NCBI GenBank assembly: GCA_937899725.1
Contig: CALCCA010000150.1
Coordinates: 1-54,980, forward strand
DNA length: 54,980 bases
Direction of reading: 5' to 3'
Origin: an uncultured Halomicronema sp.
GTDB lineage: Bacteria; Cyanobacteriota; Cyanobacteriia; Phormidesmidales; Phormidesmidaceae
Shown here: positions 1 to 54,980 of the stretch, one piece after another
Layout: the number at the start of each line of letters is the position of its first letter
How positions within the stretch are numbered: position 1 is the stretch's first letter
Program-made: the position numbers and the translations under genes
Notes under the pieces: generated by a model
What the model was told of the DNA's origin: nothing
What the model saw: only the letters and a program-made list of their open reading frames with translations
Database searches by the model: none

Positions 1-63
1 AACACTGGTTCACAAATTGCTGTTACTGTACCTCGCCAGAGTGAGAAACGCTGTACAGCATTC

Positions 64-105
64 TCAAAATAGCTTTTCGCCCAGCTCAGTGGCGGCATGA
101 TAACG
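64..105 (-). pseudogene. C-terminal fragment of a paralogue of the secreted protein at 1719-2483
   Basis: Read on the minus strand, this stretch encodes RYHAATELGEKLF and a stop. The neighbouring secreted protein ends with ADGTELGEKQF. Twenty bases are identical between 72-91 and 1727-1746. The match covers only the last dozen or so codons, and no open frame continues upstream into the pfkA 3' end. It looks like the relic of a partial duplication that now flanks pfkA on the other side. A coincidental short match is possible but unlikely given the shared reading frame and stop position. Confidence 0.5.
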
Positions 106-152
106 AGGTGTTTGGCCTGATTTGATACCTCTACCGAATTGCCAAATTCCCC

Positions 153-1241
153 CTAAGCATTCACCTCACCAATATATGTGTTGAGTCCCAAAGCGGTCTC
201 CACCAAAGCACCGTCGATTTCGACTGATCGATACTGGGCAATGGCTTCCTCAATGGCCACATTCACCACTCGGCGATTTTGCCACGCGACCATGCGACCA
301 TATTTTTCCTCCGCGACGAGGTCAAGGGCGGCCACCCCAAAAGCGGCACCGAGCAATCGATCAAGAGCAGAAGGCGTCCCCCCTCGCTGAAGATGGCCCA
401 AAATTGCGACTCGGGTTTCAATGCCCGTTCGGCTGGCAATTTCGTTGCCGATATATTGGCCAATGCCGCCATACAAAGACTGGTCAAGGCTATTGGTATA
501 TTTAACGGGGTCTCCAGCTTCCGTTTTCAAGGCTTCCGCGACGACGACGATGCTGAAATTATGTCCTCGAGCCTTGCGGTCTAAAAGCTTTTGACAGACC
601 TTATCCATCGAGTAAGGAATCTCAGGCATCAGAATGACGTGAGCCCCCCCGGCAATTCCGGCACTAATGGCGATATGTCCGGCATCGCGACCCATCACCT
701 CTAACACCATGACCCGACTGTGGCTGATAGCGGTATAGGTGAGGCGATCGAGCGCTTCTACCGCGATACTCAGAGCCGTATGAAACCCCACTGAATGCTC
801 TGTCGTGCCAACGTCATTGTCAATGGTTTTGGGGACGCCAACTAAGTTCCAATTACCTTGAGTCGCGAGTTTATTGAGAATCGCCAGGCTGCCATCGCCG
901 CCAATGCCAATCAAAGCATCCAATCCCAGCTGATGATAGCCTTCAATCACCTCTGCCGAGCGGTCAGCGACGATACCATCCGGCATGGGATAAGCAAAGG
1001 GATTGTTTTTGTTAATGGTGCCTAAAATAGTACCGCCATACCGCAAAATCCCCGACACTCCCTTGACATCTAAGACTTCTGCTGCGACAGGCCGACTCAA
1101 TAGGCCCATCGTGGCATCTTTGATGCCGTAAATGTCGAAACCGTAATCACGGGCATGACGCACAACAGCCCGAGTCACGGCGTTCAGTCCTCCACAGTCT
1201 CCACCACTCGTTAAAATCCCCACCCGTTTACGTCGTGCCAT
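153..1241 (-). CDS. pfkA: ATP-dependent 6-phosphofructokinase
   Basis: This enzyme phosphorylates fructose 6-phosphate to fructose 1,6-bisphosphate in cytoplasmic glycolysis. The 362-residue length fits a bacterial PFK subunit. Visible motifs are the N-terminal nucleotide-binding GILTSGGDCGGLNA, the phosphate-donor motif GGDGS, the catalytic PKTIDNDV with its aspartates, the substrate-binding MGRDAGHIA, and GHLQRGG near the C-terminus. The Gly of GGDGS (E. coli Gly104 position) is the residue associated with ATP use. The Lys of PKTIDND (E. coli Gly124 position) is the residue more often seen in PPi-dependent and long-clade enzymes, so the pair is mixed. By family knowledge Gly104 outweighs Lys124 and predicts ATP. 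The start is ATG. It is transcribed alone, with 477 bp to the next gene upstream. Confidence 0.95.
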   Translation of the reverse strand: MARRKRVGILTSGGDCGGLNAVTRAVVRHARDYGFDIYGIKDATMGLLSRPVAAEVLDVKGVSGILRYGGTILGTINKNNPFAYPMPDGIVADRSAEVIEGYHQLGLDALIGIGGDGSLAILNKLATQGNWNLVGVPKTIDNDVGTTEHSVGFHTALSIAVEALDRLTYTAISHSRVMVLEVMGRDAGHIAISAGIAGGAHVILMPEIPYSMDKVCQKLLDRKARGHNFSIVVVAEALKTEAGDPVKYTNSLDQSLYGGIGQYIGNEIASRTGIETRVAILGHLQRGGTPSALDRLLGAAFGVAALDLVAEEKYGRMVAWQNRRVVNVAIEEAIAQYRSVEIDGALVETALGLNTYIGEVNA

Positions 1242-1718
1242 GAAATCAATGCGTCTAATTCATTTGTGCTCTTCATTCTCTACGCGCAGTTTGCACCAAT
1301 CAACTAGGGCGAAATCAATTGCAACCAAGCCGTCATAACTCTCAAACAACGAAAATCAGCCAGTTCAATCGCAGTAGAAATCAGAGCTAACGATCGCGAA
1401 CAGACGTGAGATTGGCTGCTCAAAGCCAGCAAGGGCGATCGCCCGCGACAGGCGTTATACCGATTCTCTACAACAAGGCTCCCCTGCTCCTTGGCTCCTC
1501 TGCTCCTTGGCTCCTCTGCTCCTTGGCTCCTCTGCTCCTTGGCTCCCCTGCGTTTCCAAGACTGCATCGGAAGTCCGATCACTGAGAACTGGTATTACCG
1601 GATCAAGCGATGAATCGGGATAATATCAGCCCCTCGCCAAACTTGAGGTCATGAAGAAGTCATCGCCGCGCCTGCTCTAAAATCGCCGCGAATTTAAAGG
1701 CAGCTAGAGGCGGCATCC
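1242..1718. other. Intergenic region between pfkA and the secreted protein
   Basis: No credible gene was found. The 92-residue open frame on the minus strand is only the translation of the 16-bp tandem repeat listed separately. The rest is unremarkable. Confidence 0.6.
1479..1542. repeat. 16-bp tandem repeat, four units
   Basis: The unit CTCCTCTGCTCCTTGG occurs four times head to tail, the first copy with one change, followed by a partial fifth unit (CTCCCCTG). The unit length is not a multiple of three and no gene covers it. Such pyrimidine-rich microtandems of the CTCCTTGG type are common in cyanobacterial intergenic DNA. It cannot be assigned a role from sequence alone. Confidence 0.9.
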
Positions 1719-2483
1719 TTAAAACTGCTTTTCGCCCAGCTCAGTGCCATCAGCTCGCACCACCACATAGCGATAGTTGAGATCGGCGACCTGCCAATAG
1801 CGTTGCAGCCGATCCTCGTCAAAATTCTCGGGCACGTTGACTTCAAAGTAGCCGTGTTCCGGTACCCAGGCAATCCACCAGTCGAAATTCTCATAGCCCA
1901 CTGACTGCCAAAATCCCAACCGCACCGCAAGCTCATCCTCAGCTGTGATCGCAAAATTGACCTGTCGCCAACTCGGCTGACCGGCATTGCGCAATTCGCT
2001 CAGGGGCACATCAAGCCCCTGACTGTTGTAGTGCCAGCTAAATCGAGCTTGTTCAGTCAGCAGGAGATCGCGGGTGCAACCGTCATACACTGCTGATACC
2101 AAGCGGCCATCGCTGGCCACAACGTCGTAAGGCGATGGCCCAATGCCCGGTTCATTCAACTTTTGCTCATACTCTTCTGGCGTCAGATAGGTTTGAAAAT
2201 CGAACCCAAGCAGAGTGTTGAACACCTGCACTTTTTGCGGCCCGCTCAGAGTTTCAAAGGCCTCAGTCAGCAAAACGCGATCGCCCACAATCTGGTCAAA
2301 GACCCGCGCCTCACCCCAAGGATAGGTTGACTGACTCTGCAACTGCTGAAAATGCTCGGTCATCACCGGCTCATACCATTCCAGAGAGGCCGGGGTGCCA
2401 GCACAGTTAGCCGTAGCGGGGTTGGCCGCTAGCCAGCTGATCAATCCCAGACTCCACAGCCATTGACGCGATCGCGGGTTCAC
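1719..2483 (-). CDS. Secreted protein of unknown function
   Basis: I do not recognise this 254-residue protein. It opens with a typical signal peptide: basic residues MNPRSRQ, a hydrophobic core LWSLGLISWLA, and an ANPATA-N cleavage-like site near residue 25. The mature part is acidic and rich in aromatic residues, with no transmembrane segment, so a periplasmic location is likely. Two cysteines after the signal region (in NCAGTP and DGCTRD) could form a disulfide. The start is GTG with no clear Shine-Dalgarno sequence, but the signal peptide supports it. The last codons are echoed in a fragment at 64-105, pointing to a past duplication. Confidence 0.75.
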   Translation of the reverse strand: MNPRSRQWLWSLGLISWLAANPATANCAGTPASLEWYEPVMTEHFQQLQSQSTYPWGEARVFDQIVGDRVLLTEAFETLSGPQKVQVFNTLLGFDFQTYLTPEEYEQKLNEPGIGPSPYDVVASDGRLVSAVYDGCTRDLLLTEQARFSWHYNSQGLDVPLSELRNAGQPSWRQVNFAITAEDELAVRLGFWQSVGYENFDWWIAWVPEHGYFEVNVPENFDEDRLQRYWQVADLNYRYVVVRADGTELGEKQF

Positions 2484-2654
2484 TAATTTGGCCTATATGT
2501 GACAGTTTTCAAGGACCATTCTAAGCACTCGATTTTTCATCAGCCGCCGCCTATGCCACTTTACGTTTTCGCTGAGGCGTGGTTGATATCGAGGGGAGTT
2601 GGGCGATCGGGGCGCTGTTGAACTGATTCGAAGGATGCACTCGCCATCCTCCAT

Positions 2655-2840
2655 CAGTAGACGAATACAAAACTTAGTGCCTGAGCCCAACATCGACTGT
2701 ACTGCCAGGGTGCCCCCATGATTTTCTGCCCCAATTTAAGAGGCGATCGCCAGCCCCAATCCAGGGCCTCTGCCAACAGCTTTAGTCGTCAATAAGTTGA
2801 GAGGCGTTTCCATCCGCTCATTCAAAGAACGACGACACGG
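2655..2840 (-). pseudogene. Histidine kinase C-terminal remnant (HATPase G2 box onward)
   Basis: The minus strand reads NLLTTKAVGRGPGLGLAIAS, then an in-frame TAA, then IGAENHGGTLAVQS and GSGTKFCIRL. This matches, almost residue for residue, the end of the large kinase at 7364-13177 (LFTTKGVGQGTGLGLAIS, then RQIVAEKHKGTLTV and GTEFCIRL). The stop replaces the Gln of SRQ (CAA to TAA). No upstream kinase core, N box or H box is present in the 340 bp before the next gene. It is therefore a decayed 3' end of a hybrid-type sensor kinase, either a paralogue of the neighbour or the relic of a partner of the GGDEF-EAL gene. Confidence 0.85.
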
Positions 2841-3182
2841 CTGACACCGCAATCATGTGATGGCCCAGATAGTTTTGCGTTGTAAAGCTGCAACGCTGGG
2901 CAACTCACAATGAGGACACTCTGTAGGAAATAGACAAGACTTGAGGGTGGCTATCAGCCTAATAGTAGGATGGCCACTCACTCGATTTTGGGACTCAGTG
3001 CTAACAACTTCATCCTGTTTTCGATAGAACTTTTTAGATAATACCGAGCCTGGATCAACAAAGGATCACACAACCAAAAACTGCTTAAACATCTGTAATA
3101 ACTTTTTAATCAGGTATCAATATGGAGTAGAACGGGAATAATAGTTTGCTGGGGAAGCACAAAAGAGGGGCCAAGATAACGC
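2841..3182. other. Upstream region of the GGDEF-EAL gene
   Basis: No gene is seen. The region is more AT-rich near 3010-3150 than its surroundings, as expected for a promoter. A Shine-Dalgarno-like AGAGGGG lies about a dozen bases before the ATG at 3183. Confidence 0.4.
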
Positions 3183-6100
3183 ATGTGGAAGGCAAATCCC
3201 AGAAATATTCAGTGCATTAAACTACTGCTCGCCACCATCACCGTAGGGCATTGTTTGATTTCGTACAAAGGCCATGTCGAAGCCTCTAGCACTCCTGCGG
3301 CGACGTCTCTACAGTCGACCCAATCACAGTCAAAAAAACATACTCTTCAGCAATTATCCGTTGAACAAGGTTTGTCTTCAAGCTACGTTCAGGATATTAC
3401 GCAAGATCAGAATGGATTCCTCTGGATTGCGACATCTAAGGGCTTAAATCGCTACGATGCTTACGATTTCAAAACTTTCACCCACCAGACTAATGATTCA
3501 AGTAGTTTGGGCAGTAATAAAATCAGTAGCCTGCTCGTCGCCCGAGATGGAACCTTATGGGTCGGCGGCCTTGAACTCAATAAATTTGATGCGGCCACTC
3601 AAACATTTGCCCAATTTGCGGTCTCAGATGATGAATTGATCGGGAACATTCATGAAGATAATCAAGGCTTACTATGGTTCAGCGGGCCGGGCTTAGGATT
3701 ACGTGCCTTTGATCCACAAACAGACCAGCTGGTGCATCATTTTGTGCATGATTCAGCTAACTCTGGCACGATTCCGAGCAATGACATACATGCGATCGCT
3801 GAGGATGCCCAAGGTAACCTTTGGCTGGGAACAGCAGCCGGAATTGTGATGTTCTCCCCAGAGGCAAAAACGTTTATCCAATATGATTTACCACCTGACT
3901 TACCCGACCTATCGCAGCATCAAATTCGCGATTTAATCGTGGCATCAAATGGCGAGGTGTGGGCAGCAACGGCATCAGGAGTCGTTGTTTTCAGTCCTGA
4001 TGATGCGACATGGCAACATTACCAAAACCGATCGGAACAACCCCAGTCTTTAGTCACCGATGACACCTGGTCGGTCTATCAAGATACTCAAGACAATATT
4101 TGGATCGGCACAGAGAAACAAGGGTTAGAAAGGTTCATGCCAGAAACCCAAACCTTTGAGCATTTCCCCGCTGGCATAGGAACTCCCAACACCATTGCTC
4201 CAGGTACCATCGTGAATATCTCGGAAGACGATAGTGGAGCACTATGGCTGAGTATTGCTAACTTCGGAATTAGTCGATTTGAACCTAATGGCAGCCGGTT
4301 TCGGCTTTATCGCCATGACAATCACGATCAAGACAGCTTAGGATTTGATAACTTACAGGATTTGCATGAGTCCTCTGATGGCACCATCTGGCTTGCGACA
4401 GATGGTGGCGGGCTTGATCGCTTTAGTCTTGAGACAGAGGCTTTTGTTCACTATCGACACGATTCTGAGAATCCGAATAGCCTCAGTAGTGATGCGGTGA
4501 TCGCTATTGACGAAGACTCCCAGGGCAGACTCTGGATCGGCACTCGGGCGGGGGGGCTCAATCAGTTTGATATCCAAACTCAGAGCTTTAAACACTATCG
4601 CCATAACTCAGATCAAGCCAATGGGCTAGCTAACGATAATGTCACTCGCGTCTTTGTCGATAACCAAGACCAAATATGGTTAAGTGTCTGGGGCGAAGGC
4701 GTTCAAAAGTTTAATCCAGACACCCAAACCTACGTGACGTTCTCTCCAATGCCTGCCAGAGCAGACATAAAAATCACCAACCGATACGTCAATGATATCC
4801 ATCAAAGTCCTGATGGCATTATGTGGTTTGGAGGTGATGATGGCCTAGAGAAGCTCAACCTGGTGACAGGAGAAGTGCTGCAGTTTGAGATTAACCGCCA
4901 CAACGACATATTTGATATCTACGAAGATAGCCAAGGGCTGTTGTGGTTAGCGACTGCTGATGGCTTAGTTCGCTTTAATTCCGAAACGGAGACCTTTACG
5001 ACATATGGACTTGAGGCCGGTCTTCCCGACCTGCATATTCATAGCATTGAGAAAGATCAGTTTGGCCATCTCTGGCTAGGAACTCGATACGGATTAAGTC
5101 GCTTTGATCCACAGACAGAAATGTTAGAGACCTATGATCTCCACGATGGTTTACAGGGAGCTGAGTTCAGTCTGTTTAGCCACCTAAGTGCTCGCGATGG
5201 CATCCTATACTTCGGCGGTCCTCACGGATTAAATGTATTTAGCCCAGATGAATGGTGGCAAAACGTTCATATTCCTAACGTGATTATTCATGGCTTTGAG
5301 CTGCACCAAAAACCTACAGCCATTGGCAAAGATGCTCCGCTGCCTGCCGATGTCACTCAACTGGAGGAGATTCAATTATCGCCCCAACATCGAGATGTCA
5401 CGTTTGAATTTACTGCCCTAAATTTTGCCTTGCCTGAACATAATCGATACCGTTATCGACTCATCGGCTTGGAAGCCGGTTGGACAGAAGTAGACAGCAC
5501 ACAGCGGCGGGCTCGCTACACTAATTTATCTCCTGGTCAATACACCTTTTGGGTTCAGGGAGCAAATAATTATGGAGTTTGGAATGAAGAGGGTGACCAG
5601 CTCACGCTGGTAATTTTGCCTTTCTGGTGGCAAACTTGGTGGTTTCGAGCTTGTGGGGGCATAGCGATTCTAGCAAGTCTTCAAGGCATTATTTATTTGC
5701 GGCTGCGAGCAACCCAAAAACGGCGACAAGAATTGGAAAAGGTTGTTCAAGAAAAAACGCAAGCTCTAGCCGCGGCTCATACAGAAGTTTTAGGACTCAA
5801 TACTGATCTTGAACAGCGGGTTGAGAAAAGAACTGAGCAACTCCAGATTGAGATTAATGAGCGGCAGCAGGTGCAAGATAAATTGCTCCATATGGCACTG
5901 CATGATTCGTTGACCCAATTGCCTAATCGAGCTTGGCTAATGGACGCACTGCAAGATGTCCTAGAAAATTCTGAAACCCATAATGCAGAACAGTTTGCGC
6001 TTTTGTTTTTGGATGGCGATCGCTTCAAAACAGTCAATGACTCGCTAGGGCATTTGGTGGGCGATCAACTTTTAGTCGAAGTTGCTCAACGCCTGCGTCA

Positions 6101-7190
6101 GGCCATTTCTACAAAATATCCTATCGCTAGATTAGGGGGAGATGAGTTTACGATTCTAGTGCAAGAAAGTGACCCTTTGAGCTGTGCTCAAGCGGTTGCC
6201 CAAAGCATTGCAGTCGCCTTGGAAAAACCTTTTTGTATCGAGCAACAAACTGTTTTCTTTTCTGCCAGTATTGGGATTGTCATCGGACCGGATGATTATA
6301 CACAACCAGAACAGGTATTAAGGGATGCAGATATTGCCATGTATCGAGCGAAGGCCAAGGGGAAAGCCGAGTATTTATATTTTGATGCTGCCATGCGACA
6401 AGATGCCATGGAAGTCATGCAAATTGAGCAGGATTTACGCTCAGCGATTGAGCAAGAATGCCTACAGGTATACTATCAGCCGATCCTCAGCTTACAAACA
6501 AATCTAATTGTAGGCTTTGAAGCCTTATTACGTTGGCAACATCCGACCTATGGCTATGTCTCACCGGCCCGATTTATCCCCATTGCCGAAGAAACCGGAC
6601 AGATTCACAAACTAGGTCTTTGGGTTCTGCAACAAGCCTGCCAACAAGTTGCGAGCTGGCGAGCAGAAAGCAAGCTGCTCCAACCTAGTTGGGTTAGTGT
6701 AAATTTGTCTGCGAAACAATTGGCACAACCCGATTTAGTTGACTGCATTGATGAGATTTTGCGCCAAACTAATGTTCCTGGCTCTGACCTTAAATTGGAA
6801 ATCACAGAGACAGGCCTGATGGAAAATATCAAAACGGCTAGCCAGCTCTTATTGCAGCTTAAAGAGCGCAAAATCCGTTTGGCTATTGATGATTTTGGAA
6901 CAGGTTACTCATCTCTCAGTTATCTTCATCAATTTCCGGTGCAAACGCTCAAAATCGATCGCTCCTTTGTCAAGGAGTTAGAAAGTAATGGCAAAGCAGA
7001 AATCGTTCAGGCAACTATTGCCTTAGCTCACAATCTTGACTTAGAAATCGTTGCCGAGGGAATTGAAACTGAATATCAGAAGCAAGTACTGAAAAACTAT
7101 GGTTGTGAGTTAGGACAAGGCTACTTATTTGCCAAACCCTTAGATGCCGATGGGGCAACGCGATATTTGCAGCATTTGGTGATGTCATAA
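3183..7190 (+). CDS. Periplasmic-propeller sensor diguanylate cyclase/phosphodiesterase (GGDEF-EAL)
   Basis: This is a membrane sensor that should make and break cyclic di-GMP. It has 1,335 residues. Residues 1-35 look like a signal peptide or signal anchor. About 55-690 are two-component-regulator propeller repeats of the type DxxGxLWxGT.xGLxRFxPxT, enough for two seven-bladed propellers. About 700-815 is a Y_Y_Y domain, 818-842 a transmembrane helix, 850-900 a coiled coil, 905-1065 GGDEF and 1080-1325 EAL. The cyclase motif GGDEF is intact at about 985-989. The inhibitory RxxD site five residues before it is absent. The EAL domain keeps EAL at about 1113, the NLSAKQL, ITETGLME and DDFGTGYSS segments, KIDRSFV and AEGIET, so it looks catalytically competent. 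The layout follows hybrid two-component propeller sensors with the kinase replaced by the c-di-GMP module. The ligand is unknown. Confidence 0.93.
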   Translation: MWKANPRNIQCIKLLLATITVGHCLISYKGHVEASSTPAATSLQSTQSQSKKHTLQQLSVEQGLSSSYVQDITQDQNGFLWIATSKGLNRYDAYDFKTFTHQTNDSSSLGSNKISSLLVARDGTLWVGGLELNKFDAATQTFAQFAVSDDELIGNIHEDNQGLLWFSGPGLGLRAFDPQTDQLVHHFVHDSANSGTIPSNDIHAIAEDAQGNLWLGTAAGIVMFSPEAKTFIQYDLPPDLPDLSQHQIRDLIVASNGEVWAATASGVVVFSPDDATWQHYQNRSEQPQSLVTDDTWSVYQDTQDNIWIGTEKQGLERFMPETQTFEHFPAGIGTPNTIAPGTIVNISEDDSGALWLSIANFGISRFEPNGSRFRLYRHDNHDQDSLGFDNLQDLHESSDGTIWLATDGGGLDRFSLETEAFVHYRHDSENPNSLSSDAVIAIDEDSQGRLWIGTRAGGLNQFDIQTQSFKHYRHNSDQANGLANDNVTRVFVDNQDQIWLSVWGEGVQKFNPDTQTYVTFSPMPARADIKITNRYVNDIHQSPDGIMWFGGDDGLEKLNLVTGEVLQFEINRHNDIFDIYEDSQGLLWLATADGLVRFNSETETFTTYGLEAGLPDLHIHSIEKDQFGHLWLGTRYGLSRFDPQTEMLETYDLHDGLQGAEFSLFSHLSARDGILYFGGPHGLNVFSPDEWWQNVHIPNVIIHGFELHQKPTAIGKDAPLPADVTQLEEIQLSPQHRDVTFEFTALNFALPEHNRYRYRLIGLEAGWTEVDSTQRRARYTNLSPGQYTFWVQGANNYGVWNEEGDQLTLVILPFWWQTWWFRACGGIAILASLQGIIYLRLRATQKRRQELEKVVQEKTQALAAAHTEVLGLNTDLEQRVEKRTEQLQIEINERQQVQDKLLHMALHDSLTQLPNRAWLMDALQDVLENSETHNAEQFALLFLDGDRFKTVNDSLGHLVGDQLLVEVAQRLRQAISTKYPIARLGGDEFTILVQESDPLSCAQAVAQSIAVALEKPFCIEQQTVFFSASIGIVIGPDDYTQPEQVLRDADIAMYRAKAKGKAEYLYFDAAMRQDAMEVMQIEQDLRSAIEQECLQVYYQPILSLQTNLIVGFEALLRWQHPTYGYVSPARFIPIAEETGQIHKLGLWVLQQACQQVASWRAESKLLQPSWVSVNLSAKQLAQPDLVDCIDEILRQTNVPGSDLKLEITETGLMENIKTASQLLLQLKERKIRLAIDDFGTGYSSLSYLHQFPVQTLKIDRSFVKELESNGKAEIVQATIALAHNLDLEIVAEGIETEYQKQVLKNYGCELGQGYLFAKPLDADGATRYLQHLVMS

Positions 7191-7363
7191 ACAAGCATGC
7201 CATAAATCGTTCATGCGCTTCTAAACCTTTGCCCAACAGTTACTCCACAAATTTCATTGATGAAAGAGATCTGTCCTATGGCATGCCCCTCATCAGTCTT
7301 AACGACTGCAGGTGGTTGTAGAAGTAGGCAATCACGGCTTCAGACTGGCTCGTGAGACCAAAT

Positions 7364-10300
7364 CTAAAGCGGTAGACGAATGCAGAACTCAGTTCCCTGG
7401 TCTAACGCCGACTTCACCGTCAGAGTCCCCTTATGCTTTTCTGCCACAATTTGACGGGAGATCGCTAAGCCTAAACCGGTGCCCTGACCAACGCCCTTCG
7501 TGGTAAATAAGTGGTCAAAAATTCTGTCTTTCACCGCCTCAGTCATGCCTTTGCCATTGTCACTAATGCGGATTTCAATGGCATTTTGTTCCGTCAATTG
7601 GGACTGAATCACAATTTTCTGTGGATTGCCTTCTAGGTCAGCAAAATTAGTGGATTGAGCCATCTCATCAAAGATGTCGATCGCATTCGCCAAAATATTC
7701 ATAAACACCTGATTCAACTGCCCTGGGAAGCAGTTGATAGCAGGTAACTCACCATAGTTGCAGGTGACTTGAATTTCTGGGCGGAGCTCATTGGCTTTGA
7801 GCCGATATTTGAGAATCAACAAAGTGCTGTCGAGCCCTTCATGCAGATTGGCTCTGACCTTGTACTCCGTATCCGCCCGAGAGAAGGTGCGTAGGCCAGT
7901 ACTAATGGATTTAATGCGCTCAGTTGCCCCTTGCATCGAGTTCAGCAACTTGGGCAAATCATCTAGCAAAAATTCTAAGTCAACCTCGGCAGCGCTTGCT
8001 TGCACGGCATCGTTTGGGGGTTGTAGCGCCTGATAGGTCTGTAAATGCTCGAATAGATCTTGTATGTAGTCTTCAGCATTTCGAATACTGCCATTGAGAA
8101 AGCCGATGGGGTTATTGATTTCATGGGCTACGCCCGCAACGAGGTTACCGAGAGTGGCCATCTTTTCACCCTGCACCATCTGTAGCTGAGTACTTTGGAG
8201 CTGTGACAGGGTCTCTGACAGAGCTTGTGATTTTTGCACAACAGCGGCTTCGGCGGCTTTGCGATCGCTGATGTCAATAATCAGCCCTTCCAGCAAGGTG
8301 GGATTACCGCTGTCATCCAAGATGGCTTGTCCCTGTTCCCAGAGCCATTTTTCTTGTCCTTGCTTAGTACGAATCCGGTAAACCACTCGATAGGGTCGTT
8401 GGGCCGCGATCGCGGTTTCGACTTCGAGACCGGTAGCGGCAATATCATCGGCATGAATCATGCTGCCAAAGTCAGTGACCCGATTGTTGATGAGCTCGTC
8501 TGAGGTGTAGCCCGTCAGTTCAAAACAACCCTCGCTAGCAAAATACATCGTCCAATGCTCATCGTTACCTGCCAAGTAGGCCATCCCCGGCAGATTACTC
8601 ATCAGGTTAGCTAGCCGCCGTTGATCTTCCTGAGCTTGGGTGTAAAGTCGAGCATTTTCTAGAGAGATAGACGCCTGAGTACAGAGAACATTTAAGAGCT
8701 CGACGCGATCGCGCGTGAATGCCCCGACCGTGAGCTGGTTTTCCAAGTACAAAATGGCGATGAGCTTACCCTGCTGCAGAATCGGGATACACAGCAGGCT
8801 CTTGGGCTGATGTTGGGTGACGTAGGCATCACTAGCCAGGGCCGAGTGGGCAGCGGCATCCATAATCACCACGGGTTCTAGACCGTGTTTGACCGTGTTA
8901 ATCAAAGCGTGGGGCACGGCTACACTTTGGGATAACGCCACAGACTGCACCTGCGTGGATTGCTCAATGGTGGCAACGGCCTCGACAAACCACTGCTGCT
9001 CGCGCGGCATGAGCAAAGCGCCCTTATCAGCGCCAGCGGTTTCCAGCACAATACGCAGCAAGGTTGCTAACAGCTTATCGAGCTGAATTTCGCTAGACAG
9101 AACCTGGGAGGCCCGCAACACCGTAGTCAAGTCCAGTGCGGCAGAAATACTGGTGCTGCCAGACGTCGAGGATTGCGTATCGGTTGCTAATGCGGAGTCG
9201 AAAGCGTCGGCAGCAAACACAGTTTCCGTTGTCGATACAGACGGCTGCTGTGGATGCACCATGGGCGCGAGCAAGTTGGGATAACGCTGCTCTAACGCTT
9301 TGACTTTGGCCGTGGCGCCCCATTGGGCATAACCGTAGTAGGCATGGGTGAGGTAATCTTGAGCAATTTTGTCTTTGCCCCATGCCAAGTAAAATCTAGC
9401 GGCCAGTTCGTTCGCCAGCGCTTCTTCCTGAAGATAGTCGTTAGCTCTAGCGCCAGCAATAGCGCGATCATAGAGTTCAAGAGCATCGGCCTTGCGGCCT
9501 ACAACCCGATGATATTCGGCTTCTACCAAATCAAATCGGTGTTGATGATTGCCCGGAGAACTCTGCGCCCAAGACTTTAAGGCAGCCCGATTATGGCTGA
9601 TGCGTTGCGAATGAGTTGGCGGCTGCTGGGGCCGTAAGTCCTCATGGCTACTTAGAATTGCCAGGGACTCGTAGAAATAAAAGGTAGGAACAATAAACAT
9701 CCCAGCCAACGAAGCTTCACACGGTCTTGCTTGTTCGGCAGCTGCCAAAGCGTGTGAAATATTGCCAAATAGATAGTTGAGAATCAACTTATTGCAATAA
9801 AAATGGTAAAGTCCAGCCCAATCATTTGCCGTCGCTAATTGAGGAACCACTGCTTGCTCATCAAATGCCTCACCGACAAGCAGAGAAGGAGCATCATTTG
9901 GGTGGCGCAAGTTTAAAATAACCTGCCAATAAAGCTGACAATATCTGAGAGCAGTCACTTGATTCAGCTGTGCCAGCACATGGCAATAGGCTTGCACATG
10001 GGGCTCTAACTGCATCAGCGACTGCCCCGTAAAATAAGAGCCTAAGCAAATAACTTGAGCACTGTAGCCCGCATACTCTAAATCACCAATCGCCAAAGCC
10101 GCATGATAGCTTTCTTGTATTAAAGGGATACTTTCTTGAAAATGAAAGTTCCAATGATAGAGATGAGAGCCCACTACCAGCTTCGTTCTAGCTTCGATCT
10201 CCGGCTCAGAGGACTCGTTTAGAAGCGTGAGCGCTAGTTCACCGACTTGACTGACCGTCTCAATCTCTTTTGCCAAGTTCACTAAAAGGATGCCATAGCA

Positions 10301-13177
10301 GGCATAGGCATAGGGTGATGAGGGTGCATTCCCATATTTCAGAGACCACTGAACCATCTTTAAAATAATCAGTGGAAATAAAGTTTGATCGGCAATATAG
10401 GCGGTAGCAGTAACACTCAGCAACAGACGCATGACTGCTAACGACTGGGTATCAGTCATCTTTGGCAAAGCGACAATTTCTTCTGGAGTAAATTGTGAGA
10501 ATTTCGCTTGAGTTTCTTGTAATTCTTGCTGAATATCTTCTAATGAAATTTCAGCCGGGAAAACCACAGTATATTTTTTGAGTGCTGCTTTGGCGACCTT
10601 TAGAGCTTCGATCAAGCGATTTTGTGCGGTGTAAGCTTGAATTTTGATGATGTTGACATTGAGTTGATCGAGGTCACTACCAGCATGCTCTAAAACAACT
10701 GCAGCATATTGTTCAAAGACTTGATTTTCACCATACAAATAGGCAGACTCTGTGGCTAGCTCGTGCAGTTGCAAAGTCAATTGATAATCAGTCTCCCAGC
10801 CATCATCTGCCAGTAATTGAATGCCAGCATCACAGTACTTTAAAGCCGCTGCATAGGATGTAGAGCCCTTAGCCTTAAGCGCCCCCTTGAGGTTGAGGTT
10901 AGCTAATGCTTGCTTTTCAATAGAGTTGGTGATTTTGCCAGCGCCGGCATTGAGTTGGCTAAGCAAATCAAAGATGTGTCCACCTAATACCTCATCGGCA
11001 AGACCTCGGCGGAGAAGCTGTCCGATTTGGTAATGGGTTGCCTGCTTTTGGTCGTCAGGAATCAGTGAATAGGCAGCTTGCTGAATGCGATCGTGTAAAA
11101 ACCGATAGGCTGGGTTGACCGCGTTCTCGCCCTCAGGTTGCTCATTACTCTGAAAGAACTTATAGACTTGGCTCGTCGGTACAATCAAGCCTTCTTGTAG
11201 GGCTTTCCACAAGGCGCCAGCAACATCAGCCGAGGCTTGTTCTGACACCACCACCAGGGTATGCAAATCGAATTGGTTACCAATACAAGCCGCGAGCTTT
11301 AAGACCTGCTGGGTCTCAGCGGGCAATCTCTGTAGCTGCACCGCCATAAACTCGACCACATCATCGGTGAGGGCAAGGGCGTTGACCTGGGCGATATCGC
11401 ATTCCCAATGGCAGCGATCGCAGTTAAACGTCATCTGTCCGTCTTCATGCAGCGCTTTGAGAAATTGAGTCGTGAAAAAAGGATTGCCCTGCGTTTTGCG
11501 ATTCACGAGTTGCGTCAGGGGTTGAGCCAGTGCCGTCGCACAATTTAACGTGTCAGCCACGAGGTGATTAATATCGTCATCCTCCAGCGGCGCGAGAGTA
11601 ATGGTATTGACAATGATCGCGGCTTTTTCTAGCGCCTGCACCGCCATCATTAGCGGGTGCACGGGCGAGACTTCATTATCTCGATAGGCGCCCAGAATCA
11701 GCAGATAGCCATTGTCATTCATTAACAGCTGCATGAGCTGCAGAGAGGCGGCATCGGCCCACTGCAAGTCATCTAAAAACAGCACTAACGGGTGCTCTTG
11801 GGTCGTAAAAACCTCGATGAATTGTTGAAATAGAGAATTAAATCGATGCTGAGCAGCACTGCCGGCAAGTTCGGGAGCAGGCGGTTGTGGGCCAATAATC
11901 TGCTCGAGGGTGGGCATCACCTCAATCAAAACCTGCCCATTCTCACCCACCACTGCCAGAATTCTGGTTTTCCAGCGTTGCAGCTGCTCATCTGACTCTG
12001 AGAGCAGTTGCTCCATTAAATCTTGCAGGGCTGGCACAAAAGCCGAGAGCGGAATGTTGCGATTGAACTGGTCAAATTTGCCTTTAATGAAGTAGCCGCG
12101 CTGCCGCACAATCGGCTTATGCACTTCATTCACCACAGCGGTTTTACCAATCCCCGAAAAGCCCGCCACCAGCATGAGTTCGGCAGCGCCATCGGCCACC
12201 CGATCAAAAGCCTCTAATAGCGTCTTGACTTCGGCCTCACGACCATAAAGTTTTTCCGGAATCAGGAAGCGATCGCTGAGATCTCGCTGGCCCAACTCAA
12301 ACGCCGCGATCGTCCCCGTGGTTTGCCATTGGGTGAGACAGTGCTGCACATCATGTTGGAGTCCAAGAGCACTTTGATAGCGATCTTCGGCATTTTTAGC
12401 CATGAGCTTAGCGACGATCGCGGCGACTGGAGCGGGCACCTCAGGCCGCACTTGATCAACCGGCAGCGGTTGCTTGGCCAGATGGCCATGGAGCAACTCC
12501 AAGGGATCGTCAGAGATAAACGGCAAGGTACCGGTGAGCAGCTGATAGAGCGTAACACCAAGAGCGTAGAAATCAGCTCGATAATCAATGCCACGATTCA
12601 TCCGCCCGGTTTGTTCGGGAGCTAGATAGGCCAGCGTGCCTTCTAAAATGTTGGGGTTTTGGATCGCCTGAGTTTCCTTCGGTAACGAGGAGGCAATGCT
12701 GAAATCAATGAGTTTGATCTGCTGTGACTCGGGACGAATCAGAATGTTGGCTGGTTTGATGTCTTTATGCACCACCCGATGCTGACCTAAATCATGAAGA
12801 ATAGCGGCCATCTGGAGGGTGATCTCCAGAACTTCTGTCAGGGTTAGGGAGTGCTGTTGGCAATATTTAGCTAAAGAAAGCGCCTGCCAATCTTCCATCA
12901 CCAGGGCATAGCCATTCTCTAGCGATGCCAAGCTCAAGGGCTGAATAATTCCCGGAATAGGCAGGTCTTTAGCGATGGTGTATTGATTGCGGAACTGCAC
13001 CAACTCACCAAAACTGGGATGCTCATGCTGCAGCACTTTAATGACTACCGACCGCTGATCAGCATTCTGCACTGCTCGATAGACTGCCGTTCGAGAACCG
13101 ACATAAAGTTGCTCGACCAGGGTATAGCCAGAAATCGTCGGGAATGCAGTCTGGGGAAGGCTAGCAGTCAGTTTCAT
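7364..13177 (-). CDS. Giant hybrid Ser/Thr kinase, AAA-ATPase, GAF-PAS sensor histidine kinase
   Basis: This is a cytoplasmic multi-domain signalling protein of 1,937 residues from the ATG chosen here; a TTG at 13273 would add 32 residues without a domain. About 15-285 is a Ser/Thr kinase (VVIKVL lysine, HKDIKPANIL catalytic loop near 136 with HKD in place of HRD, DFS instead of DFG, APEQ). About 310-570 is an AAA ATPase with Walker A GFSGIGKT near 340 and Walker B LVLFLDD. A long alpha-helical TPR-like region fills about 620-1330. GAF follows at about 1365-1530 and PAS at about 1540-1660. The histidine kinase has its phospho-acceptor in VAHEINNP near 1684, N box NILANAID, G1 ISDNGKGM and G2 GTGLGLAIS. 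No receiver domain is present, so the response regulator is elsewhere. The architecture is a known cyanobacterial class related to Anabaena Hstk proteins. It ends 173 bp from the convergent GGDEF-EAL gene. Confidence 0.93.
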   Translation of the reverse strand: MKLTASLPQTAFPTISGYTLVEQLYVGSRTAVYRAVQNADQRSVVIKVLQHEHPSFGELVQFRNQYTIAKDLPIPGIIQPLSLASLENGYALVMEDWQALSLAKYCQQHSLTLTEVLEITLQMAAILHDLGQHRVVHKDIKPANILIRPESQQIKLIDFSIASSLPKETQAIQNPNILEGTLAYLAPEQTGRMNRGIDYRADFYALGVTLYQLLTGTLPFISDDPLELLHGHLAKQPLPVDQVRPEVPAPVAAIVAKLMAKNAEDRYQSALGLQHDVQHCLTQWQTTGTIAAFELGQRDLSDRFLIPEKLYGREAEVKTLLEAFDRVADGAAELMLVAGFSGIGKTAVVNEVHKPIVRQRGYFIKGKFDQFNRNIPLSAFVPALQDLMEQLLSESDEQLQRWKTRILAVVGENGQVLIEVMPTLEQIIGPQPPAPELAGSAAQHRFNSLFQQFIEVFTTQEHPLVLFLDDLQWADAASLQLMQLLMNDNGYLLILGAYRDNEVSPVHPLMMAVQALEKAAIIVNTITLAPLEDDDINHLVADTLNCATALAQPLTQLVNRKTQGNPFFTTQFLKALHEDGQMTFNCDRCHWECDIAQVNALALTDDVVEFMAVQLQRLPAETQQVLKLAACIGNQFDLHTLVVVSEQASADVAGALWKALQEGLIVPTSQVYKFFQSNEQPEGENAVNPAYRFLHDRIQQAAYSLIPDDQKQATHYQIGQLLRRGLADEVLGGHIFDLLSQLNAGAGKITNSIEKQALANLNLKGALKAKGSTSYAAALKYCDAGIQLLADDGWETDYQLTLQLHELATESAYLYGENQVFEQYAAVVLEHAGSDLDQLNVNIIKIQAYTAQNRLIEALKVAKAALKKYTVVFPAEISLEDIQQELQETQAKFSQFTPEEIVALPKMTDTQSLAVMRLLLSVTATAYIADQTLFPLIILKMVQWSLKYGNAPSSPYAYACYGILLVNLAKEIETVSQVGELALTLLNESSEPEIEARTKLVVGSHLYHWNFHFQESIPLIQESYHAALAIGDLEYAGYSAQVICLGSYFTGQSLMQLEPHVQAYCHVLAQLNQVTALRYCQLYWQVILNLRHPNDAPSLLVGEAFDEQAVVPQLATANDWAGLYHFYCNKLILNYLFGNISHALAAAEQARPCEASLAGMFIVPTFYFYESLAILSSHEDLRPQQPPTHSQRISHNRAALKSWAQSSPGNHQHRFDLVEAEYHRVVGRKADALELYDRAIAGARANDYLQEEALANELAARFYLAWGKDKIAQDYLTHAYYGYAQWGATAKVKALEQRYPNLLAPMVHPQQPSVSTTETVFAADAFDSALATDTQSSTSGSTSISAALDLTTVLRASQVLSSEIQLDKLLATLLRIVLETAGADKGALLMPREQQWFVEAVATIEQSTQVQSVALSQSVAVPHALINTVKHGLEPVVIMDAAAHSALASDAYVTQHQPKSLLCIPILQQGKLIAILYLENQLTVGAFTRDRVELLNVLCTQASISLENARLYTQAQEDQRRLANLMSNLPGMAYLAGNDEHWTMYFASEGCFELTGYTSDELINNRVTDFGSMIHADDIAATGLEVETAIAAQRPYRVVYRIRTKQGQEKWLWEQGQAILDDSGNPTLLEGLIIDISDRKAAEAAVVQKSQALSETLSQLQSTQLQMVQGEKMATLGNLVAGVAHEINNPIGFLNGSIRNAEDYIQDLFEHLQTYQALQPPNDAVQASAAEVDLEFLLDDLPKLLNSMQGATERIKSISTGLRTFSRADTEYKVRANLHEGLDSTLLILKYRLKANELRPEIQVTCNYGELPAINCFPGQLNQVFMNILANAIDIFDEMAQSTNFADLEGNPQKIVIQSQLTEQNAIEIRISDNGKGMTEAVKDRIFDHLFTTKGVGQGTGLGLAISRQIVAEKHKGTLTVKSALDQGTEFCIRLPL

Positions 13178-13273
13178 AGGGTTAGCTTGGCAAGAGGCCC
13201 CAATAGAGAAGAATAAGCGTGTTTTTAATATTCCCGACCGATTTGAGCGATGCGCATTTAGCCGCGCTAGCAA

Positions 13274-13904
13274 ACTATTTACCGCATTAACACTGAAGGC
13301 GACAGCCAGATTGAGGCATTAAAAGTCACGTCAGGGGTTTGATCGGCGAGTCAGTTGGGCAGGTCTGCTGCCGGTTATCCGTAGCGCGATGATTGGATTC
13401 CGTCCGAAAGCTGGAAATCATCTGCGGGGCATCGACCCACCTCACGCGAAATTTGTTTTCATAGCCCCCATGCATCACCAGCCACAGTGCGGCTATAAAG
13501 CCGGCAGCAGCGACTGAGGCATGATGCGTTTACAATTCGCCATCAAGTGAACGGCAGTGTCGTCGAGCCATCTAGGGGCGATCGTTCTCGGGGAGTAACC
13601 CACCATGTCGCTAACGCTGTAAACGGTAGTGGACGACACGGGCAACTTATACCGGGGTGAGATTGGTACCGCCACGCGTGATGTAGTGATGAGACTTCTC
13701 ACTGGCAGTGAGCCCATCGCTTGAGGCCACCAGCCGATTTAAGCCGTCTCGGTTAACAGTTGAGGCTTTTACTAGATAATCTGGTAAGACACGTCAACAC
13801 CAAAGCAGCGTGATCAGGTCGAGCCATGATCGAGACATCATCACGATCGCGCCGATGGGCGCAACTGAGCGAACCGGCCACTCGACTGTAATTCGCCATC
13901 TCCC
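13274..13904. other. Intergenic region with no recognised feature
   Basis: Only short open frames of random character are present. No transposase signature, RNA gene or obvious terminator was found. It should contain the divergent promoters of the large kinase and the TPR gene. Confidence 0.5.
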
Positions 13905-15065
13905 ATGAGTGCTTTTGCTATTTTTACGCCGTTCAACTTTGTAACGACTAAACCCATGAGTGCTGACGATTTTCTGCCAGAGGGTAACTCACAATCAACC
14001 ACCGCTTTGCAGAAAATGCTCGCGCAATGCGAGATTTGGGTCAACCAGGGGCAAGGCACCGCTGCCGTTTGGCAACAGCAGAGCTACTGCTTGGCACGGC
14101 TCAAACGATATAACGAAGCGATTGCCAGTTATCAGAAAGCGCTGCATCTCGAACCTGATGATCCCAAAGTTTGGTGCAACTTTGGCAGTACCTTAGCGGC
14201 AGCAGGCTATCGACGTGAGGCTGTGCATGCCTACGATCGAGCGCTCGATTTAGCCCCTACTTATACCAATGTCTGGCGACGGCGAGCCAAGGTTTTGTAT
14301 CACTGTCAGGAGTTTGGTCAAGCGATCGAAAGTTATGATCATGCGCTGGCCTTAGCCCCCACTGAAGCTCGCCTGTGGTACGGCAAGGGGCTGGCCACTT
14401 ATCAATTAGGTCATCCTGAGCAGGCGATCGAGCACTTTAAACGAGCGATCGCCTATGCGCCAGACGAGCTAGACGCCTATCTGTCTTTAGCCTATGTGCT
14501 CATCGATCGCGGCCAGAAAAGCCAAGCCTTAGCCTATTTACAACCCTGGATCACCCACGGTCATAAAGATGTGCGCCTATTAAATTGCTATGCCTATTTG
14601 CTACAGCAACGAGGCCAGAGCGACAGCGCTCTCAAATATCTTGAACAAGCAAGTCAGGCCGGGCCAGAGACGGCAGAAGTCTGGTTTCATAAAGGGCTGA
14701 TTATGACGCGCTTGGGCCGATATACAGAAGCCCATGATGCCTTTAGAGTCTCGCTGAGTCTGCAAGCCGATCATGCCGATAGTTGGCTCGCCCTAGGCAT
14801 GATATTGCGTAAACTGGCCGCGCCAGAGGAAGCGATCGCGGCCTTTGACAAGGCCCTAGCCCTGTCCCCCAGTCACCCGTTGGCCTTTTTTCATCAAGCC
14901 GCCTGCTACGCCATTTTGGGCAGAAATGATTGGGCCTTAGAACATCTCCGCCGCGCCCTTTCCTTAGATGCGGCCACCTACGGGCCTAAAGCTCAAAGAG
15001 ATCCGATTCTGAGGCCGCTGCAACTGCAGCCAGCGAATCGTGAACAGCTGCTGCCATCAGACTAG
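13905..15065 (+). CDS. Tetratricopeptide repeat protein
   Basis: This 386-residue protein is built almost wholly of 34-residue TPR units. Recurrent patterns such as YNEAIASYQKALHLEPDDPKVW, repeated with variation at about 70-370, give nine or so repeats. TPR arrays bind partner proteins; no catalytic domain, signal peptide or membrane helix is visible, so it is likely a cytoplasmic adaptor. The start is ambiguous. Two ATGs, at 13905 and 13956, each sit in the same 12-base context CCCATGAGTGCT, and neither has a good ribosome-binding site. The second would remove a 17-residue hydrophobic leader that is unlike the rest. A glycosyltransferase gene lies convergently downstream, so a role in exopolysaccharide assembly is possible but unproven. 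Confidence 0.85.
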   Translation: MSAFAIFTPFNFVTTKPMSADDFLPEGNSQSTTALQKMLAQCEIWVNQGQGTAAVWQQQSYCLARLKRYNEAIASYQKALHLEPDDPKVWCNFGSTLAAAGYRREAVHAYDRALDLAPTYTNVWRRRAKVLYHCQEFGQAIESYDHALALAPTEARLWYGKGLATYQLGHPEQAIEHFKRAIAYAPDELDAYLSLAYVLIDRGQKSQALAYLQPWITHGHKDVRLLNCYAYLLQQRGQSDSALKYLEQASQAGPETAEVWFHKGLIMTRLGRYTEAHDAFRVSLSLQADHADSWLALGMILRKLAAPEEAIAAFDKALALSPSHPLAFFHQAACYAILGRNDWALEHLRRALSLDAATYGPKAQRDPILRPLQLQPANREQLLPSD

Positions 15066-15183
15066 TGCTCCACAGCGGAAGTAAGACAACCCTCCCGGTT
15101 TCTCTGGCCCCCTTGCCCCCATAGATAGCTCCCTAAGCATCGGCAAGTGGTTGGGGAAATCACGCCGCAGTCTACTAGGGACA

Positions 15184-16086
15184 TCAAGACGCCGAGAGGG
15201 TGTGATTGCCCACGCGTAATCGAGCCAGGCGATCGTAGAACTTGATGTAGCGCAACGAGATTGAGATGCCCAGCAACTGCAGCTTTTGCGGCCCCGTAAT
15301 GCCCTGACTCGACAAAATATAGGGCGCTGATCGAAACGGCAACAGCAGGTCAGCCGCCAAGCCGCCAAAAAATCGAGTTTTAGCAAATAGCTGCTTCTGC
15401 ATCAAAATATAGTGACCGTCAACCACGCGTTTAGTCTTCTTGCGCAAGGCCGCAAACGAAGACCGCGCTGGATGATCAATGCGCGCCGTCTCGGCATACA
15501 CCAAGGTAAAACCGGCAGCGTGAACCCGTTTACCCCACTCAACATCACCGCCCGATTTCATTTCAGCCGCAAACCGCCCCACCTGGTCAAACACATGCCG
15601 ATAGGTAAAGACGTTGGCAGTGGCACCATAGTGGTCATTTTCTAGATACTGCTTTTGCGGAAAGGCGAACAGCTTATCGTATAGCTCACAGACCGTCGGG
15701 GCGGCCGGATCTTGCACAAAGACACGAATGCTCCCGGCCACCAAACCACAATTTTCCACCTTGAGCAGACTCTGAATGCCTTGCTCAAGCCAGTCTTCAG
15801 CCGGAATGCAATCGGCATCTGTAAAGGCCAAAACCTGGGCTTTGGCCACCGCCAGACCTTGGTTACGAGCCGCATAGGAACCGGGTTGTGCTTCTACACA
15901 CAAGCGCACATGCGTAAATTGCTCAACCAGAGGCTGTAAATCGTCCTCAACGCAGTTATTGACAACCACCACCTCATAACGGTCTGTCGGATAGCTTTGC
16001 CGCTCTAGCGCGGCCAGGCACAACGCCAGACAGTCAGCGTCGCGAAAGGTCGGGATAATAATCGAAACTTCTGGAAAATCCATCAC
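15184..16086 (-). CDS. Family 2 glycosyltransferase
   Basis: This 300-residue protein has the GT-A fold start VSIIIPTFRDADCLALCL, the nucleotide-binding VVVVNNCVED, and the metal-binding FTDADCIP (DxD equivalent). The acceptor-side features GGDVEWGKRVHAAGF and the later RSSFAALRKK follow the family-2 layout (ED-like EW). No multi-span membrane region is present; the C-terminus has a weakly hydrophobic segment about 240-275. It likely transfers a sugar from a nucleotide donor onto a lipid-linked or polysaccharide acceptor at the cytoplasmic membrane face. GTG at 16086 and ATG at 16083 are adjacent start options. The substrate cannot be told from sequence. Confidence 0.9.
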   Translation of the reverse strand: MMDFPEVSIIIPTFRDADCLALCLAALERQSYPTDRYEVVVVNNCVEDDLQPLVEQFTHVRLCVEAQPGSYAARNQGLAVAKAQVLAFTDADCIPAEDWLEQGIQSLLKVENCGLVAGSIRVFVQDPAAPTVCELYDKLFAFPQKQYLENDHYGATANVFTYRHVFDQVGRFAAEMKSGGDVEWGKRVHAAGFTLVYAETARIDHPARSSFAALRKKTKRVVDGHYILMQKQLFAKTRFFGGLAADLLLPFRSAPYILSSQGITGPQKLQLLGISISLRYIKFYDRLARLRVGNHTLSAS

Positions 16087-17093
16087 TTGATAAACCCACC
16101 CCCAAAGTGTCGGTGTTGCTTGTGCCCGTCAAACTAACCAGCGGCCTGGCCAGAGTTTACTGGAGAGCCCACGAGCCGATCGCGAACCACACAGTGAGAT
16201 CGCTGCCACCACACAGCAGCGTCTATAGTCTCAACCGCTCGAAAACTCCTGTAAAGCGACTCTCAGTAGATTTACTAAAGATTTACAGAATACTGCTCAC
16301 AAGGCGCTGGGTCAGGTTGCCCACGAGAGGATGAATGGGTTGGAAACAGTAAAAACTCCGTGGAGCTGCTCTTGCTTGATCCCATCAATCTTCAAAATCA
16401 GGTGAGCAAACCATGATGTCCCTTGGCCAACAGTCAAAAAGCCGATGAATCGATGTCCTCAACAGGCAAAAAGCATCATGCGGCTTCAGAGAAATGCCAT
16501 TGCGGCTATCGTCCCTAGTCTTTCTACATCTGAGGTAGACCATGACTTGCAACAATTTATCGCCGCTATGGTGGTGTCTTTGAGCCGTTTGACTAACCAT
16601 TGCACCATGCCAGTAATCTAGTTATCACGAGTATTCATAGACATCTCAAACAGTAGAGATAGAAAAAGAGAGCGATGACGCCTTCAAGCGAGCGTAGCCG
16701 CCGCTCAGACACCTTTCCTAAACTCGTTCACAGGCTGGCTTTGCGGCCTTTGTTTTCCTAGTTGTGCTGGCACAAAAACGCTCACCCTGGCAGATGTTGG
16801 CGACTAGAGAATTGGCAACCTCCCACCAAAGACCGATAATGTGCCATTGAACGCAGGATTAGAGTGTTAGCCTAAACTTGCTCAGCTGATACGGGAACAA
16901 TTTTGATGACTGCAAAGTCATAGCTTTACCATCAGATATCAACCCGGCATAATAAAAAGACCAATTCATCTCAAAAGACCTCCACAGCGTTAGCCTAGGC
17001 TAGGAGCAGGCTGAAATTTTGCCCACTACTCACCCCACCAAAAACTACAGGCATTTGTATCTCGTCGTTATTTGATTAGGGGATTTAGAATTT
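16087..17093. other. 1-kb gap between two glycosyltransferase genes
   Basis: Nothing convincing is seen. Open frames here are short, rich in Arg, His and Cys and lack codon bias, as expected of shadow frames. No transposase motif could be read. A decayed gene is possible but I could not identify one. The stretch should hold the divergent promoters for both glycosyltransferases. Confidence 0.5.
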
Positions 17094-18086
17094 GTGACTG
17101 CCGTTTCTGTTATTATTCCGGTCTTCAATGGTGCATCCACGATTGCCGAAACCGTAGAATCTGTAGTGAGTCAAACGTTTCAAGACATTGAGATCATTGT
17201 CATCAATGATGGTTCAACGGACGAAACGTTGACGGTACTATCTCAGTTTGCGGATCCTCGTATCAGGGTTTTTTCATATGCGAACGCTGGCAGTTCCCAG
17301 GCTCGCAACCACGGCATCAAAAAAGCAGTAGGTGAATTTATCACCTTTATTGACGCCGACGATCTCTGGTCGACTGACAAGGTAGAGCTGCAGCTCAGAG
17401 CGCTGGAGAGCGATCCAGATGCAGGGGTGGCCTACAGTTGGACTACTTTTATGGATGAAGCGGGCTGTGTGCTGTATCACCAGACCCCGGCCTATGATGA
17501 GGGCGACATTTATCCCGCCCTGTTAGTCAAGAACTTCATGTGTAGCGGCTCTAATATTTTGGCGCGACGCTCAGTCATTAAAGCAGCTGGCGAGTTTGAC
17601 ACCCATCTCAGCTCAGTCGTGGACTGGGAATATTACTTGAGATTGGCCGCCCATTGCCAATTTGCCTTAGTCAAAAAGCACCAGGTTTTTTACCGCAAGT
17701 CTTCGACATCGATCTCGGGGAATTTACCTCAGGTAGAATCCAACAGTGTTGAAGTGATTAATCGCGCCTTTCAGCAAGCACCTCAACACCTGCAGTCGTT
17801 GAAGCGCCAAAGCTTAAGCGAACTCTATTTCTATCTGGCTAGACAGTACGTTAGATACGATCATGGCCGCGAAAACGTCGTCACGGCACTCCAAAAAATG
17901 CGTCAAGCAGTCCGCGAGAATCCTCAGCTGCTGTTGCAGCGGCAGGTGCAAAAGCTATTCGCCAAATTGTTGCTGCTGAGGGTGCTCCCCCAGAACAAAA
18001 CAGATCTTTTGCCGGACGCCGAGCAGCATCAGCCGACTGCGGCCACACCGCAAAAGCCCGCTTCACCCTCTACTAAGGCAATCTAA
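17094..18086 (+). CDS. Family 2 glycosyltransferase
   Basis: This 330-residue protein begins VSVIIPVFNGASTIAETVES, followed by IIVINDGSTDETL and FIDADDLW, the classic GT2 (GT-A) donor and metal motifs. VVDWEYYLRLAAHC supplies the ED-type catalytic-base region. The C-terminal 100 residues are helical and end in a Pro/Thr/Ala-rich tail without a membrane helix. The start is GTG directly before the first beta strand, so the N-terminus is short but complete. It differs from the glycosyltransferase at 15184-16086, to which it is only distantly similar, so the two are not a recent duplication. It likely adds a sugar during extracellular polysaccharide or glycolipid synthesis. It converges on purF. 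Confidence 0.9.
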   Translation: MTAVSVIIPVFNGASTIAETVESVVSQTFQDIEIIVINDGSTDETLTVLSQFADPRIRVFSYANAGSSQARNHGIKKAVGEFITFIDADDLWSTDKVELQLRALESDPDAGVAYSWTTFMDEAGCVLYHQTPAYDEGDIYPALLVKNFMCSGSNILARRSVIKAAGEFDTHLSSVVDWEYYLRLAAHCQFALVKKHQVFYRKSSTSISGNLPQVESNSVEVINRAFQQAPQHLQSLKRQSLSELYFYLARQYVRYDHGRENVVTALQKMRQAVRENPQLLLQRQVQKLFAKLLLLRVLPQNKTDLLPDAEQHQPTAATPQKPASPSTKAI

Positions 18087-18188
18087 CGACTGTCATTAAG
18101 GTCTAGCCATGCTGCCAGTCGTGCCCGGTGCGATCGCCCTGAATCGACCCGGCGATCGACCAACAGCTTGCTTCAGGGGTCCCCAAGC

Positions 18189-19712
18189 CTAGACAGGGGC
18201 GGCAGGAGTGGGCGGTGATGATTTTTCAAACTTGAGTTTGGAACGCTTGTAAGGATTCGGAATATCGACCGGATAATCCCCGGTAAAACAGGCTGAACAG
18301 AAACTTTCAGGTGCTTGATGAGTTGCCTTTAGCATGCCTTCCCAGCTGAGATAAGCGAGGGAATCAACACCAATTTTCGCTGAGATTTCATCTACCGATA
18401 GGTTCGCGGCAATTAACTGATCCTGATCGTCGGTATCAATGCCAAAGAAGCAAGGATGAGTCACCGGAGGTGAAGAAATCCGCATGTGTACCTCTGTGGC
18501 TCCCGCTTCGCGCAAGGCTCTCACAATTTTGTAGCTGGTGGTGCCCCGAACAATGGAATCATCCACAATCAAGATGCGTTTACCGTTAAGCACATCGCGT
18601 AGCGGATTCAGCTTCATGCGGATGCCCACTTCTCGCATCGACTGCGTAGGCTGAATGAACGTGCGGCCCACATAGCGGTTTTTGATCAGGCCCTCAGCGT
18701 AGGGAATATGGGATTCTTGCGAAAAGCCAATCGCGGCGGGCACGCCGGAATCGGGCACCGCCATGATTAAATCCACATCAGCCGGCGATTCTTTGGCGAG
18801 TTCTTTGCCCAGACGCATGCGATAGCTGTAGAGGGTTTCTTCGTTAACGACACTGTCAGGCCGTGAGAAGTAGATCATCTCAAATACGCAGAGCTTGCGA
18901 TCGGCTTGGTTATCCCACTGTACGGAGGTGAGCCCCGCGTCGGTAATCCAAACCAGTTCGCCGGGCTTAATGTCTCTGACATAGTGCGCGCCGATGATAT
19001 CCAGACCGCAAGTTTCTGAAGACAGCACATAGTTGGCAGGGCCATCTGGCTGCTCAGGATTGTCCCCCAGAATGCCGAGGACTAAAGGTCGAATGCCATG
19101 GGGATCACGAGCCCCAATGATGCCAGCGGGGGTGCCAATCACCAGACTAAATGCACCTCGACACCGCTTAAAAGCAGAGATCGCACCATTGATCCACCCT
19201 TGCCCCTCATCAACCGCTTCGGCCATCGCGCAAGCAATCATTTCGGTGTCGGCAGTGCCCAAAAAGTCGTGGCCACTTTCGTGCAGCTCAGCTTTCAGTT
19301 CAACAGCATTCACCACGTTGCCATTGTGAGCCAAAGCAATTTTGCCCAGCTGCGTAGGCACAATCGAGGGCTGAGCGTTTGCTAAGTGACTGGAGCCCGT
19401 GGTGGAATAGCGGGTATGGCCAACCGCTGATTGCCCTGGCAGCGTTTCTAAAATCGACTCGTCAAACACCTGGGAAACTAAACCCATATGCTTGTGGGCG
19501 TGCATTTCCCCCTGATCAAACGTCGTAATCCCGGCGGATTCTTGACCCCGATGCTGCAAAGCAAACAGGCCAAAGTAGGCCAAAGTAGCCACGTCTTCAT
19601 CGGGAGCATACACCCCGAATACGCCACAGGCTTCTTCGGGTTTATCAGGGCGAGTAGCCTCAGCAGTGAACGGCGGCTGGTTCTCCGCTGGAGAGGGCGA
19701 TCGCAAAGTCAT
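18189..19712 (-). CDS. purF: Amidophosphoribosyltransferase
   Basis: PurF makes 5-phosphoribosylamine from PRPP and glutamine, the first step of purine synthesis. The 507-residue protein carries an N-terminal propeptide ending EEA before the nucleophile Cys29 (CGVFGVYAPDED), which must be freed by self-processing. The glutaminase motifs LFALQHRGQESAG and GHTRYST follow. The PRPP-binding loop ILIVDDSIVRGTTS lies in the C-terminal half. Four cysteines, in SSETCGL, THPCFFG and the pair FCSACF, match the [4Fe-4S] ligands of the Bacillus-type enzyme, so an oxygen-sensitive cluster is predicted. It lies 929 bp downstream of purQ on the same strand, too far to assume one operon. Confidence 0.97.
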   Translation of the reverse strand: MTLRSPSPAENQPPFTAEATRPDKPEEACGVFGVYAPDEDVATLAYFGLFALQHRGQESAGITTFDQGEMHAHKHMGLVSQVFDESILETLPGQSAVGHTRYSTTGSSHLANAQPSIVPTQLGKIALAHNGNVVNAVELKAELHESGHDFLGTADTEMIACAMAEAVDEGQGWINGAISAFKRCRGAFSLVIGTPAGIIGARDPHGIRPLVLGILGDNPEQPDGPANYVLSSETCGLDIIGAHYVRDIKPGELVWITDAGLTSVQWDNQADRKLCVFEMIYFSRPDSVVNEETLYSYRMRLGKELAKESPADVDLIMAVPDSGVPAAIGFSQESHIPYAEGLIKNRYVGRTFIQPTQSMREVGIRMKLNPLRDVLNGKRILIVDDSIVRGTTSYKIVRALREAGATEVHMRISSPPVTHPCFFGIDTDDQDQLIAANLSVDEISAKIGVDSLAYLSWEGMLKATHQAPESFCSACFTGDYPVDIPNPYKRSKLKFEKSSPPTPAAPV

Positions 19713-20641
19713 CTTAAACGGCAGCTCCGGGTGAGACTGAATATCGTGAAAAAGTGCTGATACGTAAAACTGCTCTCAAGTTAAGACTTGAAAACAATTC
19801 CAAACCACATGATAAAGGGTAAGACCGGCAAACGACGAGGGCAGTTTCTTCAACCTTTCCCGTCACTTAATAATTTCTTAATTCGCTCCAATCTTATCAT
19901 TCGGCGGTGACGTTGACAGTCCGGACAAGAGAGCGACGCGACGGGTTGCGATTGGAAAATCTTTGCGCGCTAATAGAGCCAAACCGCAAAAACATCCCCT
20001 CGTCGCAGCGGTAATAGTGCGGCCAAGACGCGCCACCACAGCAAGATTTTTTCCTTGCGCGGCCGCTCGCTATCTCCTCTAATCGTGGAAGCAGCAATCG
20101 GCCAGCCAGTCTGCGGCTAACTGAGGATGACAGGCCGTACAGGACTGCCGCAGTGGCATCTGGTTTTGGCCCTCTAATATCAGTTCTCCAGAATAGAGCT
20201 ACAGATCGGAGTGGAGGGCGATAAGGGGCCAGGGGGGCAAAGGGGAAAGATGTGTAGCTGGATTTTAGAGCATCGGTATAACCTCTAGTGCTGCGGCAAC
20301 CGGATGCCACGTCGCCCAGAGCCTGGGGACGATGCCTAAGCCTAAATAACAAAGAAGTGAGGCTGCCGGGCGTTACGGCTCAGAAGAGCTGGGCCTCATC
20401 GAACGTCAAAGCGATCGCTGATGGAGCCGCCACTCCATCAGCTAGATTGACTGCCAGATCAGAAGTGGGGGTTTGAGCGGCGGCATTCACGACGCATCGC
20501 CGCTAGGGACAAACCTGGCCGCCAACGAATCGCGCTGATCGATTGATGAGAGAATCCACACGTTTCAACTTTCAGGGCATCGCTTGCGACTCAGCCGAGA
20601 TTACGCGTTGAGGCTTGAGAACCGCTGTCGCTCAGATCCTC
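19713..20641. other. Intergenic region between purQ and purF
   Basis: A 151-residue minus-strand open frame at 19897-20352 is rich in Arg, Ser and Cys and has no recognisable domain; I treat it as spurious. The segment 20215-20250 is G-rich low-complexity sequence. No glutamine riboswitch or purine riboswitch core was recognised upstream of purF. Confidence 0.5.
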
Positions 20642-21340
20642 TTAAGCAGCCTGCAAGCTCTGGGTTAAGACACCCTTAAACAGAGCGAGACCATCGGTCT
20701 GCCCCAAAATCGAGTCAGCGGCGCGTTCTGGATGGGGCATCATGCCTAACACGTTGCCTGGGCGGTTGCAGATCCCCGCGATGTTATGGAGCGAACCGTT
20801 GGGGTTAGCAGCCTCGGTGATCTCGCCGGGGGCGCTGCTATAGCGGAAAACGATTTGCTGATGCTCTTCTAACGACTGCAGCGTCTCGGCGTCGGCATAG
20901 TAGCATCCTTCACCGTGGGCGATGGGGAGGGTAATCACCGCCTGATCAGCGTACGTTTGAGTCCAGATCAGGTTGGTACGCTCGACCCGCAGGGGTTGGC
21001 GATCGCAGACAAAATGCAGGTCACGATTCCGCACCAGAGCTCCCGGTAACAGTCCGGCTTCGGTCAAAATTTGAAACCCGTTGCAGATGCCAAGCACCCA
21101 GCCGCCCCGCTGGGCATGGTCAATGGTGGCTTTGAGCGCGGGCGAAAAGCGGGCGATCGCCCCGCACCGCAAATAGTCACCGTAGCTAAAGCCCCCTGGG
21201 ACAATCACCAGATCAGCATTTTGCAGATCACTCTCTTCATGCCAGACCAGATGGGTGGGCTGACCGAGGAGGTCGCGCGTAACGTAGGCAGCATCGCGAT
21301 CGCAATTTGCCCCGGGAAATACAATGACGCTGATATTCAT
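20642..21340 (-). CDS. purQ: Phosphoribosylformylglycinamidine synthase, glutaminase subunit
   Basis: PurQ hydrolyses glutamine and passes ammonia to PurL, forming FGAM in purine synthesis. The 232-residue class I glutamine amidotransferase starts MNISVIVFPGANCDRDA. It carries the oxyanion strand IVPGGFSYGDYLRCGAIA, the nucleophile Cys in LGICNGFQIL, and the catalytic His-Glu in MMPHPERA. IAHGEGCYY is also conserved. A Shine-Dalgarno CAGGAG lies 11 bases before the ATG. It follows purS by 66 bp, so the two are likely cotranscribed as a purS-purQ unit of the small-PurL, three-subunit type. purL itself is not in the window. Confidence 0.97.
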   Translation of the reverse strand: MNISVIVFPGANCDRDAAYVTRDLLGQPTHLVWHEESDLQNADLVIVPGGFSYGDYLRCGAIARFSPALKATIDHAQRGGWVLGICNGFQILTEAGLLPGALVRNRDLHFVCDRQPLRVERTNLIWTQTYADQAVITLPIAHGEGCYYADAETLQSLEEHQQIVFRYSSAPGEITEAANPNGSLHNIAGICNRPGNVLGMMPHPERAADSILGQTDGLALFKGVLTQSLQAA

Positions 21341-21406
21341 TGAGGCGCGCTCCTGACAAGCGGTGAATGGCGAAGCAATAAACAGACTGAATAGCGGAGA
21401 AGCGGG

Positions 21407-21679
21407 TTAAGGGGCGATCGCGGGCGTTTTGACCGCTAAGTCAAACCGATAGTTTTCAATCACCGGATTGGTGAGCAATTGATCGCACATCTGATCAAGC
21501 TGCTGCCGGGCCGTGGCCTCATCATCAGCCATCAGCGTGACTTGAATATATTTGCCGATACGCACCTGCTCAACCGCGTCAAACCCCATATGATGGAGCC
21601 CAGACTGCACTGCCGTCCCAGCCGGGTCTAGCACCGAAGGCCGTAGCGTCACATAGATTTGAGCTTGGTACGTTGGCAT
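21407..21679 (-). CDS. purS: Phosphoribosylformylglycinamidine synthase, PurS subunit
   Basis: PurS bridges PurQ and PurL in the FGAM synthetase complex. The protein is about 90 residues, the usual length, with the family opening YQAQIYVTLRPSVLDPAGTAVQSGL and GFDAVEQVRIGKYIQV. I chose the ATG at 21679 (MPTYQ) over a TTG 18 bases upstream because a G-rich Shine-Dalgarno (GAGGGGGG) then falls at a suitable distance. It is the first gene of the purS-purQ pair and is transcribed divergently from the Zur-like regulator 70 bp away. Confidence 0.94.
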   Translation of the reverse strand: MPTYQAQIYVTLRPSVLDPAGTAVQSGLHHMGFDAVEQVRIGKYIQVTLMADDEATARQQLDQMCDQLLTNPVIENYRFDLAVKTPAIAP

Positions 21680-21761
21680 CGCGATCGCCCCCCTCAAAAG
21701 CCTTCCTATCCTACCGTATCCCGCTCTGCACTAAGCTAAAGAAGGAGTTGTGGCCACAGTC

Positions 21762-22163
21762 ATGAGCGAACGCAGAACGCGTAGTCAAGAACGAATCCTC
21801 AAGGTCTTGAAAGGGCTCCCCAAACCTACTTCGGCCCAAGACCTATATGTCGTGCTGCGCCATGAATATACGATTGGCCTCGCCACGGTTTATCGGTCTC
21901 TCGATGCATTAAAGGTTGATGGCTTGGTGCAAGTGCGCACTTTGCCCAGCGGCGAATCGCTTTATAGCCTGCCCCAAGAAGATCGCCATCACTTGAGCTG
22001 TCTGCGCTGTGGCAACAGCATCTCAATTAATGAATGCCCCGTGCATGACCTTGAACATGAGCTCCAAGATCATCACAAATTTCGGATCTACTATCACACG
22101 CTAGAATTTTTCGGCCTATGCCCCGACTGTCAGGCCCAGGAAACCGCGTCAGTTGTTGAGTGA
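21762..22163 (+). CDS. zur: Fur-family metalloregulator, probably Zur (FurB)
   Basis: This is a DNA-binding metal-dependent repressor of about 133 residues. The N-terminal winged helix is clear from TRSQERILKVLKG, SAQDLYVVLR and the recognition helix GLATVYRSLDALK. The dimerisation half holds HHLSCLRCG and FGLCPDCQ, two CxxC pairs forming a structural zinc site. His and Glu ligands lie in NECPVHDLE and YYHTLEFFG. The arrangement, especially TRSQERI, CPVH and YHTLEFFGLC, resembles cyanobacterial FurB/Zur more than FurA or PerR, so zinc-uptake genes are the likely targets; none is in the window. A GTG at 21750 is an alternative start. The Shine-Dalgarno GAAGGAG at 21741-21747 is too close to that GTG and rather far from the ATG. 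Confidence 0.88.
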   Translation: MSERRTRSQERILKVLKGLPKPTSAQDLYVVLRHEYTIGLATVYRSLDALKVDGLVQVRTLPSGESLYSLPQEDRHHLSCLRCGNSISINECPVHDLEHELQDHHKFRIYYHTLEFFGLCPDCQAQETASVVE

Positions 22164-22256
22164 GCACGAGTAAACTGTGGCGTTATTTCACCAACCAGTG
22201 CCGATGGCAAGGGGGCAAGGCAATGGGAAGGGTAGCATCACTTCTGCCGTAGAGGA

Positions 22257-22469
22257 CTAGTGGTTCGTCAACTTATCGCACCATCGAGCTGGACTAATCT
22301 ATGCTAGGGCGCGTCATCAATTAAACTCGAAAGCCTTACAGTATGGGCATTATCGCGCCCGCTCGGTAAAACTAGCTAGAGGCTGAACCGCTTTCAGCAT
22401 TAGGACTCAGCTGCTAAATGATGACAGCCTCTAGTAAAACTCACAAAATCAAAGTTGACGAATCACTAG
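22257..22469. mobile_element. 213-bp element bounded by 18-bp terminal inverted repeats
   Basis: The left end CTAGTGGTTCGTCAACTT (22257-22274) and the right end AAGTTGACGAATCACTAG (22452-22469) are inverted copies with one mismatch in 18. The interior has no open frame. Both ends carry TA inside CTAG, which fits insertion at a TA target as in IS630/Tc1-type MITEs. The MITE-like repeat at 22304-22434 sits inside it. An IS630-family remnant lies 300 bp away and could be the source of the transposase, but this is inference. Confidence 0.6.
22304..22434. repeat. MITE-like dispersed repeat, copy 1
   Basis: This 131-bp segment has a clear homologue at 47724-47850, at roughly three quarters identity by eye. 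It starts CTAGGGCGCGTCATC and ends GATGACAGCCTCTAG, which are imperfect inverted repeats of each other (11 of 15). Conserved interior blocks include GGGCATTATCGCGCCCGC and CTCAGCTGCTAAAT. It has no coding capacity. The second copy also starts and ends with CTAG, which defines the element boundaries independently. Confidence 0.75.
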
Positions 22470-22774
22470 ATTGCATAGCCCATAGTTGGTTTAAGGTCTC
22501 CCAATAGAGCAGTAGAGCATGATTACCCCAGACCAATGGACACCTAAAGAAATTGCGTTCTGGCCATTGGGTGCGGTCGATGGCGATGATCTAATCGCCA
22601 TACTTTTGATGCTTTAGGAGTCGCAGTCGGTGGCGTTGTTCCCGAATTTAATTGTCGGCCACTCTCAACTTGCCGCAACCAATATTTCAGCAGGGGAAAC
22701 CACAACCGTTTGACGGTCAGCTGAGGCAACGCTAAACAATGCCGCAAGTTGCGTTAGCGACGGCGTATTGAATC

Positions 22775-22967
22775 GGTTGCGGGCTGATTCAACAGGCAGG
22801 CTGTTATCTCTTGTATCTCCCGCCTTATTCCCCCGATTTGAATCCGATCGTAGGCGAAGCCTTCCCGAAGGGTACATCAGTGGTTCGTTTTGAAGAATCG
22901 GATGCGAAAACAGATTCAATCCGGCCAACCGTTTCGACAAGTCGTTGACCAAGCCTTCATTAGCTGA
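22775..22967 (+). pseudogene. IS630-family transposase remnant with inserted short repeat
   Basis: Reading from 22784 gives LIQQAGCYLLYLPPYSPDL and then NPI, the DDE_3-type signature of IS630 transposases. At 22850 the frame is broken by a GTAGGCGAAGCCTTCCCGAA-type sequence. From 22881 the transposase resumes as WFVLKNRMRKQIQ and FRQVVDQAF, with a stop at 22965. The upstream frame hits a stop a few codons before 22775, and the first two thirds of the gene are missing or unreadable. This is a dead 3' fragment. Confidence 0.85.
22850..22880. repeat. Short interspersed repeat inserted in the transposase remnant
   Basis: The sequence TAGGCGAAGCCTTCCCGAAG is of a type scattered through cyanobacterial genomes (CGAAGCC/TTCCCGAAGG short repeats). 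It interrupts the IS630 frame exactly after the NPI of the conserved NPIE motif. The flanking CATCAG can be read as original codons before WFVLK, so the inserted part is about 25 bases. Confidence 0.6.
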
Positions 22968-23265
22968 TCAGATCTATCCGCGGATTGCTACAGGCATAAA
23001 TAAACATTGCTGTAGGGTGAGTTGTGGCGACACCCCAACTCACCGCCAGGGTTGACTTTGGTGCGTCACGCTAGGCGATGACATCCCCTTCGATCATTAG
23101 GGCCTTCTACTTATGAATTGCCGAATGATCCACTCACGGTGGGGGTCGGAGGTCAACAGCCTGGCTGGCCCCAACAGGTCTAGAGAATTTTCTGGCATTA
23201 ACCAGCAACAGTTCGGCTTCGGCATCAAGGTCAGTCAAAGCAGCGCAGCGGATTCAGCCAGCCAA

Positions 23266-23297
23266 TAAAAAAGAGAGGTCAATGACCTCTCTTTTTT
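23266..23297. terminator. Bidirectional Rho-independent terminator
   Basis: A perfect stem, GAGAGGTCA against TGACCTCTC, is flanked by a run of A on one side and of T on the other, so it can work in both directions. On the minus strand it follows the tRNA-Leu(CAA) transcript by about 160 bases and probably ends it. Confidence 0.85.
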
Positions 23298-23458
23298 CAT
23301 CCTGAGTCTTCTTCAAGTGTTGACGAAGACGCTGATTACGTTTTTGCAGTTGTCGTTGCCTAGCAGTGCCGCCGCGACCTTTATCATTGCGGCCAGATTT
23401 GCGAGGCGATTCCCACCGTTTTAGGGTTGCTATAGCGCTCACCTTAGAAATGAATCAT

Positions 23459-23539
23459 GGGCGGAGAGAGACTCGAACTCTCACAACCGAAGTCGCCACA
23501 TTTTGAGTGTGGTGCGTCTACCAATTCCGCCATCCGCCC
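23459..23539 (-). tRNA. tRNA-Leu (anticodon CAA)
   Basis: The minus strand folds into a class II tRNA. The acceptor stem pairs GGGCGGA with TCCGCCC. The D-arm reads GGCGGAATTGGTAGACGC, typical of tRNA-Leu. The anticodon stem CCACA/TGTGG encloses the loop CTCAAAA. A long variable arm follows, and the T-loop is GTTCGAGTC. CCA is not encoded. Its first 22 bases are also the last codons of the M48 peptidase gene. Confidence 0.95.
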
Positions 23540-24396
23540 TGAGATGACATTTCTTTATTGTACTGGGTGGCGTCTCGATTTAGCAATGACTGATACTCGG
23601 GGCTACTCGACCAGCGGTCAATCTCGCGGGCTCTCAAAACTGGCAATGGGTGCGTCAACTCTTGAGAACGGACTTGCTTAACTAACTCACCCAATTCAGA
23701 GTCCACTGCTGCGTCGTAGGCCCGCGCCTGATCGAGAAACGCCTCAACATTAAGCTGGGCTGATAGGGTGGGAGACCCACCAGACAACTTCATCAGCAGA
23801 GCGGCAATGGTTTTTGCCTCTTGCACCACCAGCAATGCCGCGCGATCGCACGTAAACTCAGCACATCGCACCCATTCCATAATTTGGGTCTGCAAGGTCG
23901 GCACCCACAGCTCCGCCAAAGGCAGCTGACTGGCAGCCAGTGTCAAGAGATTCGCCAGGGTGAGATACACGCTGTGGTCACACTTCAAGTGGCCGAGTTC
24001 ATGACCAATCACCGCTTGCACTTCAGCGGGTGTCAGCAGATCAATCAGTGACGTGTGCACCACAATAAAGGGCTGCTTACCCCGCATGGCAAAGGTATAG
24101 GCGTTGGGCACAGGATGCTGCCGCACATAGAGCTGGGGCGGCTCTAGGTCTAGCACTTGGCAGGCTTCGAGCAGTGAATCATGCAGCTCGGGTAGTTGTC
24201 GCTCACTCACCAACACGCTCGACGAAATGTTATCGAGGTAAAGCACTTGCTCTGCCACCGGGCCTAAAGCGGCCCGAATCAAGACGTCTAAGCCCGGTAG
24301 CTGGCGCAAGGCAGCGGTCGCTTCTAAGTCAAGCGGATGACGAAAGTGATCGGCCTGCAGGCCGGATAAAATCTGCTTGTGGGTGGTGGATTCCAT
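23518..24396 (-). CDS. M48-family zinc metallopeptidase
   Basis: This 292-residue protein carries the zinc-binding helix VIGHELGHLKCDH (HExxH). The third ligand region is RCAEFTCDRAALLV, where the Glu of AEFTCD is the expected ligand. The neighbourhood IVVHTSLIDLLTPAEVQAVIGHE is characteristic of the Ste24/HtpX-like M48 family. Unlike HtpX it has no N-terminal transmembrane pair; only the region after the HExxH (LANLLTLAASQLPLAEL) is hydrophobic, so it may be cytoplasmic or peripheral. The reading frame runs 22 bases into the tRNA-Leu gene, and its stop TAG lies in the D-arm sequence GGTAG. Same-strand overlap means processing the tRNA 5' end would remove the end of the peptidase message. Confidence 0.92.
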   Translation of the reverse strand: MESTTHKQILSGLQADHFRHPLDLEATAALRQLPGLDVLIRAALGPVAEQVLYLDNISSSVLVSERQLPELHDSLLEACQVLDLEPPQLYVRQHPVPNAYTFAMRGKQPFIVVHTSLIDLLTPAEVQAVIGHELGHLKCDHSVYLTLANLLTLAASQLPLAELWVPTLQTQIMEWVRCAEFTCDRAALLVVQEAKTIAALLMKLSGGSPTLSAQLNVEAFLDQARAYDAAVDSELGELVKQVRSQELTHPLPVLRAREIDRWSSSPEYQSLLNRDATQYNKEMSSQGGWRNW

Positions 24397-24596
24397 AGGT
24401 TGAGAGGAAGGATGGCTAGCGAGAGAGGCCTCTTGAATCTATCTCATTCCACTAGAGAACGCGGCAGCGCGATCGCGACAACCGATCAACGTGTGACGAG
24501 CATCCCCCGCTCAATTCCTGACCCACCAGGGCATCCCAACGCCGATCCCACCCTGGCACTGTCCCAGCCCGGTGGCCGCCATCACGGCGATCTGGA

Positions 24597-25952
24597 TTAA
24601 ACTTGGCGCTGCTGCACCGTTGCCGCCGCCCCGTCGATCTCAACTGCGGCTTGGGCATCGGCGCCCTCAAGCCGGGTAATGTGGGCACCAATTTGGGTGA
24701 GCTTCCGCTCTAGTTGCTCATAACCGCGATCAAGGTGGTGGATGCCACTCATGATGGTTTTACCCTGGGCACCGAGACCGGCCAACACTAAAGCAGCAGA
24801 AGCACGCAGGTCAGTCGCCATCACCGGTGCCCCCGACAGCATCGGTACGCCTTGAATCACGGCACAATTGCCCGTGACTCGAATGTTGGCACCCATGCGA
24901 CCAAACTCAGCCACATGGCGCAGACGGTTTTCAAAGACCGTTTCGGTAACCATGCTATTGCCGCTGCTCAAGGTCATCAAGGCCATAAACTGAGCCTGCA
25001 TATCGGTCGGGAAACCCGGATAGGGCAGAGTTTGAATATTCGTCGGCAAAATTTCGTCACCGGGGATCAGCTTAATCCGGTTATGGGATTCAGAGACCAC
25101 ATCCGACCCGGCCTCGCGCAGTTTGGCGATCACCGCCCCCAAATGCTCGGGTACCACCGGAGACAGGGAAATTTCCGAGTGGGTGATCGCTCCAGCGATC
25201 AAAAACGTCCCCGCTTCGATGCGATCAGGCACGATCGCATAGTCGGTGCTGTGCAGACTGGGCACCCCAGAAATCGTCAAAGTTTTAGTGCCCACCCCAC
25301 GAATGCGGGCTCCCATCGCCCGGCAAAAGTTAGCTAAATCAGCTACTTCTGGCTCTTGGGCCGCATTATCAATGACCGTCTCACCATCGGCCAGCGTGGC
25401 GGCCATCATCAAGGTTTCGGTCGCGCCGACGCTCGGGTAATCGAGGTAAATTTTCGCCCCTTTCAGACGCCCTCGAATACCGGGAATACAGGCATGAACC
25501 GTGCCGTGCTCGATCTGGACATCTGCCCCCATCGCCTGCAGACCGCGCACGTGCAGCTCTACCGGCCGCGCCCCAATCGCACAGCCACCGGGCAACGGAA
25601 TGCGCGCCACCCCCATGCGAGCAAGCAGCGGGCCAATCACAAAGAAACTAGCTCGCAGCTTGCTAACGATGTCGTAAGGCGCGCGCGTATGGCTGATGTC
25701 GCTGGGATCCAGTTCTAAAAAGTCTTGGTCACGTTTGACCTTAACCCCTAGGGCCTTCAGCACCGCCCCCATCCGCTCGACGTCCACCAGGTTGGGGACG
25801 TTGCGCAGGCGACAGGGCTGCGAACATAGCAACACACCAGCCATCACCACCAGAGCGGAGTTTTTGGCCCCACTAATGGTGACATTGCCCGAGAGTGAGT
25901 GCTGTCCCCAGATTTCTAACGCTGAATTATCGGCATCAGGGGAATTGGACAT
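24597..25952 (-). CDS. murA: UDP-N-acetylglucosamine 1-carboxyvinyltransferase
   Basis: MurA adds enolpyruvate from PEP to UDP-GlcNAc, the first committed step of peptidoglycan synthesis in the cytoplasm. The protein of about 451 residues has the substrate-binding SGAKNSAL with its lysine, and [11 protein letters not shown]. The catalytic loop [13 protein letters not shown] holds the nucleophilic Cys that is the fosfomycin target, so the enzyme should be sensitive. [12 protein letters not shown] and [10 protein letters not shown] near the C-terminus are also typical. A TTG at 25994 would add 14 residues. A GGAGG sits at the front of that extension but is poorly placed for either start. The gene stands alone. 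Confidence 0.96.
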
Positions 25953-26211
25953 CTGTTGAATACCAGCGGTTGTAACGATGGGTTTATCCTCCAAAACCTG
26001 AGTGCGACAACTCAGATGTAAATTTTCGTCTAGATTCTACCCAATTCAACCATTTTCTCTAACCTTTTTTTCGGGCACCTATAAAAATTACGTCTTGCTG
26101 TAGAGCTGGCGATCAAAATTTCTTTTGTCCCAGAGTTGACGAATGCGTTCTTTTTGAGGCACTCTAGAAGACTGCTGTTATAGACCATTAGGGTTTATGG
26201 GGCATCAGCCA

Positions 26212-26294
26212 GCGGAACTGGCGGAATTGGTAGACGCGCTAGATTCAGGTTCTAGTGTTCGCAAGAACTTCCGGGTTCAAGTCCCGGGTTCCGC
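26212..26294 (+). tRNA. tRNA-Leu (anticodon CAG)
   Basis: The class II tRNA has acceptor GCGGAAC/GTTCCGC and D-arm GGCGGAATTGGTAGACGC. The anticodon stem CTAGA/TCTAG encloses the loop TTCAGGT. The long variable arm is GTGTTCGCAAGAACTTC and the T-loop is GGTTCAAGTC. The 3' CCA is not encoded. It is a different isoacceptor from the tRNA-Leu at 23459 and shares the D-arm sequence with it. Confidence 0.96.
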
Positions 26295-26480
26295 ATCTTA
26301 AATTCAAATACTTGGTGTTCTCAGCTAAACTGCGTTTTGGCATTGAGCCGCTCTGGCTGAGGCAACGCCCGCCTGAGGGTTACTGATGTTTGATGGTTCA
26401 GGCACTAAGTCATCAGGTTTCCAAAGGTCAGGCCGGTGGGCCTGAGGCCACAAAGAGATACGCGTTAACAGCACGGGGCG

Positions 26481-27266
26481 ATGCTAACAAGTCTCAAAAA
26501 TCCTTGGGTTAAAGAACTGCGCAAGCTGCATCAAAGCAAACATCGGCGATCGCAGCAGCAATTTTTGGTCGAAGGCACTCACTTAGTTCAGGAGGCGATC
26601 GCCACTGGCTATCCGCTTCAAGCAATCTGTGCCACCGCAGCTTGGCAGACTCATCATGGCGACCTGTGGGCACAGGTGCAGGCCCACAGTGAACGTCACG
26701 AAATTGTCAGCCCTGAGGTGCTCGCGGCGATCGCCACCACGCAAACACCGGATGGCGTGGTGGCGATCGCGCCCCTGCAGCCCGCCATTCCTTTGCCCCG
26801 CCAACCGCAGCTCGGACTGGCAGTAGAAGCGATTCAAGACCCCGGCAACGTCGGCACCTTGATCAGAACCGCCGCCGCCGTCGGCAGCGACGGGCTCTGC
26901 TTGAGTCAGAACAGCGTTGATTTAACTCATCCGAAGGTGCTACGAGCCTCGGCAGGACAATGGTTTCGCGTGACGCCACAGACCACTGCCGATCTGCCTC
27001 AGCAGCTCGCCACCTGGCAAGCTCAGGATTGTCAAATCTTAGCGACCGCCGCTGAGGGAGCCCTACCCTATTGGCAGATAGATCTGACCGTGCCGACCGT
27101 TTTGGTATTAGGCAACGAAGGGGCCGGCCTATCGCCAGCGGCGATCGCGATCGCCGATCATGTGGTGGCGATTCCGATGGCGAACGCAGTAGAATCGCTC
27201 AACGTGGGCATTGCTGCCGCCGTCATTTTGTTTGAAGCAATTCGACAACGACAAGCCGCGCTGTGA
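26481..27266 (+). CDS. SpoU/TrmH-family RNA 2'-O-methyltransferase
   Basis: This SAM-dependent enzyme methylates a ribose 2'-OH in rRNA or tRNA. The 261-residue protein has an N-terminal substrate-binding domain (KELRKLHQSKHRR, FLVEGTHLVQEAI) and a C-terminal SPOUT knot. Motif 1 is QDPGNVGTLIRTAAAVG with the catalytic Asn and Arg. Motif 2 is LVLGNEGAGLS, and motif 3 is ESLNVGIAAAVILFE. The length and N-domain match the RlmB/TsnR-like group that acts on 23S rRNA, but the exact nucleotide cannot be assigned. The gene begins about 190 bp after tRNA-Leu(CAG); the start is ATG with a G-rich region just upstream. Confidence 0.93.
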   Translation: MLTSLKNPWVKELRKLHQSKHRRSQQQFLVEGTHLVQEAIATGYPLQAICATAAWQTHHGDLWAQVQAHSERHEIVSPEVLAAIATTQTPDGVVAIAPLQPAIPLPRQPQLGLAVEAIQDPGNVGTLIRTAAAVGSDGLCLSQNSVDLTHPKVLRASAGQWFRVTPQTTADLPQQLATWQAQDCQILATAAEGALPYWQIDLTVPTVLVLGNEGAGLSPAAIAIADHVVAIPMANAVESLNVGIAAAVILFEAIRQRQAAL

Positions 27267-27502
27267 CTGCTTAGGGCCTGCCATCATGCCGGTATTGACC
27301 GTTCTCAGTGCTTCGTTTCCAGCACCGCATGGATAACGTAGATGCAGACACAGAGAAGGGTTAGCTATCCAGCTTGGGGCCGTCAATCGCCGTCAATAAT
27401 TGGTCAGGGCGGGTGTGGGAGCAACCGGGAATAGCAGTGAATTGGCGATTTTCAGCGAAACCGGCCGGCCAATGAGGTATTTTCTCTCAGAAACCGCCAG
27501 GT

Positions 27503-27745
27503 TCAAGCAGTGGGCGAATCTTCTGATGACATAAACCGCTCAATATCTTGCACCGCATCGTCGAGCAGCTGGCCCAGGTCAACTGCGTCCTCTTCAAAAG
27601 CAGGCAGCTCGGCAGCGGCAGACGGCTGAGACGGTGACTCAGGGGCATCGGCCGGCGTGATCTGCAAAACTGTTTCCAACTCATCAAGAGCCTTAACAAA
27701 TTTGCGAGTAGCCTGATGGCGTTTTTCTGGTGGAATATGGTCCAT
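27503..27745 (-). CDS. Small conserved cyanobacterial hypothetical protein
   Basis: This 80-residue acidic protein starts MDHIPPEKRHQATRKFVKALDE, a basic amphipathic helix. A Pro/Ser/Ala-rich linker follows, and then a second acidic helix (DLGQLLDDAVQDIERFM). The ATG start and coherent composition argue it is real, and I recall similar short cyanobacterial proteins opening with IPPEKRHQATRKFVK. The function is unknown; two helices joined by a flexible linker would suit a small adaptor. An overlapping frame of 70 codons in the same direction is a shadow. Confidence 0.7.
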   Translation of the reverse strand: MDHIPPEKRHQATRKFVKALDELETVLQITPADAPESPSQPSAAAELPAFEEDAVDLGQLLDDAVQDIERFMSSEDSPTA

Positions 27746-28650
27746 GGCGCTTAAAAAACTTCGGGTGAAGTTAGCGATGAGTCAAGTAAGGCGATAAAGG
27801 TTTTCATTAATTTAGCTCTAAATCTAATCGACACTAGCTGACATTGATGATTTTGAGCATGTTTTGAGTGAGGCGACCCCGTTGCCTACCCCCTACATAC
27901 CCTAATTATGCGAGACTTCCGGACAGTGATTTTGCCTAAATCCAGCAAATCAGACCTCGCAGCAGCAGTGCCCAAACGTCTGAGCGCGATGGCCTATAGC
28001 GCTGGCACGCCGCTCCCAACCAGGAAAGATCCAGGTATCTGCATGGGCGTGAGAGGTGGGGCGGACGGTACTCGGGACGGGAGTTTGGCGCAATTGTGGG
28101 GAAGCGCGATTCACTCGCAGCCAAGTCTAATTTTTGGGGCAGTGCCCAGGTCGCTCGTACACCACTGCCAATCAGAAAAAGCCGTCGGAAATCATGGCGT
28201 CACGAGGTTCCCAATACTGGTGAGGTTCCCAGCAGCAGGGTGATTTGAGCCAACGGGCGATCGGTCAGTCCTTGAATCGTGAGTAGTTTTACTGATGCCG
28301 GCACAACCGCTTTTTTGATTTTTTCGAGGGAAAATAGTTTTCTACTGAGAGAGTTGCGGAAACATAGCCGCCGCGATCGCAGCGGTTTGACTCTTGCCAA
28401 CCCTGGCAGAAAACTGTTTGCCCCAGGGACGTGATCGCAGCGCAGATGCCTGATCTAAGATCACTGCTTATGATTGAAGCTAAGTAAATTCATCAGCACT
28501 GCATCTAGCCTTTGCCAGCTATCAAAGCTAGTTTAGTGATATTCACCTATCGTGAGAGAGCTTCAAACCTCTGGGTGCCGGTTGAGATTGTCATCAGAGT
28601 CGGCTCACAGAATCCCCTATCCCTGTCCTGAATCGTTGTGAGCAAATCTT
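27746..28650. other. Intergenic region without recognised features
   Basis: A 111-residue plus-strand frame (27908-28243) and opposing frames of 60-66 residues have low-complexity, Arg/Pro/Gly-rich translations and no domain. I do not accept them. A near-direct repeat GAGGTTCCCA(A/G) occurs at about 28204 and 28222. No RNA gene was recognised. Confidence 0.5.
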
Positions 28651-29265
28651 ATGAAAGCAGTGAAGTTACCCCATGACCAAAGGATCTATGTCAATGTCAT
28701 GGAGAGTTTGGTAGCCCAGGAAGTGGGCAAGCAGATCAAAGAGACCTCACCGAGAATCCGCCGATACTTGCGGATGGAAGAGGTCGTCACCTATGCCCTC
28801 AACCGTCTGCCAACGCTGTATGCCTCTAGTGCGAGGGGGTGGCAGTATCAACGGCAGATCGCTGAACGTGACCTGCATCAAAAGATTAGCGATGCGGTGC
28901 GGCAGGCCATCATGGCGGTTCAAGTTGACCCGCTACGCCTGGCACAACCCTTACAAGTCAGTCGAGACCAAGAAGCCGAAGCAGTGCTCACAACTCTACG
29001 GGCCTTGTTTCAGCTACCTGATTTGAGCTGGGAAGCAGCCCTCAGTCAGTTAAAAGCGGTGGAAACCCAAGCCCTGTTTGCTGACTTAGTTCAGCCTCAA
29101 GCCGCTAACCAGCCCTGGCAGCCCGGCCAACATACGCCTGATGTCGCTTGGACTCACCGCCGTCGCCGCCCTCAGCATCTAAAAGATGAGCCCCTGCAGG
29201 AAGCTAAAGCTCAAAAGTCCAGTGATTCGGACAATGGTTGGGATAACGTGCTTTATCAGCTCTGA
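28651..29265 (+). CDS. ComFB-family (late competence) protein
   Basis: The first 110 residues match the ComFB domain: YVNVMESLVAQEVGKQIK, RRYLRMEEVVTYALNRLPTL, YASSARGWQYQ and a tail VRQAIMAVQVDPLR. In cyanobacteria, proteins of this family (CdgR/ComFB) have been described as cyclic di-GMP receptors linked to cell size and to competence or motility. The remaining 95 residues are a helical segment followed by a basic, low-complexity tail (TPDVAWTHRRRRPQHLK). No membrane segment is present. A c-di-GMP-metabolising enzyme is encoded 21 kb away, but no direct partner is adjacent. The ATG has only a weak GTGAG ahead of it. Confidence 0.88.
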   Translation: MKAVKLPHDQRIYVNVMESLVAQEVGKQIKETSPRIRRYLRMEEVVTYALNRLPTLYASSARGWQYQRQIAERDLHQKISDAVRQAIMAVQVDPLRLAQPLQVSRDQEAEAVLTTLRALFQLPDLSWEAALSQLKAVETQALFADLVQPQAANQPWQPGQHTPDVAWTHRRRRPQHLKDEPLQEAKAQKSSDSDNGWDNVLYQL

Positions 29266-29643
29266 GGAAATTGCCCCAGAAAGCTGTTCTGCAGTGCCCT
29301 TAACCCTGGTCGAACCGGCTCAAAGCCATCACGTCAGGAGCTTCAGCAGCTCATGGCATCGCCCGCCCGCCGCTTAAGGCTCGGTTCATTGCGGCTCAAT
29401 GGTCTACAATCAGCCATCTGATGCTGGCGGGGGAACATCGCTAGACGAGACGTCGTCTGAGAGCACGAAGCAAATCCCACCGAGCCGCTACCTTAGTCAT
29501 CGCGCTCGCACCCCCCTCTTCAATGCCACCAACTCATGGCGTGAGCAGTCGAGGCTTGTGGAAATTTTAAAAACTCAGGAAAACTCAGGAAAATTCAGGA
29601 CAGGCGCGGTAAACTCTGACTATCATCAGGGTGCACGCAACCA
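29266..29643. other. Upstream region of the STAND protein gene
   Basis: No gene is accepted; an 85-codon open frame running into the next gene is not protein-like. The notable content is the phased triple repeat at 29571-29600, listed separately. Confidence 0.55.
29571..29600. promoter_or_regulatory. Three phased 10-bp direct repeats (candidate operator)
   Basis: The units AAACTCAGGA, AAACTCAGGA and AAATTCAGGA follow without spacing, so equivalent bases lie on the same helix face. They are preceded by an AT-rich GAAATTTTAA and end 43 bp before the ATG at 29644. Position and phasing suit a cooperative binding site, perhaps for autoregulation by the DNA-binding-like N-terminal domain of the protein downstream. 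This is inference. Confidence 0.5.
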
Positions 29644-32600
29644 ATGTCTGGGTTAATGGGTTTTGATGAGGCGTTTCGAACAGCTGATTTGGCCGTTCGC
29701 GCAGTTCGCGTTGACGGACTGCGCGATATCGATCGCGTTGTTTTAGAGGGCTCTTGGCATCGTCATACCTATCAAAAAATTGCGGCAGAGGCAGGCTATA
29801 CCGAGGGGTATCTGAGTCGAGACGTGGGGCCAGCGCTATGGACCCTACTGTCTGATGCCTTGGGCATGCAGGTTAAAAAGACGAATTTCCGCACCGCGAT
29901 TGAGCGGTGGTCAGAGCAGATGTTGGCAGAACTCCCGACCACATCGGCTCCAGATTCAGCAGCCAACGGCAATGGTCGCGCGGCGGAGACGACCCTTGTC
30001 GCGGCATCGATGCCTGACGTTGCCAGCTTTTTACCCTTCGATATCTCAGATTTTCGCGGTCGGCAACAGTCGCTAGCCGATTTAGCTGACTGGGTAATCA
30101 ACCATCATGGGCGGCTGTTGTGCCTCTCGGGCATTCCCGGAGTGGGCAAAACTTGGTTGGCAGTCAAGCTAGCGGAGCAAGTGCGGCCCCATTTTCAGCA
30201 GTTTGTCTACCGCGATTTAAGCGATCGCGCCACGCCCTCAGAGCTGCTGGGAGACTTGCTGCGAGAGCTGGGCATCGTACCCGACCGGTCTGAGGCCCTA
30301 GCCGAACGGCTAGATTTGCTGACGCAAACGCTGACTCAGCGTAAGTGTTTGATTGTCTTCGACGGCATTGAAGCGGTCTATCGCCCACACATGCTGGCAG
30401 GCACCTACGATGCTCGCTTTACCGACTACCGTGAGATCTTAGACACCTTAGCGAGTCGTGAGCACCCCAGCTGCGTCGTGTGGGTGGGGCGCGATCTACC
30501 CCGTGCGGCTCTGCCGATTACCGGCTCAGGCTGTCGGCTATTTTGTGTGGAGGGCTTAGATCAGACTGAACTCTCGACCCTGGCAGTTTGGCCACCCGAG
30601 TTGACCGCTACCGAGTCGGATTGGCAATTGCTGAGCCATCACTATGGCGGCATCCCCGCCCTGATACTGGCGGAAGTCGCCCCTCGCATCGCCTCTTTTG
30701 GCCATCGGTTAACGGCTTGTTTAGACGCTTTGCAGCTAGAAACTCAACTGATTCAGACCTATATTGAGACCTGGTTAACGCCATTGTCAGACGTTGAGTG
30801 GCAGGTTCTGACCTGGATGATGCTGGGCCAGCAGCCGCTATCGCTACAGCAAGTCAGTCACTATCTGAATACGTCGATGGCGTTGGGGGCCGTTGAGTCG
30901 TTAGGCGACCGGGGCATCTGTCACTCGCGGGTCGAGACGGGAGCAGATGCCGTCTGGGAATTGGCGTTGCCGGAGCTGCTGTCGCCCTATCTCCGCGATC
31001 GCTTTTTGCAAGCCTTTGCCGCCGCTGATGAAGCTCAGCAGTGGGAGCTGCTCGATCACTATCCGTTGCTGCAGGCGAATGCCCCGGAGATGATTCGCCA
31101 ATGGCAGCGGCAAGCTCTCTTAGGAGCCGTATCCTCGTTGCTGGAAGCCACCTATCGTCAACCAGCGGAGCAGGAACGCTTCTTGCGTCGGGCTTTGCAA
31201 GCGAGTCAGGCACCGGCGCAGCGGGCCGCGGCCGAGGGCTATCGGGCGGGCAACCTGGTGAATTTAGCGCAGTACTGGCAACGCTCTTTAGTGGATATCG
31301 ATTTCCACTCACTGCAGCTGCGCGACGCTGACTTGCAGTCTGACCTCTTTCAAGGCGTCTCGTTTGCTGGGGCTGATCTGCAGCAAACATTATTAGCCAA
31401 ACCGATGGGGCAGTGCCCAGTCATTGCGATCAACGCTCACCAGAACGAAATCGCGGTGGGTGATCAAGATGGTCGGCTGCTGTTGTGGAACCGCCAGAAC
31501 GGTCGCCTGCAGCAGGCCATGTTGACCGTGACGTCGGCCATTCGAGCAATCACGTTTAGTATCGACGGCTATACCCTGGCCGAAGGTCGTCAGGATGGCA
31601 CCATTCGCCTTTGGGATCTTCAGTCTGAATATGGCCCAGAGCTATTTGCCAACACCGCTGATGAGGCGCTCACCACCCTCGCCTTTAGCCCCGATAAGCA
31701 GCTTTTAGTGGGCGGTGATGAGGCTGGCAACCTTTATGTTTGGCGACTCGCTTCGGGGGAGCAACTGCACTGTATTGCCGCCCACAGTGCGGCAGTGACC
31801 GCAATTGCGATTAGCCCCTGCAGTCAATTTCTCTTGACCTGTGGAGAAGACTGCGCCGCCGTCGAGTGGCAGCTCGCTAGTGGCGAAGCCACTCAGCGGT
31901 TTCAAGGGCGACTTACCAGCCGCTTGGGCACCGTCGCGTATCTCCCAGGCGTGCCCCCCAACCGCCTGCGTGCCGTCGTCATTGGCCGTGACGAAGGGCA
32001 GTTAGTGATTTGGGATCTCACCTCAGAACGTCCGTTGAAAGTCATGCAAGAGCCCTGCGATTTGTTCATGACGTTGACCTTGAGTCCCAATGGTCGTTAT
32101 TTAGCCGCCAGTGACATTAGTAATACTGTGTCAGTTTGGGAGGTTGATTCGCGAGCACGGCTCTATCAAATTTCAGCCCCCAGCGCCCCTGTCGAATCGC
32201 TCGTGTTTAGCCCCGACAGCCGCGAGTTGATGACCGGGGGTGACTATATGGTGCAGCGGTGGCATGCCTACTCTGGGCAGTGTTTACGGATCTGGCGCAG
32301 CGATCGCCACCCGGCCAAAAAACTGGCTTTAGCGACTCACCCCCTGCGGCTGTTGAGCTACCACGATGACCAAACGGTCAGGTGTTGGCAGCATGCGGCG
32401 GAGCGACAGCGGTGGCTGCCTCAAGCCCGCCTCCAACTACCGGACGGTAGTCTGGCTGAGCTACTGGCGACAAGTCAGTCCGGGCACTATTGGGCAGTGG
32501 GCACCGCCGCCGGGCAGATCGTCATTTGGGATTGCCGTCAATCACTTTGGCTGGACTGGTCGATGCGCTTACCCAAAAGCATTACGGCCCTCGCCTTTGA

Positions 32601-33294
32601 TCGGGCAGGCACCTTGCTAGCGGCGGGAGATATGACCGGAACGGTAGCCCTTTGGGATTTACCGAACCGAGTGTTTTGCTGGCAACAGCAGCAGACTCAC
32701 ACTGACCCCGTGATGGCCCTAGCATTTACCCCGGATGGGCAACGCATTTACAGTGGCAGTCGCGATCGCACCATCCAAGGCTGGGACTTTGAGGGGCAGG
32801 CGATTGCCCAGCTATCCGACCATCGTCGCCGGGTGCATACGCTTTGCCTATCTGCCGATGGCGACTATTTATATAGCGGCAGCTACGACGGCACTGTGCG
32901 GTGCTGGCAGCTCTCCGATCACACTTGCGTCAAGACTTGGCAAAAGCAAGATCTCTACATTCATGAGATCGCTTTAGATGAGCAGCATCGCCCCGTGGTT
33001 CTCATGAGCGATACCCAAACGGTAGAACTTTGGGAACTTGATACGGATACCTGTCGCGCCACCTTTACCCCCCATGCGGAAGCAAACTGGCACATCAGTA
33101 CAAGTCCCGATGGCCAGGCGATCGCCTGTGCTAGCCAAAACGGTGACATTAATATCTGGTCGCTGGCCACGGGCCAAAAGCAAGGTCAGCTGCGGGTCGA
33201 TCGCCCCTATGAAGGGATGCAGATCGGCGGCTCTCAGGGGCTGACCGACTCAGAGCGACAGATGCTGTATTCCCTCGGAGCCACAGACTATTAA
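29644..33294 (+). CDS. STAND NTPase: N-terminal helical domain, NB-ARC, WD40 propellers
   Basis: This 1,216-residue cytoplasmic protein has three parts. Residues 1-95 (DEAFRTADLAVRAVRVDGL, YQKIAAEAGYTEGYLSRDV) resemble the helix-turn-helix-like N-terminal domain of vWA-MoxR-associated proteins. About 140-450 is an NB-ARC NTPase with P-loop GIPGVGKT at 163-170 and Walker B LIVFDG near 236, followed by helical winged-helix and linker regions. A short pentapeptide-like strip (LRDADLQ, FAGADLQ) lies at about 560-580. About 590-1195 holds some fourteen WD40 repeats with typical VxAIAFSPDG and xxLWDL elements, probably two propellers. By analogy with other STAND proteins, ligand binding to the WD40 part would drive ATP-dependent oligomerisation and activate the N-terminal domain. 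Signalling and phage defence are both possible. The neighbours give no clear choice. Confidence 0.9.
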   Translation: MSGLMGFDEAFRTADLAVRAVRVDGLRDIDRVVLEGSWHRHTYQKIAAEAGYTEGYLSRDVGPALWTLLSDALGMQVKKTNFRTAIERWSEQMLAELPTTSAPDSAANGNGRAAETTLVAASMPDVASFLPFDISDFRGRQQSLADLADWVINHHGRLLCLSGIPGVGKTWLAVKLAEQVRPHFQQFVYRDLSDRATPSELLGDLLRELGIVPDRSEALAERLDLLTQTLTQRKCLIVFDGIEAVYRPHMLAGTYDARFTDYREILDTLASREHPSCVVWVGRDLPRAALPITGSGCRLFCVEGLDQTELSTLAVWPPELTATESDWQLLSHHYGGIPALILAEVAPRIASFGHRLTACLDALQLETQLIQTYIETWLTPLSDVEWQVLTWMMLGQQPLSLQQVSHYLNTSMALGAVESLGDRGICHSRVETGADAVWELALPELLSPYLRDRFLQAFAAADEAQQWELLDHYPLLQANAPEMIRQWQRQALLGAVSSLLEATYRQPAEQERFLRRALQASQAPAQRAAAEGYRAGNLVNLAQYWQRSLVDIDFHSLQLRDADLQSDLFQGVSFAGADLQQTLLAKPMGQCPVIAINAHQNEIAVGDQDGRLLLWNRQNGRLQQAMLTVTSAIRAITFSIDGYTLAEGRQDGTIRLWDLQSEYGPELFANTADEALTTLAFSPDKQLLVGGDEAGNLYVWRLASGEQLHCIAAHSAAVTAIAISPCSQFLLTCGEDCAAVEWQLASGEATQRFQGRLTSRLGTVAYLPGVPPNRLRAVVIGRDEGQLVIWDLTSERPLKVMQEPCDLFMTLTLSPNGRYLAASDISNTVSVWEVDSRARLYQISAPSAPVESLVFSPDSRELMTGGDYMVQRWHAYSGQCLRIWRSDRHPAKKLALATHPLRLLSYHDDQTVRCWQHAAERQRWLPQARLQLPDGSLAELLATSQSGHYWAVGTAAGQIVIWDCRQSLWLDWSMRLPKSITALAFDRAGTLLAAGDMTGTVALWDLPNRVFCWQQQQTHTDPVMALAFTPDGQRIYSGSRDRTIQGWDFEGQAIAQLSDHRRRVHTLCLSADGDYLYSGSYDGTVRCWQLSDHTCVKTWQKQDLYIHEIALDEQHRPVVLMSDTQTVELWELDTDTCRATFTPHAEANWHISTSPDGQAIACASQNGDINIWSLATGQKQGQLRVDRPYEGMQIGGSQGLTDSERQMLYSLGATDY

Positions 33295-33308
33295 CTCATG
33301 ACGCGCCC

Positions 33309-35411
33309 TCACTCCAGCGTGAATTCCTCAGCGGTATCAACCAGGGTTAACAACGGGCCCAGTTGTTCTTGACCGTTCACTGCCAAATCGCTGTGACATA
33401 AAATGACTTGCTCGGTAGCGCGCCCCAGTAAGTCTCGCAAGATGCGCTCTAGACGGGCTTCGTGACTGCGTTCAATAAAATCAACGGGCCAGGGCTGCCC
33501 ATGCCGCTGCTGCAAGAACATGGGATAGCCAAACAACGCATCCGTGCCCGTGAGCCAGCGCGGTGAACTGGCATCGAGCCAAAACTGCCAGCGATGGTGC
33601 AGCCGCTGCGATCGATATTGAAACACGGTTGAGAGTGTCACGCCCTGCTGTCCGTGCTCTAATGGCTTCACCGGAAACGGGTTGGCCGCCACAATCCCCT
33701 GCAGCAGCAGCGCCAAAAAGCGACCTTCGGGGGACAGCGGGGAGGCTGGAGGATCGGATTCCAGACGCTGCTGCTGTCGGAGACGGCCCTGCACCTGCCA
33801 AAAATGCTGAGCTGTTTCCATCAGTTCTCGCAGGGCGGCCAGCTGGTCATAGGGGAGATAGTTGCCCCGCCACAAAAAAGATTGAATCGTGCGATCGATC
33901 AAGCTGACGGGGCTGGTAATCAAGCGCTGCTGGAGCGCCTGCCGCTGCTGGGCGATCCAGTCGCGTAGCACGTTGTAGGCATCAGTAGCTCGATAGCCGA
34001 GCCGATCCCACCGGGGGAACTCGCTCACGGCCAAAAGATCGGGGCGCTGAGGATCAGGATAAAAACAGTGGTCAACAATCAGCTCAGCCCGCACCGGATC
34101 GATTTGCACACGCTCAAACCACGACTGGCTCGGGTCACCCTGGGTCGACTGGCTAAGCACCACCAGCATTTCGGCGACGGCATCTTTGGTTAAAAACCGC
34201 CCCAGCGCCGGATAGATGAAGGGCACCATGGTCAAGATGGCGCGCACCAGGGGAGTGCTGACCAGCGGTCGCTGATCGTTGAGCGAGGCCACCGGAATGT
34301 GTTGTTTCTGCAAGATTTCGGCCAGGGTATAGCGGGCGATCGCATCAAACCCTGGCCCAATTACCGCAATGTCGCCAGGGGTAACTTGCTCCTGTTGGAT
34401 GGCGGCCGCGATCGCCTCGGCGGTTTGGCGCAACAGCTCTCCCCGCGAGGTGGCTTGAATCACCTGCACCGCCGACATCGGCTCTGGCACCGCCAGCGGA
34501 TCGAGGACGGCAGTGACGATGGGGTCGGCCCAAGCACTGGCTAAGGACTCGGCAACGACGGGAGTGAGCTCTTCGACCGTTTTTGCCCCCGCCCGGAGCA
34601 GTCCTAACGCCTCGGGGTCAGCCCCGACCCCGAGGCGAATCTTACCGTGGGGATTCCACGTAACGGCGGTCGGCAGCTGCCACGCGTCGGCCTGCCGCCA
34701 CAGCTCAGCAAAAATCGCCGGATACTCGTCAAAATCATCGGCCATCAGACCACAAAAGCGCTCGGCGAATTTCGCCTGATACAGCGGCTGAGGCAGCAAA
34801 TGTCGCCAATACAGTTCGGTAGCGATGCTGTAGGTCAAAAAGCTCTGGCTCAAGCACCAGTCGCGCCATTGCATGACAGCTTGGGCGATCGCCCCCCAAA
34901 CGTCAGCCGAGGCAATGCCCCCGGGCAGGGCCGCAACCAACAGCTCCGGCAAAGCCTCTGCCGGGGTACCGCTAGTCGCCGCTAGTTGCAAAAAATCGAG
35001 CGATCGCCGCACGGTTTGCGTTTCAGTCCAACCGGGGACCTCTAAGGTGCCGCGATCCAGCTGATCACGCCAGAGTTGAGTCGCTAACTCCTGCTCATTT
35101 TCGGGCCGCAACGGCATTGGAAATTGCGGGCTGAGCCCTAAGGTTTCCACCAATAGGGGCCAAAACAAGGTCACCTCGTTTTGAATGAACCCGGCTGGCG
35201 TGGCCGTCGTGATGGGGAGGGTCGCCGGTAAGCTATCGACCAGGCGATCGCTCAGGGTGAGGCGATTATCGCCATTAGCTGCGAATAATAAAAAGACAGC
35301 CCCCGCTCGACGGCCCGCCATTGGTGCCGTCGCTATTTCGGCAATATGGGCCAGCAACCGAGTGGTTTTGCCACTCCGGGTGGGGCCTTCAATCCAGATG
35401 AGATCTGCCAT
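33309..35411 (-). CDS. Degenerate UvrD/RecB-like P-loop protein
   Basis: This protein of about 700 residues begins ADLIWIEGPTRSGKTTRLLAHI, a good Walker A motif. The later order of segments follows superfamily 1 helicases. The Walker B/DEAD-like motif reads LMADDFDEYPAIF near residue 225, with Asp-Asp where active helicases have Asp-Glu. The Q/motif III region (GKIRLGVGADPEAL) also lacks the usual GDxxQ. A motif-V-like stretch is DIAVIGPGFDAIARY. It keeps nucleotide binding but may not unwind DNA. Cyanobacterial relatives are usually called recombinase family proteins. I chose ATG 35411 because it sits directly before the first strand; GTG/TTG-type starts up to 35447 are possible. It is tail-to-tail with the STAND gene, 14 bp apart. 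Confidence 0.75.
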   Translation of the reverse strand: MADLIWIEGPTRSGKTTRLLAHIAEIATAPMAGRRAGAVFLLFAANGDNRLTLSDRLVDSLPATLPITTATPAGFIQNEVTLFWPLLVETLGLSPQFPMPLRPENEQELATQLWRDQLDRGTLEVPGWTETQTVRRSLDFLQLAATSGTPAEALPELLVAALPGGIASADVWGAIAQAVMQWRDWCLSQSFLTYSIATELYWRHLLPQPLYQAKFAERFCGLMADDFDEYPAIFAELWRQADAWQLPTAVTWNPHGKIRLGVGADPEALGLLRAGAKTVEELTPVVAESLASAWADPIVTAVLDPLAVPEPMSAVQVIQATSRGELLRQTAEAIAAAIQQEQVTPGDIAVIGPGFDAIARYTLAEILQKQHIPVASLNDQRPLVSTPLVRAILTMVPFIYPALGRFLTKDAVAEMLVVLSQSTQGDPSQSWFERVQIDPVRAELIVDHCFYPDPQRPDLLAVSEFPRWDRLGYRATDAYNVLRDWIAQQRQALQQRLITSPVSLIDRTIQSFLWRGNYLPYDQLAALRELMETAQHFWQVQGRLRQQQRLESDPPASPLSPEGRFLALLLQGIVAANPFPVKPLEHGQQGVTLSTVFQYRSQRLHHRWQFWLDASSPRWLTGTDALFGYPMFLQQRHGQPWPVDFIERSHEARLERILRDLLGRATEQVILCHSDLAVNGQEQLGPLLTLVDTAEEFTLE

Positions 35412-35531
35412 GTTCAAAGCTGATGGCGAGCAACTGTAGCGCGCCAAGAAATTTTATGCTCGGCTTCAAACCTAATCCAGACCCATTTCACGCGGTTAGG
35501 CAGAGCCAGTAGCGGTTATGCTGATGCCCCA

Positions 35532-35978
35532 CTATTCCACCATAATCGTGACGGGCTCTGAAACCACGGGGGGATTGTAAGGCACGTGAATGTAGTTGGC
35601 TAGCAGCAACTGCAGGGTATGCTCACCCGGCGGCAGACTGATGATGGTCTCCGTTTGACCACCGCCAAAGTGTCTGATCTGATCAGTGGCCTGCAGTGAC
35701 GTATCCAAGTCAGGCAATTCCGCTAAATCGATCAGCAAGTGGTGGTGCCCTGTCCCTAATTTTTCTACCCCGGCCGGAGCCACACCCATACCCGACAGCC
35801 CGAATTTGACCGTGAAAGGACTTGATACCACGTCACCATCTTGAGGCGTAATTAAGTAGACTGTAGCCCCGGCTGGCGCAGTAGAACGAGACTCACTCGC
35901 CCAAACGGGGCTAACACTCAAAACGAGACTAGCCAACACGATGAGTAGTCCACTCACGATCTCGATCGCACGTTTCAT
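35532..35978 (-). CDS. Secreted DUF4399 protein
   Basis: This protein of about 148 residues starts with a signal peptide (MKRAIEIVSGLLIVLASLVL, cleavage near VWA-SES). The mature part is a DUF4399 domain: GATVYLITPQDGDVVSSPF, VKFGLSGMGVAPAG, GTGHHHLLID, DQIRHFGGGQTE and LPPGEHTLQLLLANY. The GxGHHHLLID signature with three histidines suggests metal binding, though the family has no established activity. It is predicted periplasmic. ATG 35978 is preferred over an upstream start because AGGAAGG lies six bases before it. Confidence 0.9.
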   Translation of the reverse strand: MKRAIEIVSGLLIVLASLVLSVSPVWASESRSTAPAGATVYLITPQDGDVVSSPFTVKFGLSGMGVAPAGVEKLGTGHHHLLIDLAELPDLDTSLQATDQIRHFGGGQTETIISLPPGEHTLQLLLANYIHVPYNPPVVSEPVTIMVE

Positions 35979-36102
35979 AACAACCTTCCTCAACAACTGC
36001 GCGCTCTTGCCCTACACTCTATCGATTCTTGTTCAAGAGCGCGAGGGGTAGCCGTTGGGGGCATGATCTAGGGGCATTCACTTACGGAACTAGGGGATTC
36101 AC

Positions 36103-36576
36103 TTATGGAGGGACTGGCCCCGACCCAGATGAACAGTCATAGACTTCAACCCCCATCACCAAATTGTCATCAAACTCTTCAAACTTCTCAGGCTGGGCAT
36201 TAATCGTAAACAGTGGATAGTTCATTTGTTGACTGGCACCGATAAAACCAATCTGAACGTAGCACTGGCCGCCACCAACCCCCCAGTGGTCATAGTCATA
36301 TTTGCCACCAAAGGGTACATCTTGGGGCCAGTTGACGATACCCTCCGGTTGGACATCCCGGTTGACATCGGGCGGATATTGACCAAATTCGGTCCGATAT
36401 AGCTGGACTTCTCGTGACATGACGCCCATGCTTTGCTTAACTTCGGCATAGCGGGCACGCTGCATCATGGCGGTATAGGCTGGCAGGGCGAGAGCAGCTA
36501 AGACCCCCAGAATCACGGTGACGACGAGTAACTCAATCAGAGTGAAACCCTGTTGGCTTTTCCAACGAGTTTGCAT
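36103..36576 (-). CDS. Type IV pilin-like protein
   Basis: This 157-residue prepilin has a ten-residue basic leader (MQTRWKSQQG) cut before FTLIELLVVTVILGVLAALA, with the conserved Glu at position +5. The hydrophobic helix then runs into a globular domain with two cysteines (GGQCYVQIG, VYDCSSG) that could form the C-terminal disulfide loop. PilD would process it at the inner membrane and it would join a pilus or pseudopilus. No other pil gene is close, so it may be a minor pilin encoded away from the main clusters. The start is ATG. Confidence 0.9.
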   Translation of the reverse strand: MQTRWKSQQGFTLIELLVVTVILGVLAALALPAYTAMMQRARYAEVKQSMGVMSREVQLYRTEFGQYPPDVNRDVQPEGIVNWPQDVPFGGKYDYDHWGVGGGQCYVQIGFIGASQQMNYPLFTINAQPEKFEEFDDNLVMGVEVYDCSSGSGPVPP

Positions 36577-37169
36577 GGCTTTAATTTAGGGGTTGACTAC
36601 AACGATCCGTGCCTGGCAGCAGGGAAAACAGCAGCGCTCTCATCAATCGAGGTTGGGTCAAAAACGCCAATTGGAGAAGCTGGGTCTTTCTGATGTGCCG
36701 GTGGCGTCCAAACTGTCTGCTCGCTTACACCGTGAATCTCCCCAGTCAAAGGCGATTGCCCGCCACCTAGAAGCCCAGTGCAAGTGGTATCCCCCCCTTA
36801 TTCAGAGCTTTATCGGTAGGAACAGGGTTCTGATCGGTGAGTTCAAGAAGGCTACATAATCACAATGTCAGCCTTTATACTTGCTTTATACATTTCCCAG
36901 CGAAAATCCTGAGTTCAGCATAGTAAGGCCCTATAGCCAAGCTGTATAGCAGTTCTCAGCGAGCAGACTCCTGAGGCCATCTTGGTCACATAGAGGAACC
37001 CAAGAGCCGGGGCCAGATTTTTAGTCCTATGGTCAGCGCCTCCGCATCAGTCTCTTCAGCTCTGGCGGCCAGCTCTGGCTGAATGGCGGCCCTTCATTTC
37101 CCTAACCAACAGGACACGCAAGGCCGCCCAGGAGCAAATTTTGGAGCGGTACTTTGAGGCGATCGCCGG
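36577..37169. other. Intergenic region with a doubtful small ORF
   Basis: A plus-strand frame from a TTG at 36593 to 36859 would encode an 88-residue basic protein (RAWQQGKQQRSHQSRLGQKR and so on). It has no recognised domain and no Shine-Dalgarno sequence. I leave it unannotated as a gene. The rest holds nothing recognised. Confidence 0.45.
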
Positions 37170-37733
37170 TCACGGCTGAGGCGCGGCAAGGGTCTGCAAC
37201 AGCTCACCATAAACGTTGACCAAATCAGGGAGTTGATAGTGCGCATTGAGACCGCTGGGATTAGGCAGCACCCACAGCTGAGTGTCGCCCAACCGTTCGG
37301 TTTGTCGACCGATCTGAGCTCGCCGCTGCTGAAAGGCCACGCGATAAGCAGTAATACCTAAAATAGCGAGCCACTGCGGTCGGAATTTTGACACTTTGGC
37401 AGTCAGCTCCTGATAGCCCTGGAGCAGTTCGGCAGGCGTCAGCTCATCAGCGCGCGCGGTGGCTCTAGCGACGATATTGGTCATGCCATAGCCAGCATCA
37501 AGTAACGTGCGATCTTCCGTGGGATCTAGGCAGTGATCGGTAAACCCAGCCTGGTGCAACGTTTTCCACAGACGATTGCCGGGTCGAGCGAAGTGGTGTC
37601 CAACGGCGGCGCTATAGATACTGGCGTTAATTCCACAAAATAATACCTTGAGGTCGGGGCCGATGATATCGGGCACTTCGCTATTGTAGGCAGCTTGGAT
37701 CTCGGCTTTGCTGGGTTTACGCAGTTGCGTCAT
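37170..37733 (-). CDS. mug: G/U mismatch-specific DNA glycosylase
   Basis: Mug removes uracil and related bases opposite guanine in double-stranded DNA, starting base-excision repair. The protein of about 187 residues shows motif 1 as LKVLFCGINASIYS, where the Asn of GINAS is the catalytic residue and Ala-Ser replaces the common Pro-Gly/Ser. Motif 2 is LPNPSGLNAHY, the Mug form that wedges into the helix. GHHFARPGNRLWKTL and GYGMTNIVARATARADEL are also typical of the family. ATG 37733 is preferred to a TTG nine bases upstream. It is monocistronic, with tRNA-Arg upstream on the same strand. Confidence 0.93.
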   Translation of the reverse strand: MTQLRKPSKAEIQAAYNSEVPDIIGPDLKVLFCGINASIYSAAVGHHFARPGNRLWKTLHQAGFTDHCLDPTEDRTLLDAGYGMTNIVARATARADELTPAELLQGYQELTAKVSKFRPQWLAILGITAYRVAFQQRRAQIGRQTERLGDTQLWVLPNPSGLNAHYQLPDLVNVYGELLQTLAAPQP

Positions 37734-37999
37734 AGCACTCAAACTTGTCAGGCAGAAGTCACATCAAAGGGCAGAGCCCCCTCACCGCTGACCTTAACCC
37801 AAAGCATCCCCAGATTTACCTGAGCTGAGCGCAGGCGTTCGCTGAGCGTCTCCCTGAGGTCACAGACGACATCCCCACAGAAACCTCCTATGCGCTCTCG
37901 GCAGGCTGCGTCCACAGTTTTACGGAGGGGATAGTTGAGTAGCTCAACTACCTGGCCATTAACAGGGATGGCAAAGCTAAAAATGGTCTTTAATTAAAC

Positions 38000-38072
38000 G
38001 AGCACGAAGGGATTCGAACCCCCGACCCTCAGAACCGGAATCTGATGCTCTATCCAACTGAGCTACGTGCCC
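38000..38072 (-). tRNA. tRNA-Arg (anticodon CCG)
   Basis: The minus strand folds with acceptor GGGCACG against CGTGCTC (one G-U pair) and D-arm AGCTCAGTTGGATAGAGC. The anticodon stem TCAGA/TCTGA encloses the loop TTCCGGT, and the T-arm is GGGGGTTCGAATCCC. CCA is not encoded. Confidence 0.95.
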
Positions 38073-38756
38073 TTAGTCAAGCTAAATTGTAGCATCCTCT
38101 AATGGGGTGGCCGCGATCGCCGAAATGAATTTTACCGTGGGTCACCGTTGGGCCAAGAGCTGCGTCTGCCAACATTCGATCACCCGACTAAGCCGATGCC
38201 ACTGGGGTTGCCCAAAAGTTGATACGGCTCGATGGGCTTGGCGAGAGGTTCGATACTCGCCAGCATTAGCAACAACACACAAAAAGACTTTTTCATTCTT
38301 GGGGCTCAGAATGCGGCTAGAGATAAACACTGCTTGAGCCAGCCAGATTACGAAAGCGCCAACGTGTTTATCGTCCGCTAGAAGCCTGATTGAGATCACA
38401 AACACGCCGGCTAAGCAGGCAGGTACAATTTCTTGCCGACGGGTTTTCTCCTGGCGGAGACGCTAGCGCGTTGGTCTTACCTGCCCGTAGGGCTTATGAC
38501 TCCGCTCAACTCTCAACTTCCGACCTGGCCCGCACTCTAGCTGATTGAGCGGAGTCGAAATCAGCGACCGGTTTAACATTTAATTCGACCCAGCGACTTG
38601 CCAGCCCATGGAGCGAGGCATGATCACCGATCCCGCCCATAGCAAAACAGCGCGAAAAGCAGCACTTAAAGCCAACCCTCTAGCGTCGGGACACCCTAGT
38701 TTCCTAGCTGGTGGCCCCTGCCGTTCCCTCGGAACCCGTGGTCGAAAGATGTGGCA
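38073..38756. other. Intergenic region without a gene
   Basis: Overlapping frames of 76-87 residues on both strands look like shadows. The stretch 38449-38472 (CTCCTGGCGGAGACGCTAGC) is a short GGAGACGCT-type repeat widespread in cyanobacteria. Nothing else was recognised. Confidence 0.5.
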
Positions 38757-40130
38757 TCAGAAGATCGGAATAGTGGCATCGATGCTAATGCCAAAAAAGG
38801 TGTCGTCAAACGAAATACGCGGTTCGGTCGATCGCCCGTAGCTCAGCCCCCCAAACAGAGAGATTCGCACCGCAGGCGTAATCGCATAGCGCAGCTGCCC
38901 CGTAATGCGCTGATAGGTTTCGTGACGGCTTTGGCGAGTAAAGTCTGAGATTGTTAGGCGGTAGCCAATGCCGGCATCCCACCGGGGCGAGATGCGATAC
39001 CCCAAATAGGTGCCCACCGAATTTAAGACATTGCTGAACTGATCAGGGTCGCTGAAGTAGATTTGCCCCTGATAAAAGCTATCTAGCGTCAGTTGTGGCG
39101 TCAGCACATCGCGGCGATTGAGGGTCAGCTCGACACCGCTATTGCTAAAAAACTGGTCTGTATAGCCCTCTCGAAACAGCAGTTGACTACTAAAACTCAG
39201 CTGCCCGTAAACGCGATCGGAAAAGCGATGACGAACCCCAGCGCGAAATCTCAGTTCGTCGTAGTTAGAGCGATTCTGTTCTTCATAGCGCAGCAAGTTG
39301 GTTTCAGCCGAAACCAAGAGATTAGTCTGTGGGCCAATGCTCGGAAAAGCGATGAGGCTAATGCCTGGGCGGACAAAATTATCGCCAAATCGGCCCTGAA
39401 TCGGATCCTCTACCAAAAAAACATTGTCACTGTTAGAGGCCGTCACATAGGTTGAGAGAAACACCACCGGGCGGCGGCCTGGAGCAGGCACAATCTGCCG
39501 CAGCTGCAAAATGCCCAGCTCTGGATCTTGTAGAGGATTCCGGAGTTGCAGGGTGCCGAGTTCAGGATCGACGCGGGGGTCGGCCACCTGAATCATGCCC
39601 AGCTCAGGGTCAAGCCCGCCCTCAGGCAGCGCCCCATCGGCAGGCTGGGGTTTATTTTGGGGTCGGTCTGGGGGCGTAATGGCAGTCGGCCAAGGGCTTC
39701 CCGACCGCGCTCCGGCAAAAAAGCGCTCTAATCGGGGCGCGACACTTTTCGGTTCTTTTTTAGCGGGTGCCGAAGCGGGGGGCGGCACCTGACTCAAACT
39801 CGAGGGAGGTAGCGACGCTAGCCTCTCTGGCGGGGCAGCGGGGGCAGGGCTCGCAGATGCGGCGGATGTTAGCAAGCGATCGCCCATAACTGAGGGACCG
39901 ATAACGCCAGCAGCGGCGAATGGCGTCACATCATTTTGAGTCGTCTCTAAGGAGCCAGGCAGCACTGGCACCGCAGCGACTGACGGCGGCATTTTAGAGT
40001 CATCTACAGTTTTATAGGAGACAATAGCAGGGGGCAACGGGTTAGCGTGGGCGTGGGCTTGTTGTAAGCTCAAAACCAAAGGTAACCAGCCAATGACCCA
40101 GCATTTAGAAAGGTAGATCGGGTTGGGCAC
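38757..40130 (-). CDS. Outer-membrane beta-barrel protein with DPELG repeats
   Basis: This 457-residue protein begins with a signal peptide (about 1-28, ending AHA) from a GTG start with GGAG six bases upstream. Residues 30-170 are low-complexity, rich in Pro, Ala and Ser and probably disordered. Three tandem 14-residue units, DPELGMIQVADPRV, DPELGTLQLRNPLQ and DPELGILQLRQIVP, follow at about 173-214. From about 220 to the end, alternating amphipathic strands (VFLSTYVTASN, LLVSAETNLLRYE, YGQLSFSSQLLF, DAGIGYRLTISDF, ISLFGGLSYGRS) end in the aromatic ATIPIF, as expected of an outer-membrane barrel. The cargo is unknown. It is divergent from a FecR-domain gene 257 bp away, and both are part of an envelope-protein neighbourhood. 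Confidence 0.85.
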   Translation of the reverse strand: MPNPIYLSKCWVIGWLPLVLSLQQAHAHANPLPPAIVSYKTVDDSKMPPSVAAVPVLPGSLETTQNDVTPFAAAGVIGPSVMGDRLLTSAASASPAPAAPPERLASLPPSSLSQVPPPASAPAKKEPKSVAPRLERFFAGARSGSPWPTAITPPDRPQNKPQPADGALPEGGLDPELGMIQVADPRVDPELGTLQLRNPLQDPELGILQLRQIVPAPGRRPVVFLSTYVTASNSDNVFLVEDPIQGRFGDNFVRPGISLIAFPSIGPQTNLLVSAETNLLRYEEQNRSNYDELRFRAGVRHRFSDRVYGQLSFSSQLLFREGYTDQFFSNSGVELTLNRRDVLTPQLTLDSFYQGQIYFSDPDQFSNVLNSVGTYLGYRISPRWDAGIGYRLTISDFTRQSRHETYQRITGQLRYAITPAVRISLFGGLSYGRSTEPRISFDDTFFGISIDATIPIF

Positions 40131-40387
40131 AAATAGCTCCGCAAACGGTGGCGACTCTATTGTTTAGCCGAGTAGGGAGTCACACATTGCCGATATCAAA
40201 ATTTGAGACCTGTAGAAACGCAGTATTTTGTGAAGGGTTGAGTCCATCGGCGAGCACCCGATCAGCATCAGGCTCAGCCCCGACCAGTTATCAAAACCGA
40301 GGCTAAGGGGAGTAATCAGATCGCCGAAGCGCTCAAACTAAGAATTCAAAGTGTCCAACAGTTGCAAGTGATCAAATTCAAATGTAG

Positions 40388-41509
40388 ATGCCCATGAGCC
40401 AATATGACCTCCGACGGGGCGGCCTGGCAAGTATAGTTTATGTGCTTTTGTGGGCGATCGCGCCAGAGCCGGCGATCGCCGAAGCAGTTTTGACCCAGGC
40501 AGCGGTGGAATCGTTTCGAAACCGAGTCGAACTTTCACGGCAGGGGCAGCCCCCCCGGCTCGTTCAGACGAGCGACCAACTTGGCCTCGGTGATGTCATT
40601 CGCACCCGTCAGGCGGCTCAAATTGACTTGCGTTTTGACGAGGGGTCGCTAGCGCGAGTGGGTGAGTCAACCACCTTCTGGTTTGTGCCCAACACGCGCA
40701 ACTTGCGGCTGGCGAATGGGACAGCATTGCTCTTGATGCCGCCAGGTAACGGCCCGACGACGATTGAAACCCCCAACGTCGTCACCAGCATCCAAGGAAC
40801 GGCGGTGGTGGTGCGTCATCTGCCGATAGTAAAAGAAGCCACGACTTTCCCTGAGTTGACCGCCGAATTTAGCCGCAACACGGGGCGAACTGCCGTCATG
40901 GTTTTGACCGATGCCGGTGGCCCGACCGCCGTCGAACTCCGCGATGGCCGCAGCGTTGAGCTATCGGCAGGCCAAATGGCAATCGTCGATGACGGCAATC
41001 TATTTTTATTCGAGTTTGATCTGGCGTTGTTCTATGAAACCAGCCCCCTAGTCGCAGGACTGTTTTTAGATGATCCAGATTATCCCGGCGATCGCCGGCC
41101 CACGGACCCGGTTCGAGATGAGGCGATCGATGACCTCAATCAACAGCCAAATTTTGCAGGCGAATACCTGCTCGATCCCAACTTTCTTGATCCTGCCCAA
41201 GATCTGGCGATAGAAGATGGTTGGTTGTTTCCGGTAACACCTAGCCCCCCCCGGCCCAACGAACCGGCACCCGAAATCAATGACAGCGCTGAGCCAGGAG
41301 CCTTCAACAGCCAACCCCACATCAGCTCTGATCGAGCCGTCAACTTAACGCCAACGCTCGTCAAGTCACCACCCACAGCAGCCCCAGCCACGCCGGGCCA
41401 AAATGAGGCGAATCCCCTCGGTGACGAAGAATTGCCTTCCGGCGTACTCAACACCCCCGTTGAAGGCGGGCCGCCGTCAGCACCATCCGCCCCTGAATCG
41501 GCCCCATGA
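40388..41509 (+). CDS. FecR-domain periplasmic protein, copy 1
   Basis: This 373-residue protein has a signal peptide (about 1-31, cleavage near AIA-EAV) and a FecR domain at about 40-150. The core is IRTRQAAQIDLRFDEGSLARV, FWFVPNTRNLRLANGTALLL and the ending TIETPNVVTSIQGTAVVVRH. About 150-260 continues as a beta-rich region (ELRDGRSVELSAGQMAIV). The last 100 residues are Pro-rich and disordered, ending APSAPESAP. Unlike classical FecR it has no transmembrane anti-sigma segment, so a stand-alone periplasmic sensor or scaffold is more likely. It is paralogous to the next FecR gene over the whole folded part. ATG at 40394 is an alternative start. Confidence 0.88.
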   Translation: MPMSQYDLRRGGLASIVYVLLWAIAPEPAIAEAVLTQAAVESFRNRVELSRQGQPPRLVQTSDQLGLGDVIRTRQAAQIDLRFDEGSLARVGESTTFWFVPNTRNLRLANGTALLLMPPGNGPTTIETPNVVTSIQGTAVVVRHLPIVKEATTFPELTAEFSRNTGRTAVMVLTDAGGPTAVELRDGRSVELSAGQMAIVDDGNLFLFEFDLALFYETSPLVAGLFLDDPDYPGDRRPTDPVRDEAIDDLNQQPNFAGEYLLDPNFLDPAQDLAIEDGWLFPVTPSPPRPNEPAPEINDSAEPGAFNSQPHISSDRAVNLTPTLVKSPPTAAPATPGQNEANPLGDEELPSGVLNTPVEGGPPSAPSAPESAP

Positions 41510-41984
41510 AATAGGGTCAGGTGAGTAGAGCATCGGCCATTTAGCCCATCTCGTTTTGGGAACCGGCGATCGATGACAAGTAACACTTCACGCGGAAAAC
41601 TGCTGATGTTTACAGCCAGAGGGGAAGCACGCATATGCTTTGCACTCAGGTGACTAGAAGCCTTAAAAGTGAAAGAACCGCCATCAAACTTCATAAAGTC
41701 TTTACGGAAACCTGTTAAGCGCTTACAAAGATTTAAGAAACTCCCAGTAAGATATGAGGGGAATTACGGAAACTTTTTCCAACTTCTCTGCTAATTGCGT
41801 AAATTTGTAATTCCTGCCGGTATTAAACATTTGAAGCATTGGCCCAAGATAAAGTTTTCGTTGAGATGGTTCAATTTGTTGCCAGCGATCGACCGTCGGT
41901 TGATCTGAGGGCTGAGTGAGAACGTCAGTTAACCGGCTGACACGGGTGCTGAGCATTGCTGATTCGAATTTCAAGCGGGTAACT
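41510..41984. other. Region between the two FecR genes
   Basis: It is AT-rich at 41640-41840. The ten bases TTACGGAAAC occur twice in direct orientation, at 41702-41711 and 41764-41773. A dyad GATCGACCG-T-CGGTTGATC (41887-41905, one mismatch) lies about 80 bp before the second FecR start. An 83-codon minus-strand frame (41723-41974) reads as plausible protein but has no recognised domain or ribosome-binding site. Confidence 0.5.
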
Positions 41985-43460
41985 ATGACGAGTTTTTTCT
42001 TTACTCCCCGATTTCGACGGCTTGGTCTGCCCAGCCTGCTATGTGGTGTGGCCAGTGCGCTAATCCCCAGCCTGGCTTATGCAGAGGTACCCCTGACTCG
42101 GGCCGATATCGAATCTATCTATAATCGGGTCGAATTCATTCCGGAGGGGCAGCAAGCCCGTCGAGCCAACCTGAATGACCGGTTGGCACTAGGCGATGCC
42201 CTGCGTACGGCAGATAACGCAAGAGCTGAATTACGCTTCAACGATGGCTCTTTGGCGCGCGTCGGTGAGCGAGCCACTTTTTGGTTTGTGCCCGACACTC
42301 GAGATTTTCGACTCTCCAACGGTACGGCTCTGTTCTTGATTCCTCCGGATCGCGGTCCCAGCAATATTCAAACTCCGAGCGCTGTGACTGGTATTCAGGG
42401 CACAGCATTGGTGGTTCGCCACATTCCAGGCGACTGCGACCTCGATCTTTTAGAAGAATGCCCCGGTCGCACCATCGTAATGGTGCTGACCGATAGCCCC
42501 AAAGGACCGGTCGAAGTCTCAACGCTTGATGGTCGGACCGAAGCCTTGACGGCAGGTAACTTAGCGGTCATTCAGGGAGAATCGATTCAGGTTCTGGAAT
42601 TTGACTTGGCCCTGTTCTACCAAACCAGTCCACTGGTGGAGGGGCTTGATCTCAATAACCCCAACTTCGAAGGCAACGGTCAGCCGACCGATCCCGTGCG
42701 CCAGGAAACCTGGGAGGGTCTGCAGTCGCAGCAAGGGTTTGAAGGCAGCTATCAATTGAACCCTGATGTCGTTAGCCTTGACGCCACCTTAGGCGTGACC
42801 ACCAGTTGGCTACTGCCCGCAGGGAATGTCGAAGTACCACAGTTGCCGGGCGCATTTTTACGAGACCCGATCGCCAATGGCAATACCGTGAGCGATCAAA
42901 TGGGGCAGAGCACGACTCAGCCCGGGGCTTCAATGGCTTCGCCATCGAATCCAGTCTCGAGCACTAGCCCCGCTCGCGATGCCCTGCCAGCAGGCGTTTT
43001 ACGCCCGACAGGGCCGAGCGGGCAACCCCCAACGACCGCGACGCCACAGCCACCGATGCCACCCATTGGGGGCGGGGGAACGCCGCCGCCATCAACCGGT
43101 AACCCGAGCAACCCGATTGGCACGCCGCCCCCAACCGTGGAACCAGTCAACCCGATTGGCACGCCGCCCCCAACCGTAGAGCCAGTCAACCCGATTGGCA
43201 CCCCACCTCCCATTGGCACGCCGAATGAACCCGCGCCCGCGCCCGTAGAGCCATTCAACCCGACGGGTCAACCTGTGCCCATCACCAATGAGGTACCGGC
43301 TGCGGCCAACCCAGTCCAGCCCGAACCGGCGGTGTTTAATCCCATCGGCACCCAGGTACCCGAAAATTCAGTGCCCGCTGGCGTGATTACAGCTGATCCT
43401 GAGGCCCCGGCATCTGAGGGGGAAGTCCCGGTGACGACTGACCCACCAGAGGCTCAATAA
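41985..43460 (+). CDS. FecR-domain periplasmic protein, copy 2
   Basis: From the ATG at 41985 this protein has 491 residues. I prefer this start to one 69 bases upstream because it places a clean signal peptide (MTSFFFTPRFRRLGLPSLLC, then SALIPSLAYA-EVP) at the N-terminus. The FecR domain matches copy 1 closely (RFNDGSLARVGERATFWFVP, LSNGTALFL, VTGIQGTALVVRH). It carries an extra insert with two cysteines, GDCDLDLLEECPGR, absent from copy 1. The folded part ends near residue 290. The tail is a long Pro/Gly/Thr-rich segment with a 13-residue unit NPIGTPPPTVEPV repeated in tandem. Secretion to the periplasm is predicted; the Pro-rich tail could span or bind peptidoglycan, which is inference. 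Confidence 0.88.
   Translation: MTSFFFTPRFRRLGLPSLLCGVASALIPSLAYAEVPLTRADIESIYNRVEFIPEGQQARRANLNDRLALGDALRTADNARAELRFNDGSLARVGERATFWFVPDTRDFRLSNGTALFLIPPDRGPSNIQTPSAVTGIQGTALVVRHIPGDCDLDLLEECPGRTIVMVLTDSPKGPVEVSTLDGRTEALTAGNLAVIQGESIQVLEFDLALFYQTSPLVEGLDLNNPNFEGNGQPTDPVRQETWEGLQSQQGFEGSYQLNPDVVSLDATLGVTTSWLLPAGNVEVPQLPGAFLRDPIANGNTVSDQMGQSTTQPGASMASPSNPVSSTSPARDALPAGVLRPTGPSGQPPTTATPQPPMPPIGGGGTPPPSTGNPSNPIGTPPPTVEPVNPIGTPPPTVEPVNPIGTPPPIGTPNEPAPAPVEPFNPTGQPVPITNEVPAAANPVQPEPAVFNPIGTQVPENSVPAGVITADPEAPASEGEVPVTTDPPEAQ
43110..43226. repeat. 39-bp in-frame tandem repeat in FecR copy 2
   Basis: Units at 43110-43148 and 43149-43187 are nearly identical, and a third diverging unit starts at 43188. 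Each encodes NPIGTPPPTVEPV. The high identity at DNA level indicates recent expansion by slippage or recombination. Confidence 0.85.
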
Positions 43461-43720
43461 ACGGGCTGAGTGACTTTCAGCAGCCATAAGACTGCGCTCA
43501 ACGCTCTAGACAGGCAGGTGGAGCGGTCTGTTATAGCTTGTCAGAGAAAGCAAAGTCTAGGCCACGGACACGATGTTTAGGCATGGCTCTTGCCCCGACT
43601 AGATGAACAACACACCGCTTGGGAAAGTGGAGCATAGATTCTTCTAGTCGGCAGTGTCGAGCAATTGTTCTCCAGACCGGCAACGCCAACGCTGATGGAC
43701 GGCCTCACCTAACCAGCCGT

Positions 43721-45856
43721 CTATTGCCCAGACAAGTTAGCCTGAATGACGCGATAAACCTCAACCAGGGCTTGGCGTCCCTTGAGGGGGAGCTTACCCC
43801 ATGATTCGACCTGAAACGTGTCCTGCAGATACTGGTAAGTATCCTGGCCGATCAGCGTCCGACAGGGGGTCGTTTGTCGATGTTTGTCTAAGCTTTCGAG
43901 ACGCGAGGCGATGTTAACACTGTCGCCAATCACGCCATATTCCATCCGGTGATGGCCGCCGAGGCTGCCCACGACGATCGGCCCAGTGAAGATGCCGACT
44001 CGCATTTCTAACAGCGGCAACTGTTGGCTGGTGCGCTCTTGGTTAATTTGGGCAAGGCGATCGCCCATGCTGAGAGCACAGGCGACAGCGGCCTGGGCAT
44101 CGCGGGCAATGCCCTCCGGGGTAGTGCTGGCAATGGGCACCCCAAACACGGCTAGCAGGCCATCACCGGTAAATTTATTGACGATGCCATGGTGTAATTG
44201 AATCTCTTCGGTCATGGCTTCTAAGTAGTGATTGAGCCATTCGAGCAGTTGCTCGGGGGGCGCGGTTTCGGCCAGGGTGCTGAAGCCTCTGATGTCGGTA
44301 AACATCATGGTGGCGACCATTTTTTGACCCGGCAATTTACCTGACTTTAAGAGGCGATCGCGATTGTCCCATAACGCTTGCGCGATGGCCGGTGAGGCCG
44401 TTTGACCGAGCAACGTCTGCATCATCTGCCGCTGCCGGAAGGATTGCTGCGCCTGATACGCCAACACCACACTGCTAGTGCCCACAACGGTGAGGGCAGG
44501 CGCGACCAGGGGCAGCCAGCCCTGGGTTAAAAAGAGGCCATAGCCCCCCGCCGCAATACCGACAAACAGACTCGATTGACTCGCCGTCAACATCACCGGA
44601 TGACGCAGGTACCAAGCCAGCGTGCCCCCCAGCAGCCCCCACCCGAGACACCAGAGCCACTCTTGCCAGGGCTCACTGGTGCCCATTAGCGGGCGATCGC
44701 CCAGGGCCAGATCTAGCAGTTGGCTCACCATTTGGCCATGCACGACCACCCCCGGCATTTGATGCGTGTCATCCTGGGTGCCCGCCGTAAAGGGGGTATA
44801 AAACAGGTCTTTGACGCTGGGCGCGGTGATGCCGATCAGCACAATTTTGTCTTTGACCCAAGCGGGGTCGACCTCATCGTTGAGCACCTCTAGTAGCGTC
44901 ACCTCGCGGCTGGGAGTGAGGCGATCGCGATAGTCCAGCATGATCTGATAGCCCGCCGTATCCTCCACCGCGTAGCCGCCAGCCCCGACGGTAAGGGGAA
45001 ACAGCGTTGTGGAGCCGAGCTGCATATAGTCAGGATTGTGGGGACTAGCCGTCGGCCCCATATCTTGCGTCGCTAAATAGCGGGTGGCCAACTGCAGCGA
45101 AAACGAAAACAGCGTGACGTTGCCGGTGGGGGTGACCTGCTCGGCGATCAGCAGGGCGCGTCGCACCTTGCCATCGGGGTCAACCACAACATCGTTAAAA
45201 CTCACCTGGGCCGGATCCATATCGGGTGGGGGCGGAATCCCCGGCGCGCCCGCGGGGTTAGACAGTTGAGTAATCACCACCACATTCGGAGCCTGCAGCG
45301 ATCGCAGCAGCTCGTCTCGACCGGGCGGCTTGGGAATGGCGCGAAAGATATCTAACCCAATGGCCACCGGCTCGTGCTGCTGCAGCTTATCCAAGGCCTG
45401 AGCCACGGTGCCATCAGAGAGGGGAAACTCGGCTAAAGCATCTAGATCAGCTTCCGTAACCGTCACGATCAGCAGGCGATCGTCGTTGGCCAGGGGCATG
45501 GCCTCTTGACGCAGGCGCATCATCTGGTCATAGGTTTTTTGTTCCAGACTTTCTAGCACCCCCAGCTGGGCCACCCCCATCACGCTGGTGGCCACGGCCA
45601 GGCCCGTCGTGACGACGACCGCCATATTTTTACTATGGGCCTGGAGCCACTGCCATGACTGCCGAGCGACGGGCAAAAGCGACCCCAAATGATGCGGCTT
45701 CAGGCTAACCACAGAAGCTTTTCCTAATTGATGTGGTAGTTGCTGCAAGCACCCTGAGAGCGATGAGTCATTTCGCAGCCCTCTTACAGACAGCAGTTCA
45801 GCACTGTCTCGCGGCGAGAACCTGAATCCCAACTGCTCGCCAGCGCTGCTGGTCAC
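43721..45856 (-). CDS. CHASE2-domain class III adenylate/guanylate cyclase
   Basis: This 711-residue membrane sensor makes cAMP or cGMP. After a 75-residue cytoplasmic lead, a transmembrane helix (about 78-98) is followed by an extracytoplasmic CHASE2 domain (about 100-390: KTYDQMMRLRQ, DDRLLIVTVTEADLD, PVAIGLDIF, KDKIVLIGITAPSVKDLF). Three transmembrane helices follow at about 395-475, then the catalytic domain at 510-700. The metal-binding aspartates are in MMFTDIRGFS and FTGDGLLAVFG. The Lys in IVNKFTGDG and the GDSVNIASRLE segment with its Asn and Arg are intact, so activity is expected; Lys and Asp/Ser-type residues favour adenine. The start is GTG. It converges on FecR copy 2 with 260 bp between, within the barrel-FecR neighbourhood. 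Confidence 0.93.
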   Translation of the reverse strand: MTSSAGEQLGFRFSPRDSAELLSVRGLRNDSSLSGCLQQLPHQLGKASVVSLKPHHLGSLLPVARQSWQWLQAHSKNMAVVVTTGLAVATSVMGVAQLGVLESLEQKTYDQMMRLRQEAMPLANDDRLLIVTVTEADLDALAEFPLSDGTVAQALDKLQQHEPVAIGLDIFRAIPKPPGRDELLRSLQAPNVVVITQLSNPAGAPGIPPPPDMDPAQVSFNDVVVDPDGKVRRALLIAEQVTPTGNVTLFSFSLQLATRYLATQDMGPTASPHNPDYMQLGSTTLFPLTVGAGGYAVEDTAGYQIMLDYRDRLTPSREVTLLEVLNDEVDPAWVKDKIVLIGITAPSVKDLFYTPFTAGTQDDTHQMPGVVVHGQMVSQLLDLALGDRPLMGTSEPWQEWLWCLGWGLLGGTLAWYLRHPVMLTASQSSLFVGIAAGGYGLFLTQGWLPLVAPALTVVGTSSVVLAYQAQQSFRQRQMMQTLLGQTASPAIAQALWDNRDRLLKSGKLPGQKMVATMMFTDIRGFSTLAETAPPEQLLEWLNHYLEAMTEEIQLHHGIVNKFTGDGLLAVFGVPIASTTPEGIARDAQAAVACALSMGDRLAQINQERTSQQLPLLEMRVGIFTGPIVVGSLGGHHRMEYGVIGDSVNIASRLESLDKHRQTTPCRTLIGQDTYQYLQDTFQVESWGKLPLKGRQALVEVYRVIQANLSGQ

Positions 45857-46282
45857 AAACTCTGCGTTGGGGATACGACCCGTCCGCCCAGCTGATCGGC
45901 GATCCGCTTCTCAGCCTAGCCGCTACCCAACCAGACCGGCCTTCAACTCGGGCCTTGAGGCGAGATGACTCACTCCTGCTCAATCTACAGTAAAAATCAG
46001 CGCGACTCCGGAGAGGCCCTGGAATTAGCCCGAGTGCAGCCCTCCGCCCTGAAGCTACGCTAATGAATTTAGCGCCAGCCGCCAGCTATTCGTTATCCAA
46101 TGGGCTCCAGTGCTGGTGCGAGCAGCGATCGGATCAGGATCTGGCCTAGTTTCAGCCGCTCAAACCTCACTGCCAACCCGGTTAAATTCTGAGTATTCTA
46201 AAAACAGGGAAACATTGCCCCAGGCTTGGCCGAGGCCTGTTCCTGATGCTCTCCAGTTCTGACGCTTGTCGCCCTATTTACC
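45857..46282. other. Intergenic region upstream of the cyclase gene
   Basis: No gene or RNA was recognised. It separates the divergent cyclase and the small protein gene at 46283 and should carry both promoters. Confidence 0.5.
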
Positions 46283-46564
46283 ATGCTTGATCAATCCGTT
46301 CAGTTCTTAACCCCCGAAGAATCTGCCGATGTCGACAAAGCCCTGCTGACCTCCCCCGAAAAATTTCTTACCCGGCTGACCATTTCCACTAGCAAGCTGC
46401 TGCAAGCGATCGCGAGCGATCTAGAGTCATCGGTAGAAGACTTGACCCCACAGCAAATTATCGCGTGGTTTGAGGCCGACTCAAAACGCAAACAAGCCGA
46501 AGGCGTCAATGCCTCTGTCCTGAAATGGGACGCGGCCAACCTGGATGACTTGACCGCGGGCTAA
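46283..46564 (+). CDS. Small conserved hypothetical protein
   Basis: This 93-residue protein (MLDQSVQFLTPEESADVDKAL onward) is soluble, acidic and mostly helical, with a Ser/Thr-rich centre (RLTISTSKLLQAIASDLESS) and the C-terminal EGVNASVLKWDAANLDDL. I believe similar proteins occur across cyanobacteria, but no function can be assigned. The ATG and frame composition fit a real gene. vipp1 follows 327 bp downstream on the same strand. Confidence 0.7.
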   Translation: MLDQSVQFLTPEESADVDKALLTSPEKFLTRLTISTSKLLQAIASDLESSVEDLTPQQIIAWFEADSKRKQAEGVNASVLKWDAANLDDLTAG

Positions 46565-46891
46565 CCGCAACTTTTCCAGCCGATCGCGACGGGCCACGCT
46601 GCCGAGCGCTGCTCCGAGAACTTAAACTTTCCTGGCGATACCAATTACACCGTCGTTAATCTATGTCACCGTTAAAGAGGGTTGACTCTGCCTCAGTTCA
46701 AGGAGTCATGTGCTAAGACTAGAGCAGGCAACCGCCCTGTTGTCTGTTGTGAGTTTCAAATCTTTTGCAGGCTGGCTGTCGAAGGGTAGACGCGGCCAAT
46801 GGGACTCAGCCCAAAGCGCCTCAAAACGATGGCAAAACTTGCTGGGAGGCGTCTCCCTGTTTGAGAAAATTTAGGAAGGAATTACAGAGTC
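46565..46891. other. vipp1 upstream region
   Basis: No gene is seen. AGGAAGGA lies 13-20 bases before the vipp1 ATG. No clear sigma-54-type or envelope-stress operator was recognised. Confidence 0.45.
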
Positions 46892-47662
46892 ATGGGGTTG
46901 TTTGATCGAGTCAGCCGAGTTGTTCGCTCTAATCTCAACGCTGCCGTTAGTAGCGCCGAAGATCCCGAAAAGATCTTGGAACAAGCCATCATCGACATGC
47001 AGGAAGACCTGGTGCAGATGCGTCAGGCTGTCGCCAAGGCGATCGCCTCGCAAAAACGGGTTCAACAGCAGTATGAGCGCGCTCACTCCGAAGCAAACAC
47101 TTGGCAACAGCGCGCCCAGCTAGCGCTGCAAAAGGGCGACGAAAACCTAGCGCGGGAAGCCTTAACCCGTAAAAAGACGCAGAGTGAAACTGCGACAGCC
47201 CTCAAAGCTCAGCTCGATACCCAGCTCACCCAGGTTGATAGCCTCAAGAAAAATCTGATTGGTTTAGAAAGTAAAATTTCTGAAGCCAAGACCAAGAAAG
47301 ATATGCTCAAGGCTCGCGTCAGTGCCGCCAAGGCCAACGAGCAGTTACAAAGCACCATGACCTCCATGAACACGAACAGTGCCATGGGGGCCTTTGAGCG
47401 CATGGAAGAAAAAGTCCTGATGATGGAAGCGAAGTCGCAAGCGGCTGACGAGCTCGCGGGCTCTGATCTCGAAAGTCAGTTCGCGGCCCTAGAAGCCGGG
47501 GGCGATGTCGATGACGAACTCGCGGCGATGAAAGCCCAGCTAGCCGGTGGATCGACCAGTCAAAGCCAACTACCCGCCGCTGACGAGCCGGTCGCGGCCC
47601 CAGCCGATGCCGTCGTCGACGCGGAGCTAGAAGCCCTCAAAACTCAACTCGATAACGTCTAA
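46892..47662 (+). CDS. vipp1: Vipp1/IM30 (PspA-family membrane-remodelling protein)
   Basis: Vipp1 is an ESCRT-III-like protein that assembles rings and rods on thylakoid and plasma membranes and supports their biogenesis and repair. The 256-residue protein starts with the amphipathic membrane-binding helix MGLFDRVSRVVRSNLNAAVS. The PspA core signature DPEKILEQAIIDMQEDLVQMRQAVA and long coiled coils follow. A linker and a final helix (VDAELEALKTQLDNV) after residue 220 form the C-terminal extension that separates Vipp1 from PspA. The linker here is unusually rich in Ala and Asp. The ATG has the Shine-Dalgarno AGGAAGGA, and a strong terminator follows the stop. Confidence 0.96.
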   Translation: MGLFDRVSRVVRSNLNAAVSSAEDPEKILEQAIIDMQEDLVQMRQAVAKAIASQKRVQQQYERAHSEANTWQQRAQLALQKGDENLAREALTRKKTQSETATALKAQLDTQLTQVDSLKKNLIGLESKISEAKTKKDMLKARVSAAKANEQLQSTMTSMNTNSAMGAFERMEEKVLMMEAKSQAADELAGSDLESQFAALEAGGDVDDELAAMKAQLAGGSTSQSQLPAADEPVAAPADAVVDAELEALKTQLDNV

Positions 47663-47699
47663 GTTCAAATTTCTATCATTTGATTAGACCGTGGGCAGG

Positions 47700-47722
47700 G
47701 GCAGAGATGTCTCTGCCTTTTT
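47700..47722 (+). terminator. Rho-independent terminator of vipp1
   Basis: The stem GGCAGAGA/TCTCTGCC is perfect with a two-base loop and is followed by five T residues. It lies 37 bases after the vipp1 stop codon. Confidence 0.9.
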
Positions 47723-47723
47723 G

Positions 47724-47850
47724 CTAGGCCGCGTCATCGATTAAATCCAGAGCACTTTGACGATGGCCATTACCGCGCCCGCACCCAAACCAGCTACGGG
47801 CTAATCGCTTTGCAGCGCCAGAACTCAGCCGCTAGATAACAGCCCCTAGA
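47724..47850. repeat. MITE-like dispersed repeat, copy 2
   Basis: This 127-bp segment is homologous to 22304-22434 and is likewise bounded by CTAG, with ends CTAGGCCGCGTCATC and GATAACAGCCCCTAG. It begins one base after the poly-T of the vipp1 terminator and ends 68 bp before the aminotransferase ATG, so it forms most of that gene's leader. Unlike copy 1 it is not enclosed by the CTAGTGGTTCGTCAACTT inverted repeats. Confidence 0.75.
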
Positions 47851-47918
47851 GAGCGGGAACCGGGCATCTGGCAAAACCTACGATAAGGTGGAAATTGCCA
47901 CCGCCACATCGCCGACCT

Positions 47919-49091
47919 ATGCAATTTGCCGATCGCCTCGCCCCACTGCAGACCAATGTCTTTGCCGATATGGATCGAGCGAAGGCCAATGCCCGCCGGT
48001 CCGGGCAAACCATCATTGATCTGTCTTTAGGGTCTTCTGACCTACCGACGGCGCCTGAGGTACTGGACACAATTGCCGCCGCCCTCTACGACCCCAGCAC
48101 TCACGGCTACTCGCTATTTCACAGCACCCGACCCTTTCGCCAAACCGTCGCCACCTGGTATACCGGCAAGTTTGGCGTCCCCGTTGACCCAGAAACAGAG
48201 GTATTGCTGCTGATTGGCTCGCAAGAGGGCACCGCTCACCTGCCCCTGGCGATGTTGAATCCCGGGGACTTTGCCCTGCTGACCGACCCCGGCTATCCCT
48301 CCCACGCGGGGGGCGTTCACCTCGCCAGCGGTCAGTTTTATACGATGCCGCTGCTGGCCGAAAATGGCTTTTTGCCCCAGTTCGCTGACATTCCAGCGGC
48401 GGTGTTAGCCCAGGCTCGCATGATGGTGCTGAGCTATCCTCACAATCCCACTACGGGCTATGCCACCCTAGCGTTTTGGCAGCAGGCAGTGGCCTTTTGT
48501 CAGACCCATGATCTGGCGTTGGTGCACGACTTTCCCTACGGCGATGTGACCTATACCGGCGAGCCTGCGCCATCAGTGCTGCAGGCCGATCCCGACAAAA
48601 CCGTGGCGATCGAGTTTTACTCCATGTCGAAGTCCTACAACATGGGCGGCTTTCGGGTCGGCTATGCGATCGGCAACGCCCAGCTCATCGCAGCACTGCG
48701 ACAGGTTAAAGCCGTCATTGATTTCAACCAGTATCCCGGCATTGTGCAAGGGGCGATCACGGCTCTGTCTGGCTCCCAAGACGGCGTCGCCCACACCGTC
48801 CAGACATTTCAACAGCGGCGCGATACGTTTGTGGACGCTTTAGGGCGGATTGGCTGGTCAGTGGAGAAACCGGAAGCCACCCAATATTTGTGGCTCAAAC
48901 TGCCTGATCCTTGGGCCGAAGATTCCATCAACTTTTGTGTCAGGCTGGTGGAGGCGACGGGGGTGGCCCTGGCTCCGGGCCGAGGATTTGGCAAATATGG
49001 TGAAGGGTATGTTCGCGTGGCCCTCGTACAGCAACCCAACGTCCTCAAAACGGCGGTGCAAAAAATCCAGCACTTCCTCAAAACGGCTTGA
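47919..49091 (+). CDS. PLP-dependent class I/II aminotransferase
   Basis: This protein of about 390 residues belongs to fold-type I transaminases. It has FADRLAPLQTNVFADMDRAK at the start, DLSLGSSDLPTAPEV, the cofactor-stacking and Asn/Tyr region YPHNPTTGY, and HDFPYGDVTY. The Schiff-base lysine lies in SMSKSYNMGGFRVGYAIG, and the substrate-carboxylate Arg in YVRVALV. It resembles proteins annotated as LL-diaminopimelate or aspartate aminotransferase-like but lacks the opening typical of cyanobacterial DapL, so the substrate is uncertain. ATG 47919 is preferred over a TTG at 47895, which would add a Pro-rich, unlikely N-terminus. The MITE-like repeat lies in its promoter region. Confidence 0.9.
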   Translation: MQFADRLAPLQTNVFADMDRAKANARRSGQTIIDLSLGSSDLPTAPEVLDTIAAALYDPSTHGYSLFHSTRPFRQTVATWYTGKFGVPVDPETEVLLLIGSQEGTAHLPLAMLNPGDFALLTDPGYPSHAGGVHLASGQFYTMPLLAENGFLPQFADIPAAVLAQARMMVLSYPHNPTTGYATLAFWQQAVAFCQTHDLALVHDFPYGDVTYTGEPAPSVLQADPDKTVAIEFYSMSKSYNMGGFRVGYAIGNAQLIAALRQVKAVIDFNQYPGIVQGAITALSGSQDGVAHTVQTFQQRRDTFVDALGRIGWSVEKPEATQYLWLKLPDPWAEDSINFCVRLVEATGVALAPGRGFGKYGEGYVRVALVQQPNVLKTAVQKIQHFLKTA

Positions 49092-49192
49092 AATCAGCTC
49101 ACCCCCGTTCTGCCCAATGTGATGGACGCCGCGGCTCCCCCCCGCCCCCTGAACATCCAGCATTCTGAATCTCTTATTAAACCTGTGAACCG

Positions 49193-49414
49193 ATGCCTCT
49201 CTCCCCGGATGAAACGAAACAGCTTTTAGAGCGCCTAGTCTTTGTCGATGGCACTGCTGACGAATGGGTGCAAGACGTGTGGGGGCTGAGCCCAACGCTG
49301 GGCGAAACCGCCGCTCGCCTAGTCGATGTGCTCAATGGCTTGATCGACTGCACCGCCGATGAGAAGTTAGAAAATCTGCTGCAGGGGTTTTATCGTGAGC
49401 AGTTTGACGACTAA
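49193..49414 (+). CDS. Small hypothetical protein
   Basis: This 73-residue acidic, helical protein (MPLSPDETKQLLERLVFVDG, DEWVQDVWGLSP, ENLLQGFYREQFDD) is not recognised. Its amphipathic pattern and ATG start support coding. It follows the aminotransferase by 101 bp on the same strand and may be cotranscribed with it. Confidence 0.6.
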   Translation: MPLSPDETKQLLERLVFVDGTADEWVQDVWGLSPTLGETAARLVDVLNGLIDCTADEKLENLLQGFYREQFDD

Positions 49415-49767
49415 GACAGGTCAAGCAGTTCAGACCCAAAGCCACCGGACTAGAGCATAACCGCACCCACATCACAGGCATTCGCTCAAAACGGAAAACG
49501 TCGGACAATGCGATCGGCCGCTTGAATACGCCAGTGCCGAGGCGGCTGCCGCCAGCCTCTAGACTTCGCCCACCCATCGTGACGATGACTGCTGTGGATT
49601 ATCTCTAAGCACCGACGATCGCCCACAGGCAAGCATGGCCGCGCTGACAGGCCTAGAAACACCTACCCGCAACGGCAAAGGTCGCTATCAAATCAGGGCT
49701 TTACGGATTACAGTCAATTCGGTTACCATTAGAGACTGTGTTAAAACCATAAAACAACAGGCATTGA
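49415..49767. other. rpsN upstream region
   Basis: No gene is accepted. A possible promoter lies at about 49691-49720 (TTTACG, 18 bases, TACCAT), followed by an AT-rich leader ending AAACAACAGGC just before the rpsN start region. This assignment is tentative. Confidence 0.4.
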
Positions 49768-50070
49768 ATGGCTAAGAAGAGCATGGTTGCGCGGGAGCGC
49801 AAACGCGAAAAAATTGTTGCTCAGTATGCTGAGAAGCGAGCGGCGCTCATGGAAGAATTCCAGAACGCTGAAGGCCCCCAGGCCAAGTTCGCAATTCACC
49901 GCAAGATTCAACAGTTGCCTCGGGCCAGCTCTCGCACTCGTTTGCGTAATCGCTGTTGGAAGACGGGCCGCCCTCGGGGTTACTACCGTGACTTTGGGCT
50001 CTGCCGGAACCAACTGCGCCAAATGGCTCACGAAGGGTTACTGCCCGGCGTGGTGAAGTCAAGCTGGTAA
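49768..50070 (+). CDS. rpsN: 30S ribosomal protein S14
   Basis: Protein bS14 binds 16S rRNA in the head of the small subunit. The 100-residue form starts [17 protein letters not shown] and contains [20 protein letters not shown] and [20 protein letters not shown], with the basic C-terminal domain. It is the zinc-independent (C-minus) form, as the CxxC pairs of the short S14 are missing. In cyanobacteria this gene stands outside the main ribosomal operon, as here. rpsD follows 131 bp downstream on the same strand. Confidence 0.97.
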
Positions 50071-50201
50071 AGGCTCCGAATCAATCGGATTAATCGACTA
50101 ATGAATAGGGCTGGGAGCGTCGCCACCAACTCCCAGTTAGTTTATGAACCCTAGATGCGGGGGTGGCAACTTGATGACATCTATTTGCAACGGAGAAAGT
50201 T

Positions 50202-50810
50202 ATGTCGCGTTATAGAGGGCCTCGGCTCAGAGTTGTGCGTCGCTTGGGTGAACTACCCGGTCTGTCGCGCAAAGCGCCTCGCAAGGCGTATCCGCCCGGA
50301 CAACATGGTCAGGCACGCAAGAAAAAGACTGAATATGCGATTCGTCTCGAAGAAAAGCAAAAGCTGCGCTTTAACTACGGCGTTAGTGAAAAGCAGTTAG
50401 TTCGCTATGTGAAAAAGGCGCGCAAAGCCGGTGGTTCGACCGGATTAGTCATTCTGCAGCTATTGGAAATGCGGTTAGATAACACCGTATTCCGTCTCGG
50501 GTTTGCCCCCACGATTCCCGCCGCTCGCCAAATCGTCAACCATGGTCACATCAATGTGAATGGTCGCCTGTTAGACATCGCCAGCTATCAGTGTCGTCCC
50601 GGTGATGTGGTGGCCGTCCGCGATCGCGAAGCTTCCAAAACAATGGTGCAGGGCAACCTGGAGTTTCCTGGTTTAGCTAACGTGCCGGTTCATTTGGAAC
50701 TGGACAAAGACAAGCTGACTGCCAAGGTTAACGGCATCATTGAGCGCGAATGGATCGCCCTCAACGTCAATGAACTGCTGGTGGTTGAGTACTACTCCCG
50801 GAAGGCGTAG
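50202..50810 (+). CDS. rpsD: 30S ribosomal protein S4
   Basis: S4 is a primary 16S rRNA-binding protein and assembly initiator. The 202-residue protein begins [20 protein letters not shown] and has the [16 protein letters not shown] helix. The S4 RNA-binding domain is [20 protein letters not shown], then [16 protein letters not shown]. It lacks the zinc-finger cysteines. The ATG has GGAGAAAG upstream. The 131-bp leader after rpsN could carry autogenous control, as known for S4 in other bacteria, but no conserved structure was recognised. Confidence 0.97.
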
Positions 50811-50862
50811 ACCGCTATCCCTTGTTCAGAAGCGTTCACTTGATTGGATCGCTTTATTCAGA

Positions 50863-50895
50863 AACCTCCAGAGTCTTTTGACTTGGGGGTTTTTG
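50863..50895 (+). terminator. Rho-independent terminator after rpsD
   Basis: AACCTCCAGAGTC and GACTTGGGGGTT form an imperfect stem around the loop TTTT, followed by a short T run. It lies about 50 bases after the rpsD stop. Confidence 0.75.
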
Positions 50896-50985
50896 TTGTG
50901 TTGGCGTCAGCGATCGCGACTTCTGAAAACGTCTCAGCAGACCATCACATCGGCCCCTCTCGGCCAATCCTGTCTGAGGCGCAAC

Positions 50986-51758
50986 TTAGCTATCTGACGA
51001 TAGCCGCATCTGATTAACCGCTTCGAGCGGCAGGGCTAAGGTATCTGCAATCTGTTCTGGACTCATGCCAATCGCTAACAGCTTCGATACGGCCACTTGA
51101 CGAGCTTGCTCTGCCTGCTCGCGATTGATTCGGCATAGGTGGTCAATTTCTCGCCGGTTTGCAGGTCAAACCGGCGTAAGGCTCTAGGAACTTGACCATT
51201 AGCGACAACCATCAGCCCGGTGCGATCCGGCAATGGTAAGCACAGGTCTAACCCCAGCGACTCACTTCGCATCATCCAGATGCCATCCGCTTTTTCGATT
51301 AGCGGTAGAGGCTGATAGCTTCCCTGCACCAGCGTGAATCCCTGCAATTGGGGCATCAGATAATCGCCAGTCGGGTCATATTGAAAATATTCCTGGACGC
51401 CCAGTTGGGCATAAAGCTGAGGCTTTTTGACTTCATCCTGCTGGCGGGTCGTGCGAGAGGTGATCTCTATGACGAAGGCAGGCACCTTGTTGCCCTCTTC
51501 CCACGTTTTGTAGACCCGTCGCTGACGCTTAGTGACGCCAAACACCACAAATACATCGGGAGAAACCACGGCACGAGGGTTCCCTTCTTCGTAGTAAATA
51601 AAGAGATTGCCTGAGACATAAACCTGACTGCGACCTTGAAAAAATAGGTTCAGCGCTTCAACACAGTAGGTTAAGTAGTCCCGCGTGGGATCGCCCTCAG
51701 TCATAGGTTGCCCGTCAGACTCGGGGTAGTGAATAACAGTGCTGGATCTGTAGGTCAT
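50986..51758 (-). pseudogene. Uma2-family (DUF820) endonuclease-like gene with C-terminal frameshift
   Basis: The open frame from 51758 to 51075 encodes a Uma2 domain of the PD-(D/E)xK type: SPDVFVVFGV, FVIEITSRTTRQQDE with the E-x-T/K region, KPQLYAQLGVQEYFQYDP. After TTYAES the frame derails into SRQSKLVKWPYRSC. A one-base shift restores a normal family tail, NREQAEQARQVAVSKLLAIG and then MSPEQIADTLALPLEAV, ending at a TAA at 50986. So one base is missing near 51125-51135, either a true mutation or a sequencing error. The core nuclease-like fold is complete, and the truncated product of 227 residues might still fold. Family function in cyanobacteria is unknown, with many copies per genome. 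Confidence 0.88.
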
Positions 51759-52125
51759 ACAAAGCTATGGAACCCGCTAAGTTTGTTTACTCTAGCATTC
51801 GGAAATTATGGGAAACCCGGACAGCCACGGCCGAACGACGAGACTCTCAATCAAAACGAGGTCTAGCTGAAACGACCCACGCTTTGAAGGGACAGCCGCA
51901 CCGATCAAGCTTCATACTTCACTGAATTAAGAGTTTTGGCTGAGTATACGTAAGGACTGAGACTCGGTAAGCTTGAATCACCTATGCCTGGCAGCAGCTT
52001 GCTTACCCAGAGGCGGTTACCACCTTGAACTCTCAACCGGAAACCGTTCCCTCAGTCATGGCTAAATAGTTAGCCCATTAGCTTATTTGCGGCGCACTCT
52101 ACAGAGTGAGCATTCTAAATTTCCC
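51759..52125. other. Intergenic region between Uma2 and sulfotransferase genes
   Basis: Nothing was recognised beyond ordinary divergent upstream sequence. Confidence 0.45.
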
Positions 52126-52977
52126 ATGCTGAAAAAACGATTGATTTACGTCACGGGCTTACCTCGGTCGGGTTCAACGCTGCTGTGTCAGCTTTTGGCC
52201 CACCACCCCGAGCTTTATTGCCCCGGCCATAGCTCGCCGCTGTGTTCTACGCTGATGGGGTTGCGGCAACACCTTAGCGACAACGACTTTCTGCGTGCCC
52301 AGCTCGATGTCGAGTTTGACCTCGTCTATCAGCGCTTGATGAATGCCTTTCAAGGCTTTATGAATGGCTGGTTTGCCGAAACGGATAAAGATTGGGTGGT
52401 GGATAAAAATCGCGGCTGGCTCAACCATATCGAAACGGTGGCGCAGCTCGACCCAAACTTTCGCATGGTGGTGTGCGTGCGGGAGCTGGGGCAAATTGTG
52501 GGCTCAATTGAGGCGCAGCACCAAAAGACGATTTTGCTCGACTTTCCTGATCATTTGGCCAACCTATCGCGCTATGGCCGGGCCGATAAATTGTTTGCTG
52601 ATACCGGGGTCGTGGGTGGGCCGCTGGGCTCCCTCGAAGCGCTGCAAGATCTCAGCACCGAACTGCAAGAGCGACTTTACTACGTGGTGTTTGAGCACTT
52701 AATGCAAGAACCGGTATCCGTCATGCAAGGCGTCTACGACTGGCTGCAGTTACCCAAAGCCCAGTTTGACCCACAAAACTTGACGGTCAAGCCCCACGAA
52801 AGTGATAGCTACTACCGATTTAAATATCCCCACGCGACGCGCGACGCCATTGCCGCGCCCCACCCCCATGCCGTGCCGTCGCGCATTCAGCAGCAGTTGC
52901 AGCAGAAATATACCTGGTTTTACCAGACTTTTTATCCGGGTCTGTTGCCGCCACCCAAAGCGGATTCGGCATCATGA
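52126..52977 (+). CDS. Sulfotransferase-family protein
   Basis: This protein of about 283 residues begins MLKKRLIYVTGLPRSGSTLL, the PAPS 5'-phosphosulfate-binding loop. FRMVVCVRELGQIVGSIEAQ fits the 3'-phosphate-binding region (normally RDPR..SS; here Arg-Glu-Leu replaces the Arg-Asp-Pro). It probably transfers sulfate from PAPS to a small molecule, protein or glycan. The absence of a membrane helix suggests a cytoplasmic enzyme. ATG 52126 places the P-loop at the usual distance from the N-terminus; a TTG at 52087 would add 13 residues. It overlaps the following acetyltransferase gene by four bases (ATGA), so the two are translationally coupled. Confidence 0.9.
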   Translation: MLKKRLIYVTGLPRSGSTLLCQLLAHHPELYCPGHSSPLCSTLMGLRQHLSDNDFLRAQLDVEFDLVYQRLMNAFQGFMNGWFAETDKDWVVDKNRGWLNHIETVAQLDPNFRMVVCVRELGQIVGSIEAQHQKTILLDFPDHLANLSRYGRADKLFADTGVVGGPLGSLEALQDLSTELQERLYYVVFEHLMQEPVSVMQGVYDWLQLPKAQFDPQNLTVKPHESDSYYRFKYPHATRDAIAAPHPHAVPSRIQQQLQQKYTWFYQTFYPGLLPPPKADSAS

Positions 52978-53672
52978 TGCAGTCTGTCCCCATCTTCCAT
53001 GAGAGTCGCCATCTGCAATTGCGCCGCACGGTACCCAACGATGCCGAAATTTTGTATGAACGGGGCTTTCGTCAGCGGGAGTTTATGCGCCTGTTTCGGC
53101 TGAATGATATGCCGACGAGTGTCGCTGCGGTACACAAACAGTTGGTACAACGACAGCAAATTCCACCCCAGCAAGAAACCTATCTTGAGCTGATGATCGT
53201 GCATCGTCGTCACGGCCCCATCGGCCTCTGCGCCCTGGCCGACCACTCATCTCTGCATCGGCGGGCCGAATACCTCGTGGGTTTGTTTGACACTTCGCGA
53301 CGGCAACTGAGCTATGGCGTTGAAGCTGGGCTGATGTTAGGTGACTTGGCGTTTAATGGTTACAACCTGAACAAGCTTTACGCTTCGACCTATGCCTATA
53401 ACCGACCGGCACAAAAAGTGCTGGAGAGCGGTGGGTTTCAGCTAGAGGGGTGCTGCCGTGAGCATATATTTGACCGAGTAACTCAACAGTTTGTCGATTT
53501 GCACAACTACGGTTTAACCGTTAGCCACTTTCGGCAATACCAGCGTTTAGTGCCGCTTTCCTTACGGTTATTAGGGCGTGACATCACTGTGCCTTCAATG
53601 CCCCCGAACTTTCAAGCCCGAGATAAAAATGCTCCTGCGAAGTCTGGGAATCGTATTCTGCGATCCGTTTAG
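52974..53672 (+). CDS. GNAT-family N-acetyltransferase
   Basis: This 232-residue protein resembles RimJ/RimL-type acetyltransferases: ESRHLQLRRTVPNDAEILYE at the start, GPIGLCALADHSSLHRRAEYLVG, a loop SYGVEAGLMLGDLAFNGYNLNKLYASTY standing in for the acetyl-CoA pyrophosphate site, and NRPAQKVLESGGFQLEGCCREH. The start ATG overlaps the sulfotransferase stop, so the pair probably acts on one substrate or pathway. A glycan or lipopeptide needing both sulfation and acetylation is possible but speculative. The C-terminal 30 residues are basic and probably unstructured. Confidence 0.9.
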   Translation: MMQSVPIFHESRHLQLRRTVPNDAEILYERGFRQREFMRLFRLNDMPTSVAAVHKQLVQRQQIPPQQETYLELMIVHRRHGPIGLCALADHSSLHRRAEYLVGLFDTSRRQLSYGVEAGLMLGDLAFNGYNLNKLYASTYAYNRPAQKVLESGGFQLEGCCREHIFDRVTQQFVDLHNYGLTVSHFRQYQRLVPLSLRLLGRDITVPSMPPNFQARDKNAPAKSGNRILRSV

Positions 53673-54236
53673 CGACAGCATGATCTCCTCGTTGTCCTCG
53701 CCTCCTCAAGCTAGATCACCACACATCGCGACAGGACAACTAAACCCTGTCCCAGTTGAAAACTTGAGTTTTTGCGATTTGATCAACCTCACCTAACCTC
53801 TCCTTCGAAAGGAGAGGAACCGGAGTCCTGGGGCATTTTTCTTCAAGCGCAAAACCGGGATTTTCCCAAACCTCTCCTTCACAAGGAGAGGTGCCGCAGG
53901 CGGTGAGGTTTTGTTAGGCACAAAACTACAGGTCTGAATCTGGATGAGGTTTATCAGGGAAAATTTCCCTGATTTAAATCCAATCGGCAGTGACCGCTGT
54001 ACCCATAACAGAACGACATGCGGTTAGAACGACAAATTCTCACCAGGGTCTAACCGCACTTGTGCCTCTAGCTCGGTTGCATCCAGCATTCTGACTTCTT
54101 TAATGCCAAAGGCTCGGGTGACGCTCACTCAGCCAGCACCGGCGATCGCCCTCGGCTCACTCACCAGCCCGCGATGCGCTGCCCTTTTGCATCGGTGCAT
54201 TTCTCTTTAGGCCCCTTTACAAGACAACTTCTAATC
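53673..54236. other. Intergenic region with paired hairpin repeats
   Basis: No gene is accepted. It contains two related hairpins (53797-53817 and 53871-53891, listed as repeats). The minus-strand frames across 54161-54683 are shadows of the glycine-rich gene. Confidence 0.6.
53797..53891. repeat. Two related hairpin repeats
   Basis: CCTCTCCTTCGAAAGGAGAGG (arms CCTCTCCTT/AAGGAGAGG) and a copy at 53871-53891 with loop CAC share identical nine-base arms, 53 bp apart. The second continues GTGCCGCAGGCGGTGAGGTT, a continuation common in cyanobacterial intergenic repeats of this kind. They may act as transcript stabilisers or terminators of the GNAT gene, but no T run follows. Confidence 0.7.
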
Positions 54237-54980
54237 ATGGCAAACTTTAACGTTACTGAAGCAATCGACAATGGCCTCGGCGATACCGAAGGCACCCTGA
54301 GCTGGGCCATCTTGCAGGCCAACACCGATGGCGAAACGCTGAATAGCGGCGACCCCATCGGCAGCGACGACACCATCACCCTGCAAACCAACGTGCAGAT
54401 CGATGGCGTGATGACCACCCTGCTAAACAGCAACATCGAGATCATCGGCAACGGCTTTACCATCGACGGCGACAGCAGCACCGACGCGGATACGGATGGC
54501 GACTTTCGTCCCCTGTTTGTGAAATCGGGCACCGTGACCCTTAACAACCTCACGATTACCAATGGCTTGGCCCAAGGCGGTGATGCCGGGGAAGACGGCG
54601 GCGGCGGGGCCGGGATGGGGGGCGGACTCTTTATCTATGATGGCGATGTCACCCTGAATAACGTCACCTTTGACCAGAACCAAGCCGTGGGTGGTAGTAC
54701 TGGCGCTGGCAGTGGCGATGGTGGCGGCGGGATGTATGGCAATAGTAACGGTTATGGTGGCGGTGGCCTATTTGCCAGTAGTGCCGATAATGCGGGAGCC
54801 TACGGCGGCAATGGCAACTATCGGACGGGTGCGCCTAGCGACTTTGGCGGCGGTGGTGACTACAACCCCAATGGGACTGGGGGAGCTGGCAGCGGTGGAG
54901 GAGGAGTAGGTAACGGCTGCGGCGTGAAGGGTGGCGATGGCGGCTTAGCGAGAGACGCGGCAGAAGGCGAAAGGGGCGGC
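54237..54980 (+). CDS. Glycine-rich Pmp-like repeat surface protein (5' part only)
   Basis: An open frame from ATG 54237 runs without a stop to the window end (248 codons), so the protein is truncated here. It begins MANFNVTEAIDNGLGDTEGT, with no signal peptide, then TLSWAILQAN and DTITLQTN strands. From about residue 120 it has polymorphic-outer-membrane-protein-like units: GGLFIYDGDVTLNNVTFDQN with GG(L/M)-aromatic and FxxN motifs, interrupted by long Gly/Asn/Asp-rich stretches. Such proteins form right-handed beta-helices and are often large secreted or surface-exposed adhesins with C-terminal secretion signals. That end is not visible. No Shine-Dalgarno sequence is seen before the ATG. 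Minus-strand frames over it are shadows. Confidence 0.85.
   Translation, partial: MANFNVTEAIDNGLGDTEGTLSWAILQANTDGETLNSGDPIGSDDTITLQTNVQIDGVMTTLLNSNIEIIGNGFTIDGDSSTDADTDGDFRPLFVKSGTVTLNNLTITNGLAQGGDAGEDGGGGAGMGGGLFIYDGDVTLNNVTFDQNQAVGGSTGAGSGDGGGGMYGNSNGYGGGGLFASSADNAGAYGGNGNYRTGAPSDFGGGGDYNPNGTGGAGSGGGGVGNGCGVKGGDGGLARDAAEGERGG

Follow-up and report, generated by a model that had tools for sequence, protein, structure and literature searches.

A conserved barrel-FecR unit in cyanobacteria, its proposed CHASE2 kinase partner and a probable bystander CHASE2 cyclase

Introduction

According to two published reports, the signals detected by CHASE2 domains are unknown (PMC10581220; PMC5192318). 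The closest known system to the locus analysed here is NsrA-CyaK of S. meliloti, in which an apparent FecR-TPR-barrel protein is encoded by a gene overlapping that of a CHASE2 cyclase; NsrA is required for CyaK-dependent signalling, as set out in the relevant section of PMC7529298. A cluster in Campylobacterota encodes a CHASE2 adenylate cyclase, a phosphodiesterase, a FecR-domain outer-membrane protein and a TPR protein, for which its authors propose one pathway (PMC9239204). FecR and CHASE2 genes are grouped there as they are here, but the phylum is another one, the output is a cyclase and the part of that paper dealing with the cluster describes no distinct barrel family like the one analysed here. 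In the BiofilmReg operon of Burkholderia/Pseudomonas a LysM-FecR protein accompanies a CHASE2 histidine kinase and a response regulator (PMC5192318). Again FecR adjoins CHASE2 and both are periplasmic, whereas the output is a histidine kinase, the LysM domain binds peptidoglycan and the operon, as presented in that section, has no barrel.

Cyanobacterial CHASE2 Ser/Thr kinases have also been listed, among them alr1869 and all4838 from Anabaena PCC 7120 (PMC2176072); they combine the two domains seen in the barrel-linked kinases reported below, and FecR and the outer membrane are absent from the main text of that paper. Our literature search, which had most subscription journals outside its range, found no paper joining barrel, FecR and CHASE2 kinase in cyanobacteria. 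Here we analyse a locus of an uncultured Halomicronema sp. for which a relay from an outer-membrane barrel through FecR to a neighbouring CHASE2 cyclase had been suggested.

Results

The window is the whole stretch of DNA that was analysed (54,980 nucleotides). All four genes that the original prediction had grouped were found as open reading frames where it had placed them (Table 1), and its description of the parts was borne out: a barrel with DPELG repeats, two paralogous Pro-rich FecR proteins and a CHASE2 class III cyclase. It had also noted the lack of a visible sigma factor or TonB plug, and neither was detected in the four proteins (Pfam) or in eight neighbouring proteins scanned. None of the four had an NCBIfam match above cut-off.

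Table 1. Positions of the features discussed; all lie in the window except the last, which is given as genome, contig and position
Feature	Position	Strand	Remarks
Barrel gene	38757-40130	(-)	ORF of 457 aa; diverges from FecR pair
Barrel domain (residues 223-455)	38766..39464	(-)	12 strands in predicted structure, pLDDT mostly >90
Three DPELG boxes	39513..39611	(-)	end of disordered N-terminal part of barrel protein
Divergent intergenic region between barrel and FecR 1	40131..40387	.	presumed promoters; coordinates only
FecR 1	40388-41509	(+)	373 aa; signal-peptide-like start; Pro-rich
FecR 2	41916-43460	(+)	514 aa; start more likely at 41985; begins with a signal-peptide-like stretch
CHASE2 + class III nucleotide cyclase	43721-45856	(-)	711 aa; convergent with FecR 2
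CHASE2 Ser/Thr kinase (L021)	G000:C144:6122-8530		barrel-linked clade; another contig of the window's genome

The barrel is predicted from an AlphaFold2 model; in Pfam the protein has sub-threshold outer-membrane protein matches alone (DUF2490, 24.1 bits; OMP_b-brl, 20.5 bits). Fold searches of the PDB (Foldseek, VIA) returned generic outer-membrane barrels, autotransporter and porin barrels being alike in fold. The long N-terminal part is predicted to be disordered and carries DPELG boxes at residues 174-178, 188-192 and 202-206; all 33 relatives in the alignment keep Leu-Gly of the last box, and 20/33 have the literal D[PA]ELG motif there. A profile of this barrel (family A1) detected 56 of the 145 genomes of the class and 38 of its 87 genera, with a single copy almost everywhere.

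Both FecR proteins match PF04773 (30.1 and 39.3 bits; Pfam cut-off 24), are 43% identical over 353 aa and contain 11.5 and 14.6% Pro. The GTG start annotated for FecR 2 is probably too early, since the first ATG (codon 24) directly precedes the signal-peptide-like stretch. Each protein has one N-terminal hydrophobic stretch, which in the model of FecR 2 is followed by a beta-rich FecR domain (about residues 60-275) and a low-confidence Pro-rich tail. The top PDB matches of the model were anti-sigma proteins, including the cell-surface-signalling domain of PupR (6ovk); an anti-sigma part or a second membrane segment was found in neither protein by Pfam, hydrophobicity or, for FecR 2, the model. 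The fourth protein has CHASE2 (224 bits) and Guanylate_cyc (86 bits) domains in Pfam, together with FTDI at 519, KFTGDG at 561, VIGDSVN at 642 and ASRLE at 650, which we take to be the metal Asp, Lys and transition-state motifs of class III cyclases. By domain and motifs it is a predicted class III nucleotide cyclase.

Barrel and FecR form a conserved unit across the class: FecR lay within 1.5 kb of the barrel at 52 of 58 barrel loci. Of the six others, five are truncated by the end of a contig, leaving L255 as the one real exception; a lax HMM rerun detected no FecR in these six. At L242 a Pro-rich frame just upstream of the barrel runs off the contig, which fits a cut FecR gene. CHASE2 stood beside FecR at 26 of the 52 barrel-FecR loci, with a Ser/Thr kinase output in 20 and a cyclase in six (all six cyclases and seven of the 20 kinases were checked in Pfam; the remaining 13 kinases were assigned by a phmmer match to a single seed). 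The remaining 26 had no CHASE2 in the stretch examined, some of these stretches being short. The kinase was convergent with FecR at 11 loci, and at nine the order was kinase, FecR, barrel in the same direction; with two main gene orders, the linkage of barrel, FecR and CHASE2 therefore outlasts rearrangement.

Among the better-scoring matches listed, CHASE2 was within 1.5 kb of FecR at 86 of 162 FecR loci, comprising 26 of 52 with a barrel and 60 of 110 without, against a rough expectation of about two random pairs over the full set of 202 FecR matches from 90 genomes. The loci included 140 from the best-scoring places listed, and G066:C105 was covered via L243; the first of two FecR HMMs missed FecR in 4 of the 140, which the second recovered. 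Outputs of the 60 pairs away from a barrel were HisKA (29), GGDEF/EAL (17), cyclase (11), kinase (1) and unassigned (2), and the FecR-CHASE2 pairing recurs in Proteobacteria. Across the class, genes for barrel, FecR and CHASE2 thus lie together far more often than chance would give. The general idea of the original prediction, which a lack of conserved co-occurrence was to have overturned, is therefore not refuted, but for the window's own cyclase it is not supported, as the tree and the orthologues below show.

The barrel-linked CHASE2 type (at least 271 bits, a threshold chosen after the gap was seen and defining a class that contains cyclases as well as kinases) occurred in 56/56 genomes with the barrel and 16/89 others, and in 36/36 barrel genomes once the 20 that were sources of the profile had been removed. 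The co-occurrence has p = 6e-26, a value that ignores relatedness. Ten CHASE2 loci picked regardless of FecR (L266-L275) had none (0/10); their source list was sorted by Pfam score, and the count is uninformative on the FecR-linked share of CHASE2 genes because FecR-free copies score higher in it.

In a tree of 106 CHASE2 rows, a split with an SH-aLRT of 100 placed 84 rows on a FecR-linked side and 22 on a FecR-free side. This was a quick search with a broader HMM, 106 of 109 rows being kept and three dropped for domain length. The same split was obtained in a careful 48-row tree, whose HMM was made from own-genome copies, mostly FecR-free, so that a length filter removed most rows, and in which some short loci bear wrong FecR labels (L028, L038, L200-L203), and again when proteobacterial rows were added. 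The FecR-linked side also takes CHASE2 domains of Ruegeria and Variovorax, that of CyaK and one from Azospirillum without annotated FecR, so this side is not purely FecR-linked outside cyanobacteria. No solved structure matched the barrel-linked CHASE2 profile in sequence. The CHASE2 domain of the window cyclase fell in the FecR-free lineage in all three trees; the only FecR-adjacent genes on that side of the 106-row tree were this cyclase and its counterpart at L129. The window has a family A1 barrel beside FecR, as expected of the unit, whereas the CHASE2 beside FecR does not belong to the FecR-linked lineage. The kinase on another contig (L021) was in each of the three trees sister to a barrel-linked kinase (L115), and its orthologues, at 70-98%, were present in 6/6 genus genomes searched, its own included.

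For comparison with NsrA-CyaK, two reading frames of an unannotated S. meliloti record (L281:7243-10902 and 10902-12851, with one shared base) were taken as nsrA and cyaK. Garnerone and colleagues, in 2018, are said to have placed nsrA immediately upstream of cyaK. Besides this gene order, the assignment drew on the sole CHASE2 match on pSymB, which lies in the second frame, and on the length and the barrel at 600-1200 given in the section of PMC7529298 that describes the proteins. In Pfam the protein taken as NsrA matches FecR at aa 85-179 (57 bits), carries TPR repeats and has a weak barrel match in its C-terminal part (12.3 bits). Both loci combine a FecR domain and a predicted outer-membrane barrel on the sensing side with CHASE2 on the inner membrane and an adjacent CHASE2 cyclase gene, and the FecR regions align in hhalign (probability 82%, E 1e-5). 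However, FecR and barrel are one chain in NsrA and separate genes in the window; no sequence similarity was found between the two barrels, with one sequence on one side of the comparison. The CHASE2 of CyaK is of the FecR-linked lineage, that of the window cyclase of the FecR-free one, and the S. meliloti output is cAMP where that of the cyanobacterial module is most often a Ser/Thr kinase. A cyclic-nucleotide relay of this kind had been put forward as a new variant; going by the account in PMC7529298, NsrA-CyaK is already such a relay, and the protein taken as NsrA has the FecR domain.

Discussion

We propose that the barrel forms the outer part, and the FecR pair the periplasmic part, of a conserved cyanobacterial cell-surface signalling system whose output here runs in trans through the CHASE2 kinase on contig C144, the neighbouring cyclase being a bystander, and we give this reading as a whole a probability of about 0.6. 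The barrel would be the sensor of a cue located on the surface of the cell or within its outer membrane. The FecR proteins, which appear to be secreted into the periplasm and have a predicted cell-surface-signalling fold with no anti-sigma part, may pass its state on to a periplasmic CHASE2 domain by contact, and the CHASE2 of the inner-membrane protein would then switch a cytoplasmic output, in this genome presumably protein phosphorylation by the C144 kinase. A putative system running from barrel through FecR to CHASE2 is well supported by comparative genomics. From the tree, the placement of orthologues and the presence of the kinase in the genome it follows that the system probably ends here in Ser/Thr phosphorylation in trans. 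That cyanobacteria have a widespread barrel-FecR path to a CHASE2 Ser/Thr kinase and not to a sigma factor or cAMP, with kinase and cyclase outputs swapped behind the same front end, is in our view about an even bet.

An alternative is that the genus recruited the neighbouring CHASE2 cyclase to serve barrel and FecR as their output, either in place of the kinase or alongside it, and that cAMP is the messenger. The cyclase is adjacent and convergent and occupies the slot and orientation held by a CHASE2 kinase in sister genera; a second genus member (G082, locus L129) has the identical four-gene order; the class has further barrel-FecR loci whose CHASE2 cyclase is of the FecR lineage (L101, L190, L236, L237); and NsrA-CyaK is a precedent. 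Against this, the cyclase scored 429 bits with a FecR-free profile, one that includes three of its own orthologues, versus 36 and 95 bits with two FecR-linked profiles. Its orthologues in three genomes of the genus (G012, G060, G145) lie away from FecR, that of G145 about 24 kb from the barrel, and about 1.35 chance pairs are expected over the survey, where one event, in two genomes, was seen. As the main reading, a cAMP relay through this gene was rejected on the tree, the orthologue linkage and the chance estimate, and recruitment in the genus is unlikely. Most likely the cyclase adjoins FecR by chance, its lineage being otherwise without FecR in the survey; it is probably a bystander, since the barrel-FecR unit often adjoins a CHASE2 kinase instead (20 of the 26 barrel-linked cases), and the orthologue of that kinase is on another contig. 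The suggested relay from barrel through FecR to the gene next door was thus not upheld.

It is rather improbable that barrel and FecR make up a structural or transport unit with no signalling output, for example an export channel or a peptidoglycan tether with a Pro-rich periplasmic spacer, the CHASE2 linkage then reflecting nearby sensors that regulate envelope genes. The low-confidence Pro-rich FecR tail, the long disordered N-terminus of the barrel protein, the resemblance of its fold to autotransporter and porin barrels and the half of barrel-FecR loci that have no CHASE2 in the examined stretch would all suit such a unit, but the barrel-linked CHASE2 type is present in every barrel genome, FecR-CHASE2 pairing recurs with many outputs and also in Proteobacteria, and NsrA acts genetically as a receptor in the experiments described in that part of PMC7529298. 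Classical signalling to an ECF sigma factor is very improbable. The locus shares with FecA-FecR-FecI and PupR the FecR domain fold and the logic of an outer-membrane protein addressing a periplasmic FecR; unlike in FecA-FecR-FecI, an anti-sigma domain, a TonB-dependent receptor and a sigma factor were not found, and a Fec system was rejected as these defining parts are absent from the window proteins scanned.

The survey suggests a large, separate CHASE2 lineage that is read out via FecR and, in many cyanobacteria, via an outer-membrane barrel, one kind of front end being paired with kinase, cyclase, c-di-GMP and histidine-kinase outputs. The question of the CHASE2 ligand would thereby become a testable one of protein contacts. 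At this locus, adjacency alone probably chose the wrong CHASE2 gene. The proposed kinase partner has no adjacent FecR and lies among genes for a tocopherol cyclase, a YgjP-like peptidase, an amidohydrolase and aconitase; its orthologue in one genus member (G146) carries one internal stop.

The four window genes and their products

The 7.0 Mb genome G000 is assembled in 216 contigs, the window being contig 150. ORF positions and domain content confirmed the presence of all four genes of the original prediction, which encode an outer-membrane barrel, two FecR proteins and a cyclase combining CHASE2 with a class III catalytic domain. Relatives found with the barrel were an uncultured Halomicronema MAG (91%) and Leptolyngbya sp. 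SIOISBB (65%). The barrel protein begins with a signal-peptide-like sequence, followed in its structure model by about 200 low-confidence residues, containing three DPELG boxes, and then a 12-stranded barrel; the Leu-Gly of the last box is invariant (33/33 aligned sequences) and the literal D[PA]ELG motif occurs in 20 of the 33. FecR 1 and FecR 2 are paralogues (43% identity). FecR 2 is modelled with a high-confidence, beta-rich domain spanning roughly residues 60-275 and a low-confidence Pro-rich tail; in the PDB the model best matches a putative Parabacteroides anti-sigma factor and the cell-surface-signalling domain of PupR.

Features of the window and of the other loci discussed
Feature	Location	Coordinates (strand)	Remark
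WD40-repeat protein, large	window	29644-33294	
Neighbour of WD40-repeat gene	window	33309-35447	no Pfam match
Barrel	window	38757-40130 (-)	
FecR 1	window	40388-41509 (+)	
FecR 2	window	41916-43460 (+)	
CHASE2 cyclase	window	43721-45856 (-)	
PspA/IM30 family gene	window	46892-47662	begins 1035 bp beyond cyclase start
CHASE2 Ser/Thr kinase	G000, C144 (L021)	6122-8530	
FecR gene, then FecR-lineage CHASE2 cyclase	G000, C94 (L013)	5289-8802	
FecR gene directly upstream of CHASE2-GGDEF-EAL gene	G000, C209 (L014)	991-4846	FecR-to-c-di-GMP pair
Several CHASE2-like matches	G145, C1	~4.04-4.14 Mb	within ~100 kb around barrel locus
Pkinase-TPR gene without CHASE2	G121 (L078)	3253-5166 (+)	tail to tail with barrel gene
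PycTM-domain protein	S. meliloti pSymB (L281)	6624-7232 (-)	

Linkage of FecR, barrel and CHASE2 across the class

In a sample of 145 genomes of the class, FecR was found in 90 and CHASE2 in 133. We scanned 140 FecR loci, among the matches listed, with HMMs built for this analysis, and 72 of these had CHASE2 no more than 1 kb from FecR. The loci held two kinds of FecR, short (mostly ~250-350 aa) and long Pro-rich; among the matches listed, 62/102 short genes immediately preceded a CHASE2 gene in the same orientation. A homologue of the window barrel was present in 32 of the 140 loci and was beside the FecR gene in every one. As the bias of starting from FecR had to be removed, the 145 genomes were also searched with a 33-row barrel profile, which gave 56 positives, nearly always single copy. 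After extra fetching, FecR lay within 1.5 kb in 52 of 58 barrel loci; contig ends truncate five of the other six, and L255 alone is truly without a nearby FecR.

CHASE2 adjoined the barrel-linked FecR in 26 of the 52, with 20 Ser/Thr kinases and 6 cyclases as outputs (6 cyclases and 7 kinases confirmed by Pfam, 13 kinases called by phmmer from one kinase seed). The kinase is convergent with FecR in 11 loci and the order is kinase>FecR>barrel in nine; FecR<barrel>FecR>cyclase is seen in four, and a cyclase convergent with the FecR pair in two, the window and L129. At the 110 barrel-free FecR loci the CHASE2 partner was a histidine kinase (29), GGDEF/EAL (17), a cyclase (11), unassigned (2) or a kinase (1), with no CHASE2 partner within 1.5 kb at 50. 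With all loci combined, CHASE2 was beside FecR in 86/162 among the matches listed, against a rough estimate of ~2.05 pairs within 1.5 kb under random CHASE2 placement for all 202 FecR matches; the general idea of the original prediction is thus not refuted. A third FecR gene similar to FecR 1 and 2 (259-285 bits) was noted in G060 (L087) and G012 (L093), and the stretch fetched around it held no barrel or CHASE2.

The window cyclase and its alternatives

A CHASE2-domain tree of 106 rows, made by a quick method, split into 84 and 22 rows (SH-aLRT 100). The FecR-linked side holds 58 short-FecR loci, 21 barrel-type kinases, four cyclases (L101, L190, L236, L237) and L021; the FecR-free side holds 13 loci without FecR, seven G000 copies, the window cyclase and L129. 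The same split was recovered in a careful 48-row tree (support 100/94) and kept in a 73-row tree including CyaK and other proteobacterial rows. The window CHASE2 scored 429 bits with the FecR-free profile against 36 with the barrel and 95 with the short-FecR profile, a gap inflated by the three window-cyclase orthologues that the FecR-free profile contains. FecR occurs on only three G000 contigs and 8 of the 11 CHASE2 genes are away from it. Seven of these eight fall on the FecR-free side, L021 being the exception that groups with the FecR-linked rows.

The window cyclase has orthologues (71-73%) in four genomes: that of G082 adjoins the barrel-FecR genes, that of G145 lies ~24 kb away from the barrel, and those of G012 and G060 are on contigs other than the barrel-FecR ones. 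The closest relative, G146, has none (best 37%) in an assembly that is 90% complete and whose barrel contig ends inside FecR 1. In the barrel tree G000 pairs with G146, the three genomes G145, G012 and G060 group together and G082 is left unplaced, so the cyclase-FecR linkage may have been gained once in the genus and lost once. By chance, ~1.35 of the CHASE2 genes outside FecR pairs would be expected to adjoin a FecR gene across the survey, and one event was seen, in two genomes; chance is thus enough to explain the position of the window cyclase. Judging by the matches around the G145 barrel locus, CHASE2 genes may be regionally clustered in the genus; accidental adjacency would then be likelier.

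A profile of 20 rows (N-terminal CHASE2 parts of barrel-linked kinases and L021) scored at least 271 bits in 56/56 barrel genomes versus 16/89 others, 11 of these 16 belonging to one family; the next genomes scored 239 to 209 bits, then below 140. Fisher's p for this co-occurrence is 6e-26, a value that ignores genome relatedness and uses a threshold picked after the scores were seen. With the 20 genomes supplying the profile removed, 36/36 barrel genomes carried the type, and at 500 bits or more it was found in 44/56 versus 1/89. The G000 match is L021 (CHASE2 and Pkinase, with HRDIK and DFG motifs), which is likely the partner of barrel-FecR in this genome. Each of the six genomes of the genus that were searched has an orthologue of it, in no case at the barrel locus, and its flanking genes offer no clue. 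If a FecR-to-cAMP relay is sought in this genome, the C94 pair is a stronger candidate than the window cyclase.

Proposed relay and known systems

We propose that the disordered N-terminal segment of the barrel would meet FecR in the periplasm via its Leu-Gly box, and that FecR would next engage CHASE2 and so set the activity of the kinase or cyclase; the two FecR copies may serve different partners. The analysis shows the domain content, the signal-peptide-like starts, the conservation of linkage and the co-occurrence; the mechanism itself is inferred, and at class level the barrel-FecR-CHASE2 relay is a well-supported hypothesis. The original prediction, of a relay from barrel to FecR to the neighbouring cyclase, is partly supported: it agrees with the class-level linkage, but from the trees, orthologue positions and chance estimate, the window cyclase is probably not the output of the barrel-FecR system. 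This verdict is limited mainly by the relatedness of the genomes, the quick method behind the full-set tree, the single-seed calls for 13/20 kinases and a FecR sample drawn from the matches listed.

Passages of published work describe S. meliloti signalling that requires outer-membrane NsrA and inner-membrane CyaK (PMC7529298), sensing through NsrA that raises cAMP synthesis by CHASE2 cyclases (PMC13001267), and a FecR domain in SMc02177, another cAMP-regulated protein (PMC5498481). FecR-CHASE2 gene pairs likewise appear in passages on Campylobacterota (PMC9239204) and Burkholderia/Pseudomonas (PMC5192318), and we found them on Ruegeria and Variovorax plasmids; this kind of system is therefore already known. 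As far as the literature was searched, what is new is that cyanobacteria have a barrel family of their own, linked almost perfectly to FecR, and that the output is a Ser/Thr kinase. The single CHASE2 match of S. meliloti pSymB is within a CHASE2-cyclase gene that overlaps by one base the gene for a protein of 1219 residues that carries FecR and TPRs and weakly matches a barrel, a pair in an unannotated record that we take to be CyaK and NsrA. An alignment was obtained between the FecR regions of the cyanobacterial and S. meliloti systems, but not between their barrels. The gene for the PycTM (Pycsar effector) domain protein of pSymB is directly upstream of the nsrA/cyaK candidates, on the opposite strand.
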